A DNA stretch of 39,713 bases, taken from contig JAGQPR010000013.1 in the NCBI GenBank assembly GCA_020426625.1, positions 1 through 39,713 on the forward strand, read 5' to 3'. The position numbers were made by a program, and so were the translations under genes. Shown piece by piece: positions 1-39,713 of the stretch (positions are counted from its first letter, which is position 1; every line of letters begins with the position of its first letter). The notes below the pieces were generated by a model. The model did not search any database, was not told where the DNA came from, and saw only the letters and a list, made by a program, of their open reading frames with translations. This DNA comes from Planctomycetales bacterium (GTDB taxonomy: Bacteria > Planctomycetota > Planctomycetia > Pirellulales > Pirellulaceae).

Positions 1-1
1 C

Positions 2-631
2 GATGCAACGGTTCGTGCAAAGGGAGTCGAGCTGAACAAGAAAACGTTGGATTGCTGTGCGGCTGTAGGAGCGGAGACGCTGTGTGGGCCCTATCATTCA
101 GCTATCGGCCATTTTTCGGGTGCTGGTCCCACTCAAGACGAATGGGCCTGGGGCGTGGAAAGCATGAGAGCAGTCGCAGAGCATGCCGGATCGGTAGGTG
201 TCAAGCTGGGGGTCGAGGCGCTGAATCGTTTCGAATGCTACTTCTTAAACGCTCATGGTGATTCTGCCCGGTTTGCCCGAGAAGTGAACCACCCCTCCTG
301 CCGCATCATGTACGACACGTTCCACAGCAACATTGAAGAAAAAGACATTGTAGGAACGCTCGATGAGATCAAAGACATGCTTTGCCATGTACACATCAGC
401 GAGAACGATCGCAGCACCCCTGGTGCTGGCAATGTCAATTGGGAAAAGAATTTTCGAGGGCTTGGCAATATCAACTACGATGGCTGGCTGGTCATCGAAG
501 CATTCGGCTTATCTCTGCCCGAGTTGGCCGCTGCCACGAAGATCTGGCGTCGAATGTTCAACGACGAATTGCAATTGGCGTCTGACGGACTGGCATTCAT
601 GAAGCAACAAGTCGCTCAATACTGCGGTTAG
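2..631 (+). CDS. Sugar phosphate isomerase/epimerase (D-tagatose/D-psicose 3-epimerase-like), 3' part
   Basis: The reading frame is open to the left edge, so the N-terminus lies outside the window; an internal TTG at 47 is not the true start. The visible 209 residues match the C-terminal two thirds of a xylose-isomerase-like TIM barrel. The four expected metal ligands of ketose 3-epimerases can be seen in order: Glu in VEALNRFE, Asp in YDTFH, His in HVHISENDR, and Glu in LVIEAF near the end. HISENDR followed by PGAG is typical of the tagatose/psicose 3-epimerase branch. The expected reaction is metal-dependent C3 epimerisation or isomerisation of a free or phosphorylated ketose in the cytoplasm; the substrate cannot be told from sequence. 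It ends 54 bases before the acyltransferase gene and may share its transcript. Confidence 0.88.
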   Translation, partial: DATVRAKGVELNKKTLDCCAAVGAETLCGPYHSAIGHFSGAGPTQDEWAWGVESMRAVAEHAGSVGVKLGVEALNRFECYFLNAHGDSARFAREVNHPSCRIMYDTFHSNIEEKDIVGTLDEIKDMLCHVHISENDRSTPGAGNVNWEKNFRGLGNINYDGWLVIEAFGLSLPELAAATKIWRRMFNDELQLASDGLAFMKQQVAQYCG

Positions 632-685
632 GCGCGCGGGCAAATCGGCTTCGGGCACCACAGCAACTATATCAACTGAACGTCT

Positions 686-2125
686 GTGTTATTCCATTCC
701 CTCGCCTACGCAGCGCTCTTGTTGGCAACAATCGGTTGTTGTTGGGTCACGACCGCGCGGTGGCGGTGGATCCCATTGTTGGTTGCCAGCCTAGGATTCT
801 ACCTAGCCTGGCGTCCAGAGTACGTATTATTGCTGCTAACTACCACGGCTTCCTGCCATTTTGGCGCATTGGCAATCGAGAGGGTGGTCGATCGAAATAA
901 ACGTGTCATTCTAGCGGGCGTAATCGGCTTTAATCTGCTGATCTTGTTCCTGTTCAAATACTACGGTCTGTTCGCGCAAAGCGCCAACCAAGTACTAGGC
1001 ATGCAGTTGGCAGTAGACCTCGGATTTTTGCTTCCGGTTGGTATCTCCTTCTACACGTTTCAGGCCATAGGTTATGTGGTCGATGTGTACTGGGGAAAGG
1101 TTGCCGCCGAAAGATCTTGGCTGCGGACAACGCTATTCGTGTCCTTCTTTCCACAGCTCGTCGCGGGCCCAATCGAAAGGGCCAATAGACTGTTGCCTGC
1201 GCTGAAAAAAAACATCTACTTCCGCCGGCGCAACATTCACTGTGGGTGTTGGTTGATTCTGTGGGGGCTTTTTAAGAAAGTAGTTATTGCCGACAGACTC
1301 GCGCTGTTGGTCGACTCGGCCTACGAACAACCCGACCAAGCCACCGCAAATCTGCTGGCAATTGCGACTTATGCATTCGCTTTTCAAATCTACTGCGATT
1401 TCTCAGGTTACACAGACATGGCCATTGGAAGCGCCAAGATATTTGGAATTGATCTGATGCAGAACTTTCGCGTTCCCTATTTAGCATCAAGTCTACGTGA
1501 GTTTTGGGGGCGTTGGCACATCAGTTTGTCTACTTGGTTTCGTGATTACTTGTATATTCCGCTGGGAGGAAACCGTGCGAATTGGTGGCGATGGACCATA
1601 AATATTCTGATCGTTTTCTGTGTCAGTGGGCTGTGGCACGGAGCCAAATGGACGTACGTGGTTTGGGGATTGATTCATGGCTCGGCGATTCTCGTGGAGC
1701 AACTGCTGCTGTGGGTAATCGGCCGTCGAAGGAGCAAAGCTAACTTGAGTCGGACGAGCCCGATGCACCTGGTTGGAAGATGTTTCAAGGTAGTTCTGAC
1801 ATTTCATATCGTGTTGATTGCCTGGGTCTTTTTTCGTGCGGCGTCCATGGGCGATGCAATTCTGGTTCTCTCGCGATTTGCGGAGCTTGACATTCTGGTC
1901 AACGGATCCTGGCCACTGGAATTTAGTCGCTTCGAACTTGCCATCTCGATTCTGGCGCTGGCCTGGATGTGTTTGCTTGAATTCCCAACCAAAGGCAACA
2001 TCCGGCTCGTGCTTGGCTACAAGCCGAGATGGCTAAGGCATGGATTGGTCGTGACCACACTGTTGCTCGTCGTCAACTTTGGGATCTTTTCCAATCCAAC
2101 TCAGTTTGTGTATTTCCAGTTCTAG
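686..2125 (+). CDS. MBOAT family O-acyltransferase (AlgI/DltB-like)
   Basis: A 479-residue polytopic membrane protein of the membrane-bound O-acyltransferase family, starting at GTG 686. The family signature is clear: FWGRWHISLSTWFRDYLYIP near residues 273-292, LGGNR just after it, and WHGAKW with the conserved histidine at about 318. About ten hydrophobic segments are spread over the length, and the size fits AlgI-type proteins (about 470-520 residues). Such proteins pass acyl groups, usually acetyl, across the membrane for O-acylation of an exported polysaccharide or wall polymer. The next gene, 16 bases downstream, encodes an SGNH-like protein, the usual periplasmic partner. No polysaccharide synthase is next to it, so the acceptor is unknown. 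No convincing ribosome binding site precedes the GTG. Confidence 0.9.
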   Translation: MLFHSLAYAALLLATIGCCWVTTARWRWIPLLVASLGFYLAWRPEYVLLLLTTTASCHFGALAIERVVDRNKRVILAGVIGFNLLILFLFKYYGLFAQSANQVLGMQLAVDLGFLLPVGISFYTFQAIGYVVDVYWGKVAAERSWLRTTLFVSFFPQLVAGPIERANRLLPALKKNIYFRRRNIHCGCWLILWGLFKKVVIADRLALLVDSAYEQPDQATANLLAIATYAFAFQIYCDFSGYTDMAIGSAKIFGIDLMQNFRVPYLASSLREFWGRWHISLSTWFRDYLYIPLGGNRANWWRWTINILIVFCVSGLWHGAKWTYVVWGLIHGSAILVEQLLLWVIGRRRSKANLSRTSPMHLVGRCFKVVLTFHIVLIAWVFFRAASMGDAILVLSRFAELDILVNGSWPLEFSRFELAISILALAWMCLLEFPTKGNIRLVLGYKPRWLRHGLVVTTLLLVVNFGIFSNPTQFVYFQF

Positions 2126-2141
2126 GGAAGGGCCCTTGCGC

Positions 2142-3095
2142 ATGAAACGCGATCGAGGACGCAATCTTCGCTGGCGCCGCACGACTCTGTTCCTGCTATT
2201 CGTATGGCTGTGCTTGACGATCAACGACGGGTGGCTCCGACTGGCAGCCAGGAGGAATCCCGGCAGTCGCGTCAATTGGTTGTTTCAGCATCCGTCGACG
2301 CATTTCGATCTGGCTATTCTCGGTTCGTCCATGTTCAAAGAGGGTCTTGATCCGTTCCTTTTAGAGCAATTAACTGAAAAGCGAACGGTCCAGTTGGCTT
2401 GGGGAGGACGTGGTCTATCGGAGCAAGCTCTCTACTTGGAGCTATTCCTGGCCAGGCATTCCTGTTCGACGTTGATCTTGGAATTGCATCCCAGAGGTCT
2501 GGAGCTGAATGTCCTGCCGCACCCGCTGGATGAATTCCGCTATGTCGCTCACTTGGATCAAGAGATTGTCCGGAGGCATTTACGTCGAAGTTTCGGAGCC
2601 CTGAGGACTCAGGTCTGGCGAATAGTGCCGATGTGGGCCATGGCTGAGTTTAGCACGCAAATCGGTTGGCACGACTGGCTCGCATTGCGTCGAGGAGTCA
2701 TTTTCGACCCCAACGCGCCAGCAGACAATGACCATACAGGTGACGCAGCCATTTTGGTTGAACAACGTCGCGATCCACAACGACGCCCCGGAGCTGCTGA
2801 GCAATCCGCCTTGTCACTGAATTGTTTTGAAGAGATTCTGCTGTTGTGTCAACAGCATGATGTCCATGTTGTGGCTGTCTATCCGCCGGTCAGTCAAGGC
2901 AGCGATACGACGGAGGATCGATTGTCGCTCGACCGCTACCGCCAGCTACTTGGTGAAGGTGTCACTGTCTGGGCGTCGCCACAAGCCGACTTTCAATTCG
3001 ATCCGAACAACTTCCAAGACGCATACCATCTCAATCGCAGCGGTAGCAGGGTGTTTACGGAACAGATTGCCGCAGCAATCAGTTCAGAGCGCTGA
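2142..3095 (+). CDS. SGNH-like membrane-anchored protein, probable partner of the MBOAT acyltransferase
   Basis: ATG 2142 is chosen because an AGGGAAGGG ribosome binding site lies just upstream and the previous gene stops at 2125; an in-frame extension to 2079 would overlap that gene. The 317-residue product has one N-terminal membrane segment (about residues 13-27) and an extracytoplasmic domain. The domain begins with a block-I-like motif LAILGSSMFK (Ser 62/63) and ends with DAYHLNRSGS (Asp 293, His 296), matching the Ser...Asp-x-x-His layout of SGNH hydrolases and of AlgJ/AlgX/DUF1574-type acetylation proteins. By analogy it would move the acyl group from the MBOAT protein to the polymer outside the membrane. 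Overall similarity is too remote for me to name the family firmly. Confidence 0.72.
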   Translation: MKRDRGRNLRWRRTTLFLLFVWLCLTINDGWLRLAARRNPGSRVNWLFQHPSTHFDLAILGSSMFKEGLDPFLLEQLTEKRTVQLAWGGRGLSEQALYLELFLARHSCSTLILELHPRGLELNVLPHPLDEFRYVAHLDQEIVRRHLRRSFGALRTQVWRIVPMWAMAEFSTQIGWHDWLALRRGVIFDPNAPADNDHTGDAAILVEQRRDPQRRPGAAEQSALSLNCFEEILLLCQQHDVHVVAVYPPVSQGSDTTEDRLSLDRYRQLLGEGVTVWASPQADFQFDPNNFQDAYHLNRSGSRVFTEQIAAAISSER

Positions 3096-3121
3096 GCCAA
3101 AGGAAGCTTCCTTGCAGTGGG

Positions 3122-4066
3122 TTATCGAAAGTGACCGTCAAGCAAGAACATCAACGATGCATCCTGTACCGACTTAAAGCGAGGCATCAGTTGGTGGATT
3201 CCGCCAGTTTGAATGAAATCACTCGCTCCATTGAGCATATGGGTCTGCAGTGAAAGCAGCCCGTCATCGTCTCCTGGCACACCGGGTAGGTATCCTCGGT
3301 CGTTTCCTTTTCCACCAGCGATGATTCCGAACTCGAACCACGGTGTTGCCAGTTGCCGTTCCAACTCCGGCCAACCTTGGTTGGGCGCGAACTGGTCGAT
3401 GATTTGTCCAGCGGCCAGCTGTAGAATTGGGCCTTGGCCGAGTCGATCGGCAATTTCGGCGCCATGGTTTGGCGGAGATATCATCACCATTCGCCGAAAG
3501 GCAACTGGCGGTGGATTGGCTTGCAATTGAAATCGGTAGAGGAGGTGGCGTACGATCAGATTCCCCATGCTATGGCAGACAAAGCTGACTTCCTGCACAC
3601 CATGCAAATTGCGAATCACGGACTCAAGTGCTACGGCTTGGTCTTGAACAGTTCCATGCATCGACGCATAGCCAAAATTGATCACACTGAATCCGCCCTG
3701 CTCACGCAGCACGTCGCCCATACCGCGCATCATGTTACGCGTAGCACCCAATCCATGAATTGTGATTACCACATGCGCTGGCAACGGCGGTATCTCGCCC
3801 ATAGATCGTCGCCGATCGAATTCGTGATAGCATTCTTCCAGCGTTCCGGCGGCGATACGTCGCTCGTAGTTATCTAGCAACCGATAGGTGTCCCGGTTGA
3901 TTTGCCGTTGAATTCGCCAGCGATCTTGTATCACGAAGTCGGTCCACAAGGCGGGGCCGCCAAGCGTGGGCAGAGGCAACCTAGACTGCGCAGTGGCGCA
4001 CGAACTAGCGGCAAAGATAAATGCCCCAGCTAGGATAACAATGCGAGTTAAGTATTCAAAATTCAT
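3122..4066 (-). CDS. Secreted alpha/beta-hydrolase lipase/esterase
   Basis: A 314-residue protein with an N-terminal signal peptide (hydrophobic core about residues 9-24, probable cleavage after ATA at about 26). The alpha/beta-hydrolase features of triacylglycerol-lipase/PGAP1-like esterases appear in order: oxyanion-hole HGLGATRNMM (about 104-113), nucleophile elbow CHSMGN with Ser 166, an ISPPNHG strand (about 196-202), a candidate Asp in GDDDGL (266-268) and the final His in GGIHQL (His 291). It should hydrolyse ester bonds of lipids or similar substrates outside the cytoplasm. It is transcribed towards the SGNH gene, with 26 bases between the two stops, and appears monocistronic. A Cys at 23 follows a poor lipobox, so a soluble protein is more likely than a lipoprotein. 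Confidence 0.85.
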   Translation of the reverse strand: MNFEYLTRIVILAGAFIFAASSCATAQSRLPLPTLGGPALWTDFVIQDRWRIQRQINRDTYRLLDNYERRIAAGTLEECYHEFDRRRSMGEIPPLPAHVVITIHGLGATRNMMRGMGDVLREQGGFSVINFGYASMHGTVQDQAVALESVIRNLHGVQEVSFVCHSMGNLIVRHLLYRFQLQANPPPVAFRRMVMISPPNHGAEIADRLGQGPILQLAAGQIIDQFAPNQGWPELERQLATPWFEFGIIAGGKGNDRGYLPGVPGDDDGLLSLQTHMLNGASDFIQTGGIHQLMPRFKSVQDASLMFLLDGHFR

Positions 4067-4449
4067 ACAGTTCTCGTTGAGCTTGCGCTAACTCTCCGCC
4101 AGCGCGTTCAACCCTACACGTCGTTTCGGCTACAGCAACATGGAGTTATTGACAATCAACCGCGCAACCGGACAGTTTTAAGACTTTATTCTGATCGTAT
4201 CGATTGAAGCGGGAATAAGGCAAGTGCCAACCCCAGGGTGACCTGTGGCAGGCCTAAGGCTCGACTTTCGACCGGTGAACGTGGGGGCGACACGATTTGG
4301 TGAATCTGGCCAGTTCGCAAAGCATGTTTGAAATCGCACTAGCCACTCACCTGCTGGCAGTACAATCGAAGGTAAGGGTGCCAGCTTTCATTCATCAAAA
4401 TGTAGATATACAAGCAAGCGCAAAGGAATTCACGAGTTTTTCTGGTCGC
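4067..4449. other. Intergenic region, no gene seen
   Basis: 383 bases lie between the lipase start and the end of the sigma-54 activator gene, both on the minus strand, so the lipase promoter should be here. I see no tRNA, no conserved coding frame and no strong hairpin. A plus-strand open frame entering from 4297 is antisense to the activator gene and has no recognisable product. Confidence 0.5.
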
Positions 4450-5544
4450 TCAGGTTTCTTCGTCTGCAGCCTGATCGGGGGTTTCCAGGTTATAGTCCTT
4501 GAGTTTTTTGTGCAGGGTATTGCGATTGATACCGAGCTTGGCGGCAGCCTTGGTTTGGACAAAGTTGCAAGACGCCAGAACGTGAGCAATCAACTGTTTC
4601 TCAACGTGATTGACGACAAATGCGTGGACATCTGTATTTTCTTTCTCGGCTTCGCGGACACCCTGTTGAACGACCTCTTGGGTGAGCGTGCCAAAATCCA
4701 CTCCACGTATCGAAACGGTTCGCGACTGAGGACCGGCACCAAGCACGGCAGCTGGCAACAATTCGGTCGTTAGTTCATCGCCATCCGCCATGACAACCGC
4801 TCGTTCGATATAGTTTTGTAGCTCCCGTACATTTCCTGGCCAATGGTAATTTTGCATCAACTCCAGTGCTTCGCGTTGCACGTGCACTACGTAGCGATTG
4901 TTGGCTTCGCTGTAGATATTTAGAAAATGCACTACTAAGTCGGGTATGTCCTCGGGCCGTTTCCGTAGGGGTGGGATTTGTATAGGTACGACATTCAATC
5001 GCCAGTAGAGGTCTTCGCGAAACCTCTCATGGTATACCTCTTCGGTCAGATCGCGGTTGCTGGCGGCGATAACTCGCGTATCGACCGTAATCGTCGCAGT
5101 ATCGCCCACGCGTTCGAATTCGCGTTCTTGAAGCACGCGAAGTAATTTGACTTGCAAGATCAAAGACGTGCTGTTGATCTCGTCCAAGAAAATCGTTCCA
5201 CTATGGGCCGCTTCGAAACGACCGGTGCGGTTGGCCACGGCACTGGTGAAGGCGCCGCGGACATGTCCAAAGAGTTCACTTTCCAGTAAACTCTCGCTGA
5301 GGGCACCGCAGTTGACTTTGACGAATGGGCCAGAGTTCCGATCGCTTAGTCGATGGATTGCTCCCGCTATCAGCTCTTTGCCGGTTCCCGTTTCTCCCAA
5401 CAGCAATACGGAGGCGTTGCTTTGGGCGACGCGTCGAGTGATTTCATAGACTTCCGACATGGCTGGGCCGGCGCCGATAATTCCCGCCACGGGCGAGCCA
5501 GAATCGGGTGGTTGAGGTTGGCGCTGGAAGCCGTACCGAGACAT
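4450..5544 (-). CDS. Stand-alone sigma-54-dependent transcriptional activator with GAFTSA loop
   Basis: A 364-residue bacterial enhancer-binding protein without a receiver or other sensor domain: only about 20 residues precede the AAA+ domain. Visible motifs are Walker A GETGTGKE (50-57), the loop GAFTSA (97-102) in place of the usual GAFTGA, Walker B TIFLDEIN (117-124), arginine-finger region [10 protein letters not shown] (175-184), sensor [10 protein letters not shown] (235-242), and a C-terminal Fis-type helix-turn-helix (about 317-351). It should bind upstream activating sites and drive sigma-54 holoenzyme by ATP hydrolysis. ATG 5544 is preferred; a TTG at 5553 would add three residues. 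With no sensor domain, control may come through a partner protein, as for PspF. Its target genes are not evident, though it is divergent from the arylsulfotransferase-like gene. Confidence 0.9.
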
Positions 5545-5997
5545 TCGGACCAATCCGTTGAGTGAATTAAAGTATGAGTCGAATGAACAAGCACTGTCTC
5601 AAGTATAGCTACCGGGCAGCCCCAGGCCGTCGCCCGGAAACCCCAGCCTTGGCCCGGACGGTGACGGCCTTCATTGTCGCTATCAGCTGCTTTGCCGCAA
5701 GCATCCTGGCGGCGAGACCGGCCCGATCTTTCCACAAGCTACCCCTCGCCTGCCTGAGTGTTTGTCAACGCCTGACGATTGCTCTACGTGCAAGCGGATA
5801 GTCCCGAGCCCGCCGTGGACAGCCATGGACACTCATGGTCAAAGTCACTGGCAAGTTGGTTTAGTGAGAGGGATGTTAGGGGGCAATGGCCACCGTCAGG
5901 TCGTGTATAATGACTTGCCAAGCACACCAACCATCTGTACTGATCATTCTGATAGGTCCCTTCAGTGAGCGCCTTACTTTTTCCTTCCGCGTTTACT
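5545..5997. other. Divergent intergenic/promoter region
   Basis: About 450 bases separate the divergent sigma-54 activator and the arylsulfotransferase-like lipoprotein gene, and should hold promoters for both. I looked for a GG-N10-GC sigma-54 core (-24/-12) and for paired operator repeats and found nothing I would defend. Several short open frames here have no recognisable product. Confidence 0.4.
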
Positions 5998-7758
5998 ATG
6001 CGAATTTCCCTGTTCCTGTGCTTGTTCACCCTGTGCTTGTTCACCCTTTGCTTGACCGGGTGCAGTCAAAGCAGCCCGACTTCGACTGACAAAGTCCAGG
6101 ATGGCTTGTTTGCGGGGGCGCCGACAATTCGCCCCAATCCTATCGAACGCGTGCCGCTTGTTGCCATCATCGATGTTCAGTCGCCTGCTGAAGTTGTTCC
6201 TGCGCTGTTGATCGACGATGGAAAGCGCCAATGGGAGCAACCCTGGCCGGTAGTGGCTGCCAAGAAGCATCGTATCGCTGTCTTGGGCATGCGCCCTGAC
6301 AGAGAGCATTCAATCCGTGTCAAATTAAAGGCAGCTGATGGTCAGGAACAAATCAGCGAGCCGCTTAGTTTCACCACACCACCGCTACCGAAGAATTTTC
6401 CACCGCTGGAAGTCATTCGTTCTCAACCGGAAAAGATGGAGCCGGGCGTTACTCTGTTTGCAGCAAATATCTGGCGAGATTCAGTCAGTGTCTTGGATTA
6501 TGGATTTATCATCGCGCTTGATGAAGAAGGCCAAGTGGTTTGGTATTGCCATACGCAAGACCGAATCGCCGATATGCGAATTCTGCGAAATGGACACATT
6601 CTGTATCAGCATGGCAATTATCGGTACGCCTACGAAATTGACATCATGGGACGAGACATCAACCGTTGGGTCGCAACCAATTTGACAGAGCCACCTGCAG
6701 AAAACTCAATAGGCGTCGCTATTGATACCACCCATCACGATCTTCTGGAATTGCCCAACGGCAACTTCTTGACTTTGGCCACGGAGCTGCATCGAGTCGA
6801 AGAGTTCCCAACCAGCGAGTTTGATCCAGAGGCCCCGAAAGCTCCAGCAGTTGTGGTGTGCGACGCCGTCGTTGAATTTGACCCAAAATCGGGAAATATC
6901 GTTCAGCAATTCCACTTGAAGGACATACTTGATCCGAATCGCATTGGGTACATTTCCCTGGGCAGTTTTTGGAAAGACAAATACAACGATGACTTGGGCG
7001 AGCTTACCCGCGATTGGAGCCACGCCAATGCGCTGGTTTACATACCCGAAGAGGACGCGTTGCTTGTCTCGTTCCGTCATTTGGACTGCATCATCAAACT
7101 AGATTGGAAGACAAAGCAAATACGGTGGATCTTCGGCGATCATGATGGCTGGGGAGATGAATGGCGAAAGTACTTGTTAAGACCTTTGCGTGGCTTTGAG
7201 TGGACTTATCATCAGCATTCACCGCAGATCACTCCTCGTGGAACAATCATGCTGTATGACAACGGCAACTATCGAGCCCGACCTTTCCAGCGAGCCACCA
7301 TGGCGCCGGAGAACCGAAGTCGTGTCTTGGAATTTAGGATCGATGAACAAGCCATGACCGTCGAGCCAGTTTTCGAGTACGACGGTGGCGCAAGCGAGCG
7401 ATTCTATTGCCCGTTCTACTGTGAAGCCGATTGGTTGCCGAATACCAAGAACATATTGGTTACCGACGGAGGGCATATTGAATTGGACGACGGGACGCCC
7501 AACGATGATGTTCCCGCCGAGCGGCAATGGGCTCGGATCATCGAAGTCACACGCGACGCCCTACCACAAAAGGTCTTCGAAGTGCGGCTGGACAGCGGAC
7601 TGGATAGCCAATTTGGTTGGTCAATTTACCGTGCATCGCGGTTGAAGAACTTGTACGAACGATTTCACGTCCGACCGCCTGCCATCAATGAGAACCACCA
7701 ATTGTTCGAGCGGCTCCCGCACACCAGGAAGGCCAACCCTGATCTGATTAGACATTAG
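5998..7758 (+). CDS. Arylsulfotransferase (ASST)-like lipoprotein
   Basis: ATG 5998 gives a 586-residue lipoprotein: a short signal peptide with lipobox LTGC, whose hydrophobic core is built from a repeated CLFTL unit. The in-frame GTG at 5965 would place 11 non-signal-like residues in front. After an Ig-like N-terminal region, the protein has ASST beta-propeller features: conserved His positions in TTHHDL (246-247), DWSHAN (342), SFRH (361, after Arg 360) and YHQHSP (405/407), with MLYDNGN just after. Bacterial ASSTs transfer sulfate between phenolic compounds through a sulfo-histidine. Whether this protein keeps that activity is uncertain, since many planctomycete homologues are uncharacterised. 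A sulfatase gene follows 67 bases downstream on the same strand, suggesting joint work on sulfated compounds in the periplasm. Confidence 0.82.
   Translation: MRISLFLCLFTLCLFTLCLTGCSQSSPTSTDKVQDGLFAGAPTIRPNPIERVPLVAIIDVQSPAEVVPALLIDDGKRQWEQPWPVVAAKKHRIAVLGMRPDREHSIRVKLKAADGQEQISEPLSFTTPPLPKNFPPLEVIRSQPEKMEPGVTLFAANIWRDSVSVLDYGFIIALDEEGQVVWYCHTQDRIADMRILRNGHILYQHGNYRYAYEIDIMGRDINRWVATNLTEPPAENSIGVAIDTTHHDLLELPNGNFLTLATELHRVEEFPTSEFDPEAPKAPAVVVCDAVVEFDPKSGNIVQQFHLKDILDPNRIGYISLGSFWKDKYNDDLGELTRDWSHANALVYIPEEDALLVSFRHLDCIIKLDWKTKQIRWIFGDHDGWGDEWRKYLLRPLRGFEWTYHQHSPQITPRGTIMLYDNGNYRARPFQRATMAPENRSRVLEFRIDEQAMTVEPVFEYDGGASERFYCPFYCEADWLPNTKNILVTDGGHIELDDGTPNDDVPAERQWARIIEVTRDALPQKVFEVRLDSGLDSQFGWSIYRASRLKNLYERFHVRPPAINENHQLFERLPHTRKANPDLIRH
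6016..6060 (+). repeat. 15-bp tandem repeat inside the signal peptide
   Basis: Two identical 15-base units (6016-6030 and 6031-6045, CTGTGCTTGTTCACC) are followed by a diverged third (6046-6060). Each unit encodes LCLFT, so the hydrophobic core of the lipoprotein signal peptide is made of repeats and can change length without a frameshift. Confidence 0.85.
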
Positions 7759-7825
7759 GGCTGATCTCTGCTTCGGACCGCAACACACAATCCCTAACGA
7801 ACCATAACATACTAAACAAACAGCT

Positions 7826-9355
7826 ATGAAGATTTCGCAAATGAAATACGTCCTTGCCCTCGTTGCTTTGTTGTCGAGCAGCTTATCTCTGGCGGCCGAG
7901 CGTCCCAATATTGTGCTGATTTATACCGATGATGTTGGCTACGGTGATGTCTCTTGCAATGGACAATCGACGTTACCGACACCAAACATCGATCGTATTG
8001 CGGCCGAAGGTCTGCGGTTTACCGACGCGCATTGCTCTGCTGCCACATGCACGCCCAGTCGATTCGCTTTGTTGACTGGGCAATACGCTTTTCGTCAAGC
8101 GGGCACGGGGATCGCCCGCGGCAATGCGAATCTGATCATTAAGCCCTCAACGGTCACTCTGGCAAGTCTGCTGAAATCTACGGGATATGCGACAGGCGTT
8201 GTTGGAAAATGGCATTTGGGACTGGGAGAAGGTGAAGTGGACTGGAACAAGGAAGTGCGTCCAGGTCCAAACGACATCGGTTTCGACTACCATTTCTTGA
8301 TTCCCGCTACGGGTGACCGCGTTCCCTGTGTGTACCTCGAACAAGGCCACGTAGTTGACTTGGAGCCAGCCGATCCCATCCAGGTCAGCTATGGTGAGCG
8401 AATCGACCACAGTCCCTCTGGTGAGGAGCAGCCAGATACACTCAAGCAGAAATGGTCGCACGGTCACAACCAAACGATAGTTAATGGAATCTCTCGCATT
8501 GGCTGGATGACCGGGGGCCAGAAGGCTCGTTGGATCGACGAAGACATGGCTGACGTTATTACGCACAAAGCCATTCGATTCATTGACGATCACAAACAAT
8601 CGCCATTCTTTCTGTTCTTTTCGACGCACGATATCCACGTGCCGCGCGTTCCTCATTCGCGTTTTGCCGGTCGATCCGGTTTGGGGCTGCGAGGGGACGC
8701 GATGTTGCAGCTGGATTGGTGTGTGGGGGAAATTCTCAGCCGATTGGATGCGTTGGACTTAACCAAAAACACGTTGGTGATCTTTTCGTCCGACAACGGC
8801 CCAGTATTGGATGACGGCTATCACGACGAAGCCAACGAGAAGCTTGGCGATCATCGTCCCAACAGCAATCTACGTGGCGGTAAGTATTCGTTGTTCGAAG
8901 GTGGCACGCGCGTGCCGTTCTTGGTTCGCTGGCCAGGGCATATTGAGGCAGGTGCGGAGTCAGACGCGTTGTTTGGTCAAGTTGATTTGGCTGCGTCACT
9001 GGCCTCGCTAACGGGAGCCAGCATTCCCAACGGTAGTTGCCGCGATAGCCGTGATTCGCTGGCAGCTCTGCTGGGGCAGGACTCCGTTGGTCGCGACCAT
9101 TTGATTCATGAAGCGGGACAACTAGCATTGCGACTTGGAAAGTGGAAGTTCATCCCACCTGCCAATGTCCGCGAACAGCTGGGCCCTTGGATCAACACCA
9201 AGATTTCCGCGCCGGGCGCTTTGTACGATCTCAGCCGAATGGTCGCCGAACAAGAAAACCAAGCTTCACGCGATGCGCAACAATTGCAACTAATGCAGGA
9301 CTTGCATGCCAAGATCCTCAAGCAGAGTGATCAAGTTTCAGAGATCGGTCAGTAA
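7826..9355 (+). CDS. Secreted sulfatase (S1 family, formylglycine-dependent)
   Basis: A 509-residue protein with a signal peptide (cleavage around LAA-E at 24). The first metal site NIVLIYTDDVGYGD (Asp 35/36) and the sulfatase signature CTPSRFALLTG follow, with Cys 75 as the residue converted to formylglycine. Later motifs include VGKWHLG (Lys/His of the active site), FFSTHDIHVPR and IFSSDNGP (Asp/Asn metal ligands). All core catalytic residues are present, so an active type I sulfatase is expected once a formylglycine-generating enzyme modifies it; none is encoded in this window. It would remove sulfate from a secreted or environmental polysaccharide or aryl ester in the periplasm. The gene follows the ASST-like gene on the same strand and probably shares its transcript. 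Confidence 0.95.
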   Translation: MKISQMKYVLALVALLSSSLSLAAERPNIVLIYTDDVGYGDVSCNGQSTLPTPNIDRIAAEGLRFTDAHCSAATCTPSRFALLTGQYAFRQAGTGIARGNANLIIKPSTVTLASLLKSTGYATGVVGKWHLGLGEGEVDWNKEVRPGPNDIGFDYHFLIPATGDRVPCVYLEQGHVVDLEPADPIQVSYGERIDHSPSGEEQPDTLKQKWSHGHNQTIVNGISRIGWMTGGQKARWIDEDMADVITHKAIRFIDDHKQSPFFLFFSTHDIHVPRVPHSRFAGRSGLGLRGDAMLQLDWCVGEILSRLDALDLTKNTLVIFSSDNGPVLDDGYHDEANEKLGDHRPNSNLRGGKYSLFEGGTRVPFLVRWPGHIEAGAESDALFGQVDLAASLASLTGASIPNGSCRDSRDSLAALLGQDSVGRDHLIHEAGQLALRLGKWKFIPPANVREQLGPWINTKISAPGALYDLSRMVAEQENQASRDAQQLQLMQDLHAKILKQSDQVSEIGQ

Positions 9356-9398
9356 ATACTTTTGATACATCCTCAGGTGCGTCGGGCGATTTAGGCAA

Positions 9399-9737
9399 AT
9401 GGGATTATTTGACGGAACGCCGCTGGAGAGGCCTGTCGTGTGCGATCGTTGCGGTTTGGATGTCCGCGATTGCACCTGTGTGCCGCTAACGCCTGAGGAT
9501 ATTCCTCCGGAAAAGCAAAGGCTGAACGTGCGATTGGAAAAGCGAAAGCACGGCAGAGTGGTCAGTGTCATTTCAGGATTTGCGTGCCGAAAGGAGCAGA
9601 TACAGACTACGCTCACCCAGCTGAAGAACCACTGCGGCGCGGGCGGTACCGTCGATGGAGATTGTATTATTCTTCAGGGAGACCATGTCCAGCGCGTCAA
9701 GCAACATTTGCCGCAACTCGGTTATCGCGTGAAATGA
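9399..9737 (+). CDS. SUI1/YciH-type translation initiation factor (eIF1-like) with N-terminal Cys cluster
   Basis: A 112-residue protein whose C-terminal about 75 residues match the SUI1/eIF1 fold: a basic strand LEKRKHGRVVSVISGF, a helix, the CGAGGTV motif (compare GCGGAV in YciH), then IILQGDHVQRVKQHL. The N-terminal 30 residues contain CDRCGLDVRDCTC, four cysteines that could hold a zinc ion. Bacterial YciH proteins bind the small ribosomal subunit and affect start-site fidelity in vitro, and they are not essential in E. coli. ATG 9399 has a short AGG upstream. It lies 43 bases after the sulfatase, but a functional link is unlikely. Confidence 0.88.
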   Translation: MGLFDGTPLERPVVCDRCGLDVRDCTCVPLTPEDIPPEKQRLNVRLEKRKHGRVVSVISGFACRKEQIQTTLTQLKNHCGAGGTVDGDCIILQGDHVQRVKQHLPQLGYRVK

Positions 9738-9748
9738 CCCGACGTCGC

Positions 9749-10513
9749 CTAGTCTTCACCCTGCCCGGGAAACTCCTTGTTCTGCACCACGACGATCGAC
9801 ACGACCAGGCACAGTGTCACGAACAAGGCCACCCCGGTTAGATGCTGCCAGACAGGCTCGCTGCCTACCAGCCGTTCGCGATTCTCTTGCAAGCGGACTA
9901 GTCCCGACCATTCTGCCAACAGGGATTGAATGCGGTAACAGACGGTCAATTTGTTGATCGCAGCGGGGACATAGGAGATCGCTCCCTCAATGATCAGGGA
10001 ATAGACTACGGCGAACACAGTGGCCCGTTTGCTCCATACGATACCGATCAGCAGGTAGAGCGCTCCATAACAAAGGCTGGAGATAACCACCAAGGCGCAC
10101 AGCACAGCCGCCAACGTCCAGACGTCTTGGTAACGGCTGAAAAAAGCGACGCCCAAGCTTGAAATCAAGCCTGAGCTTATTGAAAATGCCACGGCCACCA
10201 AGTACTTACCCAGCACGAGCGCGATTCGGCCCTGGGGTCGCAGGGCGAGATAGGTCCAAGTTTGTGCCTCCAGCTCAGCACCCACTGCGGGCGTGGCCCA
10301 CAGCAACAGCCCCAACATGCAACCGAATTGAGCCACTAAATACGTGGCCATGATAACGAGAGGTTCCGCAGGCAAACGCCCTTGCACTTGAGTTTGCATC
10401 AAGAACATTAGCAAGGCGGGAAAGATGGCAATTGCTGTCCACATTGCGATTCGCCCGCGAGTAATAGCACGCTCCAATTCAAAGCGAAGGACTTGCTGTA
10501 TGGCGTGTATCAC
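9749..10513 (-). CDS. ABC-2 type transporter permease (second exporter)
   Basis: A 254-residue integral membrane protein with about six hydrophobic segments (near residues 24-40, 55-75, 105-125, 135-160, 163-185 and 228-247), starting at GTG 10513. Size and layout fit ABC-2 type permeases. It is the last gene of a minus-strand operon and lies 50 bases after the ATPase gene that ends at 10564, its likely partner. The substrate cannot be read from the sequence. The C-terminal residues are charged and face the cytoplasm. Confidence 0.82.
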   Translation of the reverse strand: MIHAIQQVLRFELERAITRGRIAMWTAIAIFPALLMFLMQTQVQGRLPAEPLVIMATYLVAQFGCMLGLLLWATPAVGAELEAQTWTYLALRPQGRIALVLGKYLVAVAFSISSGLISSLGVAFFSRYQDVWTLAAVLCALVVISSLCYGALYLLIGIVWSKRATVFAVVYSLIIEGAISYVPAAINKLTVCYRIQSLLAEWSGLVRLQENRERLVGSEPVWQHLTGVALFVTLCLVVSIVVVQNKEFPGQGED

Positions 10514-10563
10514 TTGATTGCATCCAATAAGATTCGATTACTTGCATACCCGAATTTCCGCAG

Positions 10564-11517
10564 CTAGTTCAAGCCCTGTTCGCCACGATGAACTCGTAGC
10601 AGGAGATCAAAGGCAGCTTCCAGCGAGCCGTCGGGTGAATCCACCTTTTCAATGCCGACGCCGGGCAACGTGGCCAAGTTTGCCAACATGTCAAGAAAAG
10701 GTCGCCGATCGCGTACACGCAACGTCAAATTTTCTCTCGATTCGGAGAATTGCATGCCGGTTAGCCAGTCTTGCTGAGCCATCTGCTGCGCGACCAGACC
10801 GAGACCACTGCCGGTCAGCTGAACTTCCACAGGAAAGCCGCTGAGCATCTGCGTGACTTCGTGCGCGTCGCCGGTGGCTAGGATTCGACCTCCATGGATC
10901 AAGAGAAACGCCGAAGTTACCGCTTCCACTTCATGCAACACATGACTGGCCAGTATCAAACTACTTCCTTCATCAATCCAATTCCTGAGAAGGTCCGCCA
11001 ACTCGCGTCGTCCAACTGGGTCAAGCCCGTTGAAAGGTTCGTCAAGGATGAGTAAATCGGGATGGTGTGCGATTGCTTGAGCCAGCTTCACGCGCTGACG
11101 CATCCCCAATGAGTAGCTGCCGATAGGGCGATGCATGTTGGCGCACATCCCCACTTTTTCAAGCGCGACTTCCGCCAATTGCCGCGCTTCTGGGCTCGAA
11201 AATCCATGCAGCGCCGTCAAGTACTGAACCCATCGTATCCCTGAGATATTGGGATACAGAATATCCGTGGCCGGACAGAGTCCGATCCGCCGTAGAATGG
11301 ATCGATCGGTTCGCGGATCCTGTCCAAAGACTCGCACCGTTCCCAGGGAGGGCGCGAGCATGCCGGTGACAAGATTTAGCAGCGTTGTCTTCCCCGAGCC
11401 ATTGGGCCCTATCAGCCCGTAGGCTCCTGGCAGCAATTCCAAGTGGATATCGCCGACACCAATTACCGTCTTGTAGAATCGCGAGGCATGATGAAAACTC
11501 ACTACAGCTGCTGTCAT
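10564..11517 (-). CDS. ABC transporter ATP-binding protein (second exporter)
   Basis: ATG 11517 is used because it overlaps the upstream permease stop as ATGA; a longer open frame to 11682 lies inside that permease gene. The 317-residue protein has Walker A GPNGSGKTT (37-45), signature YSLGMRQR (135-142), Walker B LLILDEP (155-161) and a switch His in LASHVLHE. The C-terminal about 80 residues form the accessory domain usual in ABC-2 (GldA/NatA-type) ATPases. It should power the permease at 9749-10513. Confidence 0.93.
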   Translation of the reverse strand: MTAAVVSFHHASRFYKTVIGVGDIHLELLPGAYGLIGPNGSGKTTLLNLVTGMLAPSLGTVRVFGQDPRTDRSILRRIGLCPATDILYPNISGIRWVQYLTALHGFSSPEARQLAEVALEKVGMCANMHRPIGSYSLGMRQRVKLAQAIAHHPDLLILDEPFNGLDPVGRRELADLLRNWIDEGSSLILASHVLHEVEAVTSAFLLIHGGRILATGDAHEVTQMLSGFPVEVQLTGSGLGLVAQQMAQQDWLTGMQFSESRENLTLRVRDRRPFLDMLANLATLPGVGIEKVDSPDGSLEAAFDLLLRVHRGEQGLN

Positions 11518-12497
11518 GCTACCATCCTTGCGCGAAGCTGACGGTAAATGAACAATAGACACAGGACAGTTGTCACTAGCAATATCGACAAGTAGGGTAA
11601 GACCGAGTGGTCCTCCGGGAACAGGCCGAAGATCCATTGCTGCACGCGTCCCAGCAAGTGGTAGGGCGAGAGCAGCTCCCAACGCGAGACAAAAGAATAG
11701 GCTTGTGGAACACCAAATCCACGATGCCTGCGCTGTTCTGCTTCAATGACTGCGCCTGAAGTGAGCACGCCGTAGGTCACCCAGCCAACTAGCCAAACGG
11801 CGAACCATGCAAAAACTGCATTGCGACTTTCGATCGTCAAAGCGGAACAAGCCAGCGCCAAGGCAGTGGTAGGCACCATCAAGAGAAACGAAGAAGCCAC
11901 CACCCTCAGTGGCAAATCCCAAGTGGCTGCGACCACAGTTACGTCAGACGAGAGCGACAGCCCGATGATGTAAAGTAAAATCGCTGGCATCGTAGTGATG
12001 ACAGCGATAAAGAACCAAACGATGACCGATTTGCCCAGTATGTACTCCCACGGTTGAATAGGGCGCGAAAAATAGAGCAGATACCCTTTGTTGCGCAAAT
12101 CGTAAGAGATCAACCGAGGAGCCACTAAACCCACCACTACCAGCAACAAGACTGTTTGTGGGTAACGAAAGAAAGCCAACAACAGGGCTGACCAAATCTC
12201 ATGGCGGGCCGCGACGGGATCGGTAATCGCAGCTTGAATCATGGGCTGGGTTCCACCAGCGACCGTCACCATATTGGCGATAGCTTGTCGCAGCTCGGGC
12301 TGAGTAATCGATTGTTCGTACACGAAAAATATCACGCCGAATCCTATGGCAGGCACGGCGGACAGTATCAACGTTCTACCCAACCAGGTAGATCGCAGAG
12401 CGATGCGGATGCCAACGGTGGCGATCACCCACCAACGCAGCCACGGCGAGACTGTCGCGCCTGTCCATGCCCTGTATCCGACATCATGCAACGGCAT
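11514..12497 (-). CDS. ABC-2 type transporter permease (first exporter)
   Basis: A 327-residue membrane protein. ATG 12497 fits a start MPLHDVGYRAW, an N-terminal motif common in planctomycete ABC-2 permeases in my recollection; it overlaps the preceding ATPase gene by 14 bases. Hydrophobic segments are seen near residues 24-42, 46-62, 115-135, 155-185, 195-225, 230-250 and 298-318. The stop overlaps the next ATPase start by 4 bases, so translation is probably coupled. It should pair with the ATPase at 12484-13458. The cargo is unknown. Confidence 0.85.
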   Translation of the reverse strand: MPLHDVGYRAWTGATVSPWLRWWVIATVGIRIALRSTWLGRTLILSAVPAIGFGVIFFVYEQSITQPELRQAIANMVTVAGGTQPMIQAAITDPVAARHEIWSALLLAFFRYPQTVLLLVVVGLVAPRLISYDLRNKGYLLYFSRPIQPWEYILGKSVIVWFFIAVITTMPAILLYIIGLSLSSDVTVVAATWDLPLRVVASSFLLMVPTTALALACSALTIESRNAVFAWFAVWLVGWVTYGVLTSGAVIEAEQRRHRGFGVPQAYSFVSRWELLSPYHLLGRVQQWIFGLFPEDHSVLPYLSILLVTTVLCLLFIYRQLRARMVA

Positions 12498-13458
12498 GTT
12501 CAGTCTCCCGGACCGCACTCAGGAAGACCTCTTCCAGCGAGTTCTTGGCAGGCTTCAATTGAAAAATAGTGACTCCCGCATCTGCAGCAGCTCGCCAAAT
12601 GGAATCTGCTTGGTGAGGTTGTACATTGTGGATCAGGAAAGCGTCATGACTTTGCCGATCGAATTCATGCCCGGCGCGGGTCATAGCTGCCATGAACGTT
12701 TGTAGGCAAGAATCGAGGGAATCTGCCGATGCTGTGTTTTGTTCTAAACGAACTTGTACGCCTGATCGCGACGGACGGCTCAGATTTTCCAAGCTGTCCA
12801 CCAGTTTGATGCGACCGGCGGCCATGATTACGACGTTGTCACAGATTTGACTGACATCGTGCAAAATGTGAGTGCAAATCAAAACGGATTTATTGTGGTG
12901 TGTGGCCAAAGTCTTGATCTTTTTTAGCAGACTGACCCTTTGGGCGGGATCCAAGCCACTGGTCGGCTCGTCCAAGATTAACAATGCCGGGTCATGCACA
13001 ATGGCCTGAGCAAATTTTAGTTTCTGACGCATGCCGGTCGAATATGTTTCCACGTTTCGATACCGCTCTTGTCCAATGTCGGCATAGTCCATCGACTCAT
13101 GAGCTCGTCGCAATCCCTCGATAGCAGGCAAACCAGACAACCGCGCCATGAAACAAGTGGACTCGATGCCCGACAGTCCTGCCAGAAAGCAGTCGTCTTC
13201 TGGAACGTAGCCGACGGCGTCGCGAATCGAGCGAACGCCTTGCGGCAGCTCGTGCCCCATCACTCGGGCGCGCCCCTGCTGAAACTTGAGCAGTCCCAGC
13301 AAGCATTTGATCATCGTACTCTTGCCACAGCCATTGGGGCCCAGCAGACCGGTGACGCCAGGGGATACCTGTAGCGTTACATCGTCCAGAGCCAAGCGTT
13401 TACCATAGAATTTGGTAACGTTCTCCAAGTGGAGAACCGGTTCGTCCAGAGTATTCAC
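12484..13458 (-). CDS. ABC transporter ATP-binding protein (first exporter)
   Basis: A 324-residue ATPase, the first gene of the four-gene exporter operon. Motifs: Walker A GPNGCGKST (40-48), a Q-loop region reading YVPEDD, signature YSTGMRQK (139-146), Walker B LLILDEP (159-165) and switch His in ICTHILHD. The C-terminal extension matches ABC-2 ATPases. The first base of the start lies at 13458, and the 567-base region towards glyA must contain the operon promoter. Both ATPases in the operon carry a YSxGMRQ signature instead of LSGGQ, as in the GldA/CcmA-like branch. Confidence 0.93.
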   Translation of the reverse strand: MNTLDEPVLHLENVTKFYGKRLALDDVTLQVSPGVTGLLGPNGCGKSTMIKCLLGLLKFQQGRARVMGHELPQGVRSIRDAVGYVPEDDCFLAGLSGIESTCFMARLSGLPAIEGLRRAHESMDYADIGQERYRNVETYSTGMRQKLKFAQAIVHDPALLILDEPTSGLDPAQRVSLLKKIKTLATHHNKSVLICTHILHDVSQICDNVVIMAAGRIKLVDSLENLSRPSRSGVQVRLEQNTASADSLDSCLQTFMAAMTRAGHEFDRQSHDAFLIHNVQPHQADSIWRAAADAGVTIFQLKPAKNSLEEVFLSAVRETEHAVA

Positions 13459-13774
13459 GTCGTTGATTCTTGGTTGGTGCCTAAGTCAAGTCGCATCGCG
13501 CATGCCGATATCCTCAGCAGGACCCATCTGCGGTGCTGCCTGCAAAATGTCTTGGCTGGTATGCTGAGTTCTGATAATGGACTGTCGGTCTGGAAGAAAT
13601 TCGCGATTTCTGACTGCCTGTACCCGGCTGGTTGTATCTGTGTCCGTTGACGAGATACGATCTCTGTTGACAATCTAACAGTCTATTTACCAGCGTCGAG
13701 AATTGGAGCTTTTCGCCGACACAGGTATCTTAATAGCGTTACGCTCCACGGTACGACGGGCAAGCCCACACAAA

Positions 13775-13804
13775 TTGACAACTTATTAAGCACCAACGCA
13801 TAAG
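13775..13804 (+). promoter_or_regulatory. Possible sigma-70-type promoter upstream of glyA
   Basis: A perfect -35 hexamer TTGACA at 13775-13780 is followed after 18 bases by CATAAG, which matches the -10 consensus at four of six positions. It lies about 220 bases upstream of the glyA start. Planctomycete promoter rules are poorly known, so this is tentative. Confidence 0.25.
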
Positions 13805-13854
13805 TTTTCTGATACTGGAAGAACGGTGGCTAAGGCCAAAGCGGCCAATATTAT

Positions 13855-13870
13855 GCAGAAAAACTTCTGC
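13855..13870 (+). promoter_or_regulatory. Small perfect hairpin in the glyA leader
   Basis: GCAGAA and TTCTGC form a 6-bp stem around a 4-base loop. If transcription starts near 13810 it would sit in the glyA 5' leader. It has no T-run after it, so it does not look like a terminator. Chance occurrence is quite possible. Confidence 0.25.
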
Positions 13871-14025
13871 GTGGATGCTTACTTACTACAACTTGGCGTT
13901 CATAAACTTTTGGCGCTTAGGGAAACTAGTAACAATTTGCGGTGCTGACGAAAGTGCTTTCGCGTTTGGTACCAGAATCTTCAATAATTTTTGTCAATTT
14001 AAACAAAACACTTCAAACTCAGCTC

Positions 14026-15279
14026 ATGAATATTCTTTCCTCCCAAGACCCAGAAGTTTATGCAGCCATTGACGCCGAAGCGCAAAGGCAGCAGGACGGT
14101 TTGGAGTTGATCGCCAGCGAAAACTACACGTCGGTTGCGGTAATGCAGGCAGTAGGCAGCGTGCTGACCAACAAGTACGCCGAGGGCTATCCGGGGCGGA
14201 GGTACTATGGCGGCTGCGAACATGTTGACGTTGTCGAACAGTTGGCCATCGACCGGGCTTGCCAACTGTTCGGGGCCGAGGCCGCAAATGTTCAGCCGCA
14301 TAGCGGCTCGCAAGCGAATACCGCTGTCTATGTTTCCTGCCTGGACCCCGGTGACAAAGTCCTAGGACTCGACTTGGCTCAAGGTGGGCACTTGACCCAC
14401 GGCATGCACCTGAATATCTCGGGCAAGCTCTATCAGTTCATTCCTTACGGCGTCGATCCGCAGACCCACCGGATCGATTTTGACCAAATTGCAAAGTTGG
14501 CCAAGGAGCATCGGCCCAAGTTGATTGTTGCCGGAGCAAGCGCTTATCCGCGAGAGATCCCGCACGCACTCTTTGCCGAAATCGCTGCTGACTGCGGGGC
14601 CAAGTTGATGGTCGACATGGCCCATTACGCTGGTTTAGTTGCAGCAGGATGCCATGACAATCCGCTGCCCGTCGCCGATTTTGTTACGACGACCACGCAC
14701 AAGACGTTGCGCGGCCCCAGGGCTGGAATGGTACTCTGCAAGAAAGAGCTGATCAAATCGATCAACAGCGCTGTTTTTCCAGGACTGCAGGGTGGACCGT
14801 TGATGCACGCCATTGCTGGCAAAGCAGTGTGCTTCGGCGAAGCGCTCAAAGAGGACTTTCGCGCGTATGGTCGGGCGGTTGTCGCCAACGCAAAGACTTT
14901 GGCTGAAGAGTTGATGGTTTGTGGGCTCAGGCTCATCAGTGGTGGCACGGACAATCACTTGATGTTGGTCGACGTGACGAGCATGAACCTGGGCGGCAAG
15001 CTAGCCGAAAAAACGCTCGACAACTGTGGCATCACCGTTAACATGAACATGATTCCCTTTGACACTCGCAAACCCATGGACCCCAGCGGGATACGTATCG
15101 GTACTCCGGCCCTAACGACTCGCGGCATGGGCACCACCGAGATGAAACGCATCGCGGGTTGGATTGTGCAAGCCCTGCGTAACCCTGAGGATGCTCATCA
15201 GCATGCTGCCATCCGATCGGAGATCCAGTCCATGTGCGACAGTTTCCCAGTACCAGCGGCGGCGTTACAAGACGTTTGA
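14026..15279 (+). CDS. glyA: Serine hydroxymethyltransferase
   Basis: ATG 14026 gives 417 residues, the normal SHMT length; an in-frame upstream start at 13942 would add 28 residues not found in the family. Landmarks: LIASENYTS (28-36), [13 protein letters not shown] (51-63), [11 protein letters not shown] (88-98), [13 protein letters not shown] (196-208) with the PLP-contacting Asp 197 and stacking His, and [12 protein letters not shown] with Lys 226 forming the Schiff base to PLP. It interconverts serine and glycine with tetrahydrofolate in the cytoplasm, feeding one-carbon metabolism. No Shine-Dalgarno sequence is evident before the start. It stands alone, 139 bases upstream of the response regulator. 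Confidence 0.98.
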
Positions 15280-15418
15280 TATCTTGGACGCCGTGCGTGG
15301 CAAAGCCCAATGGATCGGGGAGCACGGGGACAGGGATTGCAAGAAGACATGGACAGGGAATAGGACCCTCGTGTTCCGCCCACATTGAGACTAGGCCGTT
15401 GAAAGAGAAGAGACGCCG

Positions 15419-15901
15419 ATGGTATCAGCTACCAACGTGACGCAGCCCCAAGAGACAAAAGTCAGCAAAATCTTGATAGCGGATGACAATTCCGCGAATC
15501 GAGAATTGCTCGAGGCGTATTTGGCGGCCTTGGATTGTGAAATTGAATTGGCGGTCGATGGCCAAGATACGCTGGACAAAGTCGCTTCCTACCAACCGGA
15601 TTTGGTATTACTGGATGTTATGATGCCGAAGCTGAGCGGCTTTGAAGTTTGCCAGCAAATCAAGCAGTCTCCCGATACGGCCAAGATCATGGTGCTGATG
15701 GTGACAGCGTTGAATGAATTGGGTGACGTCGAACGCGCGGTCAAAGCTGGAACGGACGACTTTCTATCGAAGCCAATCAACAAGGCTGAGTTTCTCAAAC
15801 GCGTGGAAAACATGCTGAAATTGAAAGACATATCCGACGAAAACGAGCGGTTGAGAACCTACATCCGTGAAATTGACGAGCAGGCCCGCCCCCGATTCTA
15901 G
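15419..15901 (+). CDS. Single-domain response regulator (CheY-like receiver)
   Basis: A 160-residue protein consisting of one receiver domain: acidic pair Asp 22/23 (IADDN), phospho-acceptor Asp 66 (LLDVMMP), Thr 96 (MVTAL) and Lys 118 (SKPI) are all present. About 15 residues precede it, and a charged helical tail of about 30 residues follows. No output domain is present, so it should act by protein contact in a phosphorelay or on a target protein. No histidine kinase gene is next to it. A purine-rich GAAAGAGAAG upstream of ATG 15419 may serve as a ribosome binding site. Confidence 0.93.
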   Translation: MVSATNVTQPQETKVSKILIADDNSANRELLEAYLAALDCEIELAVDGQDTLDKVASYQPDLVLLDVMMPKLSGFEVCQQIKQSPDTAKIMVLMVTALNELGDVERAVKAGTDDFLSKPINKAEFLKRVENMLKLKDISDENERLRTYIREIDEQARPRF

Positions 15902-16300
15902 TAGTTGCCTTATCGCGTCCGCGCTGCGATGCCTCAAGCGTCAACGCAGTTGGTCTTCAAGCCGTTAGGATGTTTGGTAAAGCCTTTTTCCACTCCGCTG
16001 ACTGAAGGCGATCTTGGAACATTTGATTCCTTTTTCACGGATTCGTGCTGTCGCGTGACGGTAACAGCGGGGCAACCGTCACCCACTCCGCATTCGGAAT
16101 AAACTACCCAGCATACATTAGCGTTAATCTGGGAAGCTGTTTCCGTCTTGGTATTCGCCGATTAAGCCCTTTTACGAGTGCGACCGATTCAGTCTACATG
16201 CCAAGCGTCCTAACGGGGGAGCGCTGGTTTTTGAGGTAGTCAAAGTCGCCCCAGATACTTGACTGCCCCCAACGGGATCCCGCCTCTCGGAAGGGTGTCT
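15902..16300. other. Intergenic region upstream of the HtrA-like protease
   Basis: 399 bases without a supported gene. It contains an 8-bp inverted repeat at 16055-16082 and the GGAAGGG ribosome binding site for the protease near 16289-16295. Short open frames starting at 15905 and 16045 show no recognisable sequence. Confidence 0.5.
16055..16082. promoter_or_regulatory. Inverted repeat between response regulator and HtrA genes
   Basis: GTGACGGT (16055-16062) and ACCGTCAC (16075-16082) form a perfect 8-bp inverted repeat with a 12-base spacer. It lies 153 bases after the response-regulator stop and about 220 bases before the protease start. It could be a stem-loop ending the upstream transcript (no T-run) or an operator. 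Confidence 0.4.
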
Positions 16301-17650
16301 ATGACGCAGACCAAACCGTTCTGCTCCTGGCTTCGAACCATTGCCTACTCAGGCATTGGACTTGGCCTGGTAATGATCTTGACAAATGCAGCACATGCCG
16401 ACGAAATGGCTTCGCTTCGACGGACGAAAACCGTGCTGGCAATTCAAGCCGCTGAACCAGCAGTGGTGAATATTGAAGGCAATAAGCCAGCCAGTGCTCG
16501 CGCTGGTGATTCTCAAGTTGTCAATGGAATGGGGGCTGGCGTGATCATCGATCCGCGCGGCTACATTCTTACCAACCAGCATGTTGTTCAAGATGTTGGA
16601 CGCATTGAGGTTACGCTATCAAACGGTCGCGAATACGTCGGTAAGCTGATCGACCGCGATTCCAGCACTGACTTGGCCCTAATCAAGATCGAGGCTGGAC
16701 GCCCGCTGCCAGTCATTCCATGCGGCACGTCTTCAGACCTGATGCTGGGTGAACCAGTCATTGCCATCGGCAATCCCTACGGCTATCACCATACTGTAAC
16801 TGAGGGCATCATCAGCGCTCTCAAACGCGACATACCAGTCAACGGCGTCCAAGAATACCCTGATTTGATCCAAACCGATGCGAGCATCAACCCGGGTAAC
16901 TCCGGCGGGCCATTATTGAACGCGGTAGGTCAGATGATTGGGATCAATGCTGCCGTTCGAATCGGAGCACAGGGCATCGGTTTCGCGATCCCTGTCGACC
17001 GAGCTGCCAATGTTGCGGCGCAGATGATCGCGCGGCATCGCGCTCGCGGCGGTCTAGGCGAATCTCCATTCAGCATTCAAACCACATACGAGGACGGCAA
17101 GTCGGTAGTGAGAATGGTGGGCAGATTGGGTGATATTCAAGACGGAGATAAAATCAAAGCGATGGACAAACGCCCCATCGCCAATCGTTTGGATTTCGAG
17201 TTGGCTCTACTTGGGCACTCGGCTGGATCGAGCATCGAAGTTGACGTAGAACGGGGCAGTGAGGTGTTCACTTCGACCATCGTGCTTGCTTCCTCTCGCA
17301 GCACGAGCGCGCAGCTAACGTCGTCTCGCTCAGTCAAGCAAGATGTGTTGCAGTCGTTGGGGCTGAATCTCGAGCCCACCGATTCGCGAATCATTCGCCA
17401 GGTCGATCCTAACTACAAAGGCGGCCTACGGGTCACTTCAGTGAGAGAAAACAGCCCAGCGCACTTGGCTCAGATTCAAGTTGGCGATACGCTCGTCGGC
17501 CTGCTCGAATGGCAGACCCCGGACTGGAAAGATCTTGCTTGGGTCATGTCGCGTCCAGAGATGGAGCAGGCGACTTCCGCTCGCTTCCATATCGTTCGCG
17601 GAAACGCGGTCTACTGGGGCAACATGGACATAGGTTCGTCAGTTCACTAA
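16301..17650 (+). CDS. HtrA/Deg-family serine protease with signal peptide and PDZ region
   Basis: ATG 16301 has a good GGAAGGG site; an in-frame start at 16259 lacks one. The 449-residue product has a signal peptide (cleavage near AHA at 33), then a trypsin-like domain with the full triad: His 94 (TNQHVV), Asp 124 (STDLAL) and Ser 201 (NPGNSGGPL). TVTEGIIS (165-172) is also typical of Deg proteases. Two C-terminal regions resemble PDZ domains; the second (about 375-440, GLRVTSVRENSPA...GDTLVG) is clear and the first is degenerate. It should degrade or refold damaged envelope proteins in the periplasm. It is more DegS/DegQ-like in layout than anything substrate-specific, so I give no gene symbol. 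Confidence 0.93.
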   Translation: MTQTKPFCSWLRTIAYSGIGLGLVMILTNAAHADEMASLRRTKTVLAIQAAEPAVVNIEGNKPASARAGDSQVVNGMGAGVIIDPRGYILTNQHVVQDVGRIEVTLSNGREYVGKLIDRDSSTDLALIKIEAGRPLPVIPCGTSSDLMLGEPVIAIGNPYGYHHTVTEGIISALKRDIPVNGVQEYPDLIQTDASINPGNSGGPLLNAVGQMIGINAAVRIGAQGIGFAIPVDRAANVAAQMIARHRARGGLGESPFSIQTTYEDGKSVVRMVGRLGDIQDGDKIKAMDKRPIANRLDFELALLGHSAGSSIEVDVERGSEVFTSTIVLASSRSTSAQLTSSRSVKQDVLQSLGLNLEPTDSRIIRQVDPNYKGGLRVTSVRENSPAHLAQIQVGDTLVGLLEWQTPDWKDLAWVMSRPEMEQATSARFHIVRGNAVYWGNMDIGSSVH

Positions 17651-18002
17651 CACTTCCGACTAGTAATCAAACAACGGCGGCTAGCTCAATACCAATAACC
17701 TGTTCGGCACCTGTCGGAAGAGTTTGTGACCCTATCACTGATTAGTTTCCGCCCGTCGCAAGCTTGTAGAGCAAGTCGGGCTGTGGGCTGATGCCGCGAA
17801 GATTTCGGCCCAGTAGAATCTCAGATGAAATACTGTGTTCACCAGGAGGGACTAGGGAGGGGAAGTGCGCCCGCGCACTTCCCCTCTCTATGGCTGGCGG
17901 GATCCTCTCCAAATCAGCCCATAGCATACAAAAGGATAAGTACATCTAACTGCCCGATTTCCAGCGTTTCTATTGTTTTCGCCCAGTAGTTCCCGGCCGA
18001 AT
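17651..18002. other. Convergent intergenic region with a strong hairpin
   Basis: 352 bases separate the stops of the HtrA gene (plus) and the DUF1801-like gene (minus). The only marked structure is the long inverted repeat at 17853-17890; no gene is seen. Confidence 0.6.
17853..17890. terminator. Long near-perfect hairpin, possible bidirectional terminator
   Basis: Two 18-base arms (17853-17870 and 17873-17890) pair with one G-T wobble around a 2-base centre; the core arm reads GGGGAAGTGCGC. The position between convergent genes suits a shared terminator, but it is about 200 bases from one stop and 110 from the other, and there is no T-run on either side. A dispersed palindromic repeat is the alternative. 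Confidence 0.5.
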
Positions 18003-18596
18003 CTAACGGTATTTGTCGTTAAGTCCCTGGCCATCAATGATCATCTGACTGATCTTTTCAACGCGTCTCAGTCGCGTTTCGGGGCGTTTGGCTTCGGCTA
18101 CGAAGGTTGCATACTCCCGCTTGCAGCCGAGGAAAAGCTTCTCAAACGCGGCTGCCAAACGTTTGTTTTTCTTCAGAGCACTTTGCAACTCAACGGGGAT
18201 CTCGAGCGGGCGCGGCGAGCGGTCGATGGCGATCGATTTTCCTTGCCCGGCCAGCTCAATCGCCTCCTTGACATAGCTTTGAATCAGTTCGGGCCGGATT
18301 TCCTCTGCTGACGACATTCGCCATTGCCGAAGCGCTTTGGTTTTACCTTCTTGGGCATTGATTAAGACACGATTCTTGTCACGCAACAACACACCCTGGA
18401 AGAACCACAGCCCAAAATACGACTTGAAGCCTCTGATACCCACGACGTTATTTCCGCTGTGCGAATAAACGGGGCTTCCCCATCTCAATTCTTCAACTAG
18501 CGGGCATGCCCGCAAAATGTTTCTTAGCAATTGTTGCTCAGCATGCCAGCTTTCTTGAGCCGAAAAATATGCTTCAACGGACGAATATCGTTTCAT
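18003..18596 (-). CDS. YdeI/OmpD-associated-like protein (DUF1801 plus OmdA region)
   Basis: A 197-residue soluble protein. The first 110 residues resemble DUF1801 (VEELRWGSPVYSH and the FGLWFFQGVLL strand), and the remainder resembles the OmdA region of YdeI-like proteins (basic ELQSALKKNKRLAAAFEKL and the closing AKRPETRLRRVEKISQMI). ATG 18596 is used; a GTG at 18605 would add three residues. The biochemical role of the family is not established to my knowledge. It is monocistronic and convergent with the protease gene. Confidence 0.78.
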   Translation of the reverse strand: MKRYSSVEAYFSAQESWHAEQQLLRNILRACPLVEELRWGSPVYSHSGNNVVGIRGFKSYFGLWFFQGVLLRDKNRVLINAQEGKTKALRQWRMSSAEEIRPELIQSYVKEAIELAGQGKSIAIDRSPRPLEIPVELQSALKKNKRLAAAFEKLFLGCKREYATFVAEAKRPETRLRRVEKISQMIIDGQGLNDKYR

Positions 18597-18876
18597 TTCC
18601 AACACTCAATTGTTTTGCTGGTGCGCACGACGGGGTTAACCACTGTTACTTTGCCTACGTATTTGCTAGAGTCTCACTGTATCCTAGTCTGGCGGGATCA
18701 TAATCTGGCGGGCAAGTACCGCAGGCTATCGCCTGTTTCGTCTCTGGCGAGGCCCCGTTTTCGCCGTTTGGGTCTACCAGTGGCATTGCATTTGACCACG
18801 CTCGCTAGATGACTTGCTATTTACGCTCACAGCATTGGTCGGATGACGGCCATTTCAATCCTCGATTCGGACTAAC

Positions 18877-19893
18877 ATGGTAATCTCGCTTTCGTTGTCG
18901 TTCGTTGGCCTGTCCGCTGTCATCATCGTAGCGGCTATGTTTTTAGCCAAATTTGCGGACGAAATCGCTAATCGCACCGGATTGGGTGGTTCAGTGACGG
19001 GACTCGTACTGCTCGCAGGTGCAACGAGCTTGCCAGAGTTGTCGGTAGGCTACAGCGCCGTACGCTTCGCAGCGGCACCCGACCTGACTGCGGGTGGCGT
19101 TTTGGGCAGTTCTCTTGTCAACCTGCTGATCCTAGCCTTAGTGGACTTGATCTCGCGTCGACCCGGCAGGATCTTGACGCGGACGGCTTCCGCCCATGCA
19201 TTGAGTGCTACGGTTGGGGCCCTGCTAACTGGCTTGATTCTCCTGGGAATTCTGGTCGACAACCCGCTTACCTTTTTTCGCGTCAGTCCAGCTAATTGGG
19301 CGGTAATTGCAGCTTACACGTTGTGCGCTCGTCTGATATTCCTGGACCAGCGCGAGTCGGCCAAGCATGATGCTGGCGAAATAGCTGCCAACAAGGCCCA
19401 GGATGAAAGCAAGCCAACGTTTCTGGCTACCGTCATGAGCGTCGTGGGGTTTCTCGTCTCGACAGTGGTGATTTTTGTCGTAGCTCCACCTTTGGCTGAG
19501 AAGGCAGATCTCTTGGCGATTGAAACCGGACTTGGCAGAACATTTATCGGTACGCTGTTGGTAGCCGCAGTGACATCTCTACCTGAGGCAGTGTCTACCA
19601 TTTCTGCGGTTCGCTTAGGGGCGGTGGATATGGCTATCGCAAATATTTTTGGCAGCAATGCCTTCAACATGGTCATTTTTGCAACGCTCGACTTCGCAAC
19701 GGAAAGTTCGCTGTTGTATGTGGTTTCCGAAACACACGCCATCACCGCAGCTTGTGTTTTAATCACTACTGCTGTTGGATTGCTTAGTATTCTCTACCGA
19801 GCTGAGAAACGACTATGGTTGGTTGAACCAGACGCGGCGCTGATCGCCCTGCTGGTAGTTGGTTCTCTCTACCTGGTCTATATCACTGGTTAA
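18877..19893 (+). CDS. CaCA-family Na+/Ca2+ exchanger-like antiporter
   Basis: A 338-residue membrane protein with two inverted alpha repeats: GATSLPE (48-54) with GSSLVN (77-82), and VTSLPE (232-237) with GSNAFN (259-264). These contain the acidic and polar residues that bind cations in the YrbG/NCX family. About ten membrane segments are visible, with a charged cytoplasmic loop at about 155-182. It probably exchanges Ca2+ or another cation for Na+ or H+ across the cytoplasmic membrane. The gene is a single unit with no related neighbours. The second-repeat motif matches the family pattern best, and ion specificity cannot be read from the sequence. Confidence 0.92.
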   Translation: MVISLSLSFVGLSAVIIVAAMFLAKFADEIANRTGLGGSVTGLVLLAGATSLPELSVGYSAVRFAAAPDLTAGGVLGSSLVNLLILALVDLISRRPGRILTRTASAHALSATVGALLTGLILLGILVDNPLTFFRVSPANWAVIAAYTLCARLIFLDQRESAKHDAGEIAANKAQDESKPTFLATVMSVVGFLVSTVVIFVVAPPLAEKADLLAIETGLGRTFIGTLLVAAVTSLPEAVSTISAVRLGAVDMAIANIFGSNAFNMVIFATLDFATESSLLYVVSETHAITAACVLITTAVGLLSILYRAEKRLWLVEPDAALIALLVVGSLYLVYITG

Positions 19894-20242
19894 GACAGGC
19901 CCGAAGGGTCTACGCAATTCAACCTATTCGAATAACCATTCATCGTTCGAGCAAGAGCATGCTCGCCCGAATTCTGTCGACCCGCTCGGGCCTAGGCCGA
20001 TCCGTCCAGACTTGCACCGTGGCCTGCAGCCACGGCAGAGTTGTGCCGGGCCTCCGGCCCTAATCCTAAAAACACGACCGAATCAATTGGCTAAGGCTAC
20101 CGATACCCCTCAGTCGAGTAAAAAGTAGATGGCATTGAGCTGTAGGCAGGATGGCTGCCAAGCGGATGTTGACGCGTCGCGTCTCGCCAAAAAACGTGCT
20201 GTGGGCGTGCGGACACTTTCTGTTTTCCTACCGCCAGGGCAG
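19894..20242. other. Convergent intergenic region with two GC-rich hairpins
   Basis: 349 bases between the exchanger stop (plus) and the end of the minus-strand operon. It contains hairpins at 20017-20035 and 20048-20060 and no supported gene. Either hairpin could end transcription from one or both sides. Confidence 0.55.
20017..20060. terminator. Two adjacent GC-rich hairpins between convergent genes
   Basis: The first pairs CCGTGGC (20017-20023) with GCCACGG (20029-20035) around CTGCA. The second pairs GGGCC (20048-20052) with GGCCC (20056-20060) around TCC. They lie 124 bases after the exchanger stop and 183 bases beyond the end of the toroid-protein gene. No T-run follows, so termination is a guess from position. 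Confidence 0.4.
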
Positions 20243-21382
20243 CTAGCGTTGGTAGATCGGTAGATAGTGGTATTCCACAGACAGGCTGAGTATCGCCAGG
20301 CAAGTCGCGTAAACTTTGCCCGCTCCCAATTCCTCACCGCCGGGCGCCATCCAAGAGCCGTCGTTTTGTTGTTGCGGCAAAAGTAGTTCGCGGGCGACGC
20401 GTTTGGCATCTTCGGCAATATTGCCCCCGCGCTGATGCATGCCTTGCGCGTAGTAATACATGCCGTAAAAGAAATAGCGATCCTTCCATTTGGGCGGATT
20501 TCGCAGTAGCCATTCTGTCGAACCCGAGACCAAGGGCGATTCGTACTGCCCACAGACTTGCATGGCTAACAGTCCGGCTGCCGTCATGGCAAAAGTGGCG
20601 TTTTGGTTGTCCGGCAAGTAGCTGAAACCAGCTAAGGATTGGGTCGGAATACCGCGTGAATCTAACCTGGCTACGTAGGATCGTTCGAGATATTTGATCG
20701 CCGCATCGATGGCACCCGAAGGAACGTTTAACTCATCGTTCTTTGCCGAACGAAGGGCCAGCAATTGCCAGACACTTACGGACAAATCGGAGTCTGTCGA
20801 GTTGGGGGTGTAACGCCAGCCACCCTGAAATCGCGAGGCTTTCGTTTGCTGCTGAGCGCTCAGGATTAAATCGATTGCCTTTTGGCAGGCGGCCAAGATG
20901 CGATCGTCCTGCTGTTGGTCGGCACCCATGCCCAGCATTTCCGTCAGCATCAATGTGGTGATTCCATGTCCGTACATGCGAGAACCATCTCGGTTGCCAA
21001 AGTATCCGTTGGGTTCCTGGCGATCGGCTTGAAGGACGAAATCCAAAGCACGTCTCACCGCCTCTCCTTGCCGACCGGGCGACGTAGGCAAATTCCCCAC
21101 GGATGCCATGGCCATGATCGCCAGCGACGTCATGGTCGTGTCGTATTGTTGGTCGACAACAGCGCCATCAATGCGCTGTTTAGAGAGTAGGAACTCGCAG
21201 GCGCGTTGGATTGCCAGGTTTTCGTCGTTGGCAATCGCTGCGGCTTGATTCTGCGCCAATGCAGTAGAAAGAGTCGAAGGCGGTCCGCCTATCCACAAGT
21301 ACAACACCCACGCTCCGCAAGCTATTGGCCTGGACCATTCTTCTAAGTGCGCCATGGATTCTTTAGGGTAGGAGTATTTCAT
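20243..21382 (-). CDS. Secreted squalene-cyclase/prenyltransferase-repeat (alpha/alpha toroid) protein
   Basis: A 379-residue protein, last gene of the VWA operon; its ATG overlaps the stop of the giant gene as ATGA. An N-terminal hydrophobic stretch ending near ALAQ (about 43-46) looks like a signal peptide. Repeated helices with QW-like turns can be seen: KQRIDGAV, EPNGYFGNRDGS, RFQGGWRYTP and QQQNDGSWMAPGG. This is the fold of squalene-hopene cyclases, but the DxDD acid motif is not present (the nearest is DSDLS), and the protein is about half the length of a cyclase. A cyclase role is therefore unlikely. Such toroid proteins are frequent in planctomycetes with no known function. Its translational coupling to the VWA cluster suggests an extracytoplasmic part in the same system. 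Confidence 0.82.
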   Translation of the reverse strand: MKYSYPKESMAHLEEWSRPIACGAWVLYLWIGGPPSTLSTALAQNQAAAIANDENLAIQRACEFLLSKQRIDGAVVDQQYDTTMTSLAIMAMASVGNLPTSPGRQGEAVRRALDFVLQADRQEPNGYFGNRDGSRMYGHGITTLMLTEMLGMGADQQQDDRILAACQKAIDLILSAQQQTKASRFQGGWRYTPNSTDSDLSVSVWQLLALRSAKNDELNVPSGAIDAAIKYLERSYVARLDSRGIPTQSLAGFSYLPDNQNATFAMTAAGLLAMQVCGQYESPLVSGSTEWLLRNPPKWKDRYFFYGMYYYAQGMHQRGGNIAEDAKRVARELLLPQQQNDGSWMAPGGEELGAGKVYATCLAILSLSVEYHYLPIYQR

Positions 21383-24300
21383 GGATTTTCAGTTGTACTG
21401 GGCGACGCCAGTTGGTGGCGGCCAAGCTCGCGAAAATAGGCTTCGATTTGGGCGCGATAACTTGCGGGCATGGCATCACGACGGCCTTGGAACAGCTCAG
21501 TTGGAGCTTGTTCTCGCAGCTCACCCCATTCACGGCCCAGGCGATTGACGTCCACGATCTGCACGTGAACGGCTGGTTGAGGCTTGACCTCAGTCGCTGG
21601 CGAATCGGTAGCCATGCCGAGATCGCTGGTCGCCGGATCTGAGGCTGGTTGCCGGTTCTGACTCATGCGATGCGCCAGCTGCTCAGCTGCTTCAGCGATG
21701 GGAGGTGCTGGCGAACCCTCTCCCTGAGATGATGTTGTACCATTGGCATCGTTGTCCTTGGGACCCTGTTTAGGTTCTTTCGGTTGATTGAGTTGTTGGT
21801 CCAATGCATCCAGCAGCTGAGCCAGCTCGCGCGAGTCGAGCGGCAATTCATTAGGTGACTCGGTTGCGTTTGCCGCTGGTGCAATTTGCGTTTGAGGCGA
21901 GTTTCCTTCAAGCAATTGCCTAACTTGTCGAGTAACATCTTCAATCGATGAAAGGACATCTGTCAGCCGCTCCATGGCGTCTCGACTTGCCTCAACACTC
22001 ACCCGCATGGTATTCGATGCGGCTGCTTGTTCGCCAGCCAGAACCAACGTTTCCGTCGCCTTGGGAATGCTATCCTCAATGACTCGCTGCGTTTCCAGGT
22101 GAGCACGTTCCAGACGCTGAGCATTGTTCGATTGCCTCAATCGCTCCTCGTGCCGCGCGGCTCGAGCCAGTAAGTCCGACGCGCGTGCCACGTGGCTTGC
22201 CACTTCTTCTTGGTCGAGTTGGGCACTTGCCACCGCAGAAGCTGTCGCCTGCATGGAGATCTGCGGCGGTTGCTGCAAGCCATTTTCAATCCATTTAGTA
22301 ACCTCTACTGCTTGCTCTGCCAATTGGACTCCCAGCCGACCGAATGGATTGGCGGTTTCCAAGGCGTCCACCTGCCATTGATTCAGGTTCTGTGTGTGCT
22401 CGCGCGCATCGGTTCGCCGTTGTTGCAATTGCCGCAAAAATGCCTGCAAAGCGGTTGAAGTCGCCAATTGAGTCTGTCGCTCCTGCGTAAAATCTGTTTC
22501 GGTTTTCAGTCGATCAAGCTGGCTTGGTGACAACCTTTGCTGAGACTCCGCCTGTTGAATGGATTCGGCGAGGATACTCTCGATGCGTCGCGCCTCTCGC
22601 ACTAATGCCTGTTGAACGCGGCGAGCTCGATCCTTCAGTTCACGCCGACTGAGCTGTATCTCCGGCTGACTACGTTGCGGAGCGATTTCCGTCGACGCCG
22701 CAAACTTACCCAGTTGGTCAGTAAGCATTCTCCGAGTGTTAGACAGTTGATTCCACAAAGTGCTAGCCAATTGCCATCGTCCGCTGAACGTGTCCGGCAT
22801 AACTTCGACCGCATCTGTAAAATCATGAGCCAGGGAAGCTATCTCTTGCAAAATGGTAGTTGCTCGCTCTGTTTGCCCAACCGCTTTTGCAGTCCACTCC
22901 ATCTCCGTTAGCAGTGGTCCTAATAAGGCGTCGTAGCGCTCTCTTGCCAATCGAATGTCTTGCTGCAGCAACTTTTTGTAATATTTCGTTTCAGGAGCGG
23001 AATCCTCCAAAGCGGGTGCTAACGATTGTTGTTCATCCTGCGCTACCAGCAATTCATTGAGCGCGTCGCGTACGGCAACTTTGGCGATGTCTGATAACTC
23101 TTGCTGCATCTCGGCATCGTTTGGTAGTTTTTTTTCCAGCATTTCAAGAAGTTGTTCGGGATCGCTCGCAGCCAGCTCTGCAAGTTGCTCGGCCAGGGTG
23201 TAATCGGCTGACAGTCCCTCCTCCGTCGAATCGGCAGGGGCTTCGTCGGACAGCTGGGGTTCCTGGTCGCGATTCGGTTCACCAGCGAGTGAGGAGCTAT
23301 TTGCCGTCAATGGCGATCGGTCCTGATTGGCAATCGTTTTTCCTCGCAGGATCGAAGCCACACTAGCTAAGTCCTCGGCTGCAGACATTTGCTCTTGAGC
23401 AGCGTATCTCAATCGTCGAACTTGATCGCCGGGGGGCGATTGCGCATCCCACGGAGTAAGTGATCCTTCGATTTGTGCAGAAGCGTCGGCTACTACTGCC
23501 AATGCTCGGTCTGCGTTCCTCGCCTTCGCTATTTGGGCTGGCTCGAGCAAGTCCTGCAGTTCTGCGTGATCCACCAAAGCTTCGCGCAGATCTTCGATAG
23601 GCTTGGTGAGTTGCGAAAGCTGCTCCTCGAGCTGTTGTTCACGAGACTCCAGATCTGGTATTTCCTGGCGCGTAACCGCTTCTCCCAGCTGTTGGGACTG
23701 AATTCCCACGTTTCTGGTTGCATGCGCAGCCCGCTCAGCCAGAGTTTCGATCTCAGGTGCAAACCCGGCTAGCACTGCGCGCGCCTCCTGTGCCAGCGTC
23801 TCAACCTCCTGTTCGGCAGATGTCTGCAACTCGTTAAGCTTTCTCAAAGTCGCAGCCAGCGAGTTGATCGGTGGCTGGCTGCGTTCGCTGCGTTCCAATT
23901 GAACCAGTAGCTCGCGTCTCTCACTGCCCAATAATGCTTCCAGCAGCGCTGGTACTGAAGCTAGCTGACGACCGGGCATGCTTAAGTGCTGAACTGCGGT
24001 CTCGATTTGGGCCGTGTACATGTCCCACAATCCCAGAATGCGTTCCACTTGCTGGCGATTCTGCTGAGGAAGATTTTGAACCTCTATTATTTCCGCCAAG
24101 AGACGTCGCCCGCGCTGCAAGCGCGCGACGCCATCCAGTACCTGAATCGCCGCCGCAATTTGCCCCAACTCGCGCTGCATTCGGCCAGCCAAATAAGCTG
24201 TCCGCTGCTCGAAACAGAACTCCACCGCCCGCTTAGCGTAGCCCAAATCGCTCGCAAAATGATCCTGTCCGCTGCTCTGCGACCTGCCAATCGACCTCCG

Positions 24301-26793
24301 CTCGGCCAGTTCCTCCAGGACGAATGCCACGCGTGGATTGTCTGCGTGCAGTAGATTGTCTGCCGTGCCTGCGAGCAATCCAATAGACTCACTCGCAGCT
24401 CCTGCCAAGCGGAGCAGCTCGCGCTGGCTGTAAGCGCTAGCAGCTGGCAGCCCGGGGTCCAACTGAGTAACGGAATCTAACACGGACAAGGCAATGTGCA
24501 ACGAGGCCGCATTGTGTACAAGGAGATCTGCGCTGAGCTTGCCTTGTTCCCTCTCTAGTTGCGCCATTTGTGTAGCGATGACGCTCGCCGCATAGCGCAG
24601 CCGCTCAGCGGACTCCTCGCGCAGGTGGACCATTTCGTCCAACATGCACTGCTGAACCTCCTTCAACTGCATGGCGATGACCTGCTGCCTGCGGGCTAAT
24701 GTTATGAGAGTGGAGCTGTCGGCACCCATGTCGCTTTGCAATTGCGACTGCTGCGCGAAAACTATCGCAAGTTTTGCAGCCAGGAATTGCATCACATCGT
24801 AGCTGACGAGTGTTCTAAAATGGGCGGAGATGTTGCCAGCATCGGCCGCCACACTGTCCGAGCCAACTTCACCGGCTGCGTCAATTAGTTGACGCATCTT
24901 GCTGGTTAGAGCGTTGCCAAGCTCTCCGAGTTGCAGTTTGTGCAATTGGTCGGACGACAGTGAAGCCGTTTGTTCAACCAGCCCAACCAATTGTTTGATG
25001 TCCTTCTCCGAGCTGAAAACAATCTCACGTCGCAGCCCTGGAGCATCGTTACCAAGTTCCGCATAATTCGTCAACTTGGTTGCCAGTTCCTCGAGGCGCT
25101 GGGCAATTTGCAGCCTCAACTGGACAGCCTGGTCTACGCCGAAATCCACACTGCCGTCGGCGATTACAATCTCCAATACGTCCGAATTGGTAACTTGCTC
25201 CTTCAAGTCGGTTGCGGACACACGCAGCTCCATGCGATCCCCTGCCCGCAAGTTGAACGGGAGCAGATCCATGGTCCAGTCGTACGTAACGGAGGCAACA
25301 ATCGCTTCCTCTTCTGATGCAATCGCTTCATTCGTTGTGCTCCGGCTATCAACTGCAATATCAACCCAATCGCGTTTGTTGATGCGTACTTGCCCACCGA
25401 TGCGAGTAGATGTTTCATCTCGCACCAGCAGGCTGAGCGACACTTGGTCACTTGCATTGGCAATCAGCGTTGTGTGTGTCGGAGCAAGCCAACGAACGGA
25501 GGGTGGCACGTCAGTCAGACCGCGGATCGCATACTTGCGGCTAAACTCGTTGGTCAGCCCATGGGGGTTGAGTAAGTGGACCCGGAATTCGCGATCTCTG
25601 TCGACAGGCAGCTCAAGCGCCCACAAACCTGTTGCTGTTTCAAATTCCAGTTCGGATATCGCGTTTTCTTCTTCCTTCAGGTCCCTAGCAGGATCGGGAT
25701 CGTCTGTGGTGTTTGACCAATACAATGCCGCTCGGACAACAGGTTCCTCGACCTGGATCTGGATTTGCACGCGACTACCCATCAGCGCCCGAATTTCAAC
25801 TGCGGAAAGCGCCTCGCGGTATGCGGACAAATTGGTGTACGCCGGAGGAATTATCGTCGTGATGAATTCGGCAATCTTGGGGCGTGGTTGAGTGTCCAGG
25901 CGATACCAGGGAGTTTGCGCCTGCTGCGCCACCACTCGGTATTCGATCCACGGCTGCTGCGTGCTAAGTAATCCTTGAACATAAACGACACCGCGTTCGG
26001 CGCCGATGTTGAGATCTTGAGCCGATGGTTGATGAAGCATCCTCGACGACTGGTTGGATGAATCAGTTCGCGTCTCCAATTGCGCTTGGCCGTTGAAGTC
26101 TCCGGATATTTTGGCAACGAGGGATACCAAGTCACCTGATGCGACCGTCATCGATTGGGCAACGGGTCGGACAATCTCAATCGCCACGCTGCTGACGCGT
26201 CCCCAATCAAACATGGGTAGCAGAATCCGCGCTGCGCGGTGTGTAAAATGCAGACCAGGCGACACCGATAGTAGGAGAATCAAGCAAGCAAAAGCGCATG
26301 CAAAGTAGAGCGAACGGCGAACGATTCGCCAGGGCAGCATTTGTTCGATATCGACCAACTCCATGGCTTCTTCAACTTGCATTTGCAACTTGGCGATAAA
26401 CGCATAGGAGCCTGCAGTGGTCGGGCCGTTTTCGTCCGACATTTCAACAGCAGGCAACAGCAAACCGCGTAGATTGCGATTCGCTCGCTCGAATTTGCGA
26501 GCTTCGTTGGACAGAGTTCCGCGGGCAAACACTTTTTGCCCCAAGAGACTCAACATCAGCAGCAGCGGCACGTAGAAAACTGCGCATGCCAACCATGGTG
26601 CAGCCGGATGCGCCCACCAGCCATCCAAGAGTAACGCCAAACACAAAGAAATCGTGGCGGTCAGGCAACAACGCCCTAGACCACGAGTCGCCATCAAACG
26701 AATGCGACGGGAACGAAAGGCCGCCAGCTTGCTCCGGGTGACCTCCGGCAACGCTGCGTTCATATGCGACATTTCGTCAAAGGCAATACTCAT
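21379..26793 (-). CDS. Giant membrane-anchored coiled-coil protein (DUF4175-like), 1804 residues
   Basis: ATG 26793 overlaps the stop of the upstream VWA gene as ATGA; an in-frame extension to 26874 lies inside that gene. Three membrane segments are near the N-terminus (about 42-58, 66-85 and 160-178), followed by a region of beta-rich, Ig-like character (about 200-550). A very long helical, Gln/Glu/Ala-rich part with heptad-like patterning (about 580-1650) comes next, then a low-complexity linker and a C-terminal helix ending YRAQIEAYFREL. This layout resembles DUF4175-type proteins of Planctomycetes and Bacteroidota. The bulk should sit outside the cytoplasm, anchored beside the VWA proteins encoded upstream. 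No catalytic motif was found. The single frame is unbroken over 5.4 kb, so the size appears genuine. Confidence 0.85.
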   Translation of the reverse strand: MSIAFDEMSHMNAALPEVTRSKLAAFRSRRIRLMATRGLGRCCLTATISLCLALLLDGWWAHPAAPWLACAVFYVPLLLMLSLLGQKVFARGTLSNEARKFERANRNLRGLLLPAVEMSDENGPTTAGSYAFIAKLQMQVEEAMELVDIEQMLPWRIVRRSLYFACAFACLILLLSVSPGLHFTHRAARILLPMFDWGRVSSVAIEIVRPVAQSMTVASGDLVSLVAKISGDFNGQAQLETRTDSSNQSSRMLHQPSAQDLNIGAERGVVYVQGLLSTQQPWIEYRVVAQQAQTPWYRLDTQPRPKIAEFITTIIPPAYTNLSAYREALSAVEIRALMGSRVQIQIQVEEPVVRAALYWSNTTDDPDPARDLKEEENAISELEFETATGLWALELPVDRDREFRVHLLNPHGLTNEFSRKYAIRGLTDVPPSVRWLAPTHTTLIANASDQVSLSLLVRDETSTRIGGQVRINKRDWVDIAVDSRSTTNEAIASEEEAIVASVTYDWTMDLLPFNLRAGDRMELRVSATDLKEQVTNSDVLEIVIADGSVDFGVDQAVQLRLQIAQRLEELATKLTNYAELGNDAPGLRREIVFSSEKDIKQLVGLVEQTASLSSDQLHKLQLGELGNALTSKMRQLIDAAGEVGSDSVAADAGNISAHFRTLVSYDVMQFLAAKLAIVFAQQSQLQSDMGADSSTLITLARRQQVIAMQLKEVQQCMLDEMVHLREESAERLRYAASVIATQMAQLEREQGKLSADLLVHNAASLHIALSVLDSVTQLDPGLPAASAYSQRELLRLAGAASESIGLLAGTADNLLHADNPRVAFVLEELAERRSIGRSQSSGQDHFASDLGYAKRAVEFCFEQRTAYLAGRMQRELGQIAAAIQVLDGVARLQRGRRLLAEIIEVQNLPQQNRQQVERILGLWDMYTAQIETAVQHLSMPGRQLASVPALLEALLGSERRELLVQLERSERSQPPINSLAATLRKLNELQTSAEQEVETLAQEARAVLAGFAPEIETLAERAAHATRNVGIQSQQLGEAVTRQEIPDLESREQQLEEQLSQLTKPIEDLREALVDHAELQDLLEPAQIAKARNADRALAVVADASAQIEGSLTPWDAQSPPGDQVRRLRYAAQEQMSAAEDLASVASILRGKTIANQDRSPLTANSSSLAGEPNRDQEPQLSDEAPADSTEEGLSADYTLAEQLAELAASDPEQLLEMLEKKLPNDAEMQQELSDIAKVAVRDALNELLVAQDEQQSLAPALEDSAPETKYYKKLLQQDIRLARERYDALLGPLLTEMEWTAKAVGQTERATTILQEIASLAHDFTDAVEVMPDTFSGRWQLASTLWNQLSNTRRMLTDQLGKFAASTEIAPQRSQPEIQLSRRELKDRARRVQQALVREARRIESILAESIQQAESQQRLSPSQLDRLKTETDFTQERQTQLATSTALQAFLRQLQQRRTDAREHTQNLNQWQVDALETANPFGRLGVQLAEQAVEVTKWIENGLQQPPQISMQATASAVASAQLDQEEVASHVARASDLLARAARHEERLRQSNNAQRLERAHLETQRVIEDSIPKATETLVLAGEQAAASNTMRVSVEASRDAMERLTDVLSSIEDVTRQVRQLLEGNSPQTQIAPAANATESPNELPLDSRELAQLLDALDQQLNQPKEPKQGPKDNDANGTTSSQGEGSPAPPIAEAAEQLAHRMSQNRQPASDPATSDLGMATDSPATEVKPQPAVHVQIVDVNRLGREWGELREQAPTELFQGRRDAMPASYRAQIEAYFRELGRHQLASPSTTENP

Positions 26794-29183
26794 ACTAGCC
26801 CCGCTCGTTTTCGCAAGATCCACTCCATCGTAAGCAGAGTTAGGGCTGGCAAAAACCACATGTAGGATTGCCAAATTGCTACTGATCGATTTTCCAAGCG
26901 AATACCGGAAACCGGTCGTAGCTGCTGCGCAAGTTGTGACAAGTCGTTTTCGGAGTAGTACTTTCCACCAGTCGCCTGTGCCAAATCGGTCAGCAATTTT
27001 CTATTGCAAGTCAAATCTAGCAGCTCGCGCCGATGTTCGCTGGTCACAACCAGCTCTGTTTCAATGTTCAGCGCTTCCTGAGGGTAATCTTCCGCAAGCA
27101 ATCTCACTCGGTAGTGTCCCTCGGGAAGATTTGACGCAATCGCCGAATAGGTACCTGGCAAATCCGTGTGTTCGATCAATGCAATCTTGGTTTCCAGTTG
27201 TGCATCGCTTGCGAGAACAACCATTACCGATTTTCCGCTGGCGGGATCACCGGACATGTCCTTCAGCTGTGAAAGCAACTCCACGGGATGTCCTGGCAGG
27301 ACTTGGGCAGCTCCCGTGTCCAAAGATACAAACTCGTTCTTGACCGCCATGGGACGCCGCTGTACCCAACGCGCCAGCTGGCTCCAAAGTCGTTGATGTA
27401 CCGTATCAGCAGCCTTGAACCGCCACCGCCAGGTTTCATCCGTAGCGCAATACAGCACGCGACCCGCACCGTAGCGTCGGGTGACAAGTAGCGGAGTGGT
27501 CTCAACGTCACTTATTGCGTCGATCAACGTTTCCGCACCCGGCAGCGCTTTCACTCGAGCAACAAAATTCAGAGGTTCCAGCTGACTCCACTGGCGCAAG
27601 TTGCTCGCGTCGTCCTTGATCACGTTCATGTCATTGCTGTTAAGGCTGGTGTCGATTCGCAGCGCCTGAAGACGCATTCCCACTTCGGTAAGCGCTACTC
27701 GCTTGGGCAATGATTCGACAGCGGTTACCACAGTATCTGATTTGCCTAACCATTGGACTGGCAACAGATCGCCAATCAAGTCGCTTGCAGAAGCTCGCAA
27801 CTGACGACGGGCGCCATCCAACAGCACCAGCCCGCCACCCTTCTCGACAAACTCATGCAACCAGTTTACATCCTGAGATTCCAGGTTTTTGCAGTCGATA
27901 TCACCCAGGATCATCAATTCAAACGCATCAATTTGTTCATTTGACAAACCCAATGGCAACGGTAACCTCGCCGTCAGTTGGCTTGATGATTGATGTAAAA
28001 TGTGAGATTCTATTTCCCAGGCTGGATCGCGGGAGAACATGTTTCTAAGATAGCGGCTCTCCCATCGACTGCGTCCGTCCACAAACAGTACGCGCGAACG
28101 TTGGGCGATGACCGCCAAATTGGATACCAGGCGATTGTTCGTCACGCATGGCTCACGCGCCGCGGAAGTCAGCTGTGCATGCAACGCGACCGGGTAGCGA
28201 GAATACTCTCCACCTTGTTCCGAGTTGGTAAGAACGTGTTTGATTTCCGCAATCGCGATTTCAAAATCGATTTTTCTCCGGTCTGACTCCGTAGACAACA
28301 GTTGTTGCTGCCAAAGGACGTTGGCATTTCCTACGTCGTCTTGGCTACCGATCGTTGCCGTATATCTCGTGCCGGCTGGGATTCTCTCCTGAATCAACAG
28401 GGCTCCCCGTAGTGTATCGGCCTGGAACACGCTCTGTGGATGTTGCAAGTCGACCACGGCCAGATCCACAGGGGAGCTCTCGGCACCGAAACCAACCGTA
28501 AAGAGTTGGATGTTTCGGTTGGCTAAATCCTCGGCAGCTGTCAGCGCGTCACGGCCTGCGTTTGATTGACCGTCGCTTAGTAGGACAACGTACTCAGACG
28601 CAATGGAGTGCTCTTCTGACGAGTTGCTGTTGGCCATTGCGGAAGATATCGCATCCCCTAAGGGAGATCGTTTGAACCACTGCTCTGGCATCCAATTGGC
28701 GGGCAAGCCTATAGATCTTGACAACGGCAGCGCACTGGGGTCCAGCGGAGTGGACTGCCACAGCGCTTGTTGTGGATTGCTGCTGGTAACGACACGTATC
28801 GACATTTTGTTCTTTAATTCTTCGAGCCAGCTTTGATCGGAAATCATTCCATCGACGGCTCGGGCATAGCGTGATCCTTCGCTAGGGTAATGCTCCGAGC
28901 TTTCATTCTCCTGAAGCTCGTCCCTCAGCGACATACTTTGCGAATCGTCCAGAATAATCGTGAGATTGGCCGGGGTGCCCCGCCATCGCTGGGTTTCCCA
29001 AATCGGTTGGCTAAGGGTCATTGCGACTAGAAAGATGGCCATGCTGCGCAGCAAGATGATGCAGTATCCCAACTGGATTTTTTGCTGGCCAAACTGGCGA
29101 CGATAAAGTACCGCCGCAAGTAGTGATAGTCCGGTAGCGACGAGCAACCAAGTTGGCCAGTTGCCAAGAAATTGCACGGACAT
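26790..29183 (-). CDS. Membrane VWA-domain protein with glutamine-amidotransferase-like region
   Basis: A 797-residue protein starting at ATG 29183, one base overlapping the previous stop (TAATG). Two membrane segments (about 11-27 and 41-58) precede a VWA domain with an intact MIDAS motif DDSQSM (Asp 79, Ser 81, Ser 83) and later LLSDGQSNAG (200-209). A middle section (about 362-470; VLFVDGRSRWESRYL, and FELMILGDID...GGGLVLLDGAR) resembles the class I glutamine amidotransferase fold but without a G-x-C-x-G nucleophile. A beta-rich region and a C-terminal membrane helix (about 770-790) close the protein. By analogy with BatA/BatB proteins it would be a metal-dependent adhesion module in the membrane, working with the other operon products and an unseen MoxR ATPase. 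Confidence 0.85.
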   Translation of the reverse strand: MSVQFLGNWPTWLLVATGLSLLAAVLYRRQFGQQKIQLGYCIILLRSMAIFLVAMTLSQPIWETQRWRGTPANLTIILDDSQSMSLRDELQENESSEHYPSEGSRYARAVDGMISDQSWLEELKNKMSIRVVTSSNPQQALWQSTPLDPSALPLSRSIGLPANWMPEQWFKRSPLGDAISSAMANSNSSEEHSIASEYVVLLSDGQSNAGRDALTAAEDLANRNIQLFTVGFGAESSPVDLAVVDLQHPQSVFQADTLRGALLIQERIPAGTRYTATIGSQDDVGNANVLWQQQLLSTESDRRKIDFEIAIAEIKHVLTNSEQGGEYSRYPVALHAQLTSAAREPCVTNNRLVSNLAVIAQRSRVLFVDGRSRWESRYLRNMFSRDPAWEIESHILHQSSSQLTARLPLPLGLSNEQIDAFELMILGDIDCKNLESQDVNWLHEFVEKGGGLVLLDGARRQLRASASDLIGDLLPVQWLGKSDTVVTAVESLPKRVALTEVGMRLQALRIDTSLNSNDMNVIKDDASNLRQWSQLEPLNFVARVKALPGAETLIDAISDVETTPLLVTRRYGAGRVLYCATDETWRWRFKAADTVHQRLWSQLARWVQRRPMAVKNEFVSLDTGAAQVLPGHPVELLSQLKDMSGDPASGKSVMVVLASDAQLETKIALIEHTDLPGTYSAIASNLPEGHYRVRLLAEDYPQEALNIETELVVTSEHRRELLDLTCNRKLLTDLAQATGGKYYSENDLSQLAQQLRPVSGIRLENRSVAIWQSYMWFLPALTLLTMEWILRKRAGLV

Positions 29184-31444
29184 TAGCCACTGTCTCCTCG
29201 GTCGATTCGCCCAGCCAGTAGCATTTCAGCAAATAGCAGGCCAAGTAGAGCTACCACGCAAGCTGGCCAAATCTCCTTGCCCTCCCGCTGCAATAGTTGC
29301 CAGGTCAGTAATTCATCAACCGAGCGGACAAACGTGGCGTTCAACTGCTCGGCCACCGATTCAACCTGAGAATCATTCAGCCGCGACAATTCCGATTCAG
29401 CGGGATCATTGGAGACAGCCAGAAGCGGTGGAATCGATGCATGCGACGAATCTAACTGAGTCACCTTGTAAACTCCACCCGGCAGTGTCAACGGCACGAT
29501 GCTTGACGACTGACCGCTGTCGAGCAGGAGCGTATGCGCTTTGTCCCCCGCCCCGATTTGATTGAAGACCAAATTCAAGGGTAGTGACTGGTCCACAGAA
29601 ACTGGTCGCGAGATGCGAATGGTTTCGCCACAAATAACATTGTAAGCATCGCTGTGCCAACGTACTGCACTGAGTACGATACTCTGTACCAACGGCAGGA
29701 AAACAGGCGTAAGTGGCCAATCGGACCACTCCTCCGACAATCCGAGTCCACATTGCACTACATTGCCTTTGCCAGCGCGATGCATGGCCGCTAGCGTTTC
29801 CCCACTGGATAGTCGTAACAGTTCTCGGACTGGTGAACCTGTAGAGGACTCGCTTGCCAAGCTGGAAACCAAGTCGGTCCACCGCTTGAGATGCACTGCA
29901 CCCAAATCCCTTTCCAACGAGGCGATTTCCTGTTGGAAAGGTGATCGCAACTCACTTACGGAGGGCATCAGAATTGTGGGAGCCGCTGCGGTTGCCAAAT
30001 CTCGGTTACTCTCGGAAAGCTGGCTGGTATCGATGTCTTGCCGACGGACGTTGCCGAATCGCAATGGCAACAAGTTATTATTGTTAACCCAGTTGTCGTT
30101 GTACCACGTTGCATCTAGGTCCGGTCCAGAGAAGACAACCAGCCCTCCTCCATCAGTCACGAATGCTTCGATTGCGCTCGCAGCTGCCGACGAAAGCGCT
30201 GGGGCGGCAACCAAGACCAATGCATCCTGTTGCTGCAGCGAACGAATATCCAAATGTTTCGCAACAATTGCATTTACGCGAAAGTGATTGCGAAATGCAT
30301 CCCGGCCAACGTAGGGAGCCAGAGCTAATTGCAGATACTGAGCTTCAGCAAGTGATTGAGCTTCAGGATTTTGAGCAGGGTTCGTCTGCGTGATTGTCCC
30401 TGCTGACGATATCAGGACGCGAAGCGGCTCAAAAACTTGTACTATTTCACTCGCTTGATTGTCAGCCGACAACGCATCGTTATGCATCAAGGAACAAACA
30501 ATATGGTGCCAGGCGGGGTCAGCAAACGTGCACGCGAAATCGAGTTGTTGAGCGCTGCCAGCAGCCAAGTCGACGGTACGACTCTCCACGGCATCGCCAT
30601 CGACAGAAAAGGTCACATAAACCGTTGTTGCACTTGTGCTGTGGTTTCGCACAATCGGCTGTGCGTGATAGATGTCGTGGATGAAAACGGCCGATTGCGG
30701 TCGGGGCGGCATGTGTATAGATACATTCCGTCGCGTGTTAACCGTGTTGTCCTGTGGGTCAGCTCGCAGCAGAAGCAGTTGAAGGGAACTCGATCGCTCC
30801 TGCAGTAAACTGCGTAGCGAATCGTAGGCAGCTGCCAACGGCGACCAATCTGCAGCTTGAAAATCGCTGATAACGACGACCTGCCGCATTCCCGCTTCGG
30901 AAGGATCCTGCGTGCGGATGGCGGATTCCACAGCAGCTAACACAGAACGTTGGCTCCCAAAGGCTTGAATGCCATTCAATGATTCAGCGAAGCTTTGCTG
31001 GTTTGCTACCGAACTCGCGTTGTCTGCTGTTTGAGTCGTATGCAATGCGAGTGTCGCGGAGGGCTGCGCCGTAACGATATTGCTCGCAGTTTTCTTTGCC
31101 TGTTCAAGCACTGTCGTGTCTGAGTCATTCGTGCATAACATCGATAGGCTATTGTCGATTACGAATTGAATCGAATCTTGTCCGCTGTATCCTGGCACTC
31201 GAAAACGGGTCAAGACAGGACGAGCCAACGCAATGGCAAATACAATGGGAATCAGGATGCGCAGCAGCAAAAGCAACCAAGAATCCCACTGCACGCGTCG
31301 CGATGAGAGTGCTGGCTGTAGCGCAAGCAAGTGCATGGCGCCCCACTGGACCGTCTTAGGGCGAGCACGAGACAACAGGTGAATAACCAGCGGTATTAGA
31401 GCTGCCGATGCCCCACCCAGCAAAATTGTGTTTAAGAAGTTCAT
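29183..31444 (-). CDS. BatA-like membrane VWA-domain protein
   Basis: A 753-residue protein. The N-terminal 80 residues match the BatA/aerotolerance-regulator N-terminal domain: LIPLVIHLLSRARPKTVQWGAM, then a second membrane segment LLLLRILIPIVFAIALARP. A VWA domain follows, with MIDAS DNSLSM (Asp 97, Ser 99, Ser 101) and VVVISDFQAADW (189-200). A region at about 406-444 (ALVLVAAPAL...FVTDGGGLVVFSGP) resembles a glutamine-amidotransferase fold without the catalytic cysteine. A final membrane helix lies near 728-747. The overall layout repeats that of the next gene, so the two are probably old duplicates. It lies 150 bases downstream of the DUF58 gene. Confidence 0.88.
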   Translation of the reverse strand: MNFLNTILLGGASAALIPLVIHLLSRARPKTVQWGAMHLLALQPALSSRRVQWDSWLLLLLRILIPIVFAIALARPVLTRFRVPGYSGQDSIQFVIDNSLSMLCTNDSDTTVLEQAKKTASNIVTAQPSATLALHTTQTADNASSVANQQSFAESLNGIQAFGSQRSVLAAVESAIRTQDPSEAGMRQVVVISDFQAADWSPLAAAYDSLRSLLQERSSSLQLLLLRADPQDNTVNTRRNVSIHMPPRPQSAVFIHDIYHAQPIVRNHSTSATTVYVTFSVDGDAVESRTVDLAAGSAQQLDFACTFADPAWHHIVCSLMHNDALSADNQASEIVQVFEPLRVLISSAGTITQTNPAQNPEAQSLAEAQYLQLALAPYVGRDAFRNHFRVNAIVAKHLDIRSLQQQDALVLVAAPALSSAAASAIEAFVTDGGGLVVFSGPDLDATWYNDNWVNNNNLLPLRFGNVRRQDIDTSQLSESNRDLATAAAPTILMPSVSELRSPFQQEIASLERDLGAVHLKRWTDLVSSLASESSTGSPVRELLRLSSGETLAAMHRAGKGNVVQCGLGLSEEWSDWPLTPVFLPLVQSIVLSAVRWHSDAYNVICGETIRISRPVSVDQSLPLNLVFNQIGAGDKAHTLLLDSGQSSSIVPLTLPGGVYKVTQLDSSHASIPPLLAVSNDPAESELSRLNDSQVESVAEQLNATFVRSVDELLTWQLLQREGKEIWPACVVALLGLLFAEMLLAGRIDRGDSG

Positions 31445-31594
31445 GTTCCGTTGCGTGGTGTACTATTCTTTTCCTCGGTACAGAATGAGGCTTGCGCAAT
31501 AATGGCCTGCTTGACCAGAGCATCACAACTGGGCGCGACCTGTGTACCACCAAATTCCACATCCCGCCATTTTCAATGCACAAGAAACCGTATC

Positions 31595-32521
31595 CTAACG
31601 CGCCGTCCCCCGCATTCGTCGCTTGCCAGGATTCCCTCGACGCACTAGATAATTCGCGAGTATTTCTGCTTGGGGTTGATCGGAAATGCATTCTAGGCAA
31701 TCAATACCCTCTGCTGCAAACGTTTCCGCCAGACGGCTGCGAAACTCTGCCAACCTTTCCAAATAGGCTCGCCGCACTGCGATTGGATCCAATACGTGGG
31801 CCTCGTTTGCCGACTCTAACGATTGAAATTGCGTTAATCTCCGGAACGGAAAATCCAATTCGTCGGGGTCCCAAACCTGAAAGACGACTACCTCGCATTG
31901 ACGACGACGCAGATGTTGCAAAGAGCTTAGCAACTGCGGCGAATCCTCGAATAGGTCCGATACCAGGAACACTAAACCGCGTTTAGGCATCCTTGGTGTT
32001 AACTGATGCACTACGTTGTGAAGCTGCGAATTCCCTGCAGGCTGACTCTTGACCAACGCCGCGCACAGTGTCGACAAATGCGAGGGATGGCTGCGCGCTG
32101 CCATGAACTCCCGAAGCTGGGCATCGTATAGAGCCAAGCCCACCGAATCCTGTTGCGAGATCAGCAACGTTGCCAGACAGGCCGCCAGACGCACGGCATA
32201 CTGATGCTTGGTGATCTGGCTCCGAGTTCCGGAGTACTTCATCGACCCGCTTTGATCGACCAGTATTATTGCCCGTAGATTGGTTTCATCTTCGTACTGG
32301 CGAACATACAACCGATCCGTCTTGCCGTAGAGATTCCAATCCAGCGAGCGAATTTCGTCTCCGCGAACGTAGGGCCGATGCTCGCGAAATTCTGCACTAG
32401 TTCCCTTGTGCGGCGATCGATGCATGCCAGTGTGCACGCTTTCCACAACTTTGCGGGCAAGGATCTGCAATCGCAACAAAGATTCACGATCTGCGGGAGA
32501 TAGGAGCGGCAAGCTGGACAT
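31595..32521 (-). CDS. DUF58 (VWA-like) protein, first gene of the VWA operon
   Basis: A 308-residue soluble protein with the DUF58 signature EFREHRPYVRGDEIRSLDWN (45-64) and YVRQYEDE. A VWA-like segment carries the MIDAS motif VDQSGSM (Asp 89, Ser 91, Ser 93) and later LVFLVSDLFED. DUF58 proteins are encoded beside MoxR AAA+ ATPases and VWA membrane proteins, and are thought to serve as adaptors for metal-dependent assembly or chaperone complexes. Here the gene is the first of its operon: no MoxR gene lies upstream, and the next gene upstream is on the other strand. No strong ribosome binding site precedes ATG 32521. Confidence 0.92.
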   Translation of the reverse strand: MSSLPLLSPADRESLLRLQILARKVVESVHTGMHRSPHKGTSAEFREHRPYVRGDEIRSLDWNLYGKTDRLYVRQYEDETNLRAIILVDQSGSMKYSGTRSQITKHQYAVRLAACLATLLISQQDSVGLALYDAQLREFMAARSHPSHLSTLCAALVKSQPAGNSQLHNVVHQLTPRMPKRGLVFLVSDLFEDSPQLLSSLQHLRRRQCEVVVFQVWDPDELDFPFRRLTQFQSLESANEAHVLDPIAVRRAYLERLAEFRSRLAETFAAEGIDCLECISDQPQAEILANYLVRRGNPGKRRMRGTAR

Positions 32522-32605
32522 GGCAAGTGGTGGAAGTGATGCGATGTTTGGTCGGTGGAAAGTTCGGCAAGAACAAGATGTGCAATTCGTTATCTTGGTG
32601 GGTCA

Positions 32606-32628
32606 TACCGGGTTTCGTTACCGGGTTT
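32606..32628. repeat. Short direct repeat upstream of the DUF58 operon
   Basis: TACCGGGTTT occurs at 32606-32615 and again at 32619-32628, a 13-base period, about 85-110 bases upstream of the DUF58 start. It could be an activator or repressor site, but two 10-base copies alone do not prove it. Confidence 0.3.
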
Positions 32629-32768
32629 TAACGCCGAAACAAATTGCTGAGTCATCGCATTGTACCAGCTGGTATCTACAATACTTGGATCAAGCGTTGG
32701 CCAGGTTGTTGCAGAAGGTGGTGTAGCTTTCTACCGGCCCCCTTGATAACGCGATTTAGGTGTCCGAA

Positions 32769-33266
32769 ATGAAGAATGTTGCATTAGCATGTTGTTTTGT
32801 AGCTGTACTTGGCAGCAGCCTGTTTGCCCAGGGGGAAGCTAAGAAGAAAAAGAATGGCGATCCTGCCAAGCGAATGGTAGAAACTCTGCTCAAGGGACTC
32901 GAACCAGCGGAACTGAAGCCAGAACAAACCAAAGAAATCGAGGAGATGTACTCTAAGGTTGCCAAAGAAGTGGTTGCCAAGCGCGCAAAAGCGAAACTGC
33001 CTGGTAACATTTTCAAACTGCGAGCTGACGCACAAAAAGAAGCCAAAGAAGCGGGCAAGAAAGGCAAAGCTCTGCAGGCAGCAATCGACGCCAAGATTGG
33101 TTTGACCGAAGAACAGTCCAAGTGTTGGGCCGAGACTACCGAAATGCTGGCCAAAACCAAGCTGGCAATTGGCAAACTGCTGAGCGAAGAGCAATTGGCC
33201 AAAGTGGAAAAGCCATTGCAAACCGCACTTACTGGAAAGACCGGCGCGAAAAAGAAGAACGCATAG
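32769..33266 (+). CDS. Small secreted Lys/Ala/Glu-rich protein
   Basis: ATG 32769 follows an AGGTG ribosome binding site at 32758-32762; a GTG at 32760 would add three residues. The 165-residue product has a signal peptide (core VALACCFVAVLGSSLFA, cleavage near FAQ at about 20), then a highly charged, mostly helical body dominated by Lys, Ala, Glu and Leu, and a basic tail KKKNA. The spaced helices (ELKPEQTKEIEEMYSKV and GLTEEQSKCWAE) resemble small LTxEQ-type periplasmic helical proteins, but I cannot assign a family. A hairpin at 33295-33317 follows and may end the transcript. It is divergent from the VWA operon, sharing a 247-base upstream region. Confidence 0.72.
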   Translation: MKNVALACCFVAVLGSSLFAQGEAKKKKNGDPAKRMVETLLKGLEPAELKPEQTKEIEEMYSKVAKEVVAKRAKAKLPGNIFKLRADAQKEAKEAGKKGKALQAAIDAKIGLTEEQSKCWAETTEMLAKTKLAIGKLLSEEQLAKVEKPLQTALTGKTGAKKKNA

Positions 33267-33600
33267 CTCAAACCGATCTGCCAAACTCCACTACCCTGCC
33301 CGGGCCGCCTGGGCAGGAGTCGGAACAAAACCGCAGTCGGGCCTACAGAGGCCGTTGTAGCAGAGAATAGACGAAACTAGGGCATCCCTGCGAAGGCGAG
33401 GACCCAGCGTGAGCCGTTCCAGCTCATGCGGTGAACCGACTAAACACCCCACGAAACTGGGTTCCCAACAGCGCGGGAATGCGGCATACGCCGCGGGGAT
33501 GACGATGCTTGAAACTGAGCAACAAACCACAGCCGGGTCCGGCACAGATCGTAGAAGCGAACCCATGCGTGGGCAGATGCAAGTTGTTAGCGGGACGATG
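33267..33600. other. Convergent intergenic region
   Basis: 334 bases between the small secreted protein (plus) and the SRPBCC gene (minus). It contains the hairpin at 33295-33317. A minus-strand open frame at 33291-33710 crosses it but overlaps the SRPBCC gene in another frame and has no recognisable sequence. Confidence 0.5.
33295..33317 (+). terminator. GC-rich hairpin after the small secreted protein gene
   Basis: CCTGCCC (33295-33301) pairs perfectly with GGGCAGG (33311-33317) around a 9-base loop, 28 bases after the stop codon. No T-run follows. The position suits a terminator or a 3' stabilising stem. Confidence 0.5.
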
Positions 33601-34077
33601 TCAATTTGCTTTGTCTTCGACGTAGCAGCGAAGACCACTGTCAAACAATTGCTTCCAACCCTTCTCCAACGAATCGATGGTTTGCTCATCGACGCAGCCG
33701 TGGTGCGCATCCGTGATTTTCAATGTGCAACCCTCCGAATCGGAGATTAGCTCGAGGCTCAAATTGCTCGTCGATGGTCCGCCAAACTCGGGTGCAAGAT
33801 TGCCTACCAGGTAAATCTTGCGTTGTTGCGGCAAATATGCTTGAACGGTATACCACTGCAGGAAGCTACCATCACCTGCGGTTTCCATGAGACCTCGTCC
33901 TCCGGGCCGCACATCCAATTCGACTTGCGAATCAGGTGCGACCATGTGAAAGTCGCCCAACCACCACAGCTGAATATCATTGATAATCGCTTGCCACACT
34001 TTGTCGATAGGAGCTTGAATCGCGATTTCGAGTTCGTATTGCACGCCGCCCATTGAAAGTTTTCTCCCGCCCTTCAT
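33601..34077 (-). CDS. SRPBCC (AHSA1-like) protein, partner of the ArsR regulator
   Basis: A 158-residue protein of the Bet v1/SRPBCC fold: an opening strand ELEIAIQAPIDKVWQAI, central LDVRPGGRGLMET, and a closing helix IDSLEKGWKQLFDSGLRCYVE. The start ATG 34077 has a clear AGGAG eight bases upstream and overlaps the stop of the regulator gene as ATGA, so the two are translationally coupled. SRPBCC proteins bind hydrophobic ligands in a central cavity. Pairs of ArsR-like regulator and AHSA1-like protein are widespread, but their ligands are mostly unknown. Confidence 0.88.
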   Translation of the reverse strand: MKGGRKLSMGGVQYELEIAIQAPIDKVWQAIINDIQLWWLGDFHMVAPDSQVELDVRPGGRGLMETAGDGSFLQWYTVQAYLPQQRKIYLVGNLAPEFGGPSTSNLSLELISDSEGCTLKITDAHHGCVDEQTIDSLEKGWKQLFDSGLRCYVEDKAN

Positions 34078-34505
34078 CTTTTTTCTCCTGGTGTATTAAG
34101 CCGATCAGAGGAAATCGCTTTGGTCCGCCGAGACTTGCTGGCACTCGACGGTCTCTCGGTGGTTGATTGCGAAACCCGATCCTCGGTCAATTCTTTTAAA
34201 CGCGATACGGCCGAAGCAACCTGTCGCACATGTTGGCTCACCCAGCGATCACAAACTTGCTGAATGGGCACCGGGTTGAGATAGTTCCAACGCATTTTGC
34301 CCTCGCGGCGAACGATCACCAATTTGGCTTGGACCAAGATCTCCAGGTGTTTCATGACCGCCGTGCGACACAATGCCTTCTCGAATCGCGCGACGACTTC
34401 GCCAGTTGCCAGCGGTCGTTCCGCCAACAAATCAAGGATGCTGCGTCGGGTCGAGTCTGCCAACGCTTTCCAAACCAAGTCAACTTCTGCCGTAGGATTT
34501 TTCAT
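34074..34505 (-). CDS. ArsR-family winged-helix transcriptional regulator
   Basis: A 143-residue protein starting at ATG 34505; ATG 34523 would add six residues. The winged-helix domain is plain: LVWKALADSTRRSILDLLAERP, the recognition helix area CRTAVMKHLEILVQAKLV, and the wing VRREGKMRWNYLN. No CxC metal site of classical ArsR/SmtB sensors is present, so metal sensing is unlikely. The C-terminal 35 residues are a Ser/Thr/Arg/Lys-rich tail. A perfect inverted repeat covers the start codon and suggests autorepression of this gene and its SRPBCC partner. Confidence 0.92.
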   Translation of the reverse strand: MKNPTAEVDLVWKALADSTRRSILDLLAERPLATGEVVARFEKALCRTAVMKHLEILVQAKLVIVRREGKMRWNYLNPVPIQQVCDRWVSQHVRQVASAVSRLKELTEDRVSQSTTERPSSASKSRRTKAISSDRLNTPGEKR

Positions 34506-34524
34506 GTCACTAGATGGTGACATG
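34503..34524. promoter_or_regulatory. Probable operator: 8-bp inverted repeat over the ArsR-type regulator start
   Basis: CATGTCAC (34503-34510) and GTGACATG (34517-34524) are perfect inverted copies with a 6-base centre. Size and symmetry fit the operator of a dimeric winged-helix repressor. Each arm contains one of the two possible ATG starts, so binding would block both initiation and a promoter just upstream. Confidence 0.6.
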
Positions 34525-34652
34525 TGGGGCGTCGATTGTCAAGCTGAATACGACGACCGTCGGAGAACCCGTATCGGATTCGTCCCACCCGCGCGACCGA
34601 CGAACGCGGGAACGATTGCGCACCGACTGATGCAGGCGGCTTCTTGATTTTT

Positions 34653-34718
34653 GTGAGCCGCGACGTGTAAGCGGCCGGGTATCGCGCATTAACCGTGGCC
34701 TTACGGCCAGCGACTCAC
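34653..34718. repeat. 66-base imperfect palindrome
   Basis: Outer arms GTGAGCCGC (34653-34661) and GCGACTCAC (34710-34718) pair with one mismatch. After a symmetric 5-base internal loop, GTAAG (34667-34671) pairs with CTTAC (34700-34704). The ends are symmetric, as expected for a folded repeat unit such as a REP-like element. Confidence 0.5.
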
Positions 34719-34762
34719 TATTCGTTTCGTGAATTCGAAAAAATCAACCGAATGCAGTGTCG

Positions 34763-34914
34763 CAAATCGTAATTCCGAAGCCACATCAGCCCCAACGCGC
34801 TAGCGTGCGGTTCCGTCAGAAACCGCCTGCTAGCGTCACAAATCGTAATTCCTATGCCACATCCGCCGCAACGCGCTAGCGTGCGGTTCCGTCAAAAGCC
34901 GCGTGCTATCGCTC
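34763..34914. repeat. Two tandem 76-base repeats, each with a hairpin
   Basis: Unit 1 (34763-34838) and unit 2 (34839-34914) both begin CAAATCGTAATTCC and share ACGCGCTAGCGTGCGGTTCC further in, with scattered differences elsewhere. In unit 1, CGCTAGC (34798-34804) pairs with GCTAGCG (34829-34835) and GCGGTT (34807-34812) with AACCGC (34821-34826), giving a two-part stem; unit 2 keeps a weaker version. Confidence 0.8.
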
Positions 34915-35008
34915 AGCGGCTAATTTTGCGGAAAGATTAAGTGAAACTGAATTTCCAATTCTTGACTCTATCGCCGCGGCGTTCGATTTGAGGCCAGCAA
35001 GCTGGTGC

Positions 35009-37234
35009 TCACGGCGAGTCTTCAGTCTGTAGCCAAACCGGTTGTGTGAAAGCGCCGTTCGTGGCGACATCCCATATTTCCATTCTCACCCACCGCTGGC
35101 CAGCCAGTTCGACCTGGAATTCAATGGCCTGTTCGCCAAAAGCAGATGTAGCCGACAGATCAAATCGCTGGCGGAATACATTGATGCCATCGCCGTAAAC
35201 CACCTCTGCATAGGCCAGTGGGAACGTCCACCTTAGATCCAACGAAATGAGCGAATTCCCATTGCTGGGCACAGAACACAACTGACCCGACTGACAACCG
35301 TTGACTCTGAAGTCTGGTATTAAGACTTCACCAGTTGTTACAAAGAACTGACCTGCGCGAAGCACATCCAATACCGCTTGCCAACCATGGTCGAAGGCGG
35401 GTATCTCTTCCGTGCGAAGGTAGTTGACATTCATGTGGCCATACAACTCATGCTCTGGCTCGATCTTAAAGACGTCCACTTCTCCGAGAACGTATTTTGG
35501 GAATCCCCAGTTGGACATGTCGTTCAAAAGATTCAGCACCCGCATGCCCAGTCGTGGCAATGACAAATCGGCTGGCATGGCCTTCCAGGCCGCACCCAGG
35601 AACCGATCGGATTGATAGAATAATTCATCGCGGTAGGCGTCAGGAAATCCTGTCGATCCCTTGATTCGAGGGTGAGCTGTCCAAGCCAACCCGTTCTCAA
35701 GTTGCAGCAATCGCAGCATATCAGCGGCATTTCCAACATGGTAGATGTTCCCCAACGTTGAATGCTGCGTAACAAATGGCATTCCCGCAGGCCGGTTGAG
35801 TACCCAGTAGACAGGTTTAGGGAATAGGCTGATCCAATGTCCACCCAGGTGCACGTTTGGTTCTTCGCCTGGCAGTAAGAGAAACTCGGCATCGCTCAGT
35901 CGTCGAGCTTCCGCGTGCAGCAGTTCCAAAGACTCCACTCTCTGTTCAGTGTCCAATTGCGGTGTGGCACCGAAATGAAATTCGGCCAAGTGTACGATAT
36001 CGATCCCCATGTCGCGCAGCATTCGCGTGAAACCAGGTGTTTGGAGTCGTGGCGGGATAATGTATTCGCGCCCGCCGGGTGTGGTGGCCGTAATCGATGC
36101 TTCGTCCTCGGTTGGTTGTTGCTGCGCAGCGAGTAACTCTCGCGTATGCTCAACGTGATAGTGGCTCGAAAAAACCGTGTGTCCTGGCAGTCGTTCAAAA
36201 CGATCATGCCTAGTCAATTGAGCCACCGTTTCCAGTGTCTCATCGATCCGTCGATTGGACAAACACCAGAATACCCCCATCTCCTGGGCGCTGCCGACCG
36301 GGGCATTGAACCAAGGAACAAAGCGATTATCACCTGCGGGATCATGGCGAATTCCCAGGCCGGTCGGTAATGCCTGCGAAGCGTAATGGGGACCGATCCA
36401 GACGTTGCTGAGATTATTCGAGAAATCGAGTGGATAGAAGTAACGATGTGGTGGAGGGAAAACCGCGATGCAGCCCTGCTCAAAGGCAGCGCAAACCGTT
36501 CGTCCCCGTACGGCGATGTTGCGAGCCGCAGCGACTGCAGAGACAGGTTCAGCGTGCACCTGACTGGTGATAGCATCTATCCAAGCATATTCCTTGGGTA
36601 GCGAGCCGCGACAAACAAGGCCGGTATCGTAGAGAAAGGCGGTTCGCTCACGTGCCGTTTCAAGTACAGCTTCCTGCAGGACGATGGGGCTGCCGTGATA
36701 AAAAGTCCAACGGATTACTCCGTGAAACGGGCCTGCCGATACGGGGCCAAGTGTCAATGTCGCTCGCTGGGCATTACTTGTTGCAACAGCTTGTTCACGA
36801 CCCAGCGTAGCCAGGTACACTTCGTTGGGCTTGGTCTGCATGCGATCAAAGAAGATGGTCCAGCCACTTCGTTTCTCTAGATCGCGGTCTCCAACTCGCA
36901 CGGACAAAACAGGGTCAAGATCAGTGGCCACAGTTTGTACGGAGTCGCCACTTTGCGATATAGAAACTGACTTAACGATCGCATCCTTGGCGTCCAAGCT
37001 AAAAAGTATCGTAGCGGTTGCGGTATCGTGTATGGGCCAAACCACAGAGACGACCGAATCTCGCTGCGTAATTGCGATTCCGCACGACGGGTCATACTGG
37101 CTGGCGTCCAGCGTTGCTTGAGCGGCACTAGCCGCCAAAGGCATGGCGAAGATACCAACAAACAGCGGGCACCATGCGCGCGTAAACATTGCAAGCAGCA
37201 TCATCGTGGTTCTTGTTCGAGTCGCAGATCGCAT
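35009..37234 (-). CDS. Secreted PHP-like (CehA/McbA-type) metal-dependent hydrolase
   Basis: ATG 37234 follows an AGGGGACC ribosome binding site and opens a signal peptide (hydrophobic core about 22-36, cleavage near ASA at 37); an upstream in-frame start at 37294 would bury it. The mature 700 residues have a beta-rich N-terminal half (about 40-340) and a C-terminal half with PHP-domain-like metal ligands: HYHVEH (358-363), HLAEFH (415-420), GEEPNVHLGGHW (456-467) and AWTAHPR (517-523). This order resembles CehA/McbA-type hydrolases. It probably cleaves a phosphoester, ester or similar bond outside the cytoplasm; the substrate is unknown. It is 25 bases beyond the photolyase-related gene on the same strand and may share its transcript. 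Confidence 0.7.
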   Translation of the reverse strand: MRSATRTRTTMMLLAMFTRAWCPLFVGIFAMPLAASAAQATLDASQYDPSCGIAITQRDSVVSVVWPIHDTATATILFSLDAKDAIVKSVSISQSGDSVQTVATDLDPVLSVRVGDRDLEKRSGWTIFFDRMQTKPNEVYLATLGREQAVATSNAQRATLTLGPVSAGPFHGVIRWTFYHGSPIVLQEAVLETARERTAFLYDTGLVCRGSLPKEYAWIDAITSQVHAEPVSAVAAARNIAVRGRTVCAAFEQGCIAVFPPPHRYFYPLDFSNNLSNVWIGPHYASQALPTGLGIRHDPAGDNRFVPWFNAPVGSAQEMGVFWCLSNRRIDETLETVAQLTRHDRFERLPGHTVFSSHYHVEHTRELLAAQQQPTEDEASITATTPGGREYIIPPRLQTPGFTRMLRDMGIDIVHLAEFHFGATPQLDTEQRVESLELLHAEARRLSDAEFLLLPGEEPNVHLGGHWISLFPKPVYWVLNRPAGMPFVTQHSTLGNIYHVGNAADMLRLLQLENGLAWTAHPRIKGSTGFPDAYRDELFYQSDRFLGAAWKAMPADLSLPRLGMRVLNLLNDMSNWGFPKYVLGEVDVFKIEPEHELYGHMNVNYLRTEEIPAFDHGWQAVLDVLRAGQFFVTTGEVLIPDFRVNGCQSGQLCSVPSNGNSLISLDLRWTFPLAYAEVVYGDGINVFRQRFDLSATSAFGEQAIEFQVELAGQRWVRMEIWDVATNGAFTQPVWLQTEDSP

Positions 37235-37259
37235 GTGAGGTCCCCTGAATTTGAATAGC

Positions 37260-38732
37260 TTAGACGTGTAGTTTTTCGAGAAAGCGATCTGCATGGCGAT
37301 GATGTTCGGCCAGTTTCAAACCCATGCGATCGAGTTGCCCGACCATGACGCGCATCCGCGGGTTGGAGCTGAAGAAATCGCGATGCCGGTCAATGAAGCG
37401 CCAGTAGAGTCCATCCCAGACCTCCGTCCATGGTCCCTTCGAATAATCGCTCATCTTGCGAATATAGCTCGAACCACTGATATAGGGTTTGGTGGTTATC
37501 AGTCCTCCATCCGCATGTTGGCTCATGCCATATACGTTGGGAACCATGACCCAATCGTAAGCGTCAATGAACATTTCCATGAACCAACGATAGACTTCAT
37601 CGGGCGCGATATCGCATAGTAACATAAAGTTTCCTAGCACCATCAAGCGTTCGATATGATGGCAGTAGGCGTGGTTCCCTACGCGTTGTACGCTGCGATC
37701 AAAGGGCTCGATCCCAGTTGTGCCAAGATAAAACGAAGCCGGGAGTTTGCACGAAAGCTCCCATGCATTTCGAGTACGCTGGCGTCGACCGGCTTGCAAG
37801 TAGACCAACCGGATAAACTCTCGCCATCCGATCACTTGCCTCAGGAAGCCCTCCAGTGAATTCAAGGGAATGATATCAGCCTTGTCCAAGACAGCCTCGA
37901 CGATCTGCCGCGGGGTCAGTAGGCCGATGTTGAGCATGGGGGTTAGCACGCCGTGAAACAGGAAGGTTTCGTCGCGAGAAATGGCATCCTCATAGTCGCC
38001 AAAGTCAATCAAGCGAGTCTCGATGAATTCGTCTAGCCAGGCAGCGGAATCCGCATAAGTCACCGGAAAGGCAAACTGCTGAATCTGCCCTAACGCGTCT
38101 GGAAATTGGCATGCAACATACCGCTTGGCCTCGCGCACACTTTCGCCCTCTGTCGGTAATGAGATCGTCGGCAGCACGATATTCTTGGGCAGCTTCTTGC
38201 GGTTCTCAGTATCGAAAGTCCACTTACCGCCAGCTGGCTTGTCGTTGTCGTCCAACAACAAACCCATTCGTTTTCGTTGACGCATATAAAAATCGGTAAA
38301 GTGGAAGTGTTTTCGCTGCTGCGACCAGTCTTGCATGAAGCTCGCGGGAGTGAGAAAGGCTGGATCTTCCAGCCATTCAACCGCGATTCCAGCAGCTTTA
38401 CAGCCCTGACTCACTCGCGCGTGTAGCCAATCATCGGAAGGATCAACTGCGACGACTCTCTTGATTTTCTTGTTGCGAATTATGGCTCCGATATCAGCAG
38501 AATGCTGAATTGCCCTGGCTTCGACCCGATGCACCTGCTTCCCGAGTTTTTCGCACCTTGAGGCAAACTCTGTCATCGAAGCGCGATGCAATACAAGTTT
38601 TTGACGATGGAAGTTATATTGAGTGAAAAATAATGGATCTTCGACTAATAGGCAGACTCGGGCTGCTGCTACAGCTGGATGGTGTTCCCAAAGCTGATGC
38701 GGATACACGAGAGCGGCGGCGAACTCGGACAT
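37260..38732 (-). CDS. Photolyase/cryptochrome-related flavoprotein (FeS-BCP family) lacking the iron-sulfur loop
   Basis: A 490-residue protein of the family of bacterial (6-4) photolyases and cryptochromes typified by PhrB (COG3046). Family landmarks are VYPHQLWEHHPA at the N-terminus, VIGWREFIRLVY (300-311), the His pair in YCHHIERLMVLGNF (356-369), YGMSQHADGG (401-410) and TKPYISGSSYIRKMSDY (414-430). In PhrB four cysteines bind a 4Fe-4S cluster; three of them follow MSDY. Here that stretch reads SKGPWTEVWDGLYW, with no Cys and a shortened loop, and no Cys is at the fourth position before the His pair. FAD-binding parts appear intact, so light-driven repair or signalling is possible. It starts 5 bases after the flavoprotein gene. 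Confidence 0.9.
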   Translation of the reverse strand: MSEFAAALVYPHQLWEHHPAVAAARVCLLVEDPLFFTQYNFHRQKLVLHRASMTEFASRCEKLGKQVHRVEARAIQHSADIGAIIRNKKIKRVVAVDPSDDWLHARVSQGCKAAGIAVEWLEDPAFLTPASFMQDWSQQRKHFHFTDFYMRQRKRMGLLLDDNDKPAGGKWTFDTENRKKLPKNIVLPTISLPTEGESVREAKRYVACQFPDALGQIQQFAFPVTYADSAAWLDEFIETRLIDFGDYEDAISRDETFLFHGVLTPMLNIGLLTPRQIVEAVLDKADIIPLNSLEGFLRQVIGWREFIRLVYLQAGRRQRTRNAWELSCKLPASFYLGTTGIEPFDRSVQRVGNHAYCHHIERLMVLGNFMLLCDIAPDEVYRWFMEMFIDAYDWVMVPNVYGMSQHADGGLITTKPYISGSSYIRKMSDYSKGPWTEVWDGLYWRFIDRHRDFFSSNPRMRVMVGQLDRMGLKLAEHHRHADRFLEKLHV

Positions 38733-38737
38733 TCAAA

Positions 38738-39712
38738 CTACTCATCAAAAAGCATAAGTTGAGTCGGCTTGGATTGCTTGCCAACCATGGTACTGGCCAT
38801 TGTTGACTTGTGCTCATGCAATGTTCCCAATACGCGGCCAGCGAGTGCCATGCCGCTCAACAAGGCGCCTTCAACGCGTGGACCGCCGCACCAATCCCCA
38901 CAGCATCCCAGCCAGTTGTCTGAGTCCCACAGAGAGTTCTCTGGCAAGGGCTTGTCTGGTCTTGCGTAAAGCCAGCGATGCGCCCGCACCGAATCTGCTT
39001 TGGGTAGCTGGCTACCAGTCATGCGTTGGGCCTCGTCGGTCAACATCTGAACGACCGTTTGCGCATCCACCTCTAGATTCTGCCGAGCCCACTCAGCGGT
39101 CGAATGCAATACCCAGCCTTCGCCTGAGAACTTGCGCTCTGGCTTGCTTGAATCACGAGCCATCCAGCTGAGTCCACCTTGATTTACGAAGGCACCATCC
39201 AAGGGGATTTCCCAACTGTGATTCAAAGCGAGCATTACTGCCCAGCAGGGCAGCATTTTCACTGCTGACAAACGACTGGTCCAAGAACACTCGGCCGGGA
39301 CTTGTCGCGACACCTGTGCCGGAGGGCAGTTCCAAAGGACGATATCAAACGCTCCGAGTTGCCGATCGTTTGAAAAAAGTTGATACTTGGTGCCGGACCT
39401 TTTCGCGCACGCGACCTCGCACTCAAACTGAATGCTAAGATCCTTTGCCAAGTGTTGAGCCAAGGCCTGCATACATGGCGTCGCTACGTAACGCGTTTCT
39501 GGCGGCGCTGGCTTGATTGCTTGTGGCTGGTCGATTGAGACGATTCTACCTGGCCACGGTGCAACAACACTATCGGCCGACCATGAAGCCAAGTAGTGCC
39601 GCAGGTTCTGAGTTCGGATCGTAAAGTACTGCGCTCCATGGTCGAATTGACATGCACCATCAAGCCTGCGAGAGGTAGACCTGCCGCCTGGACGGATCGA
39701 CTTGTCAAAGCA
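38738..39712 (-). CDS. Renalase-like FAD-dependent oxidoreductase, 3' part
   Basis: The frame is open through the right edge, so the N-terminus with the GxGxxG dinucleotide motif lies outside; ATG 39592 is internal. The first visible residues read FDKSIRPGGRSTSRR followed by FDHGAQYFTIR, the pattern of renalase/COG3380 amine-oxidase-like flavoproteins. Near the C-terminus, GCCGDWCGGPRVEGALLSG is the expected second FAD-contact motif. Bacterial renalase-like enzymes oxidise off-pathway dihydronicotinamide isomers, but members in this branch are mostly untested. It precedes the photolyase-related gene by only 5 bases, an association that suggests shared flavin or DNA-repair chemistry. Confidence 0.88.
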   Translation of the reverse strand, partial: CFDKSIRPGGRSTSRRLDGACQFDHGAQYFTIRTQNLRHYLASWSADSVVAPWPGRIVSIDQPQAIKPAPPETRYVATPCMQALAQHLAKDLSIQFECEVACAKRSGTKYQLFSNDRQLGAFDIVLWNCPPAQVSRQVPAECSWTSRLSAVKMLPCWAVMLALNHSWEIPLDGAFVNQGGLSWMARDSSKPERKFSGEGWVLHSTAEWARQNLEVDAQTVVQMLTDEAQRMTGSQLPKADSVRAHRWLYARPDKPLPENSLWDSDNWLGCCGDWCGGPRVEGALLSGMALAGRVLGTLHEHKSTMASTMVGKQSKPTQLMLFDE

Positions 39713-39713
39713 T

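Follow-up and report, generated by a model that had tools for sequence, protein, structure and literature searches.

MoxR ATPases work with VWA-domain partners, and the usual way to guess these partners is to look at the neighbouring genes. The stretch of DNA analysed here (the window) is the whole of contig C44 of genome G000, 39,713 bases long. It carries a five-gene operon that starts with a DUF58 gene and has no moxR at its head. Does this operon still work with a MoxR ATPase, and if so, with which one? We consider it likely that the window holds five genes of a six-gene MoxR/VWA envelope-assembly machine, a function that we infer, and that the cytoplasmic ATPase acts from an unlinked locus.

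The five-gene operon and its proteins

The five minus-strand genes described in an earlier note on this DNA were all found in that order and at those coordinates, and four of them (DUF58, BatA-type VWA, second VWA and toroid) are supported by Pfam. The overlaps of 1 to 4 bases reported for the last four genes were also recovered, with 1 base between the second VWA and BatA-type genes, 4 bases between the giant and second VWA genes, and 4 bases between the toroid and giant genes. The DUF58 and BatA-type genes are spaced by 150 bp without overlap. The upstream plus-strand neighbour is indeed unrelated, being a 168-aa ORF (32760-33266) with no MoxR similarity, and the window contains neither the missing moxR nor a remnant of it (tblastn, six MoxR queries; best E 0.049). 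The features are as follows.

5965-9355, plus strand: two flanking genes (5965-7758 and 7826-9355) with homologs in the one-contig relative G009
20243-21382, minus strand: alpha/alpha-toroid protein, 379 aa (PF13243, 28.9 bits; cut-off 26.1)
21379-26793, minus strand: giant, putatively DUF4175-like protein, 1804 aa (profile comparison, AlphaFold2, Foldseek)
26790-29183, minus strand: membrane VWA protein, 797 aa (PF00092, 30.7 bits; PF07090, GATase1-like, weak and under its cut-off)
29183-31444, minus strand: BatA-type VWA protein, 753 aa (PF07584, 45.8 bits; VWA_2; TIGR02226, 73.8 bits)
31595-32521, minus strand: DUF58 protein, 308 aa (PF01882, 145.6 bits; ortholog present in 17 of the 196 order genomes surveyed)
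32522-32759, no strand: intergenic region, the place of moxR in relatives and the moxR/DUF58 breakpoint (no MoxR by tblastn)
32760-33266, plus strand: divergent ORF, 168 aa, outside the system (no MoxR similarity)

Gene orders below are abbreviated with M for MoxR, D for DUF58, B for the BatA-type VWA protein, V for the second VWA (VWA/GATase-like) protein, X for the giant and T for the toroid protein.

A DxSxS motif is common to the DUF58, BatA-type and second VWA proteins. In the DUF58 protein it is a MIDAS-type motif, DQSGS, at residues 89-93. Since hydrophobic segments are absent, this protein is predicted to be a cytoplasmic VWA-like adaptor. The BatA-type protein (DNSLS at 97) consists of an N-terminal double-TM anchor, a VWA domain and a C-terminal hydrophobic segment or TM. 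Its VWA domain would lie outside, because the loop between hydrophobic segments 1 and 2 is positive. A BatA-type VWA domain faces the periplasm by experiment in Borrelia BB0173, according to an excerpt of PMC5700661. The second VWA protein (DDSQS at 79) has a single hydrophobic segment over threshold, and its ambiguous topology counts against the proposed machine.

The giant is 1804 aa long with the ATG at 26793 and 1831 aa with a TTG start, and has three hydrophobic segments. In a Pfam search no family exceeded its cut-off, and DUF4175 (PF13779) was unmatched at E ≤ 0.05. Its N-terminal profile aligned with that of three DUF4175-type planctomycete giants (hhalign probability 99.8, E 3.5e-29, 507 aligned columns), one of which exceeds the PF13779 cut-off. 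By this indirect route of profile comparison, the giant is tentatively classed as a diverged relative of DUF4175 proteins. The compared giants have 1099-1164 aa, in contrast to 1804 aa in the window giant, which itself falls under the PF13779 cut-off. AlphaFold2 modelled residues 1-640 (pLDDT 80) as helices, beta-sandwich (Ig-like) domains at about 203-545, and helices again; Foldseek matched tandem Ig proteins with low TM-scores. These N-terminal 640 residues are 26-33% identical within the genus, indicating rapid divergence.

The toroid protein was modelled as an alpha/alpha toroid (pLDDT 83, pTM 0.82), with Foldseek matches to terpene cyclases, GH76, farnesyltransferase and complement C3 convertase. 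Six aligned operon copies share 58-67% identity with it. Compared with squalene-hopene/terpenoid cyclases, it has the toroid fold and PF13243 just above cut-off, while NCBIfam cyclase models reach 32 of the 322.7 bits needed. We claim no cyclase activity; the protein is presumed to be exported from its N-terminal sequence as read by eye.

Promoter- and terminator-like matches within 31400-33400 are at chance level, and none supports a DUF58 promoter. Elsewhere in the window, an intergenic tandem pair of 76-nt repeat copies, 88% identical, occupies 34756-34907. A 761-aa ORF at 35009-37294 has no Pfam match, and none of the 14 other genus genomes has a relative of it at E ≤ 1e-20.

moxR in relatives and in the source genome

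The genus of the window is represented here by 15 genomes, of which 10 encode orthologs of V at 195 bits or more; eight of these ten have an assembled flank upstream of D. moxR lies directly upstream of DUF58 in six of these eight operons (G009, G007, G004, G012, G003 and G008). The other two are the window itself and G011, in which 636 bp of non-coding, repeat-bearing sequence precede DUF58 before the contig ends. The earlier note held that its reading would fail if close relatives carried moxR directly upstream and the window were an isolated rearrangement. The first part was found, in these six operons. The isolation was not, because another species of the genus and three further genera show the arrangement too, and the tree described below has three to four changes.

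Public genomes were scanned with the DUF58 alignment, and the best 80 loci were kept (two of them, L195 and L207, correspond to G012 and G007 of the genus). moxR lies within 300 bp upstream in 66 loci and 514-2991 bp upstream in three; eight have no same-strand moxR in the available upstream sequence, and three have too short an upstream sequence. The full order M-D-B-V-X-T was found in L264, from Verrucomicrobia, and in L261, from a record titled uncultured bacterium. As read from these loci, six-gene moxR-DUF58-BatA-VWA-giant-toroid clusters extend to Verrucomicrobia, with gene order kept across two phyla.

Other rearranged clusters were also observed. The G012 operon is broken elsewhere, with M-D-B-V on one contig (L112, G012:C556) and X-T on another (L061, G012:C336), where a 106-aa ORF resembling part of V precedes X. 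On the G011 contig (L062, 1-4098), two unrelated genes, and not T, lie downstream of X, and no T was recognised on that contig. A Pirellulaceae MAG contig (L252) carries a shuffled cluster, in which V comes ahead of D and a fragment of MoxR is on the opposite strand.

The genome search for moxR genes that had been proposed earlier retrieved 13 strong PF07726 matches in G000, one of which, on contig C620, is orthologous to the MoxR heading the operon in relatives. This protein carries AAA_3 (PF07726, 213.7 bits) and AAA_lid_2 (PF17863, 55.2 bits) domains, and both its Walker A (GVPGLAKT) and Walker B (LADE) motifs are intact. In a tree of 45 MoxR proteins, it forms one clade with the orphan MoxR of G011 (contig C23) and the six in-operon MoxRs (bootstrap 100, SH-aLRT 98); the 12 other G000 MoxRs fall in other groups. 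It shares 73-76% identity with the in-operon MoxRs and is conserved like the linked copies (mean 72.7%, against 71.9-74.0%). The suggestion that the MoxR is encoded elsewhere is thus supported by an ortholog in the same genome. On these sequence grounds the cognate MoxR of the operon can be named, although it is unlinked. With 13 strong paralogs in G000, cross-talk could occur, a point against this assignment. Paralogous M-D-B-V clusters in G000 are found at L073 (C909), L080 (C688) and L082 (C22), and the one on C688 includes a giant of 1111 aa, with a distant toroid gene close by.

C620 is a 3.1-kb contig on which moxR lies 68 bp upstream of a co-oriented T2SSF gene. As G000 is a MAG (8.4 Mb, 916 contigs, 93.9% complete, 4.02% contamination), C620 is assigned to it by binning. 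The T2SSF gene on C620 is the sole G000 copy at E ≤ 1e-20, supporting the place of this contig in the bin. T2SSF is present in 14 of the 15 genus genomes; in G009 some 50 kb separate it from the operon. The orphan moxR of G011 adjoins an FtsX-type permease gene, which precedes it.

The site of the separation was located by synteny. The two flanking genes of the window have homologs in G009 at 335534-337225 (67% amino acid identity) and 337403-338857 (74%). Their distance to the operon is about 10 kb in each of the two genomes and their orientation is kept, indicating that the operon stayed in place and that the break therefore fell between moxR and DUF58. The G009 layout, with T2SSF about 50 kb away, raised the idea of a single 50-kb inversion, with one breakpoint ahead of T2SSF and the other separating moxR from DUF58, which would yield the G000 arrangement. 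Such an inversion predicts the G009 genes left of T2SSF upstream of the window DUF58; none matched, and the inversion was rejected. As for a repeat-mediated break, a short interspersed motif occurs four times in the 636 bp of G011, once in the window at 34704, and not at all on C620.

Co-occurrence and repeated separation across the order

The co-occurrence check put forward in the earlier note was run on 196 genomes spread evenly over the order, searched with alignments of these MoxRs and DUF58s. Both scores are bimodal. Seventeen genomes score 577 bits or more for MoxR, the next one 512, and 17 score 376 bits or more for DUF58, the next one 337. The two sets consist of the same 17 genomes, leaving 179 with neither gene and none with one alone at these cut-offs, which were picked after the two score groups were seen. 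This MoxR thus accompanies this DUF58 in all 17 positive genomes, a tally that counts genomes and not independent events. Five genomes with MoxR scores of 502-512 bits (G065, G067, G078, G084 and G146) are treated as carrying paralogs because of the gap to 577 bits. Their best DUF58 scores are 305-330 bits, below 376, and counting them would give five genomes with MoxR and without this DUF58. The alternative that the operon had become independent of MoxR is unsupported at the chosen cut-offs, because no surveyed genome kept one gene without the other.

The two genes are adjacent in seven of the 17 genomes (G007, G149, G186, G133, G064, G111 and G077) and unlinked in ten (G000, G157, G174, G145, G161, G182, G205, G137, G141 and G201). 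They share a contig in two unlinked genomes, at distances of 213 kb (G145) and 1.3 Mb (G161). The remaining eight have them on separate contigs, and other genes directly follow moxR. Six moxR-less loci of the DUF58 scan, some from organisms that are also represented among the 196 genomes, were also checked. All six genomes encode a MoxR elsewhere that is 67-70% identical to that on C620, and the next paralog shares 57% at most. The separation is also seen in single-contig genomes. In TBK1r (CP036432.1), the operon is found near 0.96 Mb and moxR at 7.94 Mb; in SV_7m_r (CP036272.1) the two are 213 kb apart.

MoxR and DUF58 distances are correlated (r 0.835 over 41 rows; 0.934 over the 14 separated rows). 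Within the genus the correlation is not significant (r 0.32, with 62 of 1000 permutations as high), and this counts against the association.

To count separations, a concatenated MoxR and DUF58 tree of 45 rows was used. It includes 15 linked, three separated and four outgroup loci from the best 80 DUF58 loci. The other 23 rows are eight genus and 15 order genomes, and some of these organisms also supplied further separated loci in the scan. The main genus group of this tree does not include G012 and G003. The separated state takes four changes on the best tree, three of them forced by well-supported branches, and three to four in bootstrap trees. In all four outgroup loci (two Verrucomicrobia-like, one Neomarinimicrobiota and one Phycisphaerae) the two genes are linked, which makes linkage the simplest ancestral state. 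Separation occurs in a Rhodopirellula-type lineage (nine rows), in three Pirellula-like MAGs, and in G000 and G011, where it took one or two events. All nine members examined of the Rhodopirellula-type lineage have a divergent FHA-GAF gene next to the orphan moxR, the domains being assigned from one copy. This neighbour, a possible regulator, was recorded at L305, L306, L308-L310, L312, L315, L270 and L271. Repeated separation without loss is a natural experiment, testing whether the ATPase belongs with the operon.

Alternative explanations, proposed mechanism and known systems

The absence of moxR from the window could stem from faulty assembly or binning of a single MAG, as G000 is in 916 contigs and the contig carrying its moxR is merely 3.1 kb long. 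We regard this as very improbable. The window contig extends 7 kb beyond DUF58 with other genes, T2SSF and not DUF58 comes after moxR on C620, and the unlinked state is also present in the two single-contig genomes TBK1r and SV_7m_r. If the separation is real, the operon could now be independent of MoxR, with the orphan ATPase taken into another job, for example with the adjoining T2SSF. The short spacing and shared orientation on C620, beside a gene kept in 14 of 15 genus genomes, would allow a new transcriptional unit. A new job, however, does not predict the joint presence or absence of MoxR and DUF58 in all 196 genomes at the chosen cut-offs, and the neighbours of moxR differ between the two separated species of the genus (T2SSF in G000, the FtsX-type permease in G011). 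We therefore consider this explanation unlikely.

The operon might also encode one of the MoxR-vWA ternary systems for biological conflict or surveillance, which include VMAP, iSTAND, FtsH or beta-propeller partners. The MoxR and VWA core and the fast-diverging giant (26-33% identity over the N-terminal 640 residues) would suit such a role, and planctomycetes also bear VMAP systems, according to an excerpt of PMC7159879. The C620 MoxR matches bpMoxR (PF20030) at 49.3 bits, far under the 213.7 bits of AAA_3. The gene order is MoxR-DUF58-BatA-VWA, not VMAP-MoxR-vWA, and is kept across two phyla; no PADLOC defence model matched the six proteins, and Pfam detected no effector domain in the window proteins. 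A conflict role is accordingly quite unlikely in our judgement.

The reading that we prefer is an envelope-assembly machine with its ATPase encoded apart. In this scheme, moxR was probably split from DUF58 by rearrangement and now lies beside T2SSF on C620 of G000. The relocated MoxR most likely still serves the operon products as a diffusible partner in trans. A cytoplasmic MoxR hexamer would engage the cytoplasmic DUF58 adaptor, and the adaptor would act on a membrane-anchored complex of B, V, X and T. ATP use may then assemble or remodel this periplasm-facing complex, a function proposed by analogy, which would comprise the two VWA proteins, the giant and the exported toroid protein. The giant would contribute TM anchors, Ig-like domains and a long helical part. 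The predicted topology fits the envelope assembly or surveillance complex that had been proposed for these genes.

More tentatively, Planctomycetes and Verrucomicrobia might share a six-part trans-envelope machine. In Pirellulaceae its motor would repeatedly have gained a control of its own, next to a conserved FHA-GAF sensor gene in the case of the Rhodopirellula lineage, so that ATP-driven activity is regulated apart from production of the complex. We see this extension as possible, if doubtful. The analysis delimits a set of conserved envelope genes in bacteria whose cell envelopes are themselves unusual.

A full-text literature search, with most subscription papers outside its reach, returned nothing combining MoxR, DUF58 and planctomycetes, nor "squalene oxidase repeat" and planctomycetes. 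Among the matches listed for MoxR and planctomycetes, no title concerned this system, and among those listed for DUF4175, MoxR, planctomycet, Pirellula and VWA domain, DUF4175 did not occur.

The closest known arrangement is the Bat (Bacteroides aerotolerance) operon of Bacteroides, Borrelia, Leptospira, Riemerella and Francisella, which combines MoxR, DUF58 and BatA/B VWA proteins with TPR proteins. In excerpts of PMC5700661 and PMC11834572, MoxR comes first in this single operon, followed by DUF58 and membrane BatA-type VWA proteins. As in the Bat operon, a DUF58 gene in the window is followed by a BatA-type VWA gene (PF01882 and PF07584 above cut-off). Unlike the Bat operon, the window operon has no moxR at its head, the gene being unlinked in G000, and its five proteins gave no BatD or TPR match in Pfam and NCBIfam; a putative DUF4175-like giant and a toroid protein are found instead. 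VMAP and other MoxR-vWA ternary systems have a similar MoxR and VWA core but differ in gene order, and no VMAP, iSTAND, FtsH or propeller partner was detected in the window by Pfam. In NorQD, according to excerpts of PMC13036017 and PMC9976466, a finger of the VWA partner inserts into the pore of MoxR, and a linker of this partner is remodelled at the expense of ATP. There the MoxR hexamer drives one VWA partner, NorD, which acts on nitric oxide reductase, whereas the window system has three VWA-type proteins, two of them predicted to be membrane-anchored.

Follow-up and report, generated by a model that had tools for sequence, protein, structure and literature searches.

The photolyase gene in the window (the whole 39,713-nucleotide stretch of Planctomycetales DNA that was analysed) very probably encodes a cluster-free prokaryotic 6-4 photolyase of ‘subgroup M’, in which FADH(-) would drive the repair of 6-4 photoproducts and the roof of the C-terminal domain would be held by packing, as judged from sequence comparison and a structural model. 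The original prediction of a natural cluster-free photolyase therefore stands, but novelty is not supported. Because subgroup M was published in 2022, the cluster-free class is not new, and the planctomycete gene is an ordinary member of a branch that has already been described. In Chen et al. 2022 (NAR, PMC9178010), seven subgroups are distinguished among 110 prokaryotic 6-4 photolyases, and the four cysteines are reported for all but subgroup M, whose 20 members belong to multiple lineages and include PromaPL of Prochlorococcus. FeS-BCPs are treated there as a subtype of the whole prokaryotic 6-4 group. The Phr2 of most marine Synechococcus is also described as cluster-free (PMC9426592). The features discussed below are collected in Table 1.

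Table 1. Positions in the window of the photolyase gene, selected sites in it and its neighbours.
Feature	Position	Strand	Basis or remark
Photolyase gene, 490 aa	37260..38732	(-)	ATG start; PhrB/DPRP family; Pfam, PDB matches, AlphaFold2
N-terminal antenna (DPRP) domain, residues 8-222	38067..38711	(-)	Pfam PF04244, 187 bits
His358-His359 pair; His359 corresponds to catalytic His366 of PhrB	37656..37661	(-)	Alignment; His359 in 106/106 Cys-less sequences
Pro343, replacing upstream cluster Cys (RsCryB chain C360; AfPhrB C350)	37704..37706	(-)	Alignment
Met396, position near FAD N5 (Glu in AfPhrB/RsCryB)	37545..37547	(-)	Met in 106/106 Cys-less sequences; site as given in PMC9178010
M-S-D-Y ... 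L-Y-W segment, residues 427-444, without Cys, ten residues shorter than in FeS members	37401..37454	(-)	Alignment, model
Renalase-like NAD/FAD-dependent amine oxidoreductase, cut by contig end	38738..39712	(-)	Upstream, same strand as photolyase
761-aa protein, weak CehA/McbA metallohydrolase match, likely signal peptide	35009-37294	(-)	Downstream of photolyase

We assign the protein with high confidence to the FAD photolyases of the prokaryotic 6-4 group. It carries both the DPRP N-terminal domain and the full-length PhrB-like fold by which this group is recognized (COG3046 / Pfam DPRP), and its best sequence matches in the PDB, where a search with the protein returned cluster-containing members only, are the Caulobacter 6-4 photolyase, RsCryB, AfPhrB, and the enzymes of Synechococcus elongatus and Vibrio. 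Identity is 29-35% to prokaryotic 6-4 enzymes versus 11-18% to CPD enzymes. Structure modelling, which the original prediction had proposed as a check, gave an AlphaFold2 model with a pLDDT of 96.6 and a pTM of 0.94 from a 77-sequence alignment, in which the shortened loop is also confidently modelled. The top structural matches of this model are RsCryB and PhrB (Z ~50, 483 residues, 1.9 A), and across the FeS-BCPs (Agrobacterium PhrB, Rhodobacter CryB, and the Caulobacter, Vibrio and SePhrB enzymes) the same fold is matched over 474-487 residues at 1.9-2.2 A (Z 43-51). Class II CPD photolyases have the general photolyase fold in common with it (Z ~30), but the match covers ~350 residues at 11-12% identity, and the class II-like photolyase of the host is a separate gene. 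Decay of the gene is ruled out by its intact reading frame, by relatives that are 68-72% identical, and by the retention of every catalytic residue tested.

FeS-BCPs share with the planctomycete protein the catalytic His, the Mg2+ Asp pair and the lesion-binding Tyr, but they have four cysteines and a [4Fe-4S] cluster where the planctomycete protein has none, and their roof loop is ten residues longer. Cysteines 360, 448, 451 and 464 of RsCryB (chain numbering) align to P, S, a gap and E, so that none of the four conserved [4Fe-4S]-binding cysteines of FeS-BCPs is present, the first being P343. MSDY and LYW are separated by 11 residues (SKGPWTEVWDG), versus 21 in FeS members, and residues 434-449 form a helix in the AlphaFold2 model. 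The absence of cluster cysteines from a photolyase of the iron-sulfur family, the shortened and cysteine-free segment before LYW, and the retained His358/His359 pair are thus all as originally read from the sequence.

The protein might instead hold a cluster with other ligands, and it does contain seven further cysteines. However, only C373 (95%) and C357 (76%) are conserved within the Cys-less branch, which leaves no alternative conserved set of four; two columns do not suffice for a conserved four-Cys site, and Pro is invariant at the position of the upstream ligand. The four conserved cysteines elsewhere that would have spoken against a cluster-free protein were thus looked for in the branch and not found, and we consider a cluster with other ligands extremely improbable.

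Relatives of the protein are numerous. A scan of genome contigs yielded at least 580, the best 80 of which are 47-72% identical to it, and those listed come from Bacteroidota, Planctomycetota, Acidobacteriota, Verrucomicrobiota, Cyanobacteriota, Nitrospirota and other phyla. More distant members were added from whole-genome searches covering the host genome surroundings, the host phylum and cyanobacteria. Among the 191 full-length homologues, 43 have four cluster cysteines, 148 have none and 0 have one to three; because the sampling was seeded with the planctomycete protein, the ratio of 148 to 43 is no gauge of how frequent each kind is. The four cysteines are missing from every one of the 148 full-length branch members, which come from many phyla, and their absence is therefore neither chance nor a local sequencing error. 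Among the matches listed, the cluster-free branch is frequent in Bacteroidota and occurs also in Planctomycetota, Cyanobacteriota, Acidobacteriota and Verrucomicrobiota.

In a tree of 54 representatives, built without an outgroup and with the trait columns excluded, the cysteine state needs to change only once, on a split with support of 100/99 that is present in 200/200 bootstrap trees. All Cys-less members thus lie on a single side of that split. The planctomycete protein, being of PhrB type, without the four cysteines and set apart from the FeS-BCPs by this one change (100/99), has the features of subgroup M. Like subgroup M, whose members span many phyla, and like PromaPL and the picocyanobacterial Phr2, it combines a PhrB-type N-terminal domain with the lack of cluster cysteines; like subgroup M, it has a Met near FAD N5 and an electron-transfer chain short of the full W-W-Y-Y type. 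According to PMC9178010, the full W-W-Y-Y chain is missing from subgroup M, and the Met near N5 is frequent in subgroup M and neighbouring subgroups. Cys-less loci (L189-L196) of 1.6-1.7 Mb cyanobacterial genomes, which presumably belong to Prochlorococcus, are presumed to be PromaPL orthologues and fall within the Cys-less branch. The planctomycete protein is 43% identical to one of these sequences (L189), and no functional difference was seen.

The branch is also marked by fixed changes around the old cluster site, which the original prediction had proposed to look for. After thinning to 75% identity, which left 106 Cys-less and 33 FeS sequences, the upstream ligand position holds Pro in 106/106 Cys-less members versus Cys in 33/33 FeS members, and the roof loop, by our counting span, is 14 residues long in 98 of the 106 versus 24 in all 33. 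Trp439 is found in 98/106 Cys-less sequences, at a site that is Phe in most FeS members; Glu361, which follows the His pair, has Gln as its counterpart in most FeS members; and Met370 of the Cys-less set is Ala in FeS members. These co-conserved changes (Cys to Pro, a loop shorter by ten, Phe to Trp, Gln to Glu, and Ala to Met) do not appear in the account of the branch in the available text of PMC9178010. As a separate observation on the loop, in about half of the cluster-free photolyases the Trp of the shortened loop is followed by a lone Cys (W-C-[DE]-x-W-D), a position at which the planctomycete protein has Thr.

The roles of PhrB residues in 6-4 repair, including those of H366, L370 and M410, have been described (PMC4619345, PMC12082625), and the substitutions H366A and H366N abolish repair in PhrB (PMC4619345). 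The counterparts H359, L363 and M403 are each present in 106/106 members of the Cys-less branch, and Y417, D174 and D249 (PhrB Y424, D179 and D254) are invariant in the Cys-less set. The original suggestion of a separate functional class thus stands with respect to the branch and is not supported with respect to function, in that all of the PhrB 6-4 repair residues tested are kept.

An alternative would be that enzymes of the cluster-free branch act on CPDs, or on both lesions, instead of 6-4 photoproducts. On the evidence of how mutants, and E. coli provided with the gene, survived UV-B/UV-C, the Cys-less Phr2 of marine Synechococcus has been proposed to be a CPD photolyase (PMC9426592). However, class I CPD enzymes, which served as an outgroup, have Asn at the position of H359, where His359, like Leu363 and Met403, is invariant in the branch. 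The planctomycete protein accordingly has neither of the marks of class I/II CPD enzymes, which are Asn at the catalytic-His site and closest similarity to CPD enzymes; PromaPL is classed as a 6-4 photolyase in PMC9178010; and the host genome already holds a class II-like CPD photolyase (L198). CPD repair by this branch is thus quite unlikely. It is more doubtful still that the protein has abandoned repair and become a blue-light sensor, or cryptochrome. Regulatory effects are described for RsCryB, which belongs to this family too (PMC9178010), and the electron-transfer residues Y335, F384 and F388 of the planctomycete protein are unlike those of RsCryB. Every repair residue tested is nonetheless conserved, and the two tyrosines of the chain are replaced by Phe/His in SePhrB too, an active FeS enzyme (PMC9178010), which makes a purely sensory role very unlikely.

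We therefore favour 6-4 repair and propose the following mechanism. FAD would be bound in the C-terminal domain and, when reduced and excited by blue light, would transfer an electron to the 6-4 photoproduct once this lesion has been flipped into the pocket. The lesion would be protonated by His359, the counterpart of PhrB His366, and Asp174 and Asp249 would support the binding of Mg2+. From its residues, the enzyme is expected to have retained 6-4 repair activity, and it would act alongside the class II-type CPD photolyase of the host. The host genome contains one PhrB-type gene, that for the 490-aa protein, and a search of it for an FeS paralogue of PhrB type found none. Since the other photolyase is class II-like, 6-4 lesions would be left to the planctomycete enzyme.

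Presumably it is the short loop and helix 434-449 that, by packing directly, hold the C-terminal roof subdomain together and so would replace the cluster. Cys mutants of PhrB were insoluble or unexpressed (PMC4619345), which indicates that related proteins cannot always do without the cluster and counts against this explanation. There is no agreed function for the cluster in PhrB-type photolyases, and a large natural cluster-free branch with fixed changes provides a means to ask whether the cluster is only structural.

The idea that the cluster was ‘lost’ in this branch is not established. When trees are rooted on photolyases of classes I and II, all FeS members fall into one clade (100/99) within a Cys-less basal grade. 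This arrangement would fit an ancestral cluster-free state and a single gain of the [4Fe-4S] site in the FeS-BCP branch, which would contradict the common view of the cluster as an ancient feature that was lost later. However, a single Cys-less clade costs only 2.1 log units and is not rejected (AU p 0.20), and the branches leading to the outgroup are very long, at 2.6 to 6 changes per column. Short photolyase-like (SPL) proteins reportedly contain a cluster. We regard the cluster-free ancestry suggested by these sequences as a tentative and rather unlikely alternative.

The nature of the antenna cofactor was also considered. At the antenna site, E31 (Glu) and K45 (Lys) are retained, but the D-loop and ‘ceiling’ residues deviate from the DMRL-binding pattern (sites as given in PMC9178010). 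Apolar residues near the ‘ceiling’ position, together with Lys45, would suit 8-HDF. An 8-HDF antenna is nevertheless disfavoured, as no CofG or CofH scored over the cut-off in the host genome (an assembly ~94% complete), where the two CofH-like matches belong to the futalosine pathway (MqnE and MqnC). Lumazine synthase (TIGR00114) was not found in this assembly either; its absence bears on the supply of DMRL for a DMRL antenna, but at ~94% completeness it may reflect a gap and is not decisive.

The renalase-like gene ends 5 bases ahead of the photolyase start and is a possible operon partner. A renalase-like neighbour also lies directly upstream in the two nearest relatives, both planctomycete (L002 and L048), and a related gene turned up close to only two further loci. 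The listed ATG of the 761-aa reading frame overlaps the end of the photolyase gene by 35 bases, which makes an internal start more likely; as far as can be seen, this CehA/McbA-like gene is unrelated to the photolyase. Elsewhere in the window, a 1831-aa reading frame with no Pfam match (21379-26874, minus strand) adjoins BatA/VWA and DUF58 genes (26790-32521).
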